NCBI GenBank assembly: GCA_028289815.1
Contig: JAPYNQ010000031.1
Span: 1 to 52,218, forward strand
DNA length: 52,218 nucleotides
Direction: 5' to 3'
DNA from: Gammaproteobacteria bacterium
GTDB taxonomy: Bacteria; Pseudomonadota; Gammaproteobacteria; JAJDYQ01
Shown here: positions 1 through 52,218 of the stretch, piece after piece
How positions within the stretch are numbered: the first letter of the stretch is position 1
Layout of the letters: every line of letters begins with the position of its first letter
Notes under the pieces: generated by a model
Database searches by the model: none
What the model saw: the letters and a program-made list of their open reading frames with translations, nothing else
What the model was told of the DNA's origin: nothing
Translations under genes and position numbers: made by a program

Positions 1-566
1 TGCTGGGTATGCTCGGGGTGTTGACCTGGCAGCAGTCCGGTATCTACCGCGATGAGATTACGTTCTTTAGCTACATCGTGGCTCATAATCCCAAGGCCCG
101 TGGTGCGCATCGCAGCCTCGGTGCCGCACTGCTTCGCGCAGGCCGACTTGAAGAAGGCTATGCAACAACCCTTACCGCTCTCAGGCAGCGCCCGGACTCT
201 GCTGAGGCATATGCCCACCTCGGTTACGCGCTGTTGCTCATGGGGCGGTTAGACGAAGCCGGCGTAAAACTCACACGCGCACTCGAAATTGACCCCATAA
301 ATACTCAGGCGCTTGACTATCTTGCCAAGGTGCGCTTCACACAGAAACGTTACGGCGAGGCGCTGGCCCTTTACCAGACACTGCTCAAGGTCCTACCGGA
401 AGATGCCCAGACTCACTTGAACCTGGGTTCAACGCTGTACCATCTTGGTCGGCCCGAAGAAGCACTGGCGAGCTTTGAACAGGCACTGACCCTCAACCCC
501 CAACTTGAGAATGCGCGTAACAATGCCAGACAATTGCGTCAAGATCTGAACAGGCGCAGATTCTGA
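1..566 (+). CDS. TPR-repeat protein, C-terminal part (5' end outside window)
   Basis: The reading frame is open from the first bases of the window, so this is the 3' end of a longer gene; an internal ATG at 9 is not a credible start. About 185 residues are visible, beginning at the end of a hydrophobic segment (LGVLTWQQSGIYRDEITFF) and continuing through roughly four tetratricopeptide repeats with the usual A/G-Y-A pattern. The visible part aligns almost residue for residue with the join of membrane and TPR regions and with the last TPRs of the complete protein at 3321-5846 (both contain HLNLGSTLYHLGR), so the two are tandem paralogues. This copy has fewer repeats between those points. By analogy the missing N-terminus should be a polytopic TMTC/PMT-like glycosyltransferase-C domain; that part is inferred. 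Confidence 0.8.
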   Translation, partial: LGMLGVLTWQQSGIYRDEITFFSYIVAHNPKARGAHRSLGAALLRAGRLEEGYATTLTALRQRPDSAEAYAHLGYALLLMGRLDEAGVKLTRALEIDPINTQALDYLAKVRFTQKRYGEALALYQTLLKVLPEDAQTHLNLGSTLYHLGRPEEALASFEQALTLNPQLENARNNARQLRQDLNRRRF

Positions 567-605
567 ATTGCCTAGCAAAGACATAGGACGCAGCATGAGG
601 GAATC

Positions 606-641
606 TGTATAGGTTCAGAAACATACTCCACTTTCGGGGAG
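606..641 (-). repeat. Dispersed repeat, copy A (inverted relative to 8077-8111)
   Basis: Read on the minus strand, this 36-base segment matches 8077-8111 on the plus strand with only a few substitutions and one gap. It includes a shared core ATGTTTCTGAAC followed by C/TTATACA. Weaker similarity extends further on the side away from that core. It lies just upstream of the IS481-type transposase relic, so it may be an element end, but that link is inferred. Confidence 0.55.
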
Positions 642-839
642 GCTAGGAACAAGTGCAATATCAACACACAGGCTATAAAGTGAAAGGCTTTTACCGCATG
701 GAGTGGTCCTGACATGAAAACCGAAGTCAACTCTGAAAGTGGCTACACATCGCTTGGGCGTGCTCAGGTTCTGCGGACCAGCACGGATTATAGGCGGCTA
801 CGGGTCACAGTGGAGTGAACTGTTGCATCCTGTACGCTT

Positions 840-1200
840 GGGAAGCAGGCGTATCGTAAACAGGGATTGACGGGTCTGGTGCCACGCTCGAAGGTTCCCA
901 GGACGAAGCGGTCACGCGATTGGCCGCGTGCCGTGGTCAGCCAGATTCGTCAGTGGCGCCAGGACTTGCCCAATTCGGGCAAGGAGCAGATTCATGTCTT
1001 GCTCAAACCCGGGTGCCAGGCACATCACCGGGTTGCTCATAAGCGTATTGACCATAGGTCGACTGAGGAACATCACATATGACAAGGCCAGAGGAGTCAT
1101 CATGGCTAAAGGACCAAGAGGTCAGAAGCGACCGACGGATGTGGTCGGTTGTGCAGTTCATGTCGCCCGCATTGCCACAGGCGAGATAGTCGCGCATTAA
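840..1200 (+). pseudogene. IS481-family transposase (integrase) relic
   Basis: Translation from about 843 gives KQAYRKQGLTGLVPRSK, then segments with RDWPRAVVSQIRQWRQDLPN and GKEQIHVLLKP. This matches the N-terminal helix-turn-helix region of IS481-like rve transposases, where the usual wording is 'EQGLAGLVPKSRRPK...WPKAVIEEIRRLRQEYPNLGKEKIHPLLKP'. After about position 1010 the similarity moves to another frame (ISVLTIGRLRN, compare SVRTIGRLI), so at least one frameshift is present. The catalytic DDE core is missing. Upstream sequence (about 640-840) contains in-frame stops. The whole 567-1298 interval holds no intact gene. Confidence 0.7.
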
Positions 1201-1322
1201 GCACAGTGAAATATGGTATGCTAGAAGAGGGCCAGTTCGATTCTTAAAGAACCAACGGACAAACCGATTCCCTATATCGAATACCCGTATCCGGTTACAT
1301 GACACTACCAAAAAGAGTTAAA

Positions 1323-1907
1323 ATGAAGAAAACAATCTCTTTGCTTATATTTGATGATGTAGAAGTTATGGATTTTGCTGGCCCATTTGAAGTGTTTTCT
1401 GTAACCAATGAACTTCATGACTATGAATATTTTGACATTAAGGTTGTTGCTAAAAATAAAGTACCTGTAATATCTAAAAATAGACTTTCGATTAATCCTG
1501 ATTTATCCATTTCAGATATTAAAGAATCTGATATTCTGATTATTCCTGGTGGCGATGGAACTCGATTAGTGCTTGAAGATTCAGAGGTACTGAACTGGAT
1601 TCACATAATAAGCCAAAACGCAGAGCTTACTCTTTCCATATGCTCCGGTTCTTTGATCTTGGCGAAGGCAGGTTTACTCAATGGAATGAAAGCTACAACG
1701 CATCACGAAGTTTTCGAGACATTGGCTTCTATCTCTCCAAACACACAGATAGAAAGAGGGGTAAGGTTTGTCGATAATGGCAAAATCATTACTTCGGCAG
1801 GTATAAGCGCTGGTATTGATATGTCCCTGCATGTCATAAGCAGGCTCTATGGGGAGCAAGTGTCAAAAGCAACATCAACATACATGGAATACGCAGCTAA
1901 CAAGTAA
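1323..1907 (+). CDS. DJ-1/PfpI family protein (possible integron cassette gene)
   Basis: Encodes 194 residues of the DJ-1/ThiJ/PfpI class-I glutamine amidotransferase-like fold. The N-terminus MKKTISLLIFDDVEVMDFAG is the typical first beta strand plus the 'D-F-A-GP-E-V' motif of this family. The conserved nucleophilic cysteine sits in LSICSGSLIL, and IPGGDG and the HH following it also fit. The ATG at 1323 is preferred over an in-frame ATG at 1299 because an AGAG ribosome-binding stretch lies just before it and the family homologous region begins there. Members include isonitrile hydratases, proteases/chaperones and GlxA-type regulators; no DNA-binding domain follows here, so a small stress or hydratase-type enzyme is likelier than a regulator. 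The gene is visibly AT-richer than its neighbours, and its stop codon lies inside an attC-like palindrome, both signs of horizontal acquisition. Confidence 0.85.
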   Translation: MKKTISLLIFDDVEVMDFAGPFEVFSVTNELHDYEYFDIKVVAKNKVPVISKNRLSINPDLSISDIKESDILIIPGGDGTRLVLEDSEVLNWIHIISQNAELTLSICSGSLILAKAGLLNGMKATTHHEVFETLASISPNTQIERGVRFVDNGKIITSAGISAGIDMSLHVISRLYGEQVSKATSTYMEYAANK

Positions 1908-1951
1908 GCCCGGGTGCCCCCTACGGGGCACCCGGCTTCTAGGCGTTAGAC
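1895..1951 (+). other. attC-like recombination site (integron cassette end)
   Basis: A 57-base imperfect palindrome closes the DJ-1 gene and includes its stop codon. The right end is GTTAGAC at 1945-1951, a perfect GTTRRRY core. The left end AGCTAAC at 1895-1901 matches RYYYAAC at six of seven positions. Between them an L''/L'-like stem (AGCCCGGGTGCCCC against GGGGCACCCGGCTT) has one extra C on the left arm, the position of the extrahelical base of real attC sites. The loop is four bases, CTAC, and unpaired spacers of 5 and 6 bases separate the boxes. Length matches the shortest known attC class. No integron integrase is in the window, so this would be a solitary site. The alternative is an ordinary terminator hairpin, but no T-tract follows it. 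Confidence 0.6.
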
Positions 1952-2214
1952 CGCAAATCACAGATAGTGCCAATCCAGAACAAAGCGGCTAAAATACTAC
2001 GCCATAGTCCGAATCATACAAGAAATGTGTATCCATAACAGAAAGCGAAAGCAAGGGGAAAAATGACAATGGATTCCGAAATGTCTACCGGGAGAACCAT
2101 TATAGCGGTTGAACACCGGCTGGCAGGAGTCCACCAAAAAGCTCGGCCGTTTGCCGGATACCACCTCCACAAATACCTGCCATTGCCAGATTACCCGTTC
2201 GCTGCTTACCGGTT

Positions 2215-3321
2215 TTGAGTCCACCAATCTCTATTGTTGTGCCGACATATCAAGAGGCGGCAAACATCCACATACTTGCCGAGCGCATACGAGATGTGAT
2301 GTGTGATATGGATGTCGAGTGGGAGCTTATCCTTGCTGATGACAATTCTGATGATGGCACCAGCACGCTTGTCGCCGAGCTCACCTGCCGCTTACCCATT
2401 CGCATTGAGACGCGACATGAATTACCCCGTGATCTTTCTCGTTCGGTCTTGTTCGGAATTCGCCGCGCCCGCTTCGACCGGATAGTGGTAATGGATGCTG
2501 ACCTGTCACATCCACCCGAGTGCATCGCCGAACTGCTGCGCAGACTCGATGAAGGATATGACATGGCACTCGGCAGCCGCTATGCGCCGGGCGGGATCGT
2601 TGACCGTGAATGGAGCGCATGGCGGTTCACGGCCTCACGCGCAGCAAGATGGCTGGCGCGTCCGCTCGCGGACTATGCTGATCCGATGTCAGGCTTCTTC
2701 GCTATTGATCGCCGCAGGTTACCTGATCTGCATTCGTTACAGCCCATAGGCTACAAGATTGCACTCGAACTGATGGTACGTGGACGGTTACGGGTCGCCG
2801 AAGTACCCATCGGCTTTCGTGACCGCTACCAAGGCATAAGCAAGATGGGCGTGCGCCAACAGATAGAATATCTGCGCCATCTGTATCGGCTATACGATTT
2901 CCGATACGGCGGCCCGGTACGGCTCATGTGCTTCGCATTGATAGGTGCGAGCGGCTTCATCGTTGATGTTGCTTGCTATTTTACTCTGCAGTGGGCGGGG
3001 CTGGAACACCGCATGGCACGCTTATGCGCGTTTTGGCCGGCAGTTATCTGGAACTGGCTGCTCAATCAGCGGGTGACATTCGGGAGAAATTGCTCAGAGA
3101 CACACCTGCCACAGTGGACAAGGCTTATCATCAGCAGTCTCATCGGGTTTGTTTTTAATGTCGGCAGCTATGTGGCACTCACAAGTTTTTTTGATGTGTT
3201 CGATCGCCATCGACTGTTGGCACTCGTACTTGGTATCGGGCTTGGAGGAGTAATCAACTTCCTGCTCGTAACACTCTACATCTATCGTCGGCACTCAGTA
3301 CCGGTCAGGAGCAGTGCCTAA
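2215..3321 (+). CDS. GT2 glycosyltransferase with C-terminal GtrA-like membrane domain
   Basis: 368 residues. Residues 1-225 form a GT-A family 2 domain of the dolichyl-phosphate mannosyltransferase (DPM1)/polyprenol-phosphate type: ISIVVPTYQEAANI, the LADDNSDDGT nucleotide-binding motif, and VVMDADLSHPP carrying the DxD. Residues 235-360 contain four hydrophobic segments of a GtrA-like domain (LIGASGFIVDVACYF, WNWLLNQRVTF is diagnostic). Such fusions transfer a sugar from a nucleotide donor to polyprenyl phosphate and deliver it to periplasmic GT-C enzymes. The likely start is TTG 2215, because homology begins immediately after it and no ATG fits; no clear ribosome-binding site is visible. 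The stop overlaps the start of the downstream TMTC-like gene by one base (TAATG), implying co-translation: this enzyme probably supplies the lipid-linked sugar used by that protein. Confidence 0.85.
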   Translation: MSPPISIVVPTYQEAANIHILAERIRDVMCDMDVEWELILADDNSDDGTSTLVAELTCRLPIRIETRHELPRDLSRSVLFGIRRARFDRIVVMDADLSHPPECIAELLRRLDEGYDMALGSRYAPGGIVDREWSAWRFTASRAARWLARPLADYADPMSGFFAIDRRRLPDLHSLQPIGYKIALELMVRGRLRVAEVPIGFRDRYQGISKMGVRQQIEYLRHLYRLYDFRYGGPVRLMCFALIGASGFIVDVACYFTLQWAGLEHRMARLCAFWPAVIWNWLLNQRVTFGRNCSETHLPQWTRLIISSLIGFVFNVGSYVALTSFFDVFDRHRLLALVLGIGLGGVINFLLVTLYIYRRHSVPVRSSA

Positions 3322-5846
3322 TGGGCAGAGTGAGACGGAAACGACATGCAAAGCAAGCTGCGACACCATCAGCACAAAGAGAAGAACGTACTCTCAAGCA
3401 GCTGCAGAAATCTACCGGCGGCAGATTTACCGCGCTCGCGAACCACTACACTCTGGTTACTATCGGGCTCTCACTTCTCGTCCTGGTCAGTTATTTCCCG
3501 GCGTTGTCGGGCGGTTTTATCTGGGATGATGTGATATTCACCGATGATCCGGTTATTCACCGCTGGTCCGGCCTATGGAGCATCTGGTTCTCACCGTCTG
3601 ATATGCTTAAAGAATCACATTACTGGCCAATTACCTACACCACGTTCTGGCTGGAGCACAAGCTCTGGGGACTTGAACCATTTGGCTATCATCTCGTCAA
3701 TGTGCTACTCCATGCAGTCAATACCGTGCTGGTATGGCGACTGATGTTAAAGCTCGCAGTTCCCGGTGCCCTTGCTATTGCCGCAGTGTTTGCCGTTCAT
3801 CCCCTGCATGTGGAGTCGGTGGCATGGATCATTGAACGCAAGGACTTGCTATCTGCTCTGTTTTATCTGAGTGCGGTTCTTGTGTGGATACGCTTTACCG
3901 AGAAACCCGGACCGGGACGCTACTCGCTCGCGTTACTCCTGTACATGGCAGCACTGCTCTCAAAGTCAGTTGCCGTTACTTTGCCTGCGGCACTGCTCAT
4001 CTTGTGCTGGTGGAAGCATGGGCGCATAAATACGAACGATATTCTGCGGGTGTTGCCGCTCTTTTTGATCGGCCTTGCTATCACGGTTGGCGACCTTATG
4101 CACTACACTTCACGTGGCGAGTCGCTGACACTAAGCTATTCGGCTATCGAACGGTTGTTAATTGCGTCACGTGCACTATGGTTTTACGCTGGCAAACTGT
4201 TGTGGCCCGATAATCTGGCCGTCATCTATCCTGTATGGGAAATACGTGCCGGTGCTCTGCTTGGTTGGTCGTATGTCACTGCTGCAGCCGGATTGGGGAT
4301 GGCATTATGGCTGCTGCGCCACCGATTTGGTCGCGGGCCGCTGGCGGGTGCTATGTTCTTTGTCGTCACTCTCTCCCCGACGCTTGGCTTTGTCGGTTTT
4401 AGCTACATGCGGTTTTCACTGGTGGCAGACCGTTTTCAGTACTTGGCCGGTATAGGCATGATGGCGGTATTGATTGGGGGCATAGCCTGGGGTGTGAAGC
4501 GCTTACCTGATACCCTGCAACGAGCGACAGCGGGCATACTCATAGTAGTGCTTGCCCTGCTGGGAACACTGACTTGGCATCAGGCGAAGATATATGAGGA
4601 CAGGATCACTTTCTTCAGTCATATCATCAAACTCAACCCTGATGCTACCGGCGCTCACTTTAATATCAGCGGTGCCTTGTTCAACGAAGGCCGGCTTGAG
4701 GAGGGCTACGCCGCAGCTCTCATCGCCATTGAGAAAGATCCGGGAGCGGTCAGCGCACACGCCAACATCGGTCGTATGATGCTACTCAAGGGACGTTTTG
4801 ATGAGGCCGAGGCAAGCCTCCGGCGCGCCCTGGAGCTTGAACCGAACAACTGGCAGGCACTGGGAAATATGGCAAAAATGCGGCGCAAACAAGGGCGTTA
4901 TAAAGAAGCAGCAGAGCAACTTCGCAAAATGCTTGACCTTGAACCCCCCAATGCTGCTGTACACGCCGATCTCGGAGTCCTGCTGTACGAGGCGGGACAT
5001 TATCAGGAAGCGCTTGTGTCGATGGACCGAGCATACGAACTGAATCCGGGCTTACCCAATCTGACGGCGCTTCAGCTGTTGGCCGGTCGCGCATTACAGA
5101 TGCTCGGACAGCTTGACGCAGCCGGACAACGCTTCCTGGAAGTAGCACGGTCCAACCCTGATGATCCCATACCTCTGGTAGAGTTATCGCTATTGCACAG
5201 TGAACAGCAACACCCCGGCAAAGCCGACGAATATCTGCGCCAGGCACTTTTAGTCGCACAGAAGGACATCGCAGTTCTGCAAAATATGGCAAAGATATTC
5301 AGGAGTAGGGGGCGGTACGAAGAAGCCGCTAAATCATACCGTGCGGTACTTGCTATCGCCCCCGAACTAGCGGGTGCCCATGCCGGGATGGGCGATGTCT
5401 TTTATCGGCTTGGGCGGTACGAGGAAGCCATTGGATCACTTGATCGCTCGGTGAACCTGCACCCTCATCCGCCTGCCGCAACACCCCGCCTTGTGCTTAT
5501 GGGCCAAGCGTCGGAAAGGCTTGGTCGCACAGAAGCGGCAGTAGCATACTATAAACGTGCGGTCGAGATTGATCCTGAAGACACTACCGCACTCAATCAT
5601 CTGGCTATGTCGCACTTTACAGGAAAGCGTTATGACGAGGCGCTTGCCCTGTATCAAACTGTCCTCCGGGTGAAACCGGAAAACCCCTTGGCCCATTTGA
5701 ATCTGGGTTCGACATTGTACCATCTTGGACGAGCCGAGGAAGCATTGGCGAGCTTTGAACAGGCACTGGCCCTTGATCCCGAGCTTGAGAGTGCGCGTGA
5801 GAATGCCAAACATCTGCGCCGAACCCTGAACAACGGCAAACGCTGA
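3321..5846 (+). CDS. TMTC-like membrane glycosyltransferase with C-terminal TPR array
   Basis: 841 residues. A basic cytosolic start is followed by a first transmembrane helix, and then a luminal/periplasmic loop with FIWDDVIFTDDP, which carries the acidic pair expected of GT-C (PMT/TMTC/DUF1736) enzymes. Further helices run to about residue 420 (HPLHVESVAWIIERKDLLS is a hallmark of TMTC-like proteins). From about 425 to the end there are some ten TPR units (for example HLNLGSTLYHLGRAEEAL). Eukaryotic TMTC1-4 are O-mannosyltransferases, and bacterial homologues are mostly uncharacterised. Coupling to the GT2-GtrA gene supports use of a polyprenyl-phosphate sugar to modify an exported protein or glycan; the acceptor is unknown. 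A tandem paralogue ends at 566. Confidence 0.8.
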   Translation: MGRVRRKRHAKQAATPSAQREERTLKQLQKSTGGRFTALANHYTLVTIGLSLLVLVSYFPALSGGFIWDDVIFTDDPVIHRWSGLWSIWFSPSDMLKESHYWPITYTTFWLEHKLWGLEPFGYHLVNVLLHAVNTVLVWRLMLKLAVPGALAIAAVFAVHPLHVESVAWIIERKDLLSALFYLSAVLVWIRFTEKPGPGRYSLALLLYMAALLSKSVAVTLPAALLILCWWKHGRINTNDILRVLPLFLIGLAITVGDLMHYTSRGESLTLSYSAIERLLIASRALWFYAGKLLWPDNLAVIYPVWEIRAGALLGWSYVTAAAGLGMALWLLRHRFGRGPLAGAMFFVVTLSPTLGFVGFSYMRFSLVADRFQYLAGIGMMAVLIGGIAWGVKRLPDTLQRATAGILIVVLALLGTLTWHQAKIYEDRITFFSHIIKLNPDATGAHFNISGALFNEGRLEEGYAAALIAIEKDPGAVSAHANIGRMMLLKGRFDEAEASLRRALELEPNNWQALGNMAKMRRKQGRYKEAAEQLRKMLDLEPPNAAVHADLGVLLYEAGHYQEALVSMDRAYELNPGLPNLTALQLLAGRALQMLGQLDAAGQRFLEVARSNPDDPIPLVELSLLHSEQQHPGKADEYLRQALLVAQKDIAVLQNMAKIFRSRGRYEEAAKSYRAVLAIAPELAGAHAGMGDVFYRLGRYEEAIGSLDRSVNLHPHPPAATPRLVLMGQASERLGRTEAAVAYYKRAVEIDPEDTTALNHLAMSHFTGKRYDEALALYQTVLRVKPENPLAHLNLGSTLYHLGRAEEALASFEQALALDPELESARENAKHLRRTLNNGKR

Positions 5847-5864
5847 ATTGTGTAACAGGAACAT

Positions 5865-5884
5865 GAGCGCAAATAGAAGCGCTC
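5865..5884 (+). terminator. Small hairpin after the TMTC-like gene
   Basis: A perfect six-base stem GAGCGC/GCGCTC with an eight-base A-rich loop starts 18 bases after the TMTC-like stop codon. No T-run follows it (the next bases are CGAAAAACC), so a terminator role is only suggested by position. Confidence 0.3.
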
Positions 5885-6082
5885 CGAAAAACCGTAACGA
5901 GCAACATCAGGGCAAGGTGCCCGGAACAAAGCAACTACTATTATATCATCAACACATAAGAACTCTCAAAACTTGCCCTGTTTCAGTGCCTGTAAAACAA
6001 ATTGCGCCACCTGCATGAAAAGAGGTTTTATAAAAATAAGATATACTGCCGACCGCCTGTAAAAACCCAAGCCATATCTCCC

Positions 6083-7006
6083 ATGACCTGCGCCCTGAAA
6101 ATCACCAACCTGCACAAAACCTATAAAAACGGCTTTGTCGCCTTGCGAGGTGTTGATCTGTACGTCGAACAGGGTGATTTCTTTGCCTTACTCGGCCCGA
6201 ACGGTGCCGGCAAATCAACTGTTATCGGCATTATCACATCGTTGATTAATAAAACCGATGGTCAGGTCTCGATCTATGGCCACGACATTGATAATCACTT
6301 CGCTGAGGCCAAGTCCTGTATCGGCGTGCTACCACAGGAATTCAATTTTAATGTCTGGGAACCCATCGAAGAAATTCTCGTCAACCAAGCCGGGTATTAC
6401 GGCATAGAGCGCCGCGAGGCCTACCGACGCTCTGAGCTTCGGCTCAGGCAACTTGCCTTATGGGAAAAACATCAAGAGATCGCCCGCAACCTGTCAGGTG
6501 GCATGAAGCGCCGCATGATGATTGCTCGAGCGCTAATGCATAACCCACAGCTCCTGATACTTGATGAACCGACCGCCGGAGTCGATATAGAAAACCGCCG
6601 TACTATGTGGGACTTTCTGACCCAACTCAATCGACAGGGAGTGACAATCATCCTCACCACTCACTATCTGGAAGAAGCAGAAAATCTGTGCCGCAGTGTT
6701 GCCATTATCGATCAGGGGCGGGTCATCGAACACACCAGCACCAGGACACTGATTAACCGCCTGGGCAGCGAAACCTTTGTGCTTGATCTGGAAGAGAGAG
6801 TCACCGCTCCCCCTCGCCTGGATTGTCATGCCGTGCGCGTTATTGATGGCTCCACCCTGGAGGTGGACATTGATAAAGGCGTTGGCATCAGCAATCTGTT
6901 TGCCACCCTCACCCACATGGGTATTAAAGTGCTAAGCATGCGAAACAAAACCAACCGGCTGGAGCAACTATTCATGCAGCTGGTTGATAACAGGAAGCAG
7001 CCATGA
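6083..7006 (+). CDS. yadG: ABC transporter ATP-binding protein, YadG type
   Basis: 307 residues from the ATG at 6083; the frame is open further upstream, but homology to YadG begins at MTCALKITNLHKTYKNG. Walker A is GPNGAGKST (residues 38-46), the ABC signature LSGG is at 137-140 and Walker B LLILDEPTAG at 157-166, with the switch histidine in TTHYLEEAE. The whole protein matches the E. coli YadG pattern closely (VPQEFNFN-like region, NQAGYYGIER, and the C-terminal LSMRNKTNRLEQLF). It pairs with the YadH-like permease that starts in its last four bases (ATGA overlap). The pair forms an ABC-2 type exporter of unknown substrate in the inner membrane. Confidence 0.92.
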   Translation: MTCALKITNLHKTYKNGFVALRGVDLYVEQGDFFALLGPNGAGKSTVIGIITSLINKTDGQVSIYGHDIDNHFAEAKSCIGVLPQEFNFNVWEPIEEILVNQAGYYGIERREAYRRSELRLRQLALWEKHQEIARNLSGGMKRRMMIARALMHNPQLLILDEPTAGVDIENRRTMWDFLTQLNRQGVTIILTTHYLEEAENLCRSVAIIDQGRVIEHTSTRTLINRLGSETFVLDLEERVTAPPRLDCHAVRVIDGSTLEVDIDKGVGISNLFATLTHMGIKVLSMRNKTNRLEQLFMQLVDNRKQP

Positions 7007-7776
7007 ACGCATCGGAACAGTGGATAGCGTTCAAAACCATTGTTATCAAAGAGTTTTTACGCTTCATCCGCATCTGGAAACAGACCCTTCTGCCTCCCAT
7101 GATAACCACCAGTTTGTACTTTATTATTTTCGGCAATCTGATCGGTGGGCGCATTGGCCAAATGGAAGGTTACAGATACGTTGATTTTATCGCGCCGGGG
7201 CTTATCCTGATGACTGTCATTACGCAGAGTTACTCCAATACAGTAACATCTTTTTTTCTGGCCAAGTTCCAGCGCCATATCGAAGAACTGATGGTCAGTC
7301 CGACACCAGACTACATTATTATCTTCGGATACGCCGGTGGTGGCATTATTCGCGGCATTATCGTCGGGCTTGCCGTGACCATCGTGTCGATGTTTTTTAC
7401 CAGATTCAGCGTTCACAACCTTACCGTACTCATCAGTACCGCTATATTAACCGCCACCCTGTTTGCACTGGCCGGTATTATCAACGGTGTCTATGCAAAA
7501 ACCTTTGACGACATCTCCATTATTCCGACCTTTATCCTGACTCCGCTGACCTACCTTGGCGGTATCTTCTACTCCATCTCGCTGCTTCCCGAGTTCTGGC
7601 AGGGTATATCGCTCGCCAATCCGATTCTGTACATGATTAATGCTTTCCGCTATAGCTTCATCGGTATCACCGATATTAGCCTGTGGGCTTCCTACGGCAT
7701 TATTCTCGTCTCTATTATCGTTATGTATGGTTACGCCACATATCTGGTAAAAACCGGTCATGGTATTCGCTCCTGA
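7003..7776 (+). CDS. yadH: ABC-2 type permease, YadH type
   Basis: 257 residues with six predicted transmembrane helices and the ABC-2 membrane fold. The segments LYFIIFGNLIGGRIG, KFQRHIEELMVSP and KTFDDISIIPTFILTPLTYL correspond to strongly conserved stretches of YadH. The protein ends with the short basic tail HGIRS seen in that family. The start codon overlaps the stop of the ATPase gene (ATGA), so the two subunits are translated together in equal amounts. Function in E. coli is unassigned, so only export across the inner membrane can be stated. Confidence 0.92.
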   Translation: MNASEQWIAFKTIVIKEFLRFIRIWKQTLLPPMITTSLYFIIFGNLIGGRIGQMEGYRYVDFIAPGLILMTVITQSYSNTVTSFFLAKFQRHIEELMVSPTPDYIIIFGYAGGGIIRGIIVGLAVTIVSMFFTRFSVHNLTVLISTAILTATLFALAGIINGVYAKTFDDISIIPTFILTPLTYLGGIFYSISLLPEFWQGISLANPILYMINAFRYSFIGITDISLWASYGIILVSIIVMYGYATYLVKTGHGIRS

Positions 7777-8076
7777 AGCAGAGAGCTATAAACTAATAAC
7801 AGAACTTTCCAGCTTCATGAAGATACCCACATCATAAAAAAGCCGACTAAAGATCGGTTCGGACGGACCCAAAGCCAAGCAAACACAAAAAACCAGGCAC
7901 GGGAATATCCCGTTCAAGAAGGCAGCTACCGGAGCAGCTGTAGCTCTGCACCGGTGTCATAGTCTATTTTCTTCTCATTATTTTCGCGATTGTGTAAGTC
8001 CACCACAAACCACAATTCGTCGAAGCCTTTTACCCTGTAAATGAACTATATAACTGATACCGCATTCATTTTTAAT

Positions 8077-8111
8077 CTCCCCGAAGTGCAATATGTTTCT
8101 GAACTTATACA
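8077..8111 (+). repeat. Dispersed repeat, copy B
   Basis: A 35-base plus-strand match to the reverse complement of 606-641. Both share CTCCCCGAA, then ATGTTTCTGAAC, then C/TTATACA. The two copies are in opposite orientations and 7.5 kb apart, one next to an IS481-type relic and one upstream of katG, consistent with ends of a once-mobile element. Confidence 0.55.
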
Positions 8112-8258
8112 ACTTCAAGTCCTGACAGTATCAAAACTACCCACTCCGACTGAAAACATAAGTGACCTCCAAAGTTCGGATGGTTGCCTAAGTACATGAT
8201 GCTGTACCTGTAAATACCCTGGCATCAAGGCAGGAAATCCCGGATTTACTAAAAATCT

Positions 8259-8285
8259 ATTAGTGTAATTCTAATAATCAATTAG
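8259..8285 (+). promoter_or_regulatory. Candidate operator (palindromic) upstream of katG
   Basis: ATTAG (8259-8263), CTAAT (8271-8275) and ATTAG (8281-8285) occur at 10-12 base intervals in an AT-rich stretch about 85-110 bases before the katG start. OxyR sites consist of four roughly evenly spaced ATAG/CTAT-like half-elements, and katG is a classical OxyR target. The spacing here is imperfect and only three elements are visible, so the assignment to OxyR is inference. Confidence 0.3.
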
Positions 8286-8355
8286 ATATATCAAACAAAC
8301 ATCACTAGAGTATTGCCGTGATTAACCACAGTAAACGCGTGCCCACGCACGATAG

Positions 8356-10527
<2,172 letters not shown>

Positions 10528-10541
10528 GTCTAGTAACTTTG

Positions 10542-10571
10542 CCGGGGGAACCAGTCCGCTGGATCCCCCGG
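10542..10571. terminator. Strong hairpin between katG and metZ
   Basis: A 30-base perfect stem-loop: CCGGGGGA and CCAG on the left pair with CTGG and TCCCCCGG on the right, with a TCCG tetraloop and an opposed A-A mismatch. It sits between the convergent katG and metZ genes, so it can serve both directions. No T-tract is present on either strand. Confidence 0.6.
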
Positions 10572-10575
10572 GCCT

Positions 10576-11769
10576 TCAGACACTCTTGCTCAGTGCCCTA
10601 TCCAGATCACCTATTAAATCATCAACCGTTTCCAAGCCGACAGAAATACGCAGAAAATTATCACCAATACCCGCAGCTATACGTTGCTCGGCAGATATTC
10701 TATGGTGAGTTGTGGTAGCCGGATGAGTAATCGTTGTTTTTACATCCCCCAGATTGGCGGTGATGGACATTAATCTGAGATTATCCACCACCTTCCATGC
10801 GGCTTCCCGCTTACCATCGACACTAAAGCCAATAATTCCACCACCGGCGGACTGCTGTCTTTTTGCAAGATCGTATTGAAGGTGCGTCTTTAGTCCCGGG
10901 TAATACACATGCGTTACTTTGGGATGCCCATTAAGCCAGCTGGCTATTTTTGCCGCCGATTCGCTATGCGCCTTCATACGCAATGAAAGGGTCTCCAAAC
11001 CTCTGCTGAATATCCAGGCATTAAAAGGGCTCATAGCAGGACCGGCTGTACGTAAGAAGGAGAATACCTTATCACCAACCTGATCCTGATTACCGATTAC
11101 TGCGCCGCCTACTGCCCTGCCCTGACCATCAAGATACTTGGTTGCAGAATGTATGACAATATCGGCCCCAAGCTGTAACGGTTTTTGCAAGGCCGGCGTA
11201 CAAAAACAATTATCAACCACCAGAATGATATTATTTTGGTGTGCAAAGACAGACAATTCCACGATATCACCTATCTCAGTCAATGGATTTGAGGGTGTCT
11301 CAATAAAAAACATCCGCGTATTGGGCCTTACAGCAGACTGCCATTCCTGAATGCAGGAAAGCGTTACATAGGATGTCTCAATGCCAAATTTTTGCAGATA
11401 AACATCAAAAAGTCGTATGGTCGAACCGAACAGACCCCTGGATGCAACTAAATGGTCGCCTGACTGCAACAGAGCCATGACCGTAGCAAGAATAGCCGAC
11501 ATTCCAGATGACGTTGCCACACAGCTTTCTCCATCTTCCAGCGAGGCTAGCCGTCTTTCAAAAGTTCTTACCGTGGGATTACTGAACCGGGAGTAGATGT
11601 TACCCTTTTGCTCACCACTGAATACCGCCGCGGCATGGGCTGCGCTGTCAAACACATAGCTGGATGTCGTAAAAACAGCCTCGGAGTGCTCATGCTCTGC
11701 GGTACGTCGCTGCGCATAATGTACTGCACGGGTATCAAATCCCGCCGAGTCTAAATCCTCGTCATACAT
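10576..11769 (-). CDS. metZ: O-succinylhomoserine sulfhydrylase
   Basis: 397 residues of the Cys/Met-metabolism PLP-dependent family. The PLP lysine is Lys211 in HSATKYLDGQGR; the N-terminal FDTRAVHYAQRRT, SRFSNPTVRTFE and SSGMSAI phosphate-binding motifs and the C-terminal LRISVGLETVDDLIGDL are typical. FDTRAVHYAQ and SNPTV resemble MetZ more than MetB or MetC, so direct sulfhydrylation of O-succinylhomoserine to homocysteine with sulfide is the likely reaction. Cystathionine gamma-synthase remains a possible alternative. It is transcribed towards katG, alone. Confidence 0.88.
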   Translation of the reverse strand: MYDEDLDSAGFDTRAVHYAQRRTAEHEHSEAVFTTSSYVFDSAAHAAAVFSGEQKGNIYSRFSNPTVRTFERRLASLEDGESCVATSSGMSAILATVMALLQSGDHLVASRGLFGSTIRLFDVYLQKFGIETSYVTLSCIQEWQSAVRPNTRMFFIETPSNPLTEIGDIVELSVFAHQNNIILVVDNCFCTPALQKPLQLGADIVIHSATKYLDGQGRAVGGAVIGNQDQVGDKVFSFLRTAGPAMSPFNAWIFSRGLETLSLRMKAHSESAAKIASWLNGHPKVTHVYYPGLKTHLQYDLAKRQQSAGGGIIGFSVDGKREAAWKVVDNLRLMSITANLGDVKTTITHPATTTHHRISAEQRIAAGIGDNFLRISVGLETVDDLIGDLDRALSKSV

Positions 11770-11942
11770 ACCTGTATCTCAACCACATGCCACCAACACA
11801 AAAAATACTTTCATCACCGTAAAGAGGCCCTGGCCTGATCAGAGTTTCGCCAGGAATAGTCTGAGTTTAACAACCGGCTATCCCCAATCGAAAAAGGATA
11901 CCATATTCGCCCGTCGGAATAATCATGTGAAAGCTGGAAGAG

Positions 11943-11967
11943 CCACAGCAGTCAGAACCGGAGCAAG
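11943..11967 (+). repeat. Short dispersed repeat, left copy flanking fimT relic
   Basis: A 25-base segment beginning CCACAGCAGTCAG matches 12641-12665 at 21 of 25 positions, in the same orientation. The two copies sit on either side of the broken fimT gene. Significance is uncertain. The rest of 11770-12054 shows no gene. Confidence 0.35.
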
Positions 11968-12054
11968 CAAGATAGACAAAGCACATCAACCGCCGGCTAT
12001 AAATTGATAAATGAGGAACCAGAACACCTCGTGCAGCAGGTTTTTAGTGGTTAC

Positions 12055-12583
12055 CTATGGACACTGACCGGATGTTTTTCTTAATCTCGGCCTGCCGGTC
12101 TGACTGACAACAACCCTGCTGGCGCTACTGACACTACCACCAGGCGGGCACACTCTGAAAATATCATTACCTAATCCGCTGCCAGATCTTGATATGCCTG
12201 TAGGCAGATAAGCAACCCAATCCTTAAAATTATTACCTGTACGCAATGTATAACCATGATCTGGTTGCGAAAATGTAGCCAGCAGTATATCCCCCGCGTC
12301 CCGGTCCCCGTTACCATTATTGGCGGTAAAAATAATCCAGCCATCCTCCCATACCCTTACGCCTGTGCTACCACCATTACGCCTCATCATCACCTGCATT
12401 CTGCGTTTAATCGCTTCACTTCCGGCGAGATTAAGAACCAACACCACGCTATTTGTCGTACTTGCCAGCCTGTTTTTTTCGATAAGCTGTGTCAGGACCG
12501 AAGCAGCCGTAGAAATGACCACCGATACTATAGGCCATAGATGTGATGATTTCGATGAGAGAAAAACCGCTGTTGGGATTCAT
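12055..12583 (-). pseudogene. Type IV pilus/type II secretion minor pseudopilin (FimT/GspH), frameshifted
   Basis: Read on the minus strand, ATG at 12583 gives MNPNSGFSLIEIITSMA, a class III prepilin signal (G-FSLIE with the Glu at +5) starting the pilin helix. The frame then runs into nonsense. In the adjacent frame the helix continues as IVSVVISTAASVLTQLIEKN followed by the GspH domain (LNLAGSEAIKRR, WIIFTANNGNGDRDAGD) to a stop at 12055. Removing one base near 12530-12538 restores a single protein of about 175 residues. The gene stands alone, without other pil or gsp genes nearby. It is either a real pseudogene or carries a one-base sequencing error. Confidence 0.8.
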
Positions 12584-12640
12584 AAAAATTACCATGCCGT
12601 ATCCGTAAACAAAAATAAGAGAATAGAGAATCTCGAAAAA

Positions 12641-12665
12641 CCACAGCGATCAGCACCGGAACAAG
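12641..12665 (+). repeat. Short dispersed repeat, right copy flanking fimT relic
   Basis: Second copy of the 25-base repeat at 11943-11967 (21 of 25 identical). The remainder of the interval up to 12897 shows no gene; a small GCTCT-TCG-AGAGC hairpin is present at about 12843-12855. Confidence 0.35.
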
Positions 12666-12897
12666 GCACACAGCGCACAACAGGTTTTCAGAGATTCCTG
12701 ATAAACAGCCACTTTTTATACAACGGATTATCATGGTTTATGAGACAGAAACTTAACTACAAATAATTAGAGTCACTATCAAAATTACAGTGTATTCTTA
12801 TAGGCAGATCCACTAAGGCTGTATGATAAATGGGTGGTCGCCTGCTCTTCGAGAGCAAGAAGGCTCAGACTAACAACCTGATTTTAGAGGTTCCCAT

Positions 12898-13146
12898 ATG
12901 TGGAAATTACTTGATTCCATGCCATTAACGGCAATAATAGTGCTGGCAGTAGCATTAGGCCTTGCCCCCGTATCTCCCGAACCACATCTGGCTGAAAAAC
13001 CCCGGATGCTGATGAATGGTACACTGGAAAAACCGATTGATATTTTTGACCTGCTCCTGCATCTGTCAGGAATCATACTGCCGGCTCTAAAATTGATCCG
13101 GCTGATACAGATAGGGCGACAGCGAAAGGCGACGAGCAATGAATAA
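12898..13146 (+). CDS. Small conserved membrane protein (often annotated 'RND transporter')
   Basis: 82 residues: one N-terminal hydrophobic helix (LTAIIVLAVALGLAPVSP), a conserved central EPHLAEKPRMLMNGTLEKP, and a second hydrophobic segment (DLLLHLSGIILPALKLI) before a basic tail. This layout matches a short conserved family in gammaproteobacteria that databases label RND transporter although it is far too small to be one. Function is unknown. It overlaps the next gene by eight bases, so the two are probably co-translated. Confidence 0.7.
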   Translation: MWKLLDSMPLTAIIVLAVALGLAPVSPEPHLAEKPRMLMNGTLEKPIDIFDLLLHLSGIILPALKLIRLIQIGRQRKATSNE

Positions 13147-13567
13147 ACCAAGAATCATACTATCCATATGTTTCATTATCGCGCCATTGTGCGCATGGCC
13201 AAGCCCATCGGACGGACAACTGGAAAAAGGTGTAAAGGCTTTTTCGGAACAGCGTTATCGACAGGCCTATGAACACTGGCTGCCGCTGGCGGACGAAGGA
13301 CATGCCGAGGCCCAATTATTCATGGCGGTGTTATACCGCTACGGCCTGGGCACTGAGAAAGACCTTACCAACGCCGCCAGCTGGTATGAAAAAGCAGCTC
13401 TGCAGGGTAATGTTGACGCACAAAATGAAATAGGTTTTTTCTATGAGCTTGGACTCGGTGTAAAGCAGGATATCTGGGCTGCAGAGGAATGGTACGAGAT
13501 GGTACGGGCGCAGGACTATTGCCTGACCGATACCCAGGGAACGGGACGATTGATGTATCGACCATGA
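13139..13567 (+). CDS. Secreted Sel1-repeat protein
   Basis: 142 residues with an N-terminal signal peptide (IILSICFIIAPLCAWPSPS) and then two to three Sel1-like repeats: AEAQLFMAVLYRYGLGTEKD and VDAQNEIGFFYELGLGVKQD, each ending in a WYEKAA/WYEMVR motif. Sel1 repeats are alpha-solenoid protein-interaction modules; the partner is unknown. The start overlaps the upstream membrane-protein gene by eight bases, and the stop overlaps the start of the 5'-nucleotidase gene (ATGATGA), giving a compact three-gene unit. Confidence 0.8.
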   Translation: MNKPRIILSICFIIAPLCAWPSPSDGQLEKGVKAFSEQRYRQAYEHWLPLADEGHAEAQLFMAVLYRYGLGTEKDLTNAASWYEKAALQGNVDAQNEIGFFYELGLGVKQDIWAAEEWYEMVRAQDYCLTDTQGTGRLMYRP

Positions 13568-14469
13568 TGACTGACCTGAGTGACAAGCTGGTGATCGCAA
13601 TTTCATCCAGGGCCCTGTTTGACCTTGATGAAAGCCACGAGATATTCCAGACCCAAGGTATTGAAGCCTATTGCAGATACCAGATTGAGCATGAGGATGA
13701 ACTACTAGAACCCGGCTCCGCCTTCCCTCTGGTACGTAAACTGCTGGCTTTGAACGACCATGATCCTGACCATCCGGTAGTTGAGGTTATCCTGCTTTCC
13801 CGTAATAGCGCCGATACCGGGCTGCGAGTCTTTAATTCCATTCAAAACCACAAGCTAAAAATTACCCGGGCGGCATTTACCGGGGGTGGTAGTCCGTATG
13901 AATATGTTTCCGCTTTCGGCGCGCATCTGTTTCTATCAAAAGACCCGGAAGATGTCATAAAGGCTCTGAATGCCGGTTATGCGGCGGCAACAATTATTCC
14001 GGGCACGGGCCATAACGACAACAGCGACAATGAACTGCGTCTGGCATTCGATGGTGACGCTGTATTATTTTCTGATGAAGCAGAGCGAGTATTTCGGGAA
14101 AGCGGCCTGCAGGCCTTCACCGAGAGTGAAGTGGCTGCCGAAAAAACCCCGCTACCCGGCGGACCATTCAAAAGCTTTCTGGCGGCGTTGCATAGAATTC
14201 AAGCGGCATATCCGCCTGACAAGGCACTGATTCGTACCGCGCTGATAACAGCCCGCGAGGCACCAGCACACAAACGGGCTATACTGACACTTCGCGCATG
14301 GAACATCCGAATTGATGAGGCATTATTTCTGGGCGGCATGGACAAGGGCGAATTTCTGAAAACCTTTGGAGCAGATATCTTTTTCGACGACCAGCGTCAT
14401 CACATTGAGTCGGCAACACAACATACCACCGCGGGTCATGTACCGCATGGTGTTTCCAACGAAGCATAA
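13564..14469 (+). CDS. 5'-nucleotidase (cytosolic type I-like family)
   Basis: About 301 residues from ATG 13564, which overlaps the upstream stop. The frame extends upstream to 13489, but the family homology begins at LSDKLVIAISSRALFDLDES. That segment corresponds to the start of the bacterial 5'-nucleotidase family related to NT5C1 (HAD-type, nucleophile region SSRALFDLDE). ALNDHDPDHPVVEVILLSRNS is a second conserved block, and LAFDGDAVLFSDEAE carries the acidic residues for Mg binding. FLGGMDKGEFLKTFGADIFFDD near the end is also characteristic. The enzyme dephosphorylates nucleoside monophosphates in the cytosol. Confidence 0.85.
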   Translation: MMTDLSDKLVIAISSRALFDLDESHEIFQTQGIEAYCRYQIEHEDELLEPGSAFPLVRKLLALNDHDPDHPVVEVILLSRNSADTGLRVFNSIQNHKLKITRAAFTGGGSPYEYVSAFGAHLFLSKDPEDVIKALNAGYAAATIIPGTGHNDNSDNELRLAFDGDAVLFSDEAERVFRESGLQAFTESEVAAEKTPLPGGPFKSFLAALHRIQAAYPPDKALIRTALITAREAPAHKRAILTLRAWNIRIDEALFLGGMDKGEFLKTFGADIFFDDQRHHIESATQHTTAGHVPHGVSNEA

Positions 14470-14530
14470 AGCCTTAATAACCTGCCGCTAAACAGATAAA
14501 AGAGGATCTCAAAAAAACCGGAGCACACTT

Positions 14531-14803
14531 ATGGCAATAGATAATAAATTACTCGAAATTCTTTGTTGTCCGGTGACCAAATCGCCGATGAACCGCTTAG
14601 CGGCAGCACAACTAAAGGCACTCAACGCCGAAATTAACCAGGGGAGGGTACATAATGTCGCCGGAGACACCCTGACCAGTGAAATACGGGAAGGGCTCAT
14701 CACCCAATCGGGCAAAATAATTTATCCGGTTGAAGACGGCATCCCCATTATGCTGGAAGATCAAGGCATTAATACCGATCAACTGCCAGATGGCACCTTA
14801 TGA
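14531..14803 (+). CDS. Trm112/YcaR family protein
   Basis: 90 residues, beginning with the family signature MAIDNKLLEILCCPVTKSPM and ending in the conserved IIYPVEDGIPIMLEDQ. A clear GGAG lies seven bases before the ATG. The length (slightly longer than the usual 60) comes from an insertion in the middle (LKALNAEINQGRVHNVAGDT). Bacterial members are thought to be small zinc-ribbon-derived partners of methyltransferases by analogy with yeast Trm112, but only one Cys pair (CC) is kept here, so metal binding is doubtful. Confidence 0.85.
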   Translation: MAIDNKLLEILCCPVTKSPMNRLAAAQLKALNAEINQGRVHNVAGDTLTSEIREGLITQSGKIIYPVEDGIPIMLEDQGINTDQLPDGTL

Positions 14804-14937
14804 ATCGACAGACATAAATGGAAGTCAGGCTGCTTAACAAACTGCTGAAACAACCATATGACAAAAGTCACTGAGATAACCACAGACATATCGGTCGCAA
14901 TGAACAAGACAACACGAACAACCTTTCAGAGCTTGAT

Positions 14938-15654
14938 ATGAGTGAAGACGATCTCTGGAGCTGGGATAACAATCAGGAACAACAGGTGGTGGAATCATCC
15001 AAAGTGATTGACCTTAGCTTCAAACTTGAATGCCGGTGTTTGCCGGTCGATCATACCTGCGATTTACATCGGGCCATCGCCGGTGCCCTGCCCTGGTTTA
15101 CAGATGAACCTCTGACCGGGCTTCACCTGATACATGTAGCCGGTTCACAGAACGGTTGGATGCGCCCACAAAAACCCGACGAAATAATTTACTTGTCAAG
15201 GAGGACACGACTGAAAATACGCATACCTGTCAACCGCACAGAGGATACCCGAACACTCACCGGTCAGGAATTCGACATTGCCGGCAACATCATGCAAATC
15301 GGTACAGCCACCGAAAAGCCTGTCCTGTCCAACGATATCCTGTTTTCCCGTTACGTTGCCGCCGAGCACAACGATGACGAAAACGATTTCCTGCAACCCA
15401 TAACCGAGCAGCTCAAAGCCATGAACATTCGCTTCCGCAGACTACTAACCGGAAAACAAGTCAAGCTCCGCAGCCCCCAAGGTGAAATAAATACGCGCAG
15501 CCTGATGGTGGCCGACCTGAGGCCGGACGATTCGCTCACTCTGCAAGAACTCGGACTTGGTGATGGTCGCCGATATGGTTGTGGCATATTTATCCATCAC
15601 AAGGCGATCAAGGCCGTTAATCCGGATAATATCGGCCACATCCCGGGCGACTGA
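14938..15654 (+). CDS. Cas6/Cmx6-like protein (type I-MYXAN Cas6 family), orphan
   Basis: 238 residues. The body LSFKLECRCLPVDHTCDLHRA, a LHLIHVAGSQNGW block and LSRRTRLKIRIP match the family named Cas6/Cmx6 (RAMP fold). The C-terminus has the glycine-rich loop LGLGDGRRYGCGIF that marks Cas6-type RNA endonucleases. In CRISPR systems Cas6 cuts precursor crRNA at repeat hairpins. Here no array, no other cas gene and no repeat cluster is visible in 52 kb; the gene sits 84 bases before a YeeE/YedE transporter gene on the same strand. That context suggests either a remnant or a domesticated RNA-processing role. No strong ribosome-binding site precedes the ATG. Family assignment rests on remembered pattern similarity. 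Confidence 0.7.
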   Translation: MSEDDLWSWDNNQEQQVVESSKVIDLSFKLECRCLPVDHTCDLHRAIAGALPWFTDEPLTGLHLIHVAGSQNGWMRPQKPDEIIYLSRRTRLKIRIPVNRTEDTRTLTGQEFDIAGNIMQIGTATEKPVLSNDILFSRYVAAEHNDDENDFLQPITEQLKAMNIRFRRLLTGKQVKLRSPQGEINTRSLMVADLRPDDSLTLQELGLGDGRRYGCGIFIHHKAIKAVNPDNIGHIPGD

Positions 15655-15738
15655 CAGGACAGGCACAGGTATGGCAGTTCTTACTGATATAAGCTAAGCT
15701 CTGCCCACTGTACCCAATCAGGCACACAGGGGTAATAC

Positions 15739-17004
15739 ATGGCATTCGAGTCATTTTCCGAGGCGCAGAATTTTTTTCTCTGGTCAGGCTTTATCATTGC
15801 CTTCATCATGGGCACGGTTGTCAATAAAACCAACTTTTGCACCATGGGCGCGATCTCCGACTGGATCAACATCGGAGATACAGGCCGCTGGCGTGCTTGG
15901 CTGCTGGCCATTGCCGTTGCAATAACCGGCGTGATACTGCTTGAGGGCCTGGGTCTGGCCAACCCCGATAGTGCTTTCCCACCATATCGCGGCGGAGATC
16001 TGATATGGCTGGAAAATATGCTCGGTGGCCTGCTGTTTGGAATCGGCATGACGCTGGCCAGTGGCTGCGGCACTAAAAATCTGATTCGCCTGGGTGCCGG
16101 GAATATAAAATCTCTGGTAGTTCTGGCGATTATTGGCGTTATTGCCTACTTTATGATTAACCCGTTTCCGAATAGTGATCAGACGCTGATGTCTGTACTG
16201 TTCTATGACTGGATTCGTCCCGCAGCCGTGAACGTCGGCGTCAGCCAGGATATTGGCAGTGTCATATCGGAAGAAAATACCGGCACGGTGCGCCTCGTAG
16301 CTGGCAGCATACTGGTCGTTGCCATGTTGCTTTATATCTTCAGGTCCGCGGAATATCGCTCCTCATTTGATAACATCCTGAGCGGTATCGTTGTCGGACT
16401 GGCCGTGGTCGCAGCTTGGTACATCACCAGCAATGTTATCCTGGTGCAGGATGAAGAGTCCTATGGCCTGCGTGACTACGTTCAACAATGGGACTTTCTC
16501 GCCGAAGATGCCGAAGCAACGCCTCCTGCAGACAGCCGCTTTCTTGCGGCCCAGTCCTACACCTTCATCAATCCTATGGGGCAGTTCCTTGGCTATGCAG
16601 GTTCCGGTTTTGAGCGTAGCTTGCTGACCTTCGGCATAATGGCGACGCTTGGAATCATTACCGGTTCATTGTTCTGGTCGCTGGTAAACAAGTCGTTCCG
16701 CATTGAGTGGTTTGCTTCCACCAACGACTTCGTGAATCACTGCATCGGTGCCGTTCTGATGGGATTCGGAGGAGTGCTGGCCTTGGGATGCACCATCGGG
16801 CAGGCAGTCACAGGCATATCGACCCTTGCTATCGGTTCATTTCTCACCTTTATTGCGATTGTCTTCGGGTGCGCCGTCACCATGAAGGTTCAACTCTACA
16901 GAATGGTCTATGCAGATGAAGGAAATTTTATCTCGGCATTACTGACCGGACTGGTGGATATAAAACTGCTACCGTCATCCATGCGTAAACACGATGCCGT
17001 TTAA
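15739..17004 (+). CDS. YeeE/YedE family sulfur-compound transporter
   Basis: 421 residues, with about ten hydrophobic segments. Three short motifs carry the conserved cysteines of the YeeE/YedE (TsuA) thiosulfate-channel family: NKTNFCTMGA near residue 30, ASGCGTKNLIRLG near 113 and LALGCTIGQAVTGIS near 350. These residues line the thiosulfate path in the characterised member. It is an inner-membrane importer of thiosulfate or a related sulfur species, consistent with a sulfur-using lifestyle. It follows the Cas6/Cmx6-like gene on the same strand, and a tRNA gene lies about 100 bases downstream. Confidence 0.88.
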   Translation: MAFESFSEAQNFFLWSGFIIAFIMGTVVNKTNFCTMGAISDWINIGDTGRWRAWLLAIAVAITGVILLEGLGLANPDSAFPPYRGGDLIWLENMLGGLLFGIGMTLASGCGTKNLIRLGAGNIKSLVVLAIIGVIAYFMINPFPNSDQTLMSVLFYDWIRPAAVNVGVSQDIGSVISEENTGTVRLVAGSILVVAMLLYIFRSAEYRSSFDNILSGIVVGLAVVAAWYITSNVILVQDEESYGLRDYVQQWDFLAEDAEATPPADSRFLAAQSYTFINPMGQFLGYAGSGFERSLLTFGIMATLGIITGSLFWSLVNKSFRIEWFASTNDFVNHCIGAVLMGFGGVLALGCTIGQAVTGISTLAIGSFLTFIAIVFGCAVTMKVQLYRMVYADEGNFISALLTGLVDIKLLPSSMRKHDAV

Positions 17005-17045
17005 GAGACCGCTACCAACCATTAATTACCGGAGCGCATTTGAGC

Positions 17046-17073
17046 TTGCCATCCCGCCGTTAATCATTAAACT
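17046..17073 (+). promoter_or_regulatory. Candidate promoter of the tRNA-Lys gene
   Basis: TTGCCA (17046-17051) and TAAACT (17068-17073) with a 16-base spacer, followed by a GC-rich discriminator (GCCCGCC) typical of stringently controlled stable-RNA promoters. A transcription start near 17080 would be about 25 bases before the tRNA. Confidence 0.35.
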
Positions 17074-17105
17074 GCCCGCCTCCGGCTGGCAGGCCGTTAT
17101 CTTAT

Positions 17106-17181
17106 GGGGCATTAGCTCAGTCGGTAGAGCAGCTGACTTTTAATCAGTTGGTCACAGGTTCGAATCCTGTATGCCCCACCA
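17106..17181 (+). tRNA. tRNA-Lys (anticodon TTT)
   Basis: A 76-base cloverleaf with encoded CCA: acceptor arms GGGGCAT/ATGCCCC, D-arm containing TAGCTCAGTCGGTAGAGCA, anticodon loop CTTTTAA with anticodon TTT at 17139-17141, and a T-arm with GGTTCGAATCC. It differs from E. coli tRNA-Lys mainly in the acceptor and anticodon stems, with compensating pairs. The defence island starts directly after its 3' end. Confidence 0.97.
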
Positions 17182-17249
17182 ACTCAAACCGCGAATCGCC
17201 AATAGCCTTTGGTGACGCACCTGCCATCCAATTGAAGTTATGTGAAGAT

Positions 17250-18380
17250 ATGAAACTGAAAAAAATCCGCTTGCAGGGGTACAAGTCCATTGACAACGAA
17301 GATGGCCAAACCATCCCCCTCGGCGACATAACGGTGCTGCTCGGCGCCAATGGTTCAGGCAAAAGCAATCTGGTCTCGTTTTTCAAGATGCTCAACTACA
17401 TGACAACCGGGGCACTTCAACAGTATGCGGGCAGGCAGGGTGCCAATCACCTGCTGTTTTATGGCCCTAAACAGACCCAATCCATTTCATTTACTCTCGA
17501 TTTTGAGTCAGATGAAGCCCATGACACATACAAGGTAAAGCTCTCACATGGGCTGCCGGACCGGATATTCATCAGCGGCGAGCAGGTTGAATACCGCAGG
17601 CCGCCGTCATCTTCACAACCACAAGAATATTACCTTGACGCCGGAGGCACTGAATCGGGATTGAGGCAGGACCATAGGAAGACCAGTGAGGTTCTGCACA
17701 AAATTCTCTCCGGCATCCGAACCTATCAGTTTCACGACACCTCGGATACAGCCAAAATCAAGGGCCGTGGCTATGTCGATGACGCAGGCTACCTGAGGAG
17801 CGATGCCGGCAATCTGGCAGCTTTTCTGAAAATGCTCAAGGAACACGAAGCATATCAAAAATACTACGCTCGCATTGTCCGCCATATCCGTCAGGTGACA
17901 CCACAATTCGGAGACTTCGACCTGGAACCGGTCCCGGGAAACGAAAACTACTGCCGCCTGAATTGGCGGGACTCTTCCGGATATGATTATCTCCTGGGTC
18001 CGGATCAGATTTCGGACGGTTCCCTGCGCTTTATGGCCCTGGTAACGCTGTTGCTCCAGCCTCCCGAACTGTTGCCGAAATTTATCGTTCTGGATGAACC
18101 GGAGCTTGGGCTTCACCCCGCTGCAATTGCCAAACTGGCAGGGTTCGTGCGCTCGGTATCACAGCAGGGCCAGGTTTTACTGGCAACCCAATCCACCGAT
18201 TTGGTAAATCAATTTTCCCTGGAGAATCTGATTGTCGTAGAAATCGAAGAGCGGGATGACAAGCATCGACATCGCTACTCTGTATTCAAAAAACTTGAGT
18301 CCGAACGATTAAAAGACTGGCTTGAGCACTACAGCCTGTCTGAGCTATGGGAAAAAAATGTACTGGGTGGCCAGCCGTGA
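17250..18380 (+). CDS. AAA/ABC-type ATPase (AAA_21, OLD/RloA-like) of a two-gene defence module
   Basis: 376 residues from ATG 17250. The frame is open back into the tRNA gene, but MKLKKIRLQGYKSI is the standard start of this family. Walker A is LLGANGSGKSNL (about residues 30-41); the signature region QISDGSLRFMALVTLLL, Walker B FIVLDEPELGLHP and the D-loop LATQSTDLVNQF complete an SMC-like ATPase head with no long coiled coil. GTGA overlap with the following DUF4276 gene shows the two form a unit. Pairs of this ATPase with a Toprim-like DUF4276 or RloB partner occur in defence islands and resemble split OLD-type and AbiL-type systems. The activity against phage is inferred. Confidence 0.85.
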   Translation: MKLKKIRLQGYKSIDNEDGQTIPLGDITVLLGANGSGKSNLVSFFKMLNYMTTGALQQYAGRQGANHLLFYGPKQTQSISFTLDFESDEAHDTYKVKLSHGLPDRIFISGEQVEYRRPPSSSQPQEYYLDAGGTESGLRQDHRKTSEVLHKILSGIRTYQFHDTSDTAKIKGRGYVDDAGYLRSDAGNLAAFLKMLKEHEAYQKYYARIVRHIRQVTPQFGDFDLEPVPGNENYCRLNWRDSSGYDYLLGPDQISDGSLRFMALVTLLLQPPELLPKFIVLDEPELGLHPAAIAKLAGFVRSVSQQGQVLLATQSTDLVNQFSLENLIVVEIEERDDKHRHRYSVFKKLESERLKDWLEHYSLSELWEKNVLGGQP

Positions 18381-19063
18381 TCCGCCTGCATATTACAACC
18401 GAAGGTCAAACAGAGCAGAACTTCGCTAAAAGGGTACTGGTGCCGCACCTGGCGAACTCCTGTGTTTCTGTCGATGCCCGGTGTGTCTTGACCAGTAGAG
18501 ACAGATGTGCGACCAGAGAATACCGTGGTGGCTTGCTGAGCTACGAGAAGGCAAAGAAAGACATTCTCTGCTGGATGAAGGAAGATGATCGTGCCGAATG
18601 TCGATTTACCACGATGTTTGATCTCTACGCCCTCCCGCAAGACTTTCCGGGTTATGACGCGGCCAAAAGACAAAGTGACCCCTACCAGAAAGTCAAACAG
18701 CTTGAAGAACAGATGGAATCGGACCTGAACGACACACGATTCATTCCCTATCTCCAGCTACACGAATTCGAGACATTGATTCTGGCAGATCCACAACAGC
18801 TGGATTGGGAATATCTGGAGCATGACACACCGATCAACAATCTGATAAAAATGGTCAGCAACCAAAACCCGGAGCTCATCAACGACAGCCCGAAAAATGC
18901 CCCGTCAAAGCGTATTAGCAGGGAAATACCGACATACGATAAAGCCACCGCCGGCGTTTCCGTCGCGAACAAAATCGGGCTTCAGACCCTCCGTGCCAAA
19001 TGCCCGCATTTCAATCAGTGGCTGACCCGTCTGGAGAAACTCAATAGCAAGGACGATGAATAG
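18377..19063 (+). CDS. DUF4276 family protein (predicted Toprim-like effector)
   Basis: 228 residues from GTG 18377, which overlaps the ATPase stop by four bases (GTGA); an upstream ATG at 18347 is in frame but would add residues absent from the family. The N-terminal IRLHITTEGQTEQNFAKRVL supplies the first strand and the conserved Glu of DUF4276. An FDLYALPQDFPG block and YLQLHEFETLILADP follow, both characteristic. By fold prediction in the literature such proteins are Toprim-like nucleases controlled by the partner ATPase; that is family knowledge, not visible here. The stop is followed by 256 bases without a gene before hsdM. Confidence 0.82.
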   Translation: MIRLHITTEGQTEQNFAKRVLVPHLANSCVSVDARCVLTSRDRCATREYRGGLLSYEKAKKDILCWMKEDDRAECRFTTMFDLYALPQDFPGYDAAKRQSDPYQKVKQLEEQMESDLNDTRFIPYLQLHEFETLILADPQQLDWEYLEHDTPINNLIKMVSNQNPELINDSPKNAPSKRISREIPTYDKATAGVSVANKIGLQTLRAKCPHFNQWLTRLEKLNSKDDE

Positions 19064-19260
19064 CTCGACCACCCCCGGCACTCTGCACATCACCATGACA
19101 CGCTGAAAACCTGCGTGAGACAAGAGCAGATAACCTGCCGCCCCCTCAGGCCAGTCGCTTTTTATCGTTCTTCTCATGTGCATTTTTCGTCTGAACGGGT
19201 ATGCTCCATACTCAACCTTTATCAGGGTCATGCAACCGGGATTATGCCACCTGGAATACC

Positions 19261-19287
19261 GGCCCGGTCAGACAAATCTGCCGGGCC
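19261..19287. terminator. GC-rich hairpin between DUF4276 gene and hsdM
   Basis: GGCCCGG and CCGGGCC form a perfect seven-base outer stem, an unpaired T follows, and CAGA/TCTG closes on a CAAA loop. It lies 33 bases before the hsdM start and ends the gap after the DUF4276 gene. No T-tract follows, so it may be a terminator or attenuator separating the ATPase pair from the hsd operon. Confidence 0.4.
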
Positions 19288-19319
19288 ATTTGCGGTCCCC
19301 AAAAGAAAAGGAAACAATC

Positions 19320-21236
19320 GTGAGCAACCATCCCGCTCGAACCGCACAAGGCACATCGACAGGCGCAAACCTCGGATTTGAGGACAAACTCTGGAGAGCG
19401 GCTGACAAACTGATCGGCATGATGGATGCTGCCGAATACAAACATGTAGTACTCGGCCTGATCTTTCTGAAATACATCTCCGATTCATTTCTTGAAAAAT
19501 ACGCGGCATTGCAAACAGAAGAGTTTGCCGACCCCGAAGACCGTGACGAATATCTGGCGGACAATGTATTCTGGGTGCCTGCCGAAGCCCGCTGGGATTT
19601 TCTGCAAGGCAAGGCCAGAGACCCGAAAATCGGTCAGCTGATCGACGATGCCATGACCGCCATTGAGCGAGATAACCCGGCACTTAAAGGCGTCCTGCCG
19701 AAAAACTACGCCCGACCGGCGCTGGATAAATCCCGGCTGGGAGAACTGATCGACCTGATTGCCACCATCGGCCTTGGTGATGCCGACAGCCGCAACAAAG
19801 ATATTCTGGGGCGGGTATATGAATACTTCCTGGGCAAGTTTGCCGAAGCAGAAGGCAAGCGCGGCGGACAATTCTATACGCCTCAATGCGTCGTCAAGCT
19901 GCTGGTTGAAATGCTGGAACCATACAGAGGTCGGGTTTATGACCCCTGCTGCGGTTCAGGCGGCATGTTTGTGCAAGCCATGAAATTCGTCCGGGCACAC
20001 TCCGCCGGGAATGGCAACGGTGCTACCCGCGGCGCAAGGCGCAATATCGCCATTTACGGCCAGGAATCCAATCACACCACCTTCCGCCTGGCCAAAATGA
20101 ACATGGCAATTCGCGGCATTGACGCCCATATCGAATGGGACGACACCTTCCTGAATGACAAACACAAAGGCCTGAAAGCCGATTACATACTCGCCAATCC
20201 GCCGTTCAATGATGAAGACTGGGGATTTTCAAAACTGAAAAAAGATGTCCGCTGGGCATTCGGCCTCCCTCCGGCAGGCGGCCGCCGCAAACAAAAAGAC
20301 GGTTCGACAATTCTGGTAGATGGCGGTAATGCCAACTATGCGTGGATACAACACTTTGTTCATCATCTGAGCCCGGCAGGAACCGCCGGTTTTGTGTTGG
20401 CCAACGGTTCCATGTCAACCAACACCTCTGGCGAAGGAAAAATCCGTCAAAAGCTGATTGAAGCCGACATGGTGGACTGCATGATTGCACTGCCCGGCCA
20501 GCTCTTCTACACCACACCGATTCCCGTCTGCCTCTGGTTTATGACCCGCTCCAAGAAAGCCAACACCAAATACGGCTACCGTGATCGTCAGGGCGAAACA
20601 CTGTTTATGGATGCCCGCAAAATGGGCACACTGATTGACCGGACACATCGTGAACTGTCAGCCGAAGAAATGACCGAAATCGCCCACACCTACCACGCAT
20701 GGCGCGGAAAAAACGGCGACTATCAGGACAAACCCGGATTCTGCAAATCCGCCCCCCTGACAGAGATTCAATCCCATCACTACGTTCTGACACCCGGACG
20801 CTATGTCGGAGCAGAAGCTATTGAAGACGACCTGCCTGCGCCGCATCCCGGAGTCTTTTATGTTTACGTTATCAAATGTCAAGGGGAATCATTTTACATC
20901 GGGCAAACTGATAACATTCCTCGAAGATGGCAGGAACACAAAATGGGTAAAGGCGCAGACTGGACAAAGAAAAATCCGCCGATCTACATCGCCCACTACG
21001 AAGAATTCAGTAATCGTGAAGAAGCTGTCGCACGTGAAAAGGAACTCAAAACAACTAATGGTCGAAGATGGATTAAACAAGCCATAAAAGATGGACGGGC
21101 GCGGCAGGCAGGCGGTATTCCCTTTGCAGAAAAAATGGCCGGGCTCACCGCCACCCTCTACGAGCAGATGCAGGAATCGACCCGCTTGGATGCAGTGATT
21201 CGGAAAAATCTGAAACTGTTAGGGTATGAAGAATAG
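19320..21236 (+). CDS. hsdM: Type I restriction-modification methyltransferase subunit HsdM with in-frame GIY-YIG insertion
   Basis: 638 residues from GTG 19320, preceded by AAGGAAA at good spacing; the upstream extension of the frame has no family similarity. Residues 17-140 form the HsdM N-terminal helical domain ([16 protein letters not shown]). The N6-adenine methyltransferase domain carries motif [11 protein letters not shown] and motif [10 protein letters not shown]. The usual C-terminal tail ([13 protein letters not shown] ... [19 protein letters not shown] ... [10 protein letters not shown]) is interrupted between EDD and GIPF by about 94 residues that form a complete GIY-YIG nuclease domain (residues about 504-597). 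HsdM dimerises and binds HsdS to methylate adenine. The insertion point is a surface linker in the tail, so methylation may survive. It is the first gene of the hsd operon. Confidence 0.92.
20831..21112 (+). mobile_element. GIY-YIG nuclease insertion inside hsdM, bounded by inverted repeats
   Basis: A 282-base (94-codon) in-frame insert. Its left end CCTGCCTGCGCCGC (20831-20844) and its right end GCGCGGCAGGCAGG (21099-21112) are inverted repeats, nine bases perfect and 12 of 14 overall. Deleting exactly this segment restores GAC-GGT-ATT-CCC, i.e. the family's EDD-GIPF junction. The encoded domain has VFYVYVIKC and [17 protein letters not shown], which supply the GIY and YIG motifs and the catalytic Arg. 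[18 protein letters not shown] supplies the catalytic Glu. It belongs to the short YhbQ-like group, which usually exists as free-standing proteins of about 90 residues. All recognisable catalytic residues are kept, so the nuclease could be active. Confidence 0.8.
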
Positions 21237-21281
21237 GCGTATAACAATAAAGAACACCACTATTCAACCGGAGAATAACCT

Positions 21282-21698
21282 GTGATCGAGTACGATAACT
21301 TTCAAAAGGCACTTAAAAACCTTGAATCGCAAAACAAACACCATAAAACGCTTGATGAATCCCTGCCGGAGTGGATGAAAGAAGCCGTTGCCGAATCCGT
21401 TATTCAACGCTTTGAAACCTGCTGGGACTGTCTCTGGAAGGTAGTCAAACGCTACCTGGAACAAGAGCTCGGGCTTCCCGAAGTCCCCGGCAGCCCCAAA
21501 CCGGTTTTACGAATGGCACCAGAAAACCATCTTTTTTCATCGCCTGCTGAACAATGGATAACCTATGCAGATGCCCGCATCGCCACCTCCCATGACTATA
21601 GCGGACAAAAAGCCCAAAATACCTTGGTTCTGATGAATGACTTTGTCGATGATGCCATCGACCTGTACCAAACCATGAGCGGCGAGCGCTGGCAATAA
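21282..21698 (+). CDS. HEPN-domain protein, HI0074/HepT type (partner of MNT nucleotidyltransferase)
   Basis: 138 residues from GTG 21282, with GGAG upstream. The all-helical sequence (MIEYDNFQKALKNLE ... AVAESVIQRFETCWDCLWKVVKRYLE) matches 'nucleotidyltransferase substrate-binding' HI0074 proteins. A RIATSHDY stretch gives the RX4H motif of HEPN ribonucleases. In MNT-HEPN toxin-antitoxin pairs the HEPN protein is an RNase and the MNT partner inactivates it by adding AMP. The partner domain is present immediately downstream but fused to HsdS: its ATG shares one base with this gene's stop (TAATG). The pair therefore sits inside the hsd operon and is co-translated. Confidence 0.85.
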   Translation: MIEYDNFQKALKNLESQNKHHKTLDESLPEWMKEAVAESVIQRFETCWDCLWKVVKRYLEQELGLPEVPGSPKPVLRMAPENHLFSSPAEQWITYADARIATSHDYSGQKAQNTLVLMNDFVDDAIDLYQTMSGERWQ

Positions 21699-23941
21699 TG
21701 GGCAGGGAACTTGACAATATCGACCTGACAACCCCTCAGCGCAAGGAAATCACCGCCCTGCTGAAACACCACCTGCCCGACACCGAGGTATGGGCCTACG
21801 GTTCACGGGTCCAATTCACCGCCAAACCCTCCTCCGACCTGGATATAGTCGCCTTTACCACAAAAGAACAAAACCGTGCGGTTAATGACCTGAAAGAAGC
21901 CTTTGAAGCAAGCGCATTGCCGTTCCGGGTTGACCTCTTCGTCTGGGATAAGATTCCGAAACAGTTCCGTAAAAATATTGAAAAAGAACGCGTGATGTTG
22001 CAGAAGAAAAAAAAACCAAGAGGTTTGCCGGAGGGGTGGGTGGAAAAAACTCTGGGTGATGTGATTATCATCAATGATGATAATCACTCCAAAAAGGATA
22101 AATGGAAGTTTATCAATTACCTCGACACAGGGAGCCTTATCGAAAACCAGATTTCTGAAATTCAGCATTTGGCTGTCGGTGAAGATACAATACCAAGTCG
22201 AGCTAAACGCAAAATTCAGCCAGGAGACATCATTTATTCAACGGTGAGACCAAACCAGAAACACTATGGCATTCTGAAGAATCCTCCTGAAAATCTTTTA
22301 GTATCAACAGGCTTTTCCACTATTCGAGCAAAAAGTAAAGAGAGTGATACCAATTTCATCTATTGGTTTCTAGCTCAGCCTGAAACTGTAGAAAAACTAC
22401 AAATTATTGGAGAGCATAGCACATCAGCATACCCTTCAATTAAGCCATCAGACATTGAGGGACTGAAACTTAATCTCCCCCCACTCCCCGAACAAAAAGC
22501 CATCGCCCACATCCTCGGCTCATTAGACGACAAGATCGAGTTGAACCGGCGGATGAGTAAAACACTGGAAGCGATAGCCCAAGCCATATTCAAAAGCTGG
22601 TTTATCGACTTCGACCCGGTCAAAGCCAAAATAACCGCCAAGGCCAAGCTCAATAAAAAAAACACCAAACACCCCTCTCCCCACGAGGAAAGAACCGAAA
22701 ATAAAGCCACACACCCCTCTCCCCCCGGGAGAGGGGCCGGGGGTGAGGGAGACAAGGGAAGTAAGGGCAGAAAAACCCCCACCACACTACTAAACAACGC
22801 CCGAAAACTACGCCAATCAGCCACAGACGCCGAAAAACTCATGTGGCAACTACTGCGCGGCAGACAAATCAACAATGCCAAATTCAGAAGACAGCACCCC
22901 ATCGGGCAATACGTCTTGGATTTTTACTGCCATGACCTGAAACTGGCCATAGAACTTGATGGCAGTCAACACAATGAGACAGAGCAGAAGCGATATGACG
23001 ATAAAAGAACAGACTGTCTAGAACAGCAAGGCATCAGAATTTTACGCTTCTGGAACAATCAGGTCTTACAGGAAACCGAGGCGGTTTTAGAGGCTGTGTA
23101 TCAAGCGACGGTAGATTTGTCCCTCACCCCTGGCCCCTCTCCCCAAGGGAGAGGGGATGAAGAGCATCCGAGCGTTACCCTGGCCGCCATGCGTGCGATT
23201 AGTGGCAAAGACGAGGCCACCCTCAAACAACTGCAAGCCGACCAACCGGAAACCTACGAAGAACTCAAGCAAATCGCTGCACTGTTTCCGTCTGAACTTG
23301 AATATACGGAAGAGATGGAGTGGATTCCGAAGGGATGGAAGGTTAGTACGGTTGGTAATGAATTTGATGTAACTATGGGACAATCTCCTCCCGGTTCCAC
23401 ATATAACGCAATAGGTGAGGGGATACCTTTTTTTCAAGGATGTGCAGACTTCGGTTTCAGGTACCCATCGGAAAGAGTTTACTGCACAGCACCTAAAAGG
23501 TTTGCTGAGAAAAATGATACTTTAGTCAGTGTTAGAGCCCCCGTGGGTAATGTCAATATGGCGTTTGATGAATGCTGTATCGGGCGAGGTGTCGGAGCTA
23601 TACGACACAAAAGCTCCAGCCATTCTTATACCTATTATTCCATGCTTCATTTAAGGGAGCGTTTTAATACCTTTGAAGCAGAAGGGACAGTTTTTGGGAG
23701 TATACATCAGAAAGACTTTAAGGCGCTAAAGTGGCTTAGTTCAGATAGAGTTTTAATCGAAAAATATGAAAGACTTGCAGGACAATTTGATAAAAAAATT
23801 GAAGCCTGTTATAAGAATATTCTGAAACTAACTATTTCCCGAGACACTCTTCTCCCCGAACTCCTGTCAGGCGAGATACAGATATCTGAAACGAAAAAAC
23901 TGGTAAAGAATACAAATAGAAATGGAGACCAAAATGACTGA
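21698..23941 (+). CDS. hsdS: MNT nucleotidyltransferase-HsdS fusion with in-frame DUF559 insertion
   Basis: 747 residues. Residues 1-103 are a minimal nucleotidyltransferase (antitoxin type, HI0073/MntA) with WAYGSRVQFTAKPSSDLDIV, i.e. GSx10DxD, and a downstream VDLFVWD carboxylate. A run of nine A bases (22007-22015) encodes the linker. Residues about 110-250 are the first target-recognition domain (LPEGWVEKTLGDV) and 258-312 the central conserved helices (PPLPEQKAIAHILGSLDDKI, FKSWFIDFDPVKAK). Residues about 340-486 are the DUF559 insertion; then MRAISGKDEATLKQLQ resumes the HsdS central region. The second recognition domain (IPKGWKVSTVGNEF) and the closing helices (LLPELLSGEIQ) follow. HsdS sets the DNA sequence of the type I enzyme. 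Such a triple chimera is unusual; the fusion might be resolved by slippage at the A9 run. Confidence 0.85.
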   Translation: MGRELDNIDLTTPQRKEITALLKHHLPDTEVWAYGSRVQFTAKPSSDLDIVAFTTKEQNRAVNDLKEAFEASALPFRVDLFVWDKIPKQFRKNIEKERVMLQKKKKPRGLPEGWVEKTLGDVIIINDDNHSKKDKWKFINYLDTGSLIENQISEIQHLAVGEDTIPSRAKRKIQPGDIIYSTVRPNQKHYGILKNPPENLLVSTGFSTIRAKSKESDTNFIYWFLAQPETVEKLQIIGEHSTSAYPSIKPSDIEGLKLNLPPLPEQKAIAHILGSLDDKIELNRRMSKTLEAIAQAIFKSWFIDFDPVKAKITAKAKLNKKNTKHPSPHEERTENKATHPSPPGRGAGGEGDKGSKGRKTPTTLLNNARKLRQSATDAEKLMWQLLRGRQINNAKFRRQHPIGQYVLDFYCHDLKLAIELDGSQHNETEQKRYDDKRTDCLEQQGIRILRFWNNQVLQETEAVLEAVYQATVDLSLTPGPSPQGRGDEEHPSVTLAAMRAISGKDEATLKQLQADQPETYEELKQIAALFPSELEYTEEMEWIPKGWKVSTVGNEFDVTMGQSPPGSTYNAIGEGIPFFQGCADFGFRYPSERVYCTAPKRFAEKNDTLVSVRAPVGNVNMAFDECCIGRGVGAIRHKSSSHSYTYYSMLHLRERFNTFEAEGTVFGSIHQKDFKALKWLSSDRVLIEKYERLAGQFDKKIEACYKNILKLTISRDTLLPELLSGEIQISETKKLVKNTNRNGDQND
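22007..22015 (+). repeat. A9 homopolymer at the MNT-HsdS junction
   Basis: Nine consecutive A bases encode lysines between the end of the MNT domain and the first HsdS recognition domain. Runs of this length allow transcriptional slippage, which here would separate or restore the fusion, and are also prone to sequencing error. Confidence 0.6.
22714..23156 (+). mobile_element. DUF559 (Vsr-like) nuclease insertion inside hsdS, bounded by palindromic inverted repeats
   Basis: The left end (22714-22750) and the right end (23120-23156) are 37-base inverted repeats, 33 of 37 identical; each is itself a palindrome (CCCCTCTCCC, 3-base loop, GGGAGAGGGG). They encode the PSPPGRGAGGEG and LTPGPSPQGRG peptides often seen beside DUF559 genes. 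Between them residues 365-472 of the host protein form a DUF559/Vsr-like endonuclease domain: ARKLRQSATDAEKLMWQLLR, FRRQHPIGQYVLDFYC, AIELDGSQHNE (catalytic Asp and ExDG) and IRILRFWNNQV. A partial extra repeat copy lies at about 22671-22692. The unit is 443 bases, not a multiple of three, so some flanking sequence must have adjusted to keep the host frame. Confidence 0.75.
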
Positions 23942-26576
23942 TACATATACCAAGGCTCAATTCTGGAAATGTGCACTTCAGGTAAATTCACATACCTATC
24001 CCGCTTTACGTGGTGAGGAAAATACTATGACGGAAATAGAATATAACCAGCAACTATTAAAAATTTGTAAAGCAGAAAACATCAAGGTATTAGGTATTGC
24101 AGATCATGGCAATGTCAGCAATGTCGAAGCTATTCGAAACATAATGAAACCGGAAAATATTTTAGTGTTTCCAGGATTTGAAATTGCTTCAAGCGAAAAA
24201 ATCCATTTCGTATGTCTGTTTGATGGAAATAAGACAGTAGAAGAATTGAATCAATACTTAGGAAAACTGGATGCGAAAAGCACTAATCCTTCTACGTTGA
24301 GTGCAGAAGAAATATTCAAACGTATAGAAGATTTAGATGGCTTCTTTTATGCAGCACACTGTACAAATGATAGCGGGTTGCTTAAACAAAAAATGGATCA
24401 TATTTGGAAAAACAAATTACTTAAAGTAGCACAAATTCCAGGAGCTATTGATGATTTGAAAAGTACTAATGATGACTTTTATCACAAAGTTATTCGGAAT
24501 AAAGAACCGAACTATCGAAGAGAAACATCCATTGCTATTATCAATGCCAAGGATGTAGATAAGCCAGAGACCCTGAAACATCCTTCAGCTTCATGCCTCA
24601 TTAAAATGACTAATCCTTCATTTGAAGCATTCAAACTAGCTTTCCAGGATCCAGATTCACGAATACGTCTGAATAGTGATCTTGCAAAACAATATTACTC
24701 TCGCATAGAGTCAGTGAAGATTAAAGGAGGTTATCTGAACGAAGTGGAAATCAATTTCTCAGAGCATTTAAATGCAGTAATCGGCGGGCGAGGAACCGGA
24801 AAATCGACTTTGCTTGAGTGTATTCGTTACGCGTTGGGATTAATTCCCATCACAAAAAATGCACAGAAGCAACATAATGAAATCATAAAAGAAAATATTG
24901 GAAAGTCCAAAGGATGGATCGAATTGATTGTCCGCTCGTCAAAAATGGATAGCAAAAGATATACGATTTCCAAACGTTTTGATGAAAGTATCAATGTAAG
25001 AGATGAGAATGGAAATATCTCCAGTTTTACACCTGGAGATATTCTACCGAATATTGAAATTTATGGACAGAACGAAATTCATGAAATTGCTCATGATAAT
25101 CAGGCTTATGAAAAATTACTACATCGTTTTCTGGGAAATGAGCATGATCAATATAAAGAAAAAATCATAGAAACACTGAATGCCCTTGAAAAAAATCGCT
25201 CCAGTTTGAATAAAGTAATAGAAAACAAAGCAACTACTGAAGAAAAGTTAAACCAATTGTCAAAACTGTGCGAACGTGAAGAGCAATTCAATAAATTGGA
25301 GATTGAAGATAAGCTCAAAATTATTCCCTTTCTAGAGAAAGAAAAAAGACTTAAAAATCGTGCTAAAGAAGAATTGGAAAACTTTAAAAAGGTATTAGGG
25401 CAAGTAATAGAAGCTCTACCGAATAAGGTCTTTCTCTCTGACAAGGTAATTGAAAAACTCCCTCATACGGATATTCTTGGAAAAATAAGAGAAAGCCTTG
25501 ATCATCTCAATAAAGATGCAAAAGTGCTTCTGAATCGACTCAATACCAAATTTGCAAAACATAGCGATTTAACCACCAAACTGATAGACAGTTTACAGGA
25601 AGACATTCGTTCAAATGAAGAAGAACTTGAAAAAACCTTCAAAGAACTTCCATCCAGTCAAGGAAAAAGTGGATCAGAAATCGGCAATGAATACCAACAA
25701 CTTTTACAGAGCATTGAGAAAATCAAACCACAGCAAGACAATCTTACGCGCCAAAAAAATTGGGAAAAGGAATTGCAAGAACAACGAAAATCCCTTTTGA
25801 CTGAACTATCAGAGTATCGAGCAAGCCAAACAGCATTCTTTGAATCTTCACTTAAAAAGTTAAACCACAAGCTCAAAAACAAGTTAAGATTAACAATAAA
25901 GCCCAAAGCATCCCGGCAACCAGTAATTGATTTTCTCCTGAAATGTAATCTGGAAAATGTGGCAGAAAACCGTCTTCAATGGATTTCTAAAGAAGATGAT
26001 TTTTCTCCAGTAAAACTAGCAGAACTGATTGAAAAAGGAAAAGATGCCTTAACTGATTCTGATTGGAAAATCACACCGACTGTAACCGAAGCACTAACCA
26101 GACTATCACCTTCTAAAATTTTGCAACTTCAAGAACTGGAACTGCCCGACCTTATCGAAATTGAATTAAATACAGCGCATGAAGGAAGTATTAAATATCG
26201 TACCCTTGATAAACTTTCAAGAGGTCAACAATGCACTGCAATACTGCATCTTCTTTTGCTGCAAAACAAAGATCCCCTGATTATGGATCAACCGGAAGAC
26301 AATCTGGACAACGCATTTATTGCTGATCGCATTGTAACGGAACTAAGAGATGCCAAACTGGGCCGACAATTTATTTTTGCAACCCATAATGCCAATATTC
26401 CTGTATTCGGAGATGCGGAATGGATTGGTGTATTTAATGCCGTTGACGGACAAGGAATAATTCCCACAGAAACCCAAGGCGCGATTGATGTTCCGACTGT
26501 GAGAGAAAAAGCAGCCAGTATCCTTGAAGGGGGCCAAACTGCCTTTAATCAGCGAAAACTCAAATATGGTTATTAG
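23934..26576 (+). CDS. TrlF-like PHP-domain/SMC-type ATPase
   Basis: About 880 residues from ATG 23934, which is served by GGAG at 23924-23927 and overlaps the hsdS stop. Residues 1-210 form a PHP-type phosphoesterase domain (VNSHTYPAL, LGIADHGN, VFPGFEI, FYAAHC); the first motif has Asn where HxH is expected. Residues 260-880 are an SMC/Rad50-like ATPase: Walker A VIGGRGTGKST, a long charged coiled-coil centre (about 390-620), signature KLSRGQQCTAILHLLL, and Walker B DPLIMDQPEDNLDN. This matches TrlF-family ATPases, which are frequent companions of type I restriction loci. The gene is distinctly AT-rich compared with the rest of the operon, indicating a separate origin. Function is probably nucleic-acid sensing or cleavage; inferred. 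Confidence 0.82.
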   Translation: MTDTYTKAQFWKCALQVNSHTYPALRGEENTMTEIEYNQQLLKICKAENIKVLGIADHGNVSNVEAIRNIMKPENILVFPGFEIASSEKIHFVCLFDGNKTVEELNQYLGKLDAKSTNPSTLSAEEIFKRIEDLDGFFYAAHCTNDSGLLKQKMDHIWKNKLLKVAQIPGAIDDLKSTNDDFYHKVIRNKEPNYRRETSIAIINAKDVDKPETLKHPSASCLIKMTNPSFEAFKLAFQDPDSRIRLNSDLAKQYYSRIESVKIKGGYLNEVEINFSEHLNAVIGGRGTGKSTLLECIRYALGLIPITKNAQKQHNEIIKENIGKSKGWIELIVRSSKMDSKRYTISKRFDESINVRDENGNISSFTPGDILPNIEIYGQNEIHEIAHDNQAYEKLLHRFLGNEHDQYKEKIIETLNALEKNRSSLNKVIENKATTEEKLNQLSKLCEREEQFNKLEIEDKLKIIPFLEKEKRLKNRAKEELENFKKVLGQVIEALPNKVFLSDKVIEKLPHTDILGKIRESLDHLNKDAKVLLNRLNTKFAKHSDLTTKLIDSLQEDIRSNEEELEKTFKELPSSQGKSGSEIGNEYQQLLQSIEKIKPQQDNLTRQKNWEKELQEQRKSLLTELSEYRASQTAFFESSLKKLNHKLKNKLRLTIKPKASRQPVIDFLLKCNLENVAENRLQWISKEDDFSPVKLAELIEKGKDALTDSDWKITPTVTEALTRLSPSKILQLQELELPDLIEIELNTAHEGSIKYRTLDKLSRGQQCTAILHLLLLQNKDPLIMDQPEDNLDNAFIADRIVTELRDAKLGRQFIFATHNANIPVFGDAEWIGVFNAVDGQGIIPTETQGAIDVPTVREKAASILEGGQTAFNQRKLKYGY

Positions 26577-26587
26577 AGGTGGTTCTC

Positions 26588-27823
26588 ATGCTAAAAACCG
26601 AATTACAGGAAATCATAGCCAACGGAGAAAACTCCGGTGTTGAGTTTAAGCGTGACGATATTCGTCCCGAGCAGCTGGCTAAAGAGGTTGTGGCGCTGGT
26701 TAATTTTCAAGGTGGAAAAGTAATTTTAGGCGTTGACGATGACGGTGCCATTGCAGGGATTACCCGCCCGGATGCCGAGGAGTGGGTCATGAATGTCATT
26801 GCAGAGAAAGTACATCCGGCAATTCTGCCTTTTTATGAAGAAATCCAGGTGAACAGTGGCATCAGGGTTGCGGTACTTACCTTCCCTCAAGGTAATTCCA
26901 AACCCTATGTACGCCGACATAATAATGCCGAAGAGGTGTTCATCCGGGTGGGTTCTACATCCCGACTTGCAACACGGGAACAGCAAATGCGTCTGTATGA
27001 GATCGGCGGAATGCTTCACACCGAGGCATTGCCTGTATCCCGGACCACATCCGGTGTCCTGGACCGGGTACGCATAGAAAACTATCTCACGGATGTTTTG
27101 CGCGATCCGGATATCCCTGAAGACGATCAGGAGTGGGAACATCGCCTCGTCAATCTCGGCTTGCTTACGGCACCACAGGGAATGGCTACCGTAGCGGGAC
27201 TCGTTTTGTTTGGAAAACAGCCACGGCAACACTTGAGACAGGCCGGAATCAGGGTTTTTGTATTCGACAGTATCGAAAAAGAATACCAGGCAAAGCTGGA
27301 TCGTATTCTGGATGCCCCATTAGTGGCGCGGCTTGATTTTTCTGAGGGGGAACGGCGTATTGTGGATAACGGATTGGTTGAAAAACTGCTTGATGCTGTC
27401 GGGCCTTTCATCTTGCAGGAACCAGCGGAGGTGAATGAGGGGCTAAGACGGGATAAGAGATATGCCTTTCCGGTTGAGGCTATTCGGGAGGTTTTAATCA
27501 ATGCGCTTGTCCATAGAGACTGGACCCGTTTTGTCGATATTGAGATTGGTATTTACAGTGATCGCCTGGAGATCATCAGCCCGGGCGGGCTGCAAAACTC
27601 AATGACGGTCGAAAAGATGGTCGCGGGACAACGATATACCCGGAACACAACGATTATGGAAATCATGCGTGATTATGGCTATGTGGATTTTCGGGGAATG
27701 GGCATAAGAACCAAGGTGATACCGTTAATGAAACGGCGTAATAATTCCGAACCGATCTTTGAGGCAACAGAAGACTATTTGAAAACCATTTTATACCGCA
27801 AAGATAGCCAGATCGGTTCATAG
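26588..27823 (+). CDS. AlbA_2 (Schlafen-type) / HATPase_c_4 ATP-binding protein, first copy
   Basis: 411 residues from ATG 26588, preceded by GAGGTGG at five bases; an in-frame GTG at 26579 lacks such a site. The N-terminal 130 residues form the AlbA_2/Schlafen AAA_4 domain (GENSGVEFKRDDIRPEQLAKEV, ALVNFQGGKVILGVDDDG). Residues 260-400 carry a GHKL-like region (FPVEAIREVLINALVHRDW, RLEIISPGG, FRGMGIR). Such proteins are common beside type I restriction genes and may act as regulators or effectors. It is followed two bases later by a second, diverged member of the same family. Confidence 0.83.
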   Translation: MLKTELQEIIANGENSGVEFKRDDIRPEQLAKEVVALVNFQGGKVILGVDDDGAIAGITRPDAEEWVMNVIAEKVHPAILPFYEEIQVNSGIRVAVLTFPQGNSKPYVRRHNNAEEVFIRVGSTSRLATREQQMRLYEIGGMLHTEALPVSRTTSGVLDRVRIENYLTDVLRDPDIPEDDQEWEHRLVNLGLLTAPQGMATVAGLVLFGKQPRQHLRQAGIRVFVFDSIEKEYQAKLDRILDAPLVARLDFSEGERRIVDNGLVEKLLDAVGPFILQEPAEVNEGLRRDKRYAFPVEAIREVLINALVHRDWTRFVDIEIGIYSDRLEIISPGGLQNSMTVEKMVAGQRYTRNTTIMEIMRDYGYVDFRGMGIRTKVIPLMKRRNNSEPIFEATEDYLKTILYRKDSQIGS

Positions 27824-27825
27824 CC

Positions 27826-29010
27826 ATGCACGCCAAAGGCGAATCCCAGAACACCGAATGGAAAACATCGTGGCAGGATGACTATCTGAAATGGATCTGC
27901 GGCTTTGCTAATGCTCAGGGCGGACGGATTTATATCGGTAAAGATGATGGCGGAAATGTCATCGGTTTGAAGAATGCCGGGAAACTGCTGGAAGACTTGC
28001 CGAACAAGGTTCGTGATCGGTTAGGACTGATACCGCACATCAATCTGCTCGAAGAGGATGGAAAAAACTATCTGGAAATCATCGTCGAGTCATCAACTGT
28101 GCCAATTTCCCTGCGCGGTTCCTATTACTGGCGCTCCGGCAGCGTGAAGCAAGAATTAAAGGGTCAGGCGCTGACCGATTTTCTTCTCGAAAAAATGGGT
28201 TTGACTTGGGATCGGGTGGTCGAAAAAACAGCGACGCTGGATAACATCGACGAAACCGCTATTGAACAATTCAGGAAAGATGCGGCAACGGCAGGTCGTT
28301 TACCCGATTTAAGCAGGCTTTCAGCCGAGCGGGTTTTAACAAAACTGCGCGTTCTCACCAAAGACGGCCTTACTCATGCCGCTTTGATTCTTTTCGGTAA
28401 AGATCCGGGAGAGTTTTTCCCGAATCTTTTTGTAAAGATCGGGCGATTTGGCAAAAGCACGGTGGATATGCGCTTCCAGGAGGTTTGTGAAAGAAACCTG
28501 ATTCAGCTTCTCAGCGATGTCATGGAGCAACTGGAAAAGAAATTCTTGATCAAGCCGGTGCGCTTTGAAGGCATCCGACGCATTGAAGAATTGGAGTATC
28601 CGGTGGCGGCTTTACGGGAAATGCTGCTCAATGCGCTGGTGCATCGCAACTATCTGGGCAGTATGACCCAGATAAAGATATTTAATGATCGGCTGACCAT
28701 CTGGAATGCCGGCCAACTCCCTGCAGAGTTGACCATTGAGAAACTGTTTCAGATGCACGAATCCGTCCCGCGAAATCCGCTGATTGCCGAAGTGTGTTAC
28801 AAGGCCGGCTACATTGACTCGTGGGGGCGCGGGGTTGAGAAAATCACAGACGCTTGCCGACAGGCCGGATTGCCCGGCCCAATCATTGTTGAAAGAACCG
28901 GGGGTATAGCCGTTGAACTGCTCAAAAATCAGGTGAAAACGCCGGTGAAAACGCCGGTGAAAACGCCGGTGAAAACGTCGGCCCTCAAAAAGGCGGCCGC
29001 TGGCAGGTGA
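27826..29010 (+). CDS. AlbA_2 / HATPase_c_4 ATP-binding protein, second copy, C-terminally altered
   Basis: 394 residues. AlbA_2 domain at the N-terminus (SQNTEWKTSWQDDYLKWICGFANAQGG, IGKDDGG), HATPase_c_4 at 240-360 (YPVAALREMLLNALVHRNYLG, GRGVEKITDACRQAGLP). Full-length relatives continue after a VKTP repeat linker into a winged-helix domain that ends in 'VGPKKGGHWEV'. Here the VKTP repeats (28932-28979) are followed by only a few residues in a shifted frame. The expected ending VGPQKGGRWQVIK is present in the +1 frame (about 28978-29018). So the winged helix has been deleted through the repeats and the last codons are out of frame. The GHKL part looks intact. Confidence 0.82.
   Translation: MHAKGESQNTEWKTSWQDDYLKWICGFANAQGGRIYIGKDDGGNVIGLKNAGKLLEDLPNKVRDRLGLIPHINLLEEDGKNYLEIIVESSTVPISLRGSYYWRSGSVKQELKGQALTDFLLEKMGLTWDRVVEKTATLDNIDETAIEQFRKDAATAGRLPDLSRLSAERVLTKLRVLTKDGLTHAALILFGKDPGEFFPNLFVKIGRFGKSTVDMRFQEVCERNLIQLLSDVMEQLEKKFLIKPVRFEGIRRIEELEYPVAALREMLLNALVHRNYLGSMTQIKIFNDRLTIWNAGQLPAELTIEKLFQMHESVPRNPLIAEVCYKAGYIDSWGRGVEKITDACRQAGLPGPIIVERTGGIAVELLKNQVKTPVKTPVKTPVKTSALKKAAAGR
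28932..28979 (+). repeat. 12-base tandem repeat encoding VKTP
   Basis: Four head-to-tail copies of a 12-base unit (GGTGAAAACGCC; the last ends GTC). They encode a (VKTP)n linker at the C-terminus of the second AlbA_2 protein and mark the point at which the reading frame is lost. Confidence 0.9.
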
Positions 29011-29014
29011 TTAA

Positions 29015-29158
29015 ATGATGAAGTACCGGCTAATCAGCTTTTGCAGTCCGGAACCTCAACCGGTACCAATTACAACAATTATTCAAGCATCCGATGAAAC
29101 CGTCCGCATCTTTTTCACTGTTAAGGCATCCCAAACCGACGGCATAAATGAAAAATAA
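29015..29158 (+). CDS. Small ORF between AlbA_2 gene and hsdR
   Basis: 47 residues (MMKYRLISFCSPEPQP ... ASQTDGINEK), no family recognised. Its ATG overlaps in ATGA fashion the ancestral stop codon (29016-29018) of the AlbA_2 frame described above, and its own stop overlaps the hsdR start by 11 bases. This position between two coupled genes is the only support; no clear ribosome-binding site is seen. Confidence 0.4.
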   Translation: MMKYRLISFCSPEPQPVPITTIIQASDETVRIFFTVKASQTDGINEK

Positions 29159-32100
29159 CTCATCACCTGCCAAAATGTCAGAGTACAGTTTGGAGCAAGC
29201 CTGCCTGCAATGGTTGTCCGAACTCGGCTGGTATTCAATCCACGGGCCGGACATCGCCCCGGATACCCCTGATGCAGAACGCATAAGCTACTCTGGGGTG
29301 ATTCTTAAAGAACGGTTGAGGACTGCACTTTCGCGGATCAATCCCGGTATTCCTGCCGTCGGCATTGATGAGGCAGTAAAAAAATTACTGGTGGCTGACT
29401 CCCCGGATCTGCTGGTCAATAATCGCACCTTTCACAACATGTTGACCGACGGTATTGATGTTGAAGTATCATCAGAAAGCGGGCACAACGGTACCCGATA
29501 TCGGAAGGTGTGGCTGGTTGATCTGGAAAACATCGACAATAATAATTTTATCGCTGTAAACCAGTTTACCTGTATTGAAGAAGGGCATGATCGTCGGGCA
29601 GATGTTGTTTTGTTTTTGAACGGTCTGCCTGTCGTCATCTTTGAATTAAAGAATCCGGGCAATGAAAATGCGACTATAAGACAGGCCTTCAATCAGCTTC
29701 AAACCTATAAAAAAGACATTCCGATATTATTTACTACCAATGAACTGCTGGTGATCTCCGATGGCATACTTGCCAGGGCCGGAACCCTGACCAGCGAGTG
29801 GGACCGTTTTATGCCCTGGCGAACCGTCTCCGGTGAGGAGGTAGCTGCAAAAGGAACCCCTGAGTTGGCAACTCTGATCAGGGGGCTTTTCGAGCGGCGA
29901 CGCTTTCTCGACTATATCCTGAATTTTATTGTCTTTGAGGATGACGGTTTCAGGTCAGCCAAAAAGGCTGCCGCCTATCACCAATACTGGGCGGTGAATA
30001 AGGCATTGACCTGTACCCTGTCGGCCTGTGGCATAGACACCGACCCGGAAAAATTGATTGGCCGTTTCCCGCCTGTACAACCTCCCTTGGGAGTCAAAGA
30101 AGATGCGCCTGTCTATGGAAAAGGGTCAGGACATTTTGACGGCAGGAGAATCGGTGTCATCTGGCATACACAGGGAAGCGGCAAAAGTCTTTCCATGACA
30201 TTTTATGCCGGGAAGGTTGTCCGTCATCCCGATATGAACAATCCGACCCTGGTTATTGTGACGGATCGAAATGATCTGGATGATCAGCTCTTCGGTACAT
30301 TTGCTGGCTGCCGGGACCTGCTTCGTCAATCCCCGGCTCAGGCCAGAGCTCGGTCCCATCTCAAGGGACTGTTGAAAGTCCCCTCCGGCGGAATTGTTTT
30401 CACGACCATTCAAAAATTTATGCCGGACGAGCGCGGCGATGCTCACCCCCTGTTGTCTGGCCGTAAGAATATTGTAGTGATCGCAGATGAAGCCCATCGC
30501 AGCCAGTATGATTTTATTGATGGCTTTGCACGGCATCTGCACGATGCCTTACCGAATGCCTCATTTATCGGTTTTACCGGGACCCCGATTGAACGTGACG
30601 ACAAAAGCACCCCGGCGGTTTTCGGTAACTACATTGATAAATATGACATTCTGCGTGCGGTTGAGGACGGGGCCACAGTGCCAATCTACTATGAAAGTCG
30701 GCTGGCCCGAATTGAATTGAGTCAAGCTCAACTGGCCGCAATTGACCCGGAGTTTGAGGCGATCACAGAGGCAGAGGAAGAAACGGACAAACAACGGCTC
30801 AGAACAAAATGGGCGGCATTTGAAGCCCTGATCGGTACCGATGAGCGCATCAAGCGGGTTGTCGAGGACCTGGTTTCTCATCTTGAGAGCAGACTCGATA
30901 CGATGGACGGCAAAGCCCTGATCGTCTGCATGAGCCGCCGTATCTGCGTCGATATCTATAATGCCCTCAAGGCAATCCGACCGGACTGGCACAGCGAGGA
31001 CGAAGCAAAGGGCTTTATGAAGATCGTGATGTCCGGGTCTGCTTCGGATCATATTGACTGGCGGCCCCACATCCGTAACAAGGTCGGACGCGAAGCTCTG
31101 GCCAGGCGGTTCAAAAATCCCGGCAGTAACCTCAAATTGGTCATCGTCCGTGATATGTGGTTGACCGGCTTTGACTGCCCCAGCCTGCATACCATGTATA
31201 TCGACAAACCCATGAGCGGGCACAATCTGATGCAGGCCATTGCCCGGGTCAACCGGGTATTCCGGGATAAGCCCGGCGGGCTTGTGGTTGACTATATCGG
31301 TCTGGCAGATTCATTGAAAAGAGCACTTGCCAATTACACCGCCGGCGGCGGTCAAGGCGCTGCTACGGTCGATCAGGAACAGGCCGTAACAGTGCTCATG
31401 GAAAAATACGAGATTGTGCGCGATATACTGCATGGCTTTGATTACACCGCTGTGCTTAAAGACATTCCGGCCGGAAGAATATCCGGTATAACACAGGCGA
31501 TGGAGTTCATTCTCGGCCTGGAAGATGGCAAAAAACGCTATCTTCCCGCCGTCTCTGCGCTTACCAAGGCGTTTGCGCTTGCGGTTCCACATGAACAAGC
31601 CATTCGGGTTCGTGACGAAGTCGGCTTCTTTCAGGAGGTCAGGGCTGCGCTGGTCAAGGCTACCGGTGATGCGCAGGGACGGACACCGGATGAAATGGAT
31701 TCGGCCATAAAACAACTGGTTTCACAGGCCGTATCATCAACCGGAGTGATTGATATCTTTGCGGCGGCCGGCATGGATAAGCCGGATATCTCCATTCTGT
31801 CGGATGATTTTCTGGAGGAAGTCAAAGCCCTGCCACAAAAAAATCTGGCTCTTGAACTCCTGAAAAAACTGATCAACGACGAGATCAGAACATGTTTCAG
31901 GAAAAACGTCATTCAGGCCCGATCATTTGCAGCAATGCTGGAGCAGGCGGTGAAAAAATATCAGAACCGTGCGATTGCGGCGGCTGAGGTCATACAGGAG
32001 CTGATTGAACTTGCGCGAGAACTCCGACAATCTGAACAGCGTGGCGACAGCTTGGGCCTGACAGAAGATGAAATCGCTTTTTACGATGCGCTGGCAGACA

Positions 32101-32345
32101 ACCACAGCGCACGGGACATCATGGGTGACAAAAAACTTTGCACCGTAGCACAGCTGTTGGTTGAACGGGTAAAACGCAGCGTCTCTATTGACTGGACTCT
32201 GCGAGAAAATGCCCGCGCTCAAATCCGGGTAATGGTTAAAAAAATACTCCGCCAGTATGGCTATCCACCTGACCTGCAAAAAGCCGCGACAGAACTGGTG
32301 ATTGAGCAGGCCGAGATGCTCTGCAGGGAATGGAGCGTGGGGTAA
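29148..32345 (+). CDS. hsdR: Type I restriction enzyme motor/nuclease subunit HsdR
   Basis: 1065 residues, normal for the family. The N-terminal PD-(D/E)XK nuclease domain shows RRADVVLFLNGLPVVIFELKNP (residues about 147-168) with the QLQTYK motif following. The helicase/translocase core has Walker A HTQGSGKSLS (about 340), DEAHRSQY (about 447) and GFTGTPI (about 473); the second RecA-like domain holds LTGFDCPSLHTMYIDKP and ARVNRVFRDKPGG. The C-terminal helical region binds HsdM/HsdS. Together with hsdM and hsdS it completes a type I restriction-modification enzyme. It is separated from them by the trlF, two AlbA_2 genes and a small ORF, an order typical of accessory-loaded type I loci. Confidence 0.95.
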   Translation: MKNNSSPAKMSEYSLEQACLQWLSELGWYSIHGPDIAPDTPDAERISYSGVILKERLRTALSRINPGIPAVGIDEAVKKLLVADSPDLLVNNRTFHNMLTDGIDVEVSSESGHNGTRYRKVWLVDLENIDNNNFIAVNQFTCIEEGHDRRADVVLFLNGLPVVIFELKNPGNENATIRQAFNQLQTYKKDIPILFTTNELLVISDGILARAGTLTSEWDRFMPWRTVSGEEVAAKGTPELATLIRGLFERRRFLDYILNFIVFEDDGFRSAKKAAAYHQYWAVNKALTCTLSACGIDTDPEKLIGRFPPVQPPLGVKEDAPVYGKGSGHFDGRRIGVIWHTQGSGKSLSMTFYAGKVVRHPDMNNPTLVIVTDRNDLDDQLFGTFAGCRDLLRQSPAQARARSHLKGLLKVPSGGIVFTTIQKFMPDERGDAHPLLSGRKNIVVIADEAHRSQYDFIDGFARHLHDALPNASFIGFTGTPIERDDKSTPAVFGNYIDKYDILRAVEDGATVPIYYESRLARIELSQAQLAAIDPEFEAITEAEEETDKQRLRTKWAAFEALIGTDERIKRVVEDLVSHLESRLDTMDGKALIVCMSRRICVDIYNALKAIRPDWHSEDEAKGFMKIVMSGSASDHIDWRPHIRNKVGREALARRFKNPGSNLKLVIVRDMWLTGFDCPSLHTMYIDKPMSGHNLMQAIARVNRVFRDKPGGLVVDYIGLADSLKRALANYTAGGGQGAATVDQEQAVTVLMEKYEIVRDILHGFDYTAVLKDIPAGRISGITQAMEFILGLEDGKKRYLPAVSALTKAFALAVPHEQAIRVRDEVGFFQEVRAALVKATGDAQGRTPDEMDSAIKQLVSQAVSSTGVIDIFAAAGMDKPDISILSDDFLEEVKALPQKNLALELLKKLINDEIRTCFRKNVIQARSFAAMLEQAVKKYQNRAIAAAEVIQELIELARELRQSEQRGDSLGLTEDEIAFYDALADNHSARDIMGDKKLCTVAQLLVERVKRSVSIDWTLRENARAQIRVMVKKILRQYGYPPDLQKAATELVIEQAEMLCREWSVG

Positions 32346-32348
32346 ACT

Positions 32349-32404
32349 CTCAGGAAACCATCGTAAAGAAGATGTTACTGGCATCAGAATAGATGTTTCC
32401 TGAG
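32349..32404 (+). terminator. Inverted repeat after hsdR, probable operon terminator
   Basis: CTCAGGAAAC (32349-32358) pairs perfectly with GTTTCCTGAG (32395-32404), and ATC/GAT extends the stem past a one-base bulge. The right arm is followed by CATCTTTTAT. The loop is long (about 30 bases), but position and T-rich tail fit termination of the hsd operon. Confidence 0.45.
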
Positions 32405-32501
32405 CATCTTTTATCAGCACTATCCGTCCCCTGACAAGGCCGGCACCCGCCTCCGATCTGTTAAAATGGATAAAAACCCATAGCGGGAGGCAAATCAAAA
32501 A

Positions 32502-35599
<3,098 letters not shown>

Positions 35600-35603
<4 letters not shown>

Positions 35604-38600
35604 CACAATCATTTGAGGAATTAGCAAAGAAACGCAAAAGACTTGTAGAAGCAAGCCGTGAGAATGACATGGAAGAGGGACTCAAAGGTCTGCTCACTAG
35701 GCTTTATCCAGACAGCGCCCATTTTATTTACGAATTGCTTCAAAATGCCGAAGATGCTAAAGCTCAAAAGGTGCGGTTCACCCTGCATAAAGACCGTATT
35801 GAATTCAAGCATGATGGTAAAAAGCTCTTCTCAATTGAAGATGTCGAGGCAATTACCAGCATTATGTCCAGCACTAAACGTAACGACGAAACCCAAATTG
35901 GAAAATTTGGTGTCGGCTTCAAGGCTGTTTTTGCATACACAAACTTACCAGAAATCGAATCGGGAGGCCTCCATTTCCGTATTCGTGACATGGTTGTTCC
36001 AGAACTAGTTGAGCGTACGAAAAAACAAGCTGCAAACGGGAAAACACGATTCGTTCTGCCATTCGACAACCGTGAAAAATCACCGGAACAGGCTTATCAT
36101 GAAATCGTCAGTCTTCTCAGAAAGCTTGATGAGACAACTGTGCTCTTTCTTACACATATCCAAAAGATTGAATACCATCTACCTGGTTCTGATCCCCCCG
36201 GCTACATTGAACGGATCGCTCGCAATAACAGTCGATTCGAGATTCGTGTGCAGCAACCAGATGCGAGCCTCCCTTCGTCAGCCTGGTTTCTGAAGTTCGA
36301 TAAAACGGTACAAGTTGAAGACGAAGAAGACAACGATCACAGCTTGAAAGACTGTCGTATAGCGGTTGCTTTTAGTCTTTCACCAGCAGAACCAGGAACC
36401 AGCTCCGAACAGCGAGATACCGTTGATGAGAAAACCACACCCCAATGGAAACTCGAGCCCATAATACCCGGACGTGTGTGTATCTATTTTCCAGCCGCCA
36501 ATGAAGAATCACACCTCCACTTTCATCTTCATGCACCTTTCGCCTCGACAGTGGCACGCGATAGTGTACTGAAGGACCGTGCCGGAAACAATATATTACG
36601 TAACCATCTCGCCGAGCTATTGGCTGAATCCATGCTCGCCATCCGTGATCAGGGTTTGCTGACAGTGCAAGCGTTGGCGCTTTTACCTAACAACAATGAC
36701 AGTCTCTCAGGGTTTTACGAACCTCTCATGGAGCAGCTGGTTAAGCAATTCAAGGAACAAGAACTCGTCCCGATGAAGCGCGGCGGCCATGCCGCTGCGA
36801 AAGACATATTTCAAGGGCAGAGGGCACTACTTTCAAATCTGATCGAAGACGATGACCTGACCATGCTTTTAGATGATGGTCATGCCGCACCGATCTGGGC
36901 AGCAAACCCGCCTCAGCGAAATCAGCGTGAAGACAATTTCCTGCAGATGTTGGATATTACGCTATGGGACACTGACAAACTCGTGGAGGCATTAGACAGG
37001 AAGGATCAGGATGCCCGCGAGCAATGGATGAAAAAAAAGGATGACAAATGGCATCAAAGACTCTACGAGTTATTGGGGGATCATCCGAATCCCAAAGTTG
37101 CACAGCTGAATCTGATTCTTTGCAGCGATGGCAGGTATCGAAAAGGAGACGAATGTTATTTCCCCACCAATGAAGTAGCACCTGATGAAAAATTCCCTCT
37201 GGTCAGGAAGGAAGTTTATGCCCCTGGCGATGAAGAAAATAAGGATGCACGCAAGTTTCTCGAAGCAGTCGGCGTGTGTGAGCTGGATCGGGTTGAGCAG
37301 GTTATTCGTGAGATTCTCCCAAAGTACAAAGGTGATAACCCTGTAGTACCCATAGATGAAAACATAGAAGATATTAAGGAAATTGAAAAGGCATTCGGAA
37401 CTGACTCTTTTGAAAAAAAAGAACAATTAAAAGCTGAGCTCCGGAAAACACCATTTATTCTGTCATACTCGCCTACCTCCGATGAGGAAATCTACCGAAA
37501 GCCGGATCCGGATCAGTTATATTTTCCGGATGACGATTTGGAAATGTATTTTTCAGGAAACTCAGAAGTCAGCTTTGTCAGCCAATCCTACGAGGAGTCA
37601 ACACAAAACTTTTTTGCCAAACTCGGTATAAAACGTGAAGTCAGCGTTTATAAGAAAAAACCGAATTATAGAAACTTTATCAAAATATGCGATTATCATG
37701 GCGATCATAAGCGAGGAATAGGCGGCTTTGACCCGTATATCAAGGTTGAAGGGCTTGATACAGCACTTTCATCGCCAACCAAAGAAAAAAGTGCTTTTAT
37801 CTGGAATGAGATTGCATCCCCAAATGCCGAGTGCATACAAGGAACGATTGAATGTTCAACCAAGCAAACATATGAAGACAGCCGGAAGGAGCGAAATCAA
37901 AAATCAAAGCACTTTGGCCGTCTACTGATAAAAAAAAAGTGGCTGCCCGGACCGGACGGGCAATTCTATATTCCGCATGAGCTAGGCCTTAAGGATCTGC
38001 CTGAGCAATTTAAGCGTGACAAAAAACTGGCCGATTATCTCGGCATGAAAAAACCAGAAGAGCAGGAAGCCGCAGAAATCTTATCCAAAGGAGACCCTCG
38101 AAAAAAAGCATTGATTAATATAATACGCTATGCGTCACCCGATGAGCTTGAAAGATTTGAAAAACTTGCACTAACAGAGAGAGCACCGACTCCTGCGCCA
38201 AAATTTCGTGAAGGTCTTGCTAATATGGACAGGCCACAACACAGGAACCCGGAAAATAATGATAAAGGTCCGAATTATCCTATCGAAAATCCCGGACGTT
38301 ATAAGAAGAAACTGGACCAAACTATCACTAATAAGATTGAGGAACACATGGCCACCTCTAATACCATTAGATTCTCTCCGGTACGCGATAGGCCGGATAA
38401 CAAAGAAGCCCGTGAATTTCTCTACATTGAATACCAAGGTCGGTGCCAGATTACAGGGACAACCTTTCCAAAAGCATCAGCCAGTCCCGAAGGTATTTCG
38501 GAAAACTACTTTGAGGCTTGCAGCCTATTATCGTATAGGGATGCCAGTTATCTTAATGATGCAGGCAATATGCTCTGTGTTAGCGCCGATACTATGGCAA

Positions 38601-38782
38601 AGCTAAGGCACGCCAATTTTAAATGGCTGGATCACATTGATAACAAAATCTCTGAATTTGAAGATGGAGATGGAAAAGCCCAACACATGAAGATAAGAAT
38701 CAGCTTGGCAGGTGAAGAGTGCGTTATTACATGGAGCCAGCAACATTTTATGCGGTTAGCTTCTCTGTATGAAAATGCCTGA
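35600..38782 (+). CDS. Sacsin-like GHKL (HATPase) protein with degenerate HNH-like C-terminus
   Basis: 1060 residues. The N-terminal 150 residues form a GHKL ATPase of the sacsin/Hsp90-like type: FIYELLQNAEDAKAQKV (N box), DRIEFKHDGKKLF and IGKFGVGFKAVFAYT (G2 lid). The centre has no recognisable domain but several charged segments. The last 110 residues resemble HNH/DUF3883-linked endings: YQGRCQITGTTFPKA, then NYFEACSLL and NDAGNMLCVSADTMAKLRHANF. In active relatives the sequence after the Cys is 'YFEAHHI' and the later block 'LCPNHH', so the catalytic histidines are absent here. Translationally coupled to the helicase gene (ATGA). Such HATPase proteins pair with helicases in several defence systems; the exact system is not identified. 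Confidence 0.8.
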
Positions 38783-38932
38783 TAATTATAGGCATGTCTG
38801 TGCCTTCCCGTCAATACCTACCAAAAGATATGAAGTACAGTATCCGATCCTTTATTCTGCCGATACACACTACTGCTGACCTGTAAATTATTATTTACCC
38901 GTGTAGAGCGGTTTTAATATATTTCTGCTCCA

Positions 38933-39922
38933 TCACCCAGACACCCCTTCCACCATTTGTATCGCCATATCAATAGCGGCTTTTAAGCCGGATACACTGG
39001 CTTTGCCTGTGCCGGCCAGTTTCAGTGCTGTGCCGTGGTCGACAGAGGTGCGGATAATCGGCAACCCCAGTGTGATATTCACAGCGGTATTAAACCCGCT
39101 GTATTTTAATACCGGTAGGCCCTGGTCGTGATACATTGCCAGGATGGCATCGGCATGACCCGGAGCGTCCGGCAGAAATGCGGTATCCGCCGCAACCGGC
39201 CCTACAAGATTCATATCTCGGCACCGCAGCCTTTCCAGTGTCGGGGCAATGATTTGTATTTCTTCCATACCGAGGTGACCACCTTCGCCGGCATGTGGAT
39301 TCAGGCCACAAACACGAATACACGGTTGCTGTATATGAAATCTGGTTTGCAGGTCATTGTGTAGAATCGTAATGACTGTTTCGAGCAGCTCGCCGGTGAT
39401 GGCTGCCGGAACACTTTTCAATGGCAGGTGAGTCGTTGCCAGGGCCACTCGAAAATCGCCGTTTGCCAGCATCATAACCGGCTTACTGATGCCGGTTTTA
39501 TCGGCCAGCCATTCGGTATGGCCGGTAAAGGCAATACCTGCCTCATTGATAACCCCTTTATGCACCGGGGCGGTGACGATAGCATCATGTTTCCCGTTAT
39601 GGGTCAGCTCAACTGCGATATCCAGGGTGCGGATGACGTAGTGGGCATTTTCCGTATTAAGCTCGCCGGGGGTGACAGCACCGGGGCATTGGACCGGATA
39701 GACATGGAGTCTCTCCGATTCAAGGGACAGCGACCGATCAGGATCATTAACGGTTTCGATATATACTGTTGTTCCAAGGCAGCTGGCGCGCTGTTGCAGC
39801 ATATCCGGGTCGGCAATAAACAGTAACTCGGCACGAATATCGCGCCTCGCCAACTGCAGGCAGATATCAGGACCTATGCCTGCCGGTTCACCGGGGGTAA
39901 TGACCAGACGGGGAAGTGACAT
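38933..39922 (-). CDS. pdxA: 4-hydroxythreonine-4-phosphate dehydrogenase
   Basis: 329 residues from ATG 39922 (a TTG three bases earlier is less likely). The protein carries MSLPRLVITPGEPAGIGPD at the start, VTAPVHKGVINEAGI and FTGHTEWLAD in the middle, and ADTAFLPDAPGHADAILAMYHDQGLPVLK near the end, all classic PdxA blocks with the metal-binding His residues. It oxidises 4-phosphohydroxy-threonine in pyridoxal-phosphate synthesis. It follows surA by 21 bases, as in E. coli, but rsmA, which normally comes next, is not adjacent; the defence island occupies that side. Confidence 0.95.
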   Translation of the reverse strand: MSLPRLVITPGEPAGIGPDICLQLARRDIRAELLFIADPDMLQQRASCLGTTVYIETVNDPDRSLSLESERLHVYPVQCPGAVTPGELNTENAHYVIRTLDIAVELTHNGKHDAIVTAPVHKGVINEAGIAFTGHTEWLADKTGISKPVMMLANGDFRVALATTHLPLKSVPAAITGELLETVITILHNDLQTRFHIQQPCIRVCGLNPHAGEGGHLGMEEIQIIAPTLERLRCRDMNLVGPVAADTAFLPDAPGHADAILAMYHDQGLPVLKYSGFNTAVNITLGLPIIRTSVDHGTALKLAGTGKASVSGLKAAIDMAIQMVEGVSG

Positions 39923-39943
39923 CAATATCTAATGAGAGGGCAG

Positions 39944-41335
39944 TTAAAGCTCTTTGGGTTGTTCCAGTTTCAGCTCGACATAGGCCTCGTCACGTAACCG
40001 GTGCAGCCAAAGCTCAAGCTCTTCTTCTGTCTTGCGCTTGCTGATGGTCTCACGGGCCTGGTCGCGACGGTATTCCTGTGTGCCGTCATGTTGACGACGA
40101 TCATCAACCTGCAAGATATGCCAGCCAAAAGGCGTGCTGAACGGCTCGCTGACCTCACCGATGGCAACGGCCTGCATGACGTCTTCAAACTCCGGCTCCA
40201 AAGTTCCCGGCATAACCCAACCCAGATCACCGCCCTCAACCGCACTGGTGGAATCATCCGAATTGGATCGGGCTAATGCGGAGAAGTCTTCGCCCGAGAG
40301 TATGCGATTTCTCAGCTGCTGGATGCGCGAGCGGGCTTCGCTGTCACTAATAATCTGACTGGACCGGATCAGGATGTGGCGCACCTTGGTTTGTGTGACC
40401 ATAATCTGATCTTCGCCTTTGATGTCAGCCAGCTTGATCAAATGAAAACCGCTGGGGGTTCTGATAATGTCGCTGATATCTCCCTTGTTCATACCGGGTA
40501 CGATATCCTCAAAGGCACTGGGTAATTCACTTTGCCTTCTCCAGCCCAGGTCCCCTCCCTCCATAGCCGTTTGCGCATCGGAATATGCCGCAGCCAACCG
40601 ACGAAAGTCAGCACCCAGTTTTAATTCATCAATGACTTCTTCCATTTTTTTACGGCGCTTTTCGATTTCTTCTGCAACCGAACCCTCCGGGATGGAAATC
40701 AGGATATGCACCAGTCGGTAGCTGTCGGTCTTGCTGCCGCGCTTTTCCAGATTTTCCACCAGGTAATCAATCTCCTGATCTGAAACCTTGATGCGACTTT
40801 TAATTTTCTTACTGCGAATGCGGCCGATCATAACCTCATTACGCACATCTTCCCGAAACTGTGCAAAGCTGAAACCATCGCGCTCCAACAATCGGCGAAA
40901 CTGATCCAGGCTGAGGCCATTGCTTTCAGCAATCCTCTGAACAGTTCTATTGAGTGTTTGATCATCAATACGAATACCGGAACGCTCAGCTTCCTGAAGT
41001 TGCAGACGCTGCAAAATCAGGCGTTCGGTAACCTGTTTTGCCAGAACATGCAAGGGGGGCGAGGGAATATTTTGCTCCTCCAGCTCCGAGCGCACCTTGC
41101 CGATGCGTGAATCAAGTTCACTCTGCATGATGACATCGTCATTAACCAGCGCAATGATGCGATCAAGCTCGACGATGTCGGTAGCTGATACATCGGTTTG
41201 CTGTGCTACCGCAGTTGCGGTCATCAGGAACAGGTATGCCCCCAGCAAAATTTTACCGGGGCTGAATATACCGGTATGCCGGTAATTCGGTATTTTCAGT
41301 GTGATTTTAGTCATGTACACAGTCATCATACTCAT
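39944..41335 (-). CDS. surA: Periplasmic chaperone / peptidyl-prolyl isomerase SurA
   Basis: 463 residues; several ATGs (41335, 41329, 41326, 41314) could start it. A long n-region precedes the signal sequence ILLGAYLFLMTATAVAQ. The N-terminal chaperone domain starts DRIIALVNDDVIMQSELDSRI; two parvulin domains follow (SYRLVHILISIPEGS and TKVRHILIRSSQII, each with a GGDLGW segment). SurA escorts outer-membrane proteins such as LptD, whose gene lies five bases upstream on the same strand. Confidence 0.95.
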   Translation of the reverse strand: MSMMTVYMTKITLKIPNYRHTGIFSPGKILLGAYLFLMTATAVAQQTDVSATDIVELDRIIALVNDDVIMQSELDSRIGKVRSELEEQNIPSPPLHVLAKQVTERLILQRLQLQEAERSGIRIDDQTLNRTVQRIAESNGLSLDQFRRLLERDGFSFAQFREDVRNEVMIGRIRSKKIKSRIKVSDQEIDYLVENLEKRGSKTDSYRLVHILISIPEGSVAEEIEKRRKKMEEVIDELKLGADFRRLAAAYSDAQTAMEGGDLGWRRQSELPSAFEDIVPGMNKGDISDIIRTPSGFHLIKLADIKGEDQIMVTQTKVRHILIRSSQIISDSEARSRIQQLRNRILSGEDFSALARSNSDDSTSAVEGGDLGWVMPGTLEPEFEDVMQAVAIGEVSEPFSTPFGWHILQVDDRRQHDGTQEYRRDQARETISKRKTEEELELWLHRLRDEAYVELKLEQPKEL

Positions 41336-41339
41336 CTAT

Positions 41340-43631
41340 TTAGTGGTTATAACCGGGTATGCCCGTTCGCAGAAAATTGCTGATATCGTCTCCGATACTG
41401 CCCAGTCCCTTGAGTTCCATCTCAAAAAAGACATCGGTATCAAAATTATCCTCGGTGCCATTCACCCAACGTCTCGCTGCCAGACGGGCTTTCCAGCAGC
41501 AGTCTTCATATTCTACTCCGATAAAGGTATCGAGTGTCTGATTATGCTTAAAGGAGTAGTTCCAGCGTCCGACACCACGCCAACGGTCAGCACGATCAAG
41601 TGGCCAGAGAAATGAAAAGTCGGCCTGCCTGAGGTGGTCCATTCGGTGACGGTAAGCCAAGTTGATGATTCTGTTATCCGCAGGCTGATATTTCATACGG
41701 TAAACGGTACGCTCTGTCTTGCTGGTTTCAGGGTCCCAGTGCAATAAGGCGCTGGCAAGGAACCGATCATAAGGGCGATAACGTATTTCACCAATGATCG
41801 GCGAGGAGTCGTCTTTATCCGGGAAACCCTCCGGCAGCGTAACGTTGCGATCATCAAAATAGTAAATCTGCCCCAGGGTCATGGTCAATCTCTCAGCACC
41901 GCCGGATTGTTCCATGAAACGGCTGCTGATGCCAGCACTGACCTGTTGTGTATCACCGATCCTGTCGATACCGCTAAAGCGACTTTCACTGAATAAAGTC
42001 GATGAGTTGAGATCGAACAAACCGGTATCAAATATCGGGATCAGGGCTTGCCTGCGTTCAGGAATGCTTAAGTAGTAAAAACGCGGCTCTAATGTTTGCA
42101 GCATGGATTTGCCGGATAGCTCAATAGCACGCTCATAAAACAGGCCGCTGTCAATACTCAGGATCGGAATCGAGCGGCGCAGACCGGAGGGCCCGTTATC
42201 CTGATTATCCAGGGAATAGGTCGTATGGCGGACACCAAACCTAGGACGAATATAGTAACCCGGTTTTGTATAGCTATAGGTGATGCTGGGATAGATATCG
42301 GTACGCTGGCCGGTTATCGCGTTGTCTTTATCAAAATCGGTATATTCCGCATGGATTGCGGCAACAAAATTACCGGCAAATTGATCGGTTCGGGCATTGA
42401 GTTGTATGTGCGGCATACGCTCATAGGGACGATCTGTCACCGAAATGCCTGTATCAATCGTCTGGTAGTCCTGCAACATCGCATGGATAGACCAATTGTC
42501 GGCATCGTGACGAAGGGCAGCCCGGTTTTCCAGATGGCGCCGACCGGTCAGAGTCGGACCGGAACCTAAATCCTCAAAATAACGGCTATCAGATACGCGA
42601 TTTATCTCGGTATCCAGCGCCCAACTTCCAGCAATAAAACCGTTGTGCCGATAATAAAATGCCCAGCGATTGCTGTCACCAGGACCAATATATTTATCGT
42701 CACTATCCAGATATTCCAGATTGATCCGGCCATGGTTGTTTTGATTCAGATAACGGTACTCGGCACCAAGCTGCAAACCCCTCCCGGACATGTAGCGTGG
42801 TTGCAAGGTTGCATCACGTTGCGGTGCAATATTCCAGTAGATGGGCACCAAAATTTCACTGCCCCTGCTGTCTGAATGTGAAAAGCGGGGTGTCAGCAGT
42901 CCCGTCTGGCGACGTTCGTCAATCGGGAAGTTAATATACGGTGTATAGAGTATCGGAATATCAAGAAACTTGACTTTAACATTCGTTCCCTCCCCACGGC
43001 CGGTAGTATCATCCAAAATCAGTTCTTCTGCCTCCAGCTGCCAGATCGTGCGGTTCGGAGGACAAGTCGTGTAATGGCGCACACTATCAAGACTGACTTG
43101 TTCTCCCACCCTTGCCGATATCCGGGTAGCGGAACCGCGAGAGTATGGCGACCTGATAAAAAAGGCGGTGTCGGTAAATGTCTTTTCATCGCGGTTAAAA
43201 TCCAGATGTGCCTGCCGGGCAGTAACCTTGATATCACCATCTTCATACACGACCCCACCCTCTGCATCCACTATCCCGGCTGACTTGTCATAGGTAATAT
43301 CATTAGCCTGCAACGACTGATCAGCTCGTTTAATGGAGACATTACCGTGTAAGATAAATTTTTTGCCGCGCTCAATAACAGCTTTATCCGATCCGATCTG
43401 CGTGAGAGAAGACCGTCTGAGTACCACACGCTCTTCATAAGTCAGACTGTCCGAACCGGCTCTGGCCATACATGAGGGTAATGAATCATCATCGCTTACC
43501 GGTCTGTGTCCCGGGAAATGAGCCTCTGCCTGTACCTGATGATGAAGCAGACTGATCGTTGTACACATCAGAAAATACAGGATATTATTAATTTTTTTCA
43601 CATGGCAATCCGTGTTTATGGAGCAAGTCAT
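41340..43631 (-). CDS. lptD: LPS-assembly outer-membrane protein LptD
   Basis: Up to 763 residues. A GTG at 43601 would give a more usual signal peptide (VKKINNILYFLMCTTISLL...QVQA) than the ATG at 43631, so the true start may be there. The periplasmic OstA-like domain (IERGKKFILHGNVSIKRAD, YDKSAGIVDAEGGVVYEDGD) is followed by the beta-barrel (PIYWNIAPQRDATLQPRYMSGRG) and the conserved C-terminal part with cysteines in YEDCCWKARLAARRW. LptD inserts lipopolysaccharide into the outer leaflet. First gene of lptD-surA-pdxA. Confidence 0.94.
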   Translation of the reverse strand: MTCSINTDCHVKKINNILYFLMCTTISLLHHQVQAEAHFPGHRPVSDDDSLPSCMARAGSDSLTYEERVVLRRSSLTQIGSDKAVIERGKKFILHGNVSIKRADQSLQANDITYDKSAGIVDAEGGVVYEDGDIKVTARQAHLDFNRDEKTFTDTAFFIRSPYSRGSATRISARVGEQVSLDSVRHYTTCPPNRTIWQLEAEELILDDTTGRGEGTNVKVKFLDIPILYTPYINFPIDERRQTGLLTPRFSHSDSRGSEILVPIYWNIAPQRDATLQPRYMSGRGLQLGAEYRYLNQNNHGRINLEYLDSDDKYIGPGDSNRWAFYYRHNGFIAGSWALDTEINRVSDSRYFEDLGSGPTLTGRRHLENRAALRHDADNWSIHAMLQDYQTIDTGISVTDRPYERMPHIQLNARTDQFAGNFVAAIHAEYTDFDKDNAITGQRTDIYPSITYSYTKPGYYIRPRFGVRHTTYSLDNQDNGPSGLRRSIPILSIDSGLFYERAIELSGKSMLQTLEPRFYYLSIPERRQALIPIFDTGLFDLNSSTLFSESRFSGIDRIGDTQQVSAGISSRFMEQSGGAERLTMTLGQIYYFDDRNVTLPEGFPDKDDSSPIIGEIRYRPYDRFLASALLHWDPETSKTERTVYRMKYQPADNRIINLAYRHRMDHLRQADFSFLWPLDRADRWRGVGRWNYSFKHNQTLDTFIGVEYEDCCWKARLAARRWVNGTEDNFDTDVFFEMELKGLGSIGDDISNFLRTGIPGYNH

Positions 43632-43698
43632 ATATCACGGGACAGCTGCTTTGATATACAGCGATACACTCACCAGTCGCAAGCTATAACAAAGTACA

Positions 43699-44697
43699 TT
43701 AGAAAGAACGGTCCACGGCAAAACCGGCTAGCCCCATAAGTGCCTGACGGTAGAAATTGTCGTTAAGGCAGGCCAGACACTCTATGGCGCGGTCAGCCTC
43801 CTCTCGCGCAAGAGTGCGAGTGTAAGCAATACTGTTGGTCGATTCAATAATAGCCAGAATACTACTGATATTGTCCAGACCACCTTCCTCAATGGCCTTG
43901 CGGATGATGCCTGCCTCGCCTGCAGCCGCACTGCGAATGGCATGAATTAATGGCAGAGTAGGCTTACCTTCTGCGAGATCATCACCAATGTTTTTACCAA
44001 TTTCCTGAGAAGAGGTCGCATCATAATCCAACGCATCATCAATAAGCTGAAAGGCTGTCCCCAGATGCATACCATATTCTGCCAGCGCATCTTCGACTGC
44101 TTCGTCCTGCCGTGACAGGACAGCACCGAGGCGGGTCGCCGCCTCAAATAGTTTCGCTGTTTTGGATCGTATTACATCAATGTATTGCTCTTCAGTAGTA
44201 TCAGGTTCGTTACGGTTCATCAGCTGCATTACCTCGCCTTCTGCGATGGTATTGGTAGTCTCGGCCAGAATATCCATGACTCGCATCTGATTGATACCGA
44301 CCATCATTTGGAAGGCCCTGGAATACAGAAAATCACCGACCAAGACACTGGCCTCATTGCCCCAAATAGCATTTGCGGTATCCTGACCTCGCCTCATTTC
44401 CGAGGCATCAACAACATCGTCATGCAGCAGGGTGGCCGTATGTATAAATTCAATGATGGCTGCAGCCTGTACATGGTCATCACCCGGATAGTTGCAAGCC
44501 TTGGCAGCCAGCAAGACCAGCAACGGACGCAGACGTTTACCACCGCTATTAATGATGTAAGAACCCAGCTGGTTGATCAGAACAGTATCCGAACCCAGCC
44601 GATTCATGATTACACGATCCACTGCCTGCATATCGCTACTGACCAGTTTGAAGATGTCAGCCTGTGACATGACCGGCATGGGAGCCACTTGGCCCAT
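43699..44697 (-). CDS. ispB: Octaprenyl (polyprenyl) diphosphate synthase
   Basis: 332 residues (a start at 44670, MSQADIFKLV, would match E. coli IspB better). Both aspartate-rich motifs are present: LLHDDVVDASEMRRG and LIDDALDYDA, with GGKRLRPLLVLLAAKA before the first. It makes the long isoprenoid chain of the respiratory quinone. It is divergent from rplU-rpmA, the same arrangement as in many gammaproteobacteria. Confidence 0.94.
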   Translation of the reverse strand: MGQVAPMPVMSQADIFKLVSSDMQAVDRVIMNRLGSDTVLINQLGSYIINSGGKRLRPLLVLLAAKACNYPGDDHVQAAAIIEFIHTATLLHDDVVDASEMRRGQDTANAIWGNEASVLVGDFLYSRAFQMMVGINQMRVMDILAETTNTIAEGEVMQLMNRNEPDTTEEQYIDVIRSKTAKLFEAATRLGAVLSRQDEAVEDALAEYGMHLGTAFQLIDDALDYDATSSQEIGKNIGDDLAEGKPTLPLIHAIRSAAAGEAGIIRKAIEEGGLDNISSILAIIESTNSIAYTRTLAREEADRAIECLACLNDNFYRQALMGLAGFAVDRSF

Positions 44698-44983
44698 AAG
44701 CGCCTGATTCCGATAAAAAGACAGTCATTCTAGCCGTGGGACGCTAACAAAACCAGCTTGCGCAAAAATATCCGGCTAATCCGTTTGTACTGAGCTCGGG
44801 AATATATTATCCAGACAGCTTTTCGATAAATGCTCCCGCTTAGCTACTTTCGGCCTATCCGGGTATAGCTTACGGACTTCCTTAAGTATCTATTGCTCAA
44901 CAACATTAACGTTATTTAACAAAAAACTGGCTGACACTGACAGGTTCAATCAAGCCCAGCCTGTGGCGAACTCATACAATGTA

Positions 44984-45013
44984 TTGACACGGGCTGATAC
45001 AATGGCCTAGGAT
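44984..45013 (+). promoter_or_regulatory. Candidate sigma-70 promoter of rplU-rpmA
   Basis: TTGACA (44984-44989) and TAGGAT (45008-45013) with an 18-base spacer, about 45 bases before the rplU start. The -35 is perfect and the -10 matches four of six. A TACAAT inside the spacer is too close to the -35 to be used with it. Confidence 0.5.
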
Positions 45014-45057
45014 CCAACCCTATCGGATATACTTCATTGTTTCAGAGCGGAATGACC

Positions 45058-45378
45058 ATGCAAGCAGTAATTAAGACAGGCGGTAAACAATACCGCGTTT
45101 CAGCAGGCGACAGGATTCGCATCGAAAGCCTGCAAGCCGAAGCAGGCGATGAGGTGGAGTTTGATCAGATTTTGATGCTCGGCAATGGTGAAAACAGCAA
45201 GGCAGGCAGCCCTGTTGTCGAGGGCGGCAAAGTGAGTGGTAGAGTCATCGCCCATGGGCGCAACAAGAAGGTACGCATTATTAAGTTCAAGCGCCGCAAA
45301 TATCATATGAAGTCCCAGGGACATCGCCAGAACTATACCGAAGTTGAGATTACCGGTATTTCTGAATTAACCGACTAA
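45058..45378 (+). CDS. rplU: 50S ribosomal protein L21
   Basis: 106 residues from ATG 45058, [14 protein letters not shown]; two upstream in-frame starts (45037, 45052) add residues not found in L21, and GAGCGGA is well placed for 45058. The basic segment [25 protein letters not shown] is diagnostic. First gene of rplU-rpmA-obgE. Confidence 0.97.
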
Positions 45379-45402
45379 ACCCATTTACAGAGGCTAAACA
45401 AC

Positions 45403-45660
45403 ATGGCTCATAAAAAAGCAGGCGGCAGTACCAGAAACGGTCGCGACTCGGAATCCAAAAGGCTGGGCGTGAAACGTTTCAGTGGTGAGGCCGTTGTGGC
45501 AGGCAACATTATCATCCGCCAGCGGGGCACCCGTGTTCGGCCTGGTGTCAACGTTGGTTGTGGTCGTGACCACACCTTGTTCGCCAAAACAGACGGTAAG
45601 GTTGTATTTGAAACCAGAGGCCCGAACAAACGTAAACAAGTCAGTGTTTACCCCGCCTGA
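45403..45660 (+). CDS. rpmA: 50S ribosomal protein L27
   Basis: 85 residues, [22 protein letters not shown] at the start, without the cleavable N-terminal extension found in Firmicutes. AGAGG precedes the ATG. It follows rplU by 24 bases. Confidence 0.97.
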
Positions 45661-45830
45661 GCAAATTCAGGCTGCATCATCATTTGCTGCGATACACACA
45701 TGTACCACCAAAATCTAATGCCCCCAAAATCCAAACAGAAATCAGCCATTGATGAAACAAAAACCGCATGGCTGTTTGCCACACTCTGACGAACACAGCC
45801 CGGATTGGTCCAAGGTTCTCTTAATAATAG

Positions 45831-48031
<2,201 letters not shown>

Positions 48032-48354
48032 TTCTTGCATCAGGCTAATACAGAAAAAGCGGTATTCAGAATATAGAGTAACCCTGTAGTTTTAGCTATC
48101 ACGTGTGCTCTCACCAAATTATTCACGCAGATCTCATACAACCTTATCAGGAATAGATATTTTAACAGAGAAAGAGAACCCGAATAAATCTGCATAAGCA
48201 GATCCGATTGGCGTTCACTGACTCGATATCTCTGCGGTGGTTACATCACTACCAGCGGCACCGTTCTCATGCCAACCTGCAATACCATATTCTCATTTAA
48301 TCTTCGGAGTGTATTAAGATATAATTCACTGTTTATGGTCAAAGATTCGCAAAT
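48032..48354. other. Intergenic region after proB, no gene seen
   Basis: About 320 bases with no supported open frame. A TATAAT at 48320-48325, 29 bases before the next start codon, is a possible -10 element for the fucosyltransferase fragment, but no good -35 stands at the right distance. Confidence 0.4.
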
Positions 48355-48543
48355 ATGAGAACAATCTGGTTTTCCATTTTAGGCGGACTCGGCAACCAAA
48401 TGTTTGAGGTAGTAGCCCATACCACGGATTTCGCACGAAAAGCAGGAGCACAACCTCGCTTTCTTAGCATATCCAGGTATGATCGCTATGGTCGGAAACT
48501 TATTTTAGGGAACTATATAATTGATACCCAAGTATCAATTTGA
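48355..48543 (+). pseudogene. Truncated alpha-1,2-fucosyltransferase-like (GT11) gene
   Basis: 62 residues remain. FSILGGLGNQMFEVVAHTTDFARKAG matches the N-terminal GDP-fucose-binding segment of GT11 enzymes (consensus GGLGNQMF), which are normally about 280-300 residues. After LGNYIIDTQVSI a stop appears and no continuing homology is visible in the next 200 bases in any frame. It therefore looks like a gene fragment. Confidence 0.65.
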
Positions 48544-48671
48544 CGCTTCCCAAGTCGACTAACGTCACTGCTTCCATGTCCAGCAGCCCTATTTCTGAAG
48601 GCCGATACTGTATATATGTGTGAGTAATACCCAGCCCATAGCACCCATTTTAACCTATATCAAGCCTTTAT

Positions 48672-48700
48672 TTGAATAACCGGTATCAGGGGTATATAAT
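48672..48700 (+). promoter_or_regulatory. Candidate promoter upstream of the galE relic
   Basis: TTGAAT (48672-48677) and TATAAT (48695-48700) with a 17-base spacer, about 50 bases before the galE start. The -10 is perfect and the -35 matches four of six. Confidence 0.45.
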
Positions 48701-48750
48701 TCCCTTATTTTACATTTCATGTCTTCGCTCTTTATTGTTACATTAAAGAA

Positions 48751-49753
48751 ATGGCACAAAGTTCTGAAGCACTACCAATGATTCTTATCACCGGCGGTAC
48801 CGGCTATATCGGTAGCCACACCAGTGTCGAGTTAATCAATGCAGGCTATTCAGTCGTTAGCCTTGATAACCTGTATAACAGTTCCAGGAAAGTGCTTGAT
48901 CGATTGCATCAAATAACCGGCCAGACATTAGAGTTTATTGAAGGTGATATCCGTGACCGGCAGTTATTAACCGAGCTATTCAGACATCACGACTTTGACG
49001 CCGTTATGCACTTTGCGGGCTTAAAGGCCGTTAGCGAGTCCTGTGAAAATCCTCTTATGTATTATGATAATAATGTTACCGGTACAGTCAACCTGTGCCA
49101 GACGATGGCAGCGCATGGCCTGAAGAATCTGGTGTTTAGTTCTTCGGCCGCAGTTTATGGTAATCCTGAAAAACTGCCGATTACCGAGGATATGCCATTA
49201 TCGGCAATTAACTCTTACGGTCGAAGATATTCTGCGAGATCTGCACCAATCTGATTCCCAGTGGAATATCGCTCTGCTGCGTTATTTTAATCCGGTTGGT
49301 GCTCATCCGAGCGGCCTAATTAAAGAAGATCCGGCTAATATACCCGATAATTTGATGTCCCATATTGCTCAGGTAGCTACTGGCAAGTTAGAGCAGCTAT
49401 CGGTTTTTGGCAACGACTATCCGACAACGGACGGTACTGGTGTACGGGATTATATACATGTGGTCGATGTCGCCAGAGGACATCTTAAAGCTATAGAAAA
49501 GCTACAAGGAAATCCCGGCAGTGTGTACACTTGGAATCTGGGTGTCGGCAGGGGCTACAGCGTGCTGGAGATGGTTAATACATTCGAACAGATAACCGGT
49601 CAATCAGTACCATACCGTATAGCTCCTCGTCGCAAAGGGGATATATCCGCCTGCTATGCGGATCCTACCAAGGCCGAACGAGAACTGAACTGGCGTGCCG
49701 AGTTGACGCTGACTGAAATGATAACAGACACTTGGCGCTGGCAGTCTAAATAA
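48751..49753 (+). pseudogene. galE: UDP-glucose 4-epimerase, broken by a small deletion
   Basis: The first frame (48751, or ATG 48778 at MILITGGTGYIGSHTS) covers the Rossmann nucleotide-binding half through SSSAAVYG, PITEDMPLSAINSYG. The frame then shifts at about 49220, and the second half (VEDILRDLHQSDSQW, LLRYFNPVGAHPSG, GTGVRDYIHVVD, RELNWRAELTLTEM) runs in the next frame to 49753. Compared with E. coli GalE, about 17 bases are missing between the Tyr-Gly and the Val-Glu of the catalytic segment YGxSKLMVE. The YxxxK lysine is therefore lost together with the frame. A full enzyme would be about 334 residues; it would convert UDP-glucose to UDP-galactose. Confidence 0.85.
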
Positions 49754-50075
49754 CCATCAATGGGTATGATGGCTGAATTGCATTTTAGTTTTTCTGCCGC
49801 ATTTTATAGTACAGCATAATCATTTTTACATTTCTCTCGGTTAGCTCCTCGTCCAATAAATCACTATTCATGAGTCTTATAATCAATCAATTTCAAATTT
49901 TTTAAAATTAACTTACGAGTGACTTTCTTAATTAAGTTAGATAGCTTTCAACATTCTATACTACCATTGACTAAATCCATGAATACCAGATTAACGAAAA
50001 ACAATAAACTGTTTGACTAACATTAGTACATTGAGATAGTTTAGTCAGAAGCTAACAGCTGGGCACATATACCAG
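49754..50075. other. AT-rich intergenic region between convergent galE relic and sulfotransferase
   Basis: About 320 bases, markedly AT-rich, without a supported gene or clear terminator. Confidence 0.5.
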
Positions 50076-50978
50076 TCAAAAGCCGAATACTTCGAAGTCG
50101 CGTTCGTAAATATTCATTATACGGGATCTTTGTGATCGGGTAAGTGATATAGCTCTCTCATTTCCAACAGAAATACCTGACGAATTATGAATTTCAAAAT
50201 GATTAACACTTTCTTTATGAATCAGCCCAGCTTCCGCAATAGACTTAATATCCTGCTGCAAATTTTCAACTTTACCGATCATTTTAAATGGAATACGCCC
50301 CATACCACAACTTGCCCATTGTGGAAGAACATGAATGTCCATATTTTGTAGCGGAGTCTCTAAGACATAGGTAATCAGATCTTCAACTGAAAATAAGGTA
50401 TTTTCCTCTCGGTTGAAAAACTCACAAAGAGAATTTTTTAGGGATGTATTACCAGGCGATGCGATCTTGTCTCTATAGGCTGACAGAAATCTGTCTACTG
50501 GATGACGAACTATAGTAAAACAGCGTTTTATCCCTAGCGTCAAATCACCAGGTGTAAGTCCATAGTCATCAAGCAACTTGATACCAGGTGGGGTATAAGC
50601 ATGGATAAGCATACTCTCATCATCAAAATTAAAATCGCCTGGATATTTTTTCCTGTAATTAATATACCTTTTGTTATGTTTTATCTTAAGCAATAAATCA
50701 TTTGAAGGCTTATGCATCGAGATCAAATGTTTTATAGTCGTATTTGCGGATTTGAATATGGGTATATAAACCGAGTCAGTAGACTGAATCACCCAACATT
50801 TTTTTAAATAATCATATGCATAGCCTTCTGAACAGAACTTTTCTTTTTCCATGATCATCTTCAAGCGAAAAGCTTGTCGTTTGGAAAAATATCTCCCATA
50901 ACGATATCGCAGGAAACGCGTTGATTTTTGAAATCTCTTAATCAAATGCCACATCAAAAGTTCCTTGTTTTGACTCAT
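50076..50978 (-). CDS. Sulfotransferase family 2-like protein
   Basis: 300 residues. YIPIFKSANTTIKHLIS (about residues 72-88) is the 5'-phosphosulfate-binding loop, here with the IPI-K-AxTT form of Golgi-type carbohydrate sulfotransferases. CFTIVRHPVDRFLSAYRDKI (about 154-173) is the 3'-phosphate-binding motif with the conserved Arg and Ser. It should transfer sulfate from PAPS to a glycan, presumably a surface polysaccharide, in line with the neighbouring sugar-nucleotide genes. The gene is AT-rich compared with the core genes, suggesting acquisition. Confidence 0.82.
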   Translation of the reverse strand: MSQNKELLMWHLIKRFQKSTRFLRYRYGRYFSKRQAFRLKMIMEKEKFCSEGYAYDYLKKCWVIQSTDSVYIPIFKSANTTIKHLISMHKPSNDLLLKIKHNKRYINYRKKYPGDFNFDDESMLIHAYTPPGIKLLDDYGLTPGDLTLGIKRCFTIVRHPVDRFLSAYRDKIASPGNTSLKNSLCEFFNREENTLFSVEDLITYVLETPLQNMDIHVLPQWASCGMGRIPFKMIGKVENLQQDIKSIAEAGLIHKESVNHFEIHNSSGISVGNERAISLTRSQRSRIMNIYERDFEVFGF

Positions 50979-51009
50979 TAAAACTCTCTAGATAGTATCG
51001 TCACGAGAT

Positions 51010-51473
51010 TCGACACCAGAGTATCAAACAACATATCTGAATAGTGGCCACAAGGGAAGTGGTATTTTTCGCATAGCGTGTCGCAATACCGCACTAACGT
51101 TTCAAGTACAAAAAAGCATTCTCCACCAAGTGCCTTAAACGATACAGATAACCGCCATAGTCGCACTGTTCTTTCAGGTTCTGCTTGGGCGGAACGACCG
51201 ATTCAATCCCCTGAATGATCTGCTCAAGCAACCCTTCCCAGATTCCGTTATCGCACCAACGGCAAAAGCGCCGATAGGTATTTTTCCAATCTCCATAGTC
51301 GGGCGGCAAGTTTCGCCACGATGCACCTGTGCGCAAAACCCACAATACCGCATTGAAAAGCGCCGGTTATCGTGTGCGATACCGCCCCAGCTTCCCTTCC
51401 TGCCGAATAGGTGAGATTCCAGATAAGGTTCAGACACCATCGGAAATGTCTTAGCGAGATAGGAGTATGTCAT
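51010..51473 (-). pseudogene. IS5-family transposase relic (internally deleted, frameshifted)
   Basis: In one minus-strand frame the start reads MVSEPYLESHLFGRKGSWGG, HDNRRF. The next frame continues [37 protein letters not shown], and then jumps directly to [20 protein letters not shown] and [13 protein letters not shown] third frame gives CGIATRYAKNTTS. These are the beginning and end of an IS5-type DDE transposase; the middle with the first two catalytic Asp residues is deleted. Terminal repeats are not clear. Confidence 0.8.
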
Positions 51474-51664
51474 AAGGTCTCTCCAGTCAGTAGTGGTCTG
51501 AGGGATAATATTATATCCCCCTATCTCAGGACGACTCTATTAAGAGCACAGATCCTAATGTACCATAATACTGTATTAGCACAACTGCCCAGAGCATTCC
51601 TTCAGCATGATCTCATGGGCACTGACAAATCCTAACTATGAAGGCCAGAAACCAGTCAGGCTAT

Positions 51665-51874
51665 TCATTGATCATATGGTTTGTCTGTATAACATTTGTC
51701 CGGCCATGCCCGGATCACTTCCGTTTTGTACAAGCTGACGATCATCTCTGCCAAGGCATTGTCGTAAGAATCCCCCATACGGCCTGCGGAAACCTCAATC
51801 CCAGCCGCCGCCAAGCGTTCAGTATACCGGACCGACAGATACTGGCCGCCATGGTCAACGATGATTCAATGGCT
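51665..51874 (-). pseudogene. IS3-family transposase (OrfB) fragment
   Basis: On the minus strand VDHGGQYLSVRYTERLAAAG, GIEVSAGRMGDSYDNALAEM and IVSLYKTEVIRAWPD match the second half of the rve/DDE core of IS3-group transposases (usual wording 'DRGSQYLSIRYTERL', 'GDSYDNALAETI'). The first part of the domain and the C-terminus are missing, and unrelated residues follow to the stop. Confidence 0.8.
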
Positions 51875-52125
51875 TAATCTGCGCCATGGGAGTAACATCA
51901 GCTACTTGAAAGTAGTCATTACTTAAATATACTGCGGGTGCCTTACTGTTTTTTTGCAGAGATTCAAGACAGGGTATGCTCAAAAACACAAGAGCGATTG
52001 ACTAACTCTATATGATCGCTGTACCATCGTGGATTAGGTGGAATCTATATCAAAAATTAGAGAATTATCCGCGGAGGATGCTACAATCCTGTTTCACGTT
52101 GAGTTTAACAGATGGGGGCAGAGTG

Positions 52126-52215
52126 ATGAAGCGGATAGCGAAGACGATGAGCGTTGTTCAGGTATTGGAGATGTTTGCCACCGAAGAACAGGCGGTGGCG
52201 TGGTTTGAGGAGTGA
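52126..52215 (+). pseudogene. IS1595-family transposase N-terminal fragment (window edge)
   Basis: From ATG 52126 the translation MKRIAKTMSVVQVLEMFATE, EQAVAWFEE resembles the N-terminus of IS1595-type transposases, which read 'FPTEEAAREWFEGVRWPDG'. A TGA follows where the family has a Val before Arg-Trp, and the next codon CGC would be that Arg. Either a nonsense mutation or a frameshift has broken it; only the first 29 codons are visible before the window ends. Confidence 0.45.
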
Positions 52216-52218
52216 CGC

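Follow-up and report, generated by a model that had tools for sequence, protein, structure and literature searches.

The tail of a type I restriction-modification methylase subunit (HsdM) was found to be interrupted by a GIY-YIG nuclease unit whose copies lie within several unrelated genes, and we consider it likely, with a probability of roughly 0.8, that the unit is a homing-type nuclease element of defence genes, bounded by hairpin-forming ends and carried in frame without splicing. It was detected in a 52,218-nt stretch of DNA from a gammaproteobacterial contig (JAPYNQ010000031.1), the whole of which is referred to here as the window. The host gene, hsdM (19320 to 21236, forward strand), was identified by the Pfam profiles HsdM_N (E = 3.1e-24) and N6_Mtase (E = 7.2e-101). 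Beside these domains, the whole-protein scan placed a GIY-YIG domain (PF01541, E = 8.3e-14) at residues 513 to 582 (20856 to 21065, forward strand), and the same profile was matched with E = 1.5e-15 when the inserted unit was scanned alone. The first-pass annotation, which had described a complete GIY-YIG domain within the HsdM tail as an exact 282-base insert between inverted ends, was borne out on both counts. The unit occupies 20831 to 21112 of the forward strand, as delimited by the empty joint in homologues and by copies at ten sites. Its first bases are CCTGCCTGC (20831 to 20839, forward strand), within the conserved CCTGCCTGCGCCGCG, and its last are GCAGGCAGG (21104 to 21112, forward strand), within the conserved GGCGCGGCAGGCAGG, both ends being conserved in 24 copies. 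A repeat search returned a longer inverted repeat around the unit (20823 to 20844 and 21099 to 21120), 77% complementary. The unit begins at the third base of a codon, and the whole-codon reading is 20832 to 21113. Together with the target flanks GA and CGG it covers 20829 to 21116 (forward strand), and the empty sites of homologues typically read GACGGC.

Within the host genome the GIY-YIG unit was present once, the sole other match at E ≤ 0.01 being a protein of 33% identity. It was not found at E ≤ 1e-8 in the two sister genomes of the genus, one of which has an hsdM (L106) with an empty site. The alignment to the best solved HsdM relative, 3khk, reached residue 504, the last before the insert, 7 residues from the chain end of 3khk. 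This places the insertion site where the body of HsdM meets its C-terminal tail, and says no more. A model of HsdM with the insert, built from five rows, had a mean pLDDT of 41.5, too low to be of use, and the insert portion alone reached ∼85.

HsdM homologues were defined by E ≤ 1e-150 in three samples, namely the class (274 genomes, 25 with a match, the window's own included), the Planctomycetota, the phylum of genome G097 (149 genomes, 14 with a match, seed included), and the Chloroflexota, the phylum of genome G095 (151 genomes, 13 with a match, seed included). Excision of the unit in silico gives the joint EDD-GIPF, which had been proposed as the normal sequence of HsdM. When the homologues were aligned to the window HsdM minus its insert, 46 of 52 crossed this joint with exactly zero extra residues, so that an empty site is the rule among orthologues. 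The usual empty-site DNA was gaagacgac followed across the joint by GGCGAGCC. The other six could not be mapped, and no GIY-YIG motif was found in their available sequence; the joint of L291 lies past the contig end, and L282 is without a tail. Exact insert-free joints were also observed at one HsdR site (L012 and L014 against L136) and in type ISP (L010 against L137); the DUF1156 alignment and one HsdR alignment were too loose for an exact joint.

When genome contigs were scanned for the 94-residue sequence of the unit, 27 loci were obtained. In 18 of these, the unit had LPAP...RQAG ends or close variants and lay inside a longer open reading frame or a decayed one; L021 was cut by the contig end, L027 was truncated, and L018 contained a stop. 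One locus (L013) was a related GIY-YIG domain in HsdR without the unit's ends, and eight were free-standing or decayed distant relatives. Whole-genome searches, covering 18 carrier and relative genomes and 1034 genomes sampled across three phyla, added seven copies with ends (L066, L140 to L142, L263, L265, and L266) and one without (L264). Carriers at E ≤ 1e-30, seeds included, numbered 5/345, 3/395, and 4/294 genomes in the three phylum samples; the unit is rare but wide in distribution. The full set comprised 24 complete copies, window included, at ten sites, with two more incomplete (L021 and L027) and with L013 and L264 excluded for want of such ends. Six copies were in the HsdM tail, three in an HsdM-type methylase at a site before AWID, two, one, and one at three sites in HsdR, three in type ISP, three and two at two sites in the DUF1156 (HmaB) methylase, two in an SNF2 (HmaA-like) helicase, and one in a PD-(D/E)XK nuclease (L141). 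The first-pass suggestion of a search for the nuclease with such ends at other loci thus led to nine other sites, with the same or nearly the same ends, in five further kinds of gene.

Hosts were named by Pfam profiles and, for eight proteins, by PADLOC (L140 to L142 and L263 to L266 lay outside the PADLOC scan), which called HmaA, HmaB, type IIG, PglX, and type I methylase. L141 alone among the hosts had no direct link to a defence family. The named records with full ends are metagenome assemblies, as an artefact of assembly or binning would have it; copies that are in frame and exact at their ends occur, however, in records from many phyla, and an HsdR insertion with an empty homologue is described for Methylococcus capsulatus in PMC1564403, so that such an artefact is extremely improbable. 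The full unit was not found among phage records, where 24 records matched, all below 60% identity and none covering 80% of the query, or among plasmid records, where 16 matched, all below 60% identity and one covering 80%. Nor was it found in viral contigs, where seven pattern matches were obtained, none of them confirmed; six peptide patterns of the window HsdM had no match there.

The ends of the unit were far more uniform in their DNA than its interior. Few of the 24 copies departed from (C)CTGCCTGCGCCGCG at the left end or from GGCGCGGCAGGCAGG at the right. In the 24-copy alignment the left end was encoded by CTG (21/23), CCT (23/24), GCG (22/23), and CCG (21/23), and the right end by GCG (19/20), CGG (21/22), CAG (24/24), and GCA (23/24). 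Elsewhere in the unit, the residues conserved in 19 or more rows (apart from Trp, with its single codon) used 2 to 6 codons each, the commonest at a frequency of 0.20 to 0.71. The six peptide patterns of the 27-locus scan cover only the interior of the unit; the profile that gave the seven later copies included the end residues and not their nucleotides. In the protein alignment, all 16 rows ended in QAG and began with LPAP or close variants. Because its nucleotides persist in nearly all 24 copies across different host genes, the inverted repeat is, on the sequence evidence, more than chance. Frozen end codons beside varied synonyms inside ruled out the ends as protein motifs alone; protein constraint leaves the freezing unexplained, and a function of the DNA, or copying of the DNA, would explain it. 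The flanks also showed a preference, with GAC as the left codon at 8 of 10 distinct sites and GGN as the right codon at 7 of 10 (17/24 copies for each), and with neither at the DUF1156-A site. The background rates in the target-site test, 1/30 and 0.08, were assumed values, and the counts alone are reported.

The unit itself was modeled as a compact domain (mean pLDDT 86.7). Its closest solved relatives were the UPF0213 proteins 1zg2 and 1ywl, followed by Slx1, with modest structural matches (TM about 0.5 to 0.6). Four residues that we take to be the catalytic residues of the GIY-YIG fold, Y12, Y22, R32, and E69, were invariant in all 16 aligned rows. In NCBIfam, no family scored above the cut-off for four scanned units, and one sub-threshold match to a group I intron endonuclease was seen (L010). 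The first-pass annotation had supposed that a free-standing YhbQ-like nuclease entered the gene; this is borne out only in part, as the free-standing relatives that were found are distant (28 to 46% identity). No obvious DNA-binding domain was seen in the unit beyond the catalytic fold, and its site specificity is therefore unexplained. In the three of nine same-site pairs with computable dS, dN/dS was about 0.15, 0.05, and 0.06, which indicates purifying selection on the nuclease in those pairs.

Such selection, together with the finding that almost all hosts are defence genes, would also be expected if restriction-modification enzymes had on several occasions taken up the nuclease as a functional accessory domain that improves defence. 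This reading is judged unlikely. The ten sites of the unit are spread over methylases, motor proteins, helicases, and nucleases, its ends are fixed at the nucleotide level, and close homologues are without it; moreover, short copies devoid of the nuclease lie in genes of the same kinds. Three of the 24 copies (L018, L265, and L266) have an internal stop and 21 are stop-free, so that some copies are decaying, which likewise counts against this reading.

A tree was inferred from 56 HsdM host parts, excluding L281, which is short, and L005, which had only 213 aligned positions. The five testable carriers fell in five places. The carrier label needs 5 changes on this tree, and the well-supported branches force 5. 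Carriers formed one clade in 0% of 200 bootstrap HsdM trees, and a single carrier clade was rejected by the AU test (p = 4e-72). The changes of state would on the simpler reading be gains, with 5 carriers among 56 rows; losses are possible in principle. The first-pass annotation had held that close homologues all carrying the domain, with conserved flanks and no inverted repeats, would denote an old fusion; the homologues were mostly empty and the repeats conserved. One old fusion inherited with hsdM would account for the placement of all six HsdM-tail copies at one codon position. For HsdM alone, an old insert with very many exact losses is conceivable, but the unit occupies unrelated hosts as well; the single old fusion was rejected on the HsdM tree, and we regard it as having next to no chance of being correct.

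The unit tree (33 rows, 7 of 30 inner branches well supported) grouped copies by insertion site across phyla. Nine site groups required 8 changes, the minimum, whereas shuffled site labels required a mean of 20.7, with 0 of 200 shuffles as low as 8. Changes per site were one each for HsdM, ISP, and HsdR-A and two each for D1156A, MTaseB, D1156B, and SNF2, the last four not being single clades. Hence, unit lineages cluster by site over organism, with not every site forming one clade, and the state of one HsdM site has changed repeatedly among empty alleles. Both features are those of homing, with gain as the simpler direction of change.

The resemblance of same-site copies to one another could also arise by ordinary homologous recombination of hsdM segments, with the insert as a passenger, and the 40-residue tail after the insert in the window HsdM is 74% identical to that of the carrier L003 as against 70 to 71% to any empty HsdM. 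The flanks otherwise speak against this. To the left of the insert, both the 40-residue and the 100-residue stretch of each of the five carriers resembled an empty HsdM more than any other carrier; to the right, the same held for the tail in three of five. Empty rows far outnumber filled ones in this comparison. The HsdM body of L004 was 91% identical to an empty HsdM (L273) and at most 77% identical to any carrier; its insert was 73 to 81% identical to the other five HsdM inserts. As the flanks are mostly nearer to empty HsdMs, no long tract travelled with the insert, and recombination of long hsdM segments was ruled out. A very short tract could still have been exchanged and would itself resemble homing; passenger transfer overall is held to be improbable. 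No two full copies stood out as having moved recently, and because synonymous divergence (dS) was saturated in six of nine same-site pairs, the spread is either old or poorly sampled. Movement of the unit itself, as the first-pass annotation had proposed, is now strongly argued for by comparison, through the ten sites, the frozen ends, the five HsdM changes, and the clustering by site.

In addition to full units, short hairpins of 18 to 63 nt with the unit's ends were found in frame within such genes. The HsdR gene of L014 contains a 39-nt and an 18-nt copy alongside a full unit, and its alignment to L136 has gaps of 13 and 6 residues, exactly the sizes of the copies (a second homologue, L138, aligns less cleanly there). 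A 36-nt copy lies together with the full unit in the DUF1156 gene of L011 and of L015, and an unnamed open reading frame after the latter gene has copies of 63 and 39 nt. Downstream of the L004 HsdM with its full unit, HsdS has a 39-nt copy, outside the alignment made. In genome G104, a 30-nt copy occurs in HsdM, in the same region as an HsdR with a full unit, and three short copies occur in an HmaA-like helicase and two in a PglX-like methylase. Altogether, G104 had 33 same-end palindromes against 0 for a reversed control pattern. Exact same-end palindromes were present in 13 of 21 genomes searched, with at most 6 each beyond G104, and none was found in the other 8, carriers among them. Of the distinct G104 sequences longer than 20 nt, 12 of 13 were multiples of three (P = 1.7e-5, coding status being judged from open frames alone); the 20-nt form CCTGCCTGCCGGCAGGCAGG, not a multiple of three and mostly outside recognisable genes, was omitted from that count. 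In the other genomes of this search, by the same rule, 8 of 11 longer palindromes were multiples of three, and three of the 11, from G096, look unrelated. Ten chosen short copies folded better as single strands than shuffled sequences (z = -2.25 to -4.75), and in several an outer stem was separated from an inner one by a two-base bulge, with pairing that varied among the examples. The short hairpins resemble non-autonomous derivatives of the full unit and may well be such, and the full unit can be seen as a hairpin of this kind with a nuclease in its loop.

These hairpins bear on the main rival mechanism to homing, transposition of a bulged terminal hairpin in the manner of REP/RAYT or IS200/IS605, in which the GIY-YIG nuclease or another enzyme would move the hairpin into GA^CGG, and recurrence in HsdM would reflect target preference together with selection for harmless places. 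The better-than-shuffled folding, the dispersal of short copies in G104, and the GAC and GGN flanks at most sites are all in keeping with it, as is the HsdM joint, which has no extra residue and so no target duplication of a codon or more. The six-base target is, however, common in genes, and the recurrence at a single HsdM codon in separate lineages and the clustering by site fit homing better; most other genomes searched had few or no such palindromes, and we know of no GIY-YIG enzyme that acts as a transposase. Transposition of this type is accordingly given as a tentative alternative, clearly less probable than homing.

In the same operon, hsdS (21698 to 23941, forward strand, Pfam) has an N-terminal nucleotidyltransferase domain and, in the linker between its specificity regions, a DUF559 nuclease-like domain. 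A repeat search placed this DUF559 unit (22714 to 23156, forward strand) between 37-nt inverted repeats at 22714 to 22750 and 23120 to 23156, 89% complementary. Its ends are of the CCCCTCTCCC type, and three aligned HsdS homologues (L096, L004, and L113) are without the domain. The DUF559 unit hints at a wider, general class of such elements. Such a class would be distinct among mobile elements, each consisting of a nuclease reading frame, open at both ends, that makes up a DNA hairpin's loop, lies in frame without splicing as a domain of anti-phage proteins, and sheds short hairpins, the DUF559 units of hsdS and of a cyanobacterial DUF1156 gene being its second, independent family; we give this proposal an even chance. 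The DUF1156 gene in question, on a plasmid of Synechocystis, is interrupted out of frame by a DUF559-type gene at about the position of the GIY-YIG unit in L017.

Under the preferred, homing-type reading, a GIY-YIG reading frame of ∼94 residues would occupy the whole loop between imperfect terminal inverted repeats and contain no stop. The host gene could then be read straight through it, with the nuclease retained, apparently without splicing, as a domain in a tolerant loop or linker. The nuclease, made within the host protein and presumably active there, would cut the empty allele near GA^CGG, and repair would copy the element in. In this way, probably through homing, uninterrupted alleles would acquire the unit horizontally at the same site. 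New sites, mostly in restriction and other defence genes, would be reached rarely, perhaps by use of the hairpin ends, which the nuclease or the repair machinery may recognise. The short same-end hairpins would be non-autonomous or decayed derivatives. As to the bias toward defence genes, we can offer two guesses: frequent exchange of these genes between distant bacteria brings in empty alleles, or their dispensability lets insertions be tolerated.

An event that is, by its description, of the same kind was reported by Dunin-Horkawicz and colleagues in 2006 (PMC1564403), who describe a GIY-YIG domain inserted near residue 800 of the type I HsdR MCA0838 of Methylococcus capsulatus and a homologue, 80% identical to the MCA0838 HsdR, that lacks the insertion. 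They term the insertion unique and ask whether other GIY-YIG members may be molecular parasites; the main text contains neither "inverted repeat" nor "palindrom". The present unit would give a partial answer to the question raised in that text (PMC1564403). A literature search, with subscription papers mostly outside it, returned no account of such insertions as a family, of these ends, or of DUF559 units of this kind. With one 282-nt unit of 94 residues and known empty sites, an experimental system is at hand.

Homing nucleases are usually kept harmless by their location in an intron, in an intein, or between genes. Here the nuclease seems to be housed in functional proteins themselves, and in ones that destroy mobile DNA. 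Like homing endonuclease elements, the unit has one nuclease gene, repeated change at one site, lineages clustered by site, and purifying selection where measurable. Unlike mobile introns, inteins, and free-standing GIY-YIG homing genes, it seems to stay in the host protein with no sign of an intron or intein, and it has hairpin-forming ends, little beyond the catalytic fold, and short derivatives with the same ends. An intein has a splicing domain, a Cys or Ser start, and a His-Asn end; the unit, being little more than a GIY-YIG fold with its LPAP-like start and QAG end in 16/16 rows, does not have this form. It is similar in sequence profile and fold to the UPF0213 (YhbQ-like) proteins and Slx1, which are free-standing small proteins and a multi-domain eukaryotic nuclease, respectively, whereas the unit sits inside host proteins. 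In MITE and REP/RAYT systems, short hairpins share their ends with a longer element that encodes a protein. Here, too, short copies have the terminal repeats of a longer element, from which we infer that they derive; the longer element differs in that it has a GIY-YIG nuclease instead of a transposase and lies in frame in genes, and no target duplication typical of MITEs was seen at the HsdM joint (1 to 2 bases would be possible where the ends are ambiguous). Rickettsia palindromic elements are selfish palindromes that lie in frame in protein genes and are translated with the host protein. The short copies are likewise palindromic repeats in frame within protein genes, a likeness of description and not of sequence; here, unlike in Rickettsia, one form encodes a nuclease inside the palindrome and the hosts are mostly defence genes, and the unit gives the in-frame palindromes of protein genes a possible engine.

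The ends of the GIY-YIG element also occurred as short sequences lacking the nuclease. Short hairpins with these ends, 24 to 33 nt long and always a multiple of three in length, were found in at least six viral contigs (L162, L179, L183, L204, L207, and L222) among the matches listed for a 15-base end pattern. The window's own genome contained six 17-nt palindromes of the form CTGCCTGC-A/T-GCAGGCAG, and the 20-nt form CCTGCCTGCCGGCAGGCAGG was absent from it in a search allowing three mismatches. At positions 1525 to 1542 of L014, in its HsdR gene, the right-end sequence GCAGGCAGG immediately precedes the left end of the unit, as if it were the trace of a former second copy or a scar. Other in-frame repeats were observed in HsdM, in the loop preceding YED(V/I)PGF, namely, a stretch of CCCCTCGCC...GGCAGGGGTGAGGG in L006 (3821 to 3910) and tandem VGAGLVPAQP units in L101.

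A second nuclease domain was present in the hsdS gene of the window (21698 to 23941), which encodes an N-terminal nucleotidyltransferase domain and, in its linker, a DUF559 domain bounded by 37-nt inverted repeats. The preceding open reading frame (ORF) (21282 to 21698) matched NTase_sub_bind, and together with the nucleotidyltransferase domain it forms what we take to be a HEPN/MNT-like pair; the restriction operon therefore seems to have such a pair fused into it. Upstream of hsdM lies an AAA ATPase and DUF4276 pair (17148 to 19063), while further defense-like genes lie downstream (23922 to 35603), with an SMC-like gene at 23922, two AlbA_2 ORFs at 26579 and 27826, hsdR at 29148, and an SNF2 helicase at 32502.

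On the Synechocystis plasmid L267 (CP101712.1, 3001 to 5525), a DUF1156 gene is split by a DUF559-like endonuclease-domain gene at approximately the same site as a GIY-YIG unit in L017. Two unrelated nuclease units, DUF559-like and GIY-YIG, may share one hot spot.

Related GIY-YIG domains lacking the LPAP/RQAG ends were inserted N-terminally in HsdR in L013 (4001 to 4249) and L264, and a different palindrome-like stretch (CTGTCTGCGTGC...CACGCACAG) adjoins the insertion in L264. At L020 (3950 to 4276 and 5905 to 5924), hsdM is directly followed by a free-standing GIY-YIG gene, with the 20-nt palindrome between them and a further palindrome inside the hsdS gene that comes next. The seat of this gene is intergenic, and its operon is of the same kind as that of the in-frame unit.

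Follow-up and report, generated by a model that had tools for sequence, protein, structure and literature searches.

A type I restriction–modification operon with a putative HEPN toxin gene and a putative MNT antitoxin domain fused to the specificity subunit

The window analysed here, a whole 52,218-nucleotide stretch of contig JAPYNQ010000031.1 from a Gammaproteobacteria bacterium, contains a complete type I restriction–modification (R-M) set in the gene order hsdM, HEPN, MNT-hsdS, three other genes and hsdR (all genes and domains given coordinates below are on the forward strand). HsdM, the N6-adenine methyltransferase subunit (19,176–21,236), has PF02384 (E 8.7e-101) and PF12161 (E 3.6e-24) domains, and its real start codon perhaps lies 3′ of 19,176. 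HsdS contains two PF01420 modules. The first target recognition domain and first conserved helix (22,028–22,570) are matched by PF01420 at residues 111–291, and the second pair (23,312–23,878) by the PADLOC specificity subunit model at residues 539–727 and by Foldseek alignments to HsdS structures. The restriction subunit HsdR (29,148–32,345) carries HSDR_N, SWI2_SNF2 and T1RH-like_C domains.

Each of the two modification subunits also harbours an in-frame nuclease-type insert, neither of which was mentioned in an earlier note made from the sequence of this DNA. In the C-terminal region of HsdM this is a GIY-YIG nuclease domain (20,847–21,104; PF01541 E 9e-14), a clean insertion of about 95 residues that has no counterpart in an alignment with five other HsdM proteins and is the sole copy this close within the genome. 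In HsdS it is a DUF559 domain with a Vsr-like nuclease fold (22,673–23,160; PF04480 E 7e-39), delimited by comparison with relatives and flanked by the inverted repeats CCTCTCCCC/GGGAGAGGG, copies of which are found at 22,673, 22,715 and 23,135. These inserts may influence methylation or restriction.

The gene between hsdM and hsdS (21,282–21,698) has a GTG start and encodes a 138-residue HEPN protein of the HI0074 family, a putative RNase toxin (PF08780 E 4e-20, above the cut-off of that model). It is detectably similar to HI0074 itself (1jog; phmmer E 3.4e-7) and scores 52.9 bits against the curated HI0074 subfamily model TIGR01987, for which the cut-off is 55.8. An AlphaFold model of the protein (pLDDT 93.9) matches HI0074 as well as solved structures of the Legionella HEPN toxin in its mutant, AMPylated and complexed states. 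Alignment of the HEPN partners locates the RX4HXY motif at R99-IATS-H104-D-Y106 (21,576–21,599), with R99 and H104 invariant in all 22 aligned partners and Y106 present in 21. The tyrosine of this motif is a known acceptor in the superfamily (PMC11586414), and Y106 is by its position in the motif the expected AMP acceptor. A QRFE motif (Q42 and E45; 21,405–21,416) coincides in position with a metal site reported in the Legionella HEPN protein, where Q44 and E47 are proposed to form a metal-dependent RNase site (PMC11586414); Q42 and E45 are each present in 21 of the 22 partners.

The TAA stop codon of the HEPN gene ends at 21,698, which is also the first base of the MNT ATG (...GGCAATAATGGGC...), giving an overlap of exactly one base (TAATG) and confirming the one-base coupling described in the earlier note. 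This ATG opens a single uninterrupted frame of 747 codons (21,698–23,941). The N-terminal part of the product, residues 1–105, is an MNT nucleotidyltransferase domain (21,698–22,012; E 4e-16 to HI0073, 1no5). Within the one protein the Polbeta/NTP_transf_2 model exceeds its cut-off and is followed by the two Methylase_S stretches. Foldseek aligns the MNT domain with HI0073 (TM 0.92) and with the solved Legionella MNT antitoxin 8xeo, and the HsdS portion with several HsdS structures. Pfam and the solved structures confirm the proposal that the HEPN gene precedes an MNT domain fused in frame to HsdS. The GSX10DXD motif (21,800–21,844) is likewise intact as proposed, with G35, S36, D47 and D49 exact (D47-L-D49) and D79 as the third carboxylate, and all five residues are retained in each of 17 aligned fusions; F40 stands where the G-loop usually has glycine. 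The antitoxin domain is therefore a physical part of HsdS, with active sites intact in both partners.

A score of 30.7 bits against the curated MntA equivalog NF047752, below its cut-off of 60, places the window MNT in the HI0073 branch rather than among MntA equivalogs. In the structure model the MNT domain ends with a strand at residues 99–102; a linker of about 12 residues, modelled with lower confidence, then leads to the first HsdS strand, so that the MNT C terminus is free to carry another domain. The Legionella MNT lacks the C-terminal α4 helix that docks on HEPN in other MNTs, leaving that end available for fusion.

The fusion recurs well beyond this genome. Searching 369 genomes from the class and 398 from the phylum with an MNT profile, and adding a scan of contigs and a search of plasmids, yielded 98 classifiable MNT loci. 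These comprise 19 MNT-HsdS fusions (the window included), one MNT-HsdM fusion, nine MNT genes beside a separate or broken hsdS, four beside hsdM only, and 65 for which that screen detected no R-M gene. Two additional MNT-HsdS fusions (L123 and L209) lie outside the 98-locus table, bringing the number besides the window to 20, over three phyla; their hosts are Gammaproteobacteria, Alphaproteobacteria, another class of the same phylum, Planctomycetota (Ca. Scalindua) and Verrucomicrobiota. Orthologous loci are thus mostly fused, and the consistently split arrangement that the earlier note named as grounds for refutation is contradicted. A HEPN gene lies upstream of all of these other fusions except one (L114, where none was seen), hsdM lies upstream of HEPN at most fusion loci where the contig permits, and both fusion domains were verified by Pfam in six fusions. 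One locus (L108) has the order HEPN, MNT-HsdM fusion, HEPN, MNT-HsdS fusion, with an HsdS that has lost its recognition domains; the presence of an MNT-HsdM fusion with its own HEPN gene indicates that the antitoxin goes with the modification subunits. No MNT-HsdS fusion was found in the viral contigs and phage records searched.

In a tree of the MNT domains, which is based on 105 columns and has many weak forks, fused proteins occur in both main clades. The window groups with two other fusions and one frame-broken fusion (support 99/94). A single origin of the fusion was rejected, because the tree requires 12 changes between fused and other states, of which at least 4 are forced by well-supported branches; on this phylogeny the fusion appears to have been gained or lost several times. 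Both components are under purifying selection, with dN/dS well below 1 for the fused MNT domains (0.12–0.37) and values of 0.13–0.30 for their HEPN partners, in each case for pairs with unsaturated dS.

The substitution in the G-loop is shared by most fusions. Position 40 is tryptophan or phenylalanine in 16 of the 17 aligned fusions, and an aromatic residue (W or F) follows GSR at the third position in 18 of 21 fusions versus 8 of 76 other MNTs (Fisher 9e-11), with glycine present in most free MNTs; two of the eight aromatic non-fusions are themselves broken fusions (L034 and L157). After correction for descent there are six independent pairs, four concordant and none discordant (p 0.125), which makes the aromatic residue a lead rather than a result. 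It could point to a contact of the G-loop with HEPN or with the R-M complex.

The module has its relatives among type VII HEPN-MNT (HepT-MntA) systems, of which the closest tested pair is that of Legionella pneumophila (8xeh, 8xdj), and in HI0073/HI0074. It shares with them the two folds (Foldseek TM by target to the Legionella and HI0073/HI0074 proteins 0.82–0.86 for HEPN and 0.80–0.92 for MNT) and an arrangement as adjacent, overlapping genes, and with the type VII systems the RX4HXY, QxxE and GSX10DXD motifs. It differs from type VII systems in that the antitoxin is the N-terminal domain of HsdS, in the aromatic residue in place of the G-loop glycine, and in its location inside a type I R-M operon.

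With a probability of about 60%, we read the locus as a type I R-M operon that contains within it a type VII-like HEPN-MNT module, in which the antitoxin enzyme is the N-terminal domain of S and silencing is guard-like. HEPN would be translated first, with synthesis of MNT-HsdS coupled to it through the one-base overlap. The MNT domain would then AMPylate HEPN at Y106 and keep the RNase silent; in the Legionella pair, MNT poly-AMPylates the HEPN RNase (PMC11586414). Because S is central to the M2S methyltransferase, silencing would be delivered by the modification complex and tied to the supply of that complex. If M2S were lost, blocked or degraded, for example through phage infection or loss of the whole operon, newly made HEPN would stay unmodified and growth would stop. 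The AMPylation, the toxicity of HEPN and the trigger are all predictions of this scheme. Motif-intact orphan HEPN genes exist, so strict dependence on an MNT in cis does not follow, and the link to R-M is not obligatory, since many pairs from this family occur on their own.

The guard-like trigger is proposed by functional analogy with PrrC in EcoprrI, which is unleashed upon EcoprrI inhibition (PMC3874165, PMC12707154). In both cases a gene for a latent RNase lies within a type I operon (here HEPN, between hsdM and hsdS) and is proposed to be silenced by the R-M enzyme. The comparison is one of how the systems would work: unlike PrrC, the putative HEPN toxin has no ABC ATPase or anticodon nuclease, PF08780 being the only domain found in the 138-residue protein; its silencing would be by AMPylation by an HsdS domain rather than by sequestration, and it has no known trigger.

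The earlier note held that loss or inhibition of HsdS would free the HEPN RNase, and damaged loci bear on this. The MNT domain is N-terminal, and a nonsense or frameshift loss of HsdS would thus still leave MNT made. Several apparent MNT/hsdS splits are damaged loci. At one (L157) a single stop codon separates MNT from an otherwise in-frame, shortened HsdS, as in a former fusion, alongside an HsdM stub and an HsdR fragment; at another (L039) a stop is followed by a broken HsdS. A C-terminal HsdM stub precedes the HEPN-MNT pair at L154, L125, L135 and L136, and weakly at L150, and an N-terminal HsdM stub occurs at L138, L156 and L160. MNT is kept without HsdS at L125, L135, L136, L154 and L157, and HsdS therefore seems not to be needed for neutralisation. 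The claim is only partly supported, though whole-gene loss, a transcription block, proteolysis or a phage inhibitor could still serve as the trigger.

Loss of the antitoxin presents a mixed picture. HEPN is directly followed by an HsdR fragment at L201, where MNT-HsdS is deleted and the catalytic histidine has become tyrosine, and a HEPN gene without MNT has lost both motifs at L023. A HEPN-anchored search added a truncated HEPN (L207), as well as three motif-intact HEPN genes with no adjacent intact MNT (L200, L205 and L206). The proposition that HEPN without MNT is always lost or mutated agrees with the first three of these loci and is contradicted by the last three. The pattern fits a requirement for the antitoxin as long as HEPN is active; the exceptions may be accounted for by MNTs encoded at other sites in the genomes concerned.

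A simpler account, which we consider possible but improbable, is plain addiction or expression coupling, in which the fusion keeps HEPN and its antitoxin co-made with the operon, and so stabilises it, with HsdS having no sensing role. The relic loci that hold HEPN-MNT while hsdM and hsdS decay are as this account would have them, as are the two degraded HEPN genes without MNT (L201 and L023). So too are the split operons of Acetobacter plasmids, in which hsdM, HEPN, MNT, hsdS and hsdR are separate overlapping genes with an MNT/hsdS overlap of 1–8 nt; these have the gene order of the window but, unlike it, a separate MNT and HsdS and a G-loop that keeps its glycine. Against addiction, an N-terminal antitoxin gives the downstream HsdS half no protection from loss, the aromatic G-loop change tracks fusion, and repeated joining to S (and once to M), when simple co-transcription would be enough, suggests that where the antitoxin sits is important.

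We think it distinctly unlikely that the pair is instead a two-part nucleotidyltransferase, with HEPN as the substrate-binding subunit and the R-M enzyme, DNA ends or something else as the target. This is the original reading of HI0073/HI0074, and survives in PDB and Pfam names. However, the same-type Legionella pair is reported to be an RNase toxin and an AMPylating antitoxin (PMC11586414), and both RX4HXY, with its acceptor tyrosine, and QxxE are kept across the partners.

The MNT-HsdS linker contains an A9 run at 22,007–22,015, exactly where the earlier note placed it, and slippage there was suggested to yield both MNT-only and MNT-HsdS products. Translation of the altered sequences shows that A8 would introduce a stop after 121 residues and A10 after 120, both shifts terminating within about 20 codons and leaving an MNT-only protein. 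In addition, in the close relative L034 the corresponding joint has an A7 run at which the frame is out by one, and no start codon is present near the normal N terminus of its HsdS frame, which leaves a small chance of phase variation; the L034 record is a metagenome assembly, however, in which a mutation or an erroneous indel is just as likely. The run is not conserved, the longest around the joint being 3–7 in 17 other fusions. It is also to be expected from the codon usage of a lysine-rich linker: lysine is encoded here by AAA 274 times and AAG 95 times, giving AAA AAA AAA for three lysines a probability of 0.41. Further homopolymers include a second A9 at 37,930–37,938 and an A8 at 22,655–22,662 inside the same MNT-hsdS gene. 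Slippage is thus possible but unsupported, and from these sequence comparisons a phase-variable switch is very unlikely. An assembly artefact joining separate MNT and hsdS genes by a homopolymer error, conceivable at such a joint in a draft genome of 89 contigs, is hardly credible given that independent fusions, one of them on a closed plasmid, have no long homopolymer at the joint and that, of the three closest neighbours in the tree, two are fusions and the third is a fusion with a broken frame.

Earlier work already covers HEPN-MNT modules and the clustering of these modules with R-M operons, as well as guard RNases encoded in type I operons. The 2013 survey states that the fusion partners of HEPN domains in R-M systems are restriction, helicase and ATPase subunits rather than methylases (Anantharaman 2013, PMC3710099). 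In those helicase and nuclease fusions, as here, the HEPN system is physically linked to R-M subunits; there the toxin is on the restriction side, whereas here the antitoxin is on the modification side, joined to S and in one case to M, which is the complementary rule. The MNT-HsdS fusion has no mention in the full-text literature searched, the 2009 and 2013 surveys or two R-M reviews, which is weak evidence of novelty as subscription papers mostly fall outside that coverage.

Since the same join is found in unrelated bacteria, it probably represents a genuine means of connecting a suicide RNase with an anti-phage enzyme. We tentatively extend the guard-like reading, at somewhat less than even odds, to a class of type I R-M enzymes that arose repeatedly and whose modification core carries the AMPylating antitoxin of an embedded HEPN RNase. 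Such a core would protect the cell twice, by methylating DNA and by adenylylating the RNase, any phage factor that disabled it would trigger RNA cleavage, and the G-loop aromatic would be an adaptation to tethering. The fusion also affects how these loci are recognised. On the closed Zymomonas plasmid pZMOB01 (Alphaproteobacteria) it is annotated as one CDS, merely 'restriction endonuclease subunit S', so that in at least one fusion the antitoxin is hidden, and a neighbouring HEPN gene can resemble an orphan toxin. If the fused domain acts as an antitoxin, a single polypeptide couples restriction to abortive infection and the guarding of R-M becomes directly testable; the PrrC idea would then also cover a common family of RNases whose silencing is of another kind, by an enzyme.

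The HsdM and HsdS reading frames of the window each carry a clean in-frame insertion of a nuclease ORF. A GIY-YIG nuclease ORF (window 20847-21104) lies within the C-terminal part of HsdM, and a DUF559 nuclease ORF (window 22673-23160) occupies the central linker of HsdS, where it is flanked by CCTCTCCCC/GGGAGAGGG inverted repeats. No other close copy of either insert was found in the window's genome. In the HsdS protein of L033, an MNT locus from Ca. Scalindua, the position equivalent to that of the DUF559 insert is occupied by a comparable repeat-like sequence rich in proline.

Immediately upstream of hsdM is a gene pair encoding an AAA_21 ATPase and a DUF4276 protein (window 17148-19063), which PADLOC matches to the candidate defence system HEC-01. 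Three further genes fill the interval between hsdS and hsdR (window 23922-29010). One encodes a large ATPase with Ppl as its top PADLOC match, and the other two proteins match the Argonaute-system profiles pAgo and SIR2-PNTD.

Variants of the fusion are present at MNT loci of other genomes. At L122, which comes from the same genus as the window, and at L112, a tandem pair of HEPN genes precedes a single MNT-HsdS fusion; one MNT domain perhaps serves both HEPN proteins. In the fusion at L109 (L109:2-1294), part of a second MNT C-terminal region is interposed between the MNT and HsdS portions, which looks like the outcome of recombination between two MNT genes. L108 (L108:2194-5880) encodes an MNT-HsdM fusion with its own HEPN gene ahead of it, followed downstream by a second HEPN gene and then an MNT-HsdS fusion, the HsdS part of which has lost its recognition domains.

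HEPN genes of the PF08780/HI0074 family occur in 40 of the 48 genomes from the class of genome G370, often with several per genome, and several HEPN-MNT pairs in this class adjoin remnants of restriction-modification genes.

Follow-up and report, generated by a model that had tools for sequence, protein, structure and literature searches.

A palindrome-ended DUF559 nuclease cassette in frame within a type I restriction specificity subunit

The restriction operon and its interrupted specificity gene

The window, by which we mean the whole stretch of 52,218 nucleotides analysed here, carries a type I restriction–modification (RM) operon with HsdM, a gene resembling nucleotidyltransferase (NTase) substrate-binding proteins, HsdS and HsdR (Table 1). 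The criteria for a type I HsdS are met, i.e. specificity domains linked by conserved helices and an hsdM/hsdS/hsdR operon, and the conserved HsdS positions are retained in the fusion, whose N-terminus (aa 1–105) is a nucleotidyltransferase according to profile matches. The PF08780 gene and the NTase fused to HsdS follow one another at 21282–22012. The best match of this NTase is HI0073, of the HI0073/HI0074 pair, and the NTase–HsdS fusion is also present in Nitrospira, Binatia and Dehalococcoidia loci (L010–L017).

Table 1. Positions of the operon genes, the cassette and its parts in the window
Feature	Position	Strand	Basis or remarks
HsdM partner carrying GIY-YIG insert	19176..21236	+	profile match
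GIY-YIG insert in HsdM	about 20832-21113	+	imperfect 22-nt inverted repeat 20823-20844 / 21099-21120, 77%
NTase substrate-binding-like (PF08780) gene, between hsdM and hsdS	21282..21698	+	profile match
hsdS fusion gene: nucleotidyltransferase + HsdS (TRD1) + DUF559 cassette + HsdS (TRD2)	21698..23941	+	747 aa ORF
HsdS first specificity domain (Methylase_S), aa 111-291	22028..22570	+	profile match, E=2.6e-23
Degenerate third repeat copy, outside left arm	22672..22694	+	70% over 23 nt
Left palindromic arm	22714..22750	+	core palindrome 22714-22736, inward tail 22737-22750; encodes PSPPGRGAGGEG; disordered linker in model
DUF559 (PF04480) Vsr-like PD-(D/E)XK nuclease domain, aa 365-470	22790..23107	+	profile match, E=7e-39
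Right palindromic arm	23120..23156	+	inward tail 23120-23133, core palindrome 23134-23156; encodes LTPGPSPQGRG; disordered linker in model
HsdS remainder: rest of spacer (MRAISGKDE...) + second specificity domain	23157..23938	+	comparison with uninterrupted relatives; structure
HsdR subunit	29148..32345	+	profile match

The initial annotation had placed a DUF559 domain in the HsdS spacer between two 37-base inverted repeats, each palindromic by itself, and both parts of this description were confirmed: the arms are complementary at 33/37 positions and lie 369 nt apart, and each contains a perfect CCCCTCTCCC-nnn-GGGAGAGGGG palindrome. Each arm consists of this palindrome, with its 10-bp stem, and a 14-nt tail, and both tails face the nuclease. 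When the palindrome pattern was searched with up to 3 mismatches, the two arms were the only sites in the window (0.00 expected in shuffled sequence), and inspection of the arm sequences found a GTAG or CGTC tag in neither. As free DNA, the left arm is predicted by folding to prefer pairing of its tail over a simple hairpin. HsdS resumes past the right arm as had been claimed, with VTLAAMRAISGKD matching VERAAMCAISGKK of L087, an uninterrupted relative that matches on each side of the cassette. A check for the repeat–DUF559 unit elsewhere in the genome succeeded for the repeat only: the palindrome recurs in C1 (three tandem copies), C28 and C68, but as solo copies without a full-length DUF559, which is single copy in this genome.

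The DUF559 domain keeps the catalytic positions E17, D46, E57, D59, H63 and D72 (domain numbering), and in its AlphaFold model the fold matches PDB 3hrl with a TM score of 0.85. Across the in-frame DUF559 copies, the positions E, D, E, D, H and D are conserved at 97–100%. The domain lacks a start codon of its own in the stretch separating it from the left arm. Of the in-frame cassettes, only 2/35 have an ATG in the 25 codons preceding the domain, compared with 54/66 of the free-standing ones, with the labels in this count resting partly on ORF length. The AlphaFold model of the 747-aa fusion (mean pLDDT 85.7) preserves the fold of both HsdS halves and shows DUF559 as a distinct domain, and the low-confidence stretches 332–360 and 478–492 span the arm-encoded peptides. 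The model shows DUF559 tethered to HsdS by two predicted disordered linkers, both encoded by the repeats.

The other nuclease insertion reported for the same restriction enzyme, a GIY-YIG domain in HsdM, proved real and belongs to a different family. Its insertion point is clean, between VGAEAIEDD and GIPFAEKM, and ~50 HsdM orthologues in the fetched loci are uninterrupted. In L068 and L072, the C-terminal domain of HsdR is interrupted by a GIY-YIG that is 47% identical to this one and shares its peptide ends (DLPAP...RQAG), suggesting from sequence comparison that the GIY-YIG insert is probably another in-frame mobile nuclease.

Occupied and empty sites across genes and phyla

That the cassette is an insertion into HsdS, as first proposed, is borne out by uninterrupted orthologues and by close occupied/empty pairs. 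Of the two refuting conditions set for it, a lack of further genomic repeat–DUF559 units and a lack of uninterrupted HsdS orthologues, neither applies in full: such orthologues exist, and the repeat, though not the whole unit, has further copies in the genome. In the pair L014/L078, hsdS flanks that are 83–84% identical at the DNA level are separated by 520 bp and 31 bp, respectively; in L020/L018, flanks of 89–95% identity are separated by ~485 bp and 25 bp. Both pairs satisfy the homing-element criterion of an empty orthologous site near an occupied one. The 31 bp of L078 retain ATCACTCCTCTCTTGA, a sequence that could be either a scar or a target: compared by eye with half of the cognate palindrome, it agrees at 14/16 positions. 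Uninterrupted HsdS spacers in three further loci (L024, L026 and L084) contain repeat peptides without DUF559, and that of L088 contains what looks like a truncated DUF559 leader. Empty orthologous sites and scars are in this way observed directly. An assembly chimera was ruled out because the same layout is seen repeatedly, in chromosome-level records as well as in different phyla.

HsdS with an in-frame DUF559 was found in Nitrospirota, Binatota, Planctomycetota, Actinomycetota, Bacillota, Acidobacteriota and Gammaproteobacteria, with differing repeat flavours. The domain follows in frame directly after FKSWFIDFDPVxAK. The place of the cassette in the spacer hardly varies among the occupied HsdS. 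Other RM or methylase hosts are HsdM, HsdR, N6/N4 methylases (Mod) and a DUF1156 methylase. Outside this group, the cassette lies in frame within MetH, a class I aminotransferase, an L,D-transpeptidase (YkuD), an AIRS-domain protein and CbiG, and in the aminotransferase and transpeptidase the match to the catalytic domain is split in two pieces.

In the DUF559 tree, which rests on 100 columns and has many weak forks, the HsdS state arises about 5–6 times and needs 6 changes, and the host state needs 18. The window cassette groups with MetH inserts, its nearest neighbours being inserts in an unidentified host (L108), HsdM and MetH. The HsdS host tree, built without the insert, requires 12 occupancy changes for 13 occupied genes. 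Both trees are limited by few columns and recombining specificity domains; their results agree. A single shared origin of the HsdS fusions was rejected by the two trees, and the HsdS cassettes belong to about five to six DUF559 lineages.

The association of PSPxGRG/LTPGPSP repeat peptides with free-standing DUF559 genes, which had also been claimed, is widespread. Inverted palindromic flanks (IR score of at least 30, full-length DUF559 genes) surround 58/83 DUF559 loci vs 7/1660 control windows from the same loci, and a second sample gave 23/36 vs 3/720. Across 274 genomes, the exact palindrome is associated with DUF559 (34/60 vs 28/214, p=3e-11, uncorrected for shared ancestry and GC content), and the reversed-pattern control gave zero in all 274. 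Three genomes (G045, G047 and G093) are rich in palindromes and lack DUF559; persistence or spread of the repeats therefore does not require it. In six loci (L187–L191 and L205), palindromes without DUF559 are often paired 66–78 bp apart with tails mostly inward, resembling REPINs. Several genomes from the same phylum (G304, G444, G347 and G495) have 7–10 DUF559 matches each. DUF559 is rare in phages and plasmids (44 plasmid and 11 phage records, all <60% identity), and no phage-borne vector was found among these.

Comparison with known nucleases and repeats

Like homing endonucleases and inteins, the cassette is an in-frame nuclease within a conserved or essential gene, with uninterrupted orthologues and a patchy distribution. 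Unlike them, it stays in the mature protein, is bounded by palindromic repeats and has many unrelated hosts. The intein criterion is not met, since no Pfam match to a Hint splicing domain was obtained in the window fusion or the other fusions scanned; nor was a Pfam match to an intron seen for the cassette. At its conserved E, D, H and D positions, the domain resembles the signature of the EDxHD (Vsr-like) family, and a DUF559 gene has been assigned to EDxHD homing nucleases, citing Taylor et al. 2011, in PMC9403480.

In-frame palindromic repeats within genes of likely functional proteins are described for Rickettsia palindromic elements and intragenic REPs (PMC3733652). The cassette fits this description, as its arms encode linkers and the conserved HsdS positions are kept; however, the Rickettsia elements are, in the portion of that source at hand, short repeats only, whereas in the cassette two repeats enclose a nuclease gene. 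REP/RAYT/REPIN palindromes are often paired with inward tails, dispersed, and also found flanking a nuclease gene (PMC3733652, PMC2817692 and PMC3116915, as far as their available text goes), and the palindromes of the cassette share all three properties. In contrast to REP/RAYT, the gene between the arms encodes a PD-(D/E)XK Vsr-like enzyme and not a HUH tyrosine transposase, the GTAG/CGTC tag is missing, and there are in-frame lineages.

The E. coli YcjD, Caulobacter VsrA and gonococcal NGO0050 (3hrl) proteins are free-standing DUF559 proteins with the same fold as the cassette domain. They differ from it in having their own start codon and in having been studied or predicted as repair or PD-(D/E)XK enzymes: YcjD/DUF559 was predicted to be a PD-(D/E)XK protein with Vsr affinity (PMC1189080), and VsrA is a DUF559 protein with a predicted role in mismatch repair (PMC12907096). 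Named-word searches of these two papers turned up nothing on mobile cassettes or flanking repeats. C-rich palindromic repeats follow E. coli ycjD (L180:2800–3080), and a 61-bp stretch of them has matches in 5118/5426 E. coli genomes (median of 4 places in each), more genomes than contain the ycjD region. We presume that these may be the known box C repeats. The presence or absence of ycjD was considered as a clean empty site and rejected: in three strains, an efflux operon beside sapF lies where ycjD is otherwise found (PMC12817139), indicating a larger replacement and not cassette excision.

The separate parts, i.e. Vsr-like homing nucleases, in-frame palindromic elements and REP/RAYT pairs, are known, and we found no description of their combination. 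Searches of the open library yielded no literature linking DUF559 to palindromes or to insertion in frame, an absence that is not proof.

Mode of spread and its alternatives

The presence of similar in-frame cassettes in many unrelated enzymes suggests a mobile element that lives as a protein domain and is not spliced out. Mobility and in-frame life of the cassette are well supported; that DUF559 itself drives the movement is inferred. In the absence of cleavage data, we moderately favour the explanation that the cassette is a selfish, unspliced, intein-like nuclease element that spreads via its palindromic ends. A mobile cassette of ~440 bp, made of a palindromic end, the DUF559 endonuclease and the palindromic end inverted, would have entered the flexible HsdS spacer in frame, to be translated as an extra domain without splicing and with its expression supplied by the host protein. 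The nuclease is inferred to cut at the palindrome or close by, or at an empty target, and the cassette would then be copied into the break during repair, in the style of a homing endonuclease. The host protein would usually survive because 5/6 frames through the left arm in the window are open and the arms are unstructured.

Multiplication of a DUF559 unit was observed directly in one other genome, G032, where three units of ~0.53 kb lie at unrelated loci; two match each other at 98.3% identity over 534 bp, and the third shows 91% identity with one of this pair. The units end in inverted repeats, CAAAGGTATC..., which are absent from the rest of this genome. By eye, two copies end in apparent 9-bp target duplications, AATCTGCAC and GTTTGTAAC, of which an automatic scan flagged one. 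Among 63 scanned elements, only this family stood out for target-site duplications, with none in the window, whose cassette does have terminal inverted repeats. A single transposition mechanism is therefore not established, and the chemistry of movement may differ between families. A second repeat with motif GGTGCAGGTTACAAACC adjoins the G032 elements (L163:1240–1290 and L164:1380–1400).

Together with the long terminal inverted repeats, the apparent 9-bp duplications are typical of DDE transposition and leave room for another view, in which DUF559 is a passenger in a MITE-like unit whose ends are recognised, and whose movement is driven in trans, by an unrelated transposase; palindrome pairs lacking DUF559 would also fit. 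We regard this as unlikely. The outer terminal repeat of the G032 units (26 nt, up to 3 mismatches) was found at DUF559 units only, the active site is almost fully conserved in in-frame copies, and the ends vary strongly between genomes yet always surround DUF559. No IS with the same ends as the G032 units was found, and neither element contains a DDE or HUH transposase, the window cassette and the G032 unit encoding DUF559 only.

DUF559 could instead have been co-opted by the restriction system as an HsdS-tethered effector that nicks or cuts at HsdS-bound sites. The retained catalytic residues are compatible with such a role, RM or DNA-methylase genes host 10/14 in-frame cassettes in the class-level sample, and one DUF559 clade of 11 is limited to HsdR, HsdM or HsdS hosts. 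This proposal is rather improbable, as the same cassettes lie in MetH, the aminotransferase, the L,D-transpeptidase and CbiG, close orthologues do without the cassette, and occupancy is scattered and recurrent. RM genes move horizontally, and the nearly identical spacer position in every occupied HsdS might point to one ordinary domain fusion spread by hsdS transfer, but this is very hard to reconcile with cassettes from several DUF559 lineages with different repeat flavours, the 12 occupancy changes on the host tree and cassettes in different host genes.

Repeated entry into unrelated genes and the existence of solo repeats are, like the multiplication in G032, direct observations that the selfish-element explanation takes up. 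A wider generalisation can only be offered tentatively, and the evidence does not yet tip towards it: DUF559 enzymes may be the mobilisers of widespread, unrecognised palindrome-ended selfish elements, with C-rich palindromic repeats as their footprints, and some lineages may have become permanently in-frame and unspliced, without start or stop codons, hopping between unrelated proteins and phyla. If true, the DUF559 family, including YcjD, VsrA and others, would gain a second role as the driver of a selfish element, and an origin would be offered for common C-rich palindromic repeats. It would also mean that mobile nucleases need no splicing device to last within other proteins, and that restriction–modification genes and several core enzymes carry removable nuclease domains.
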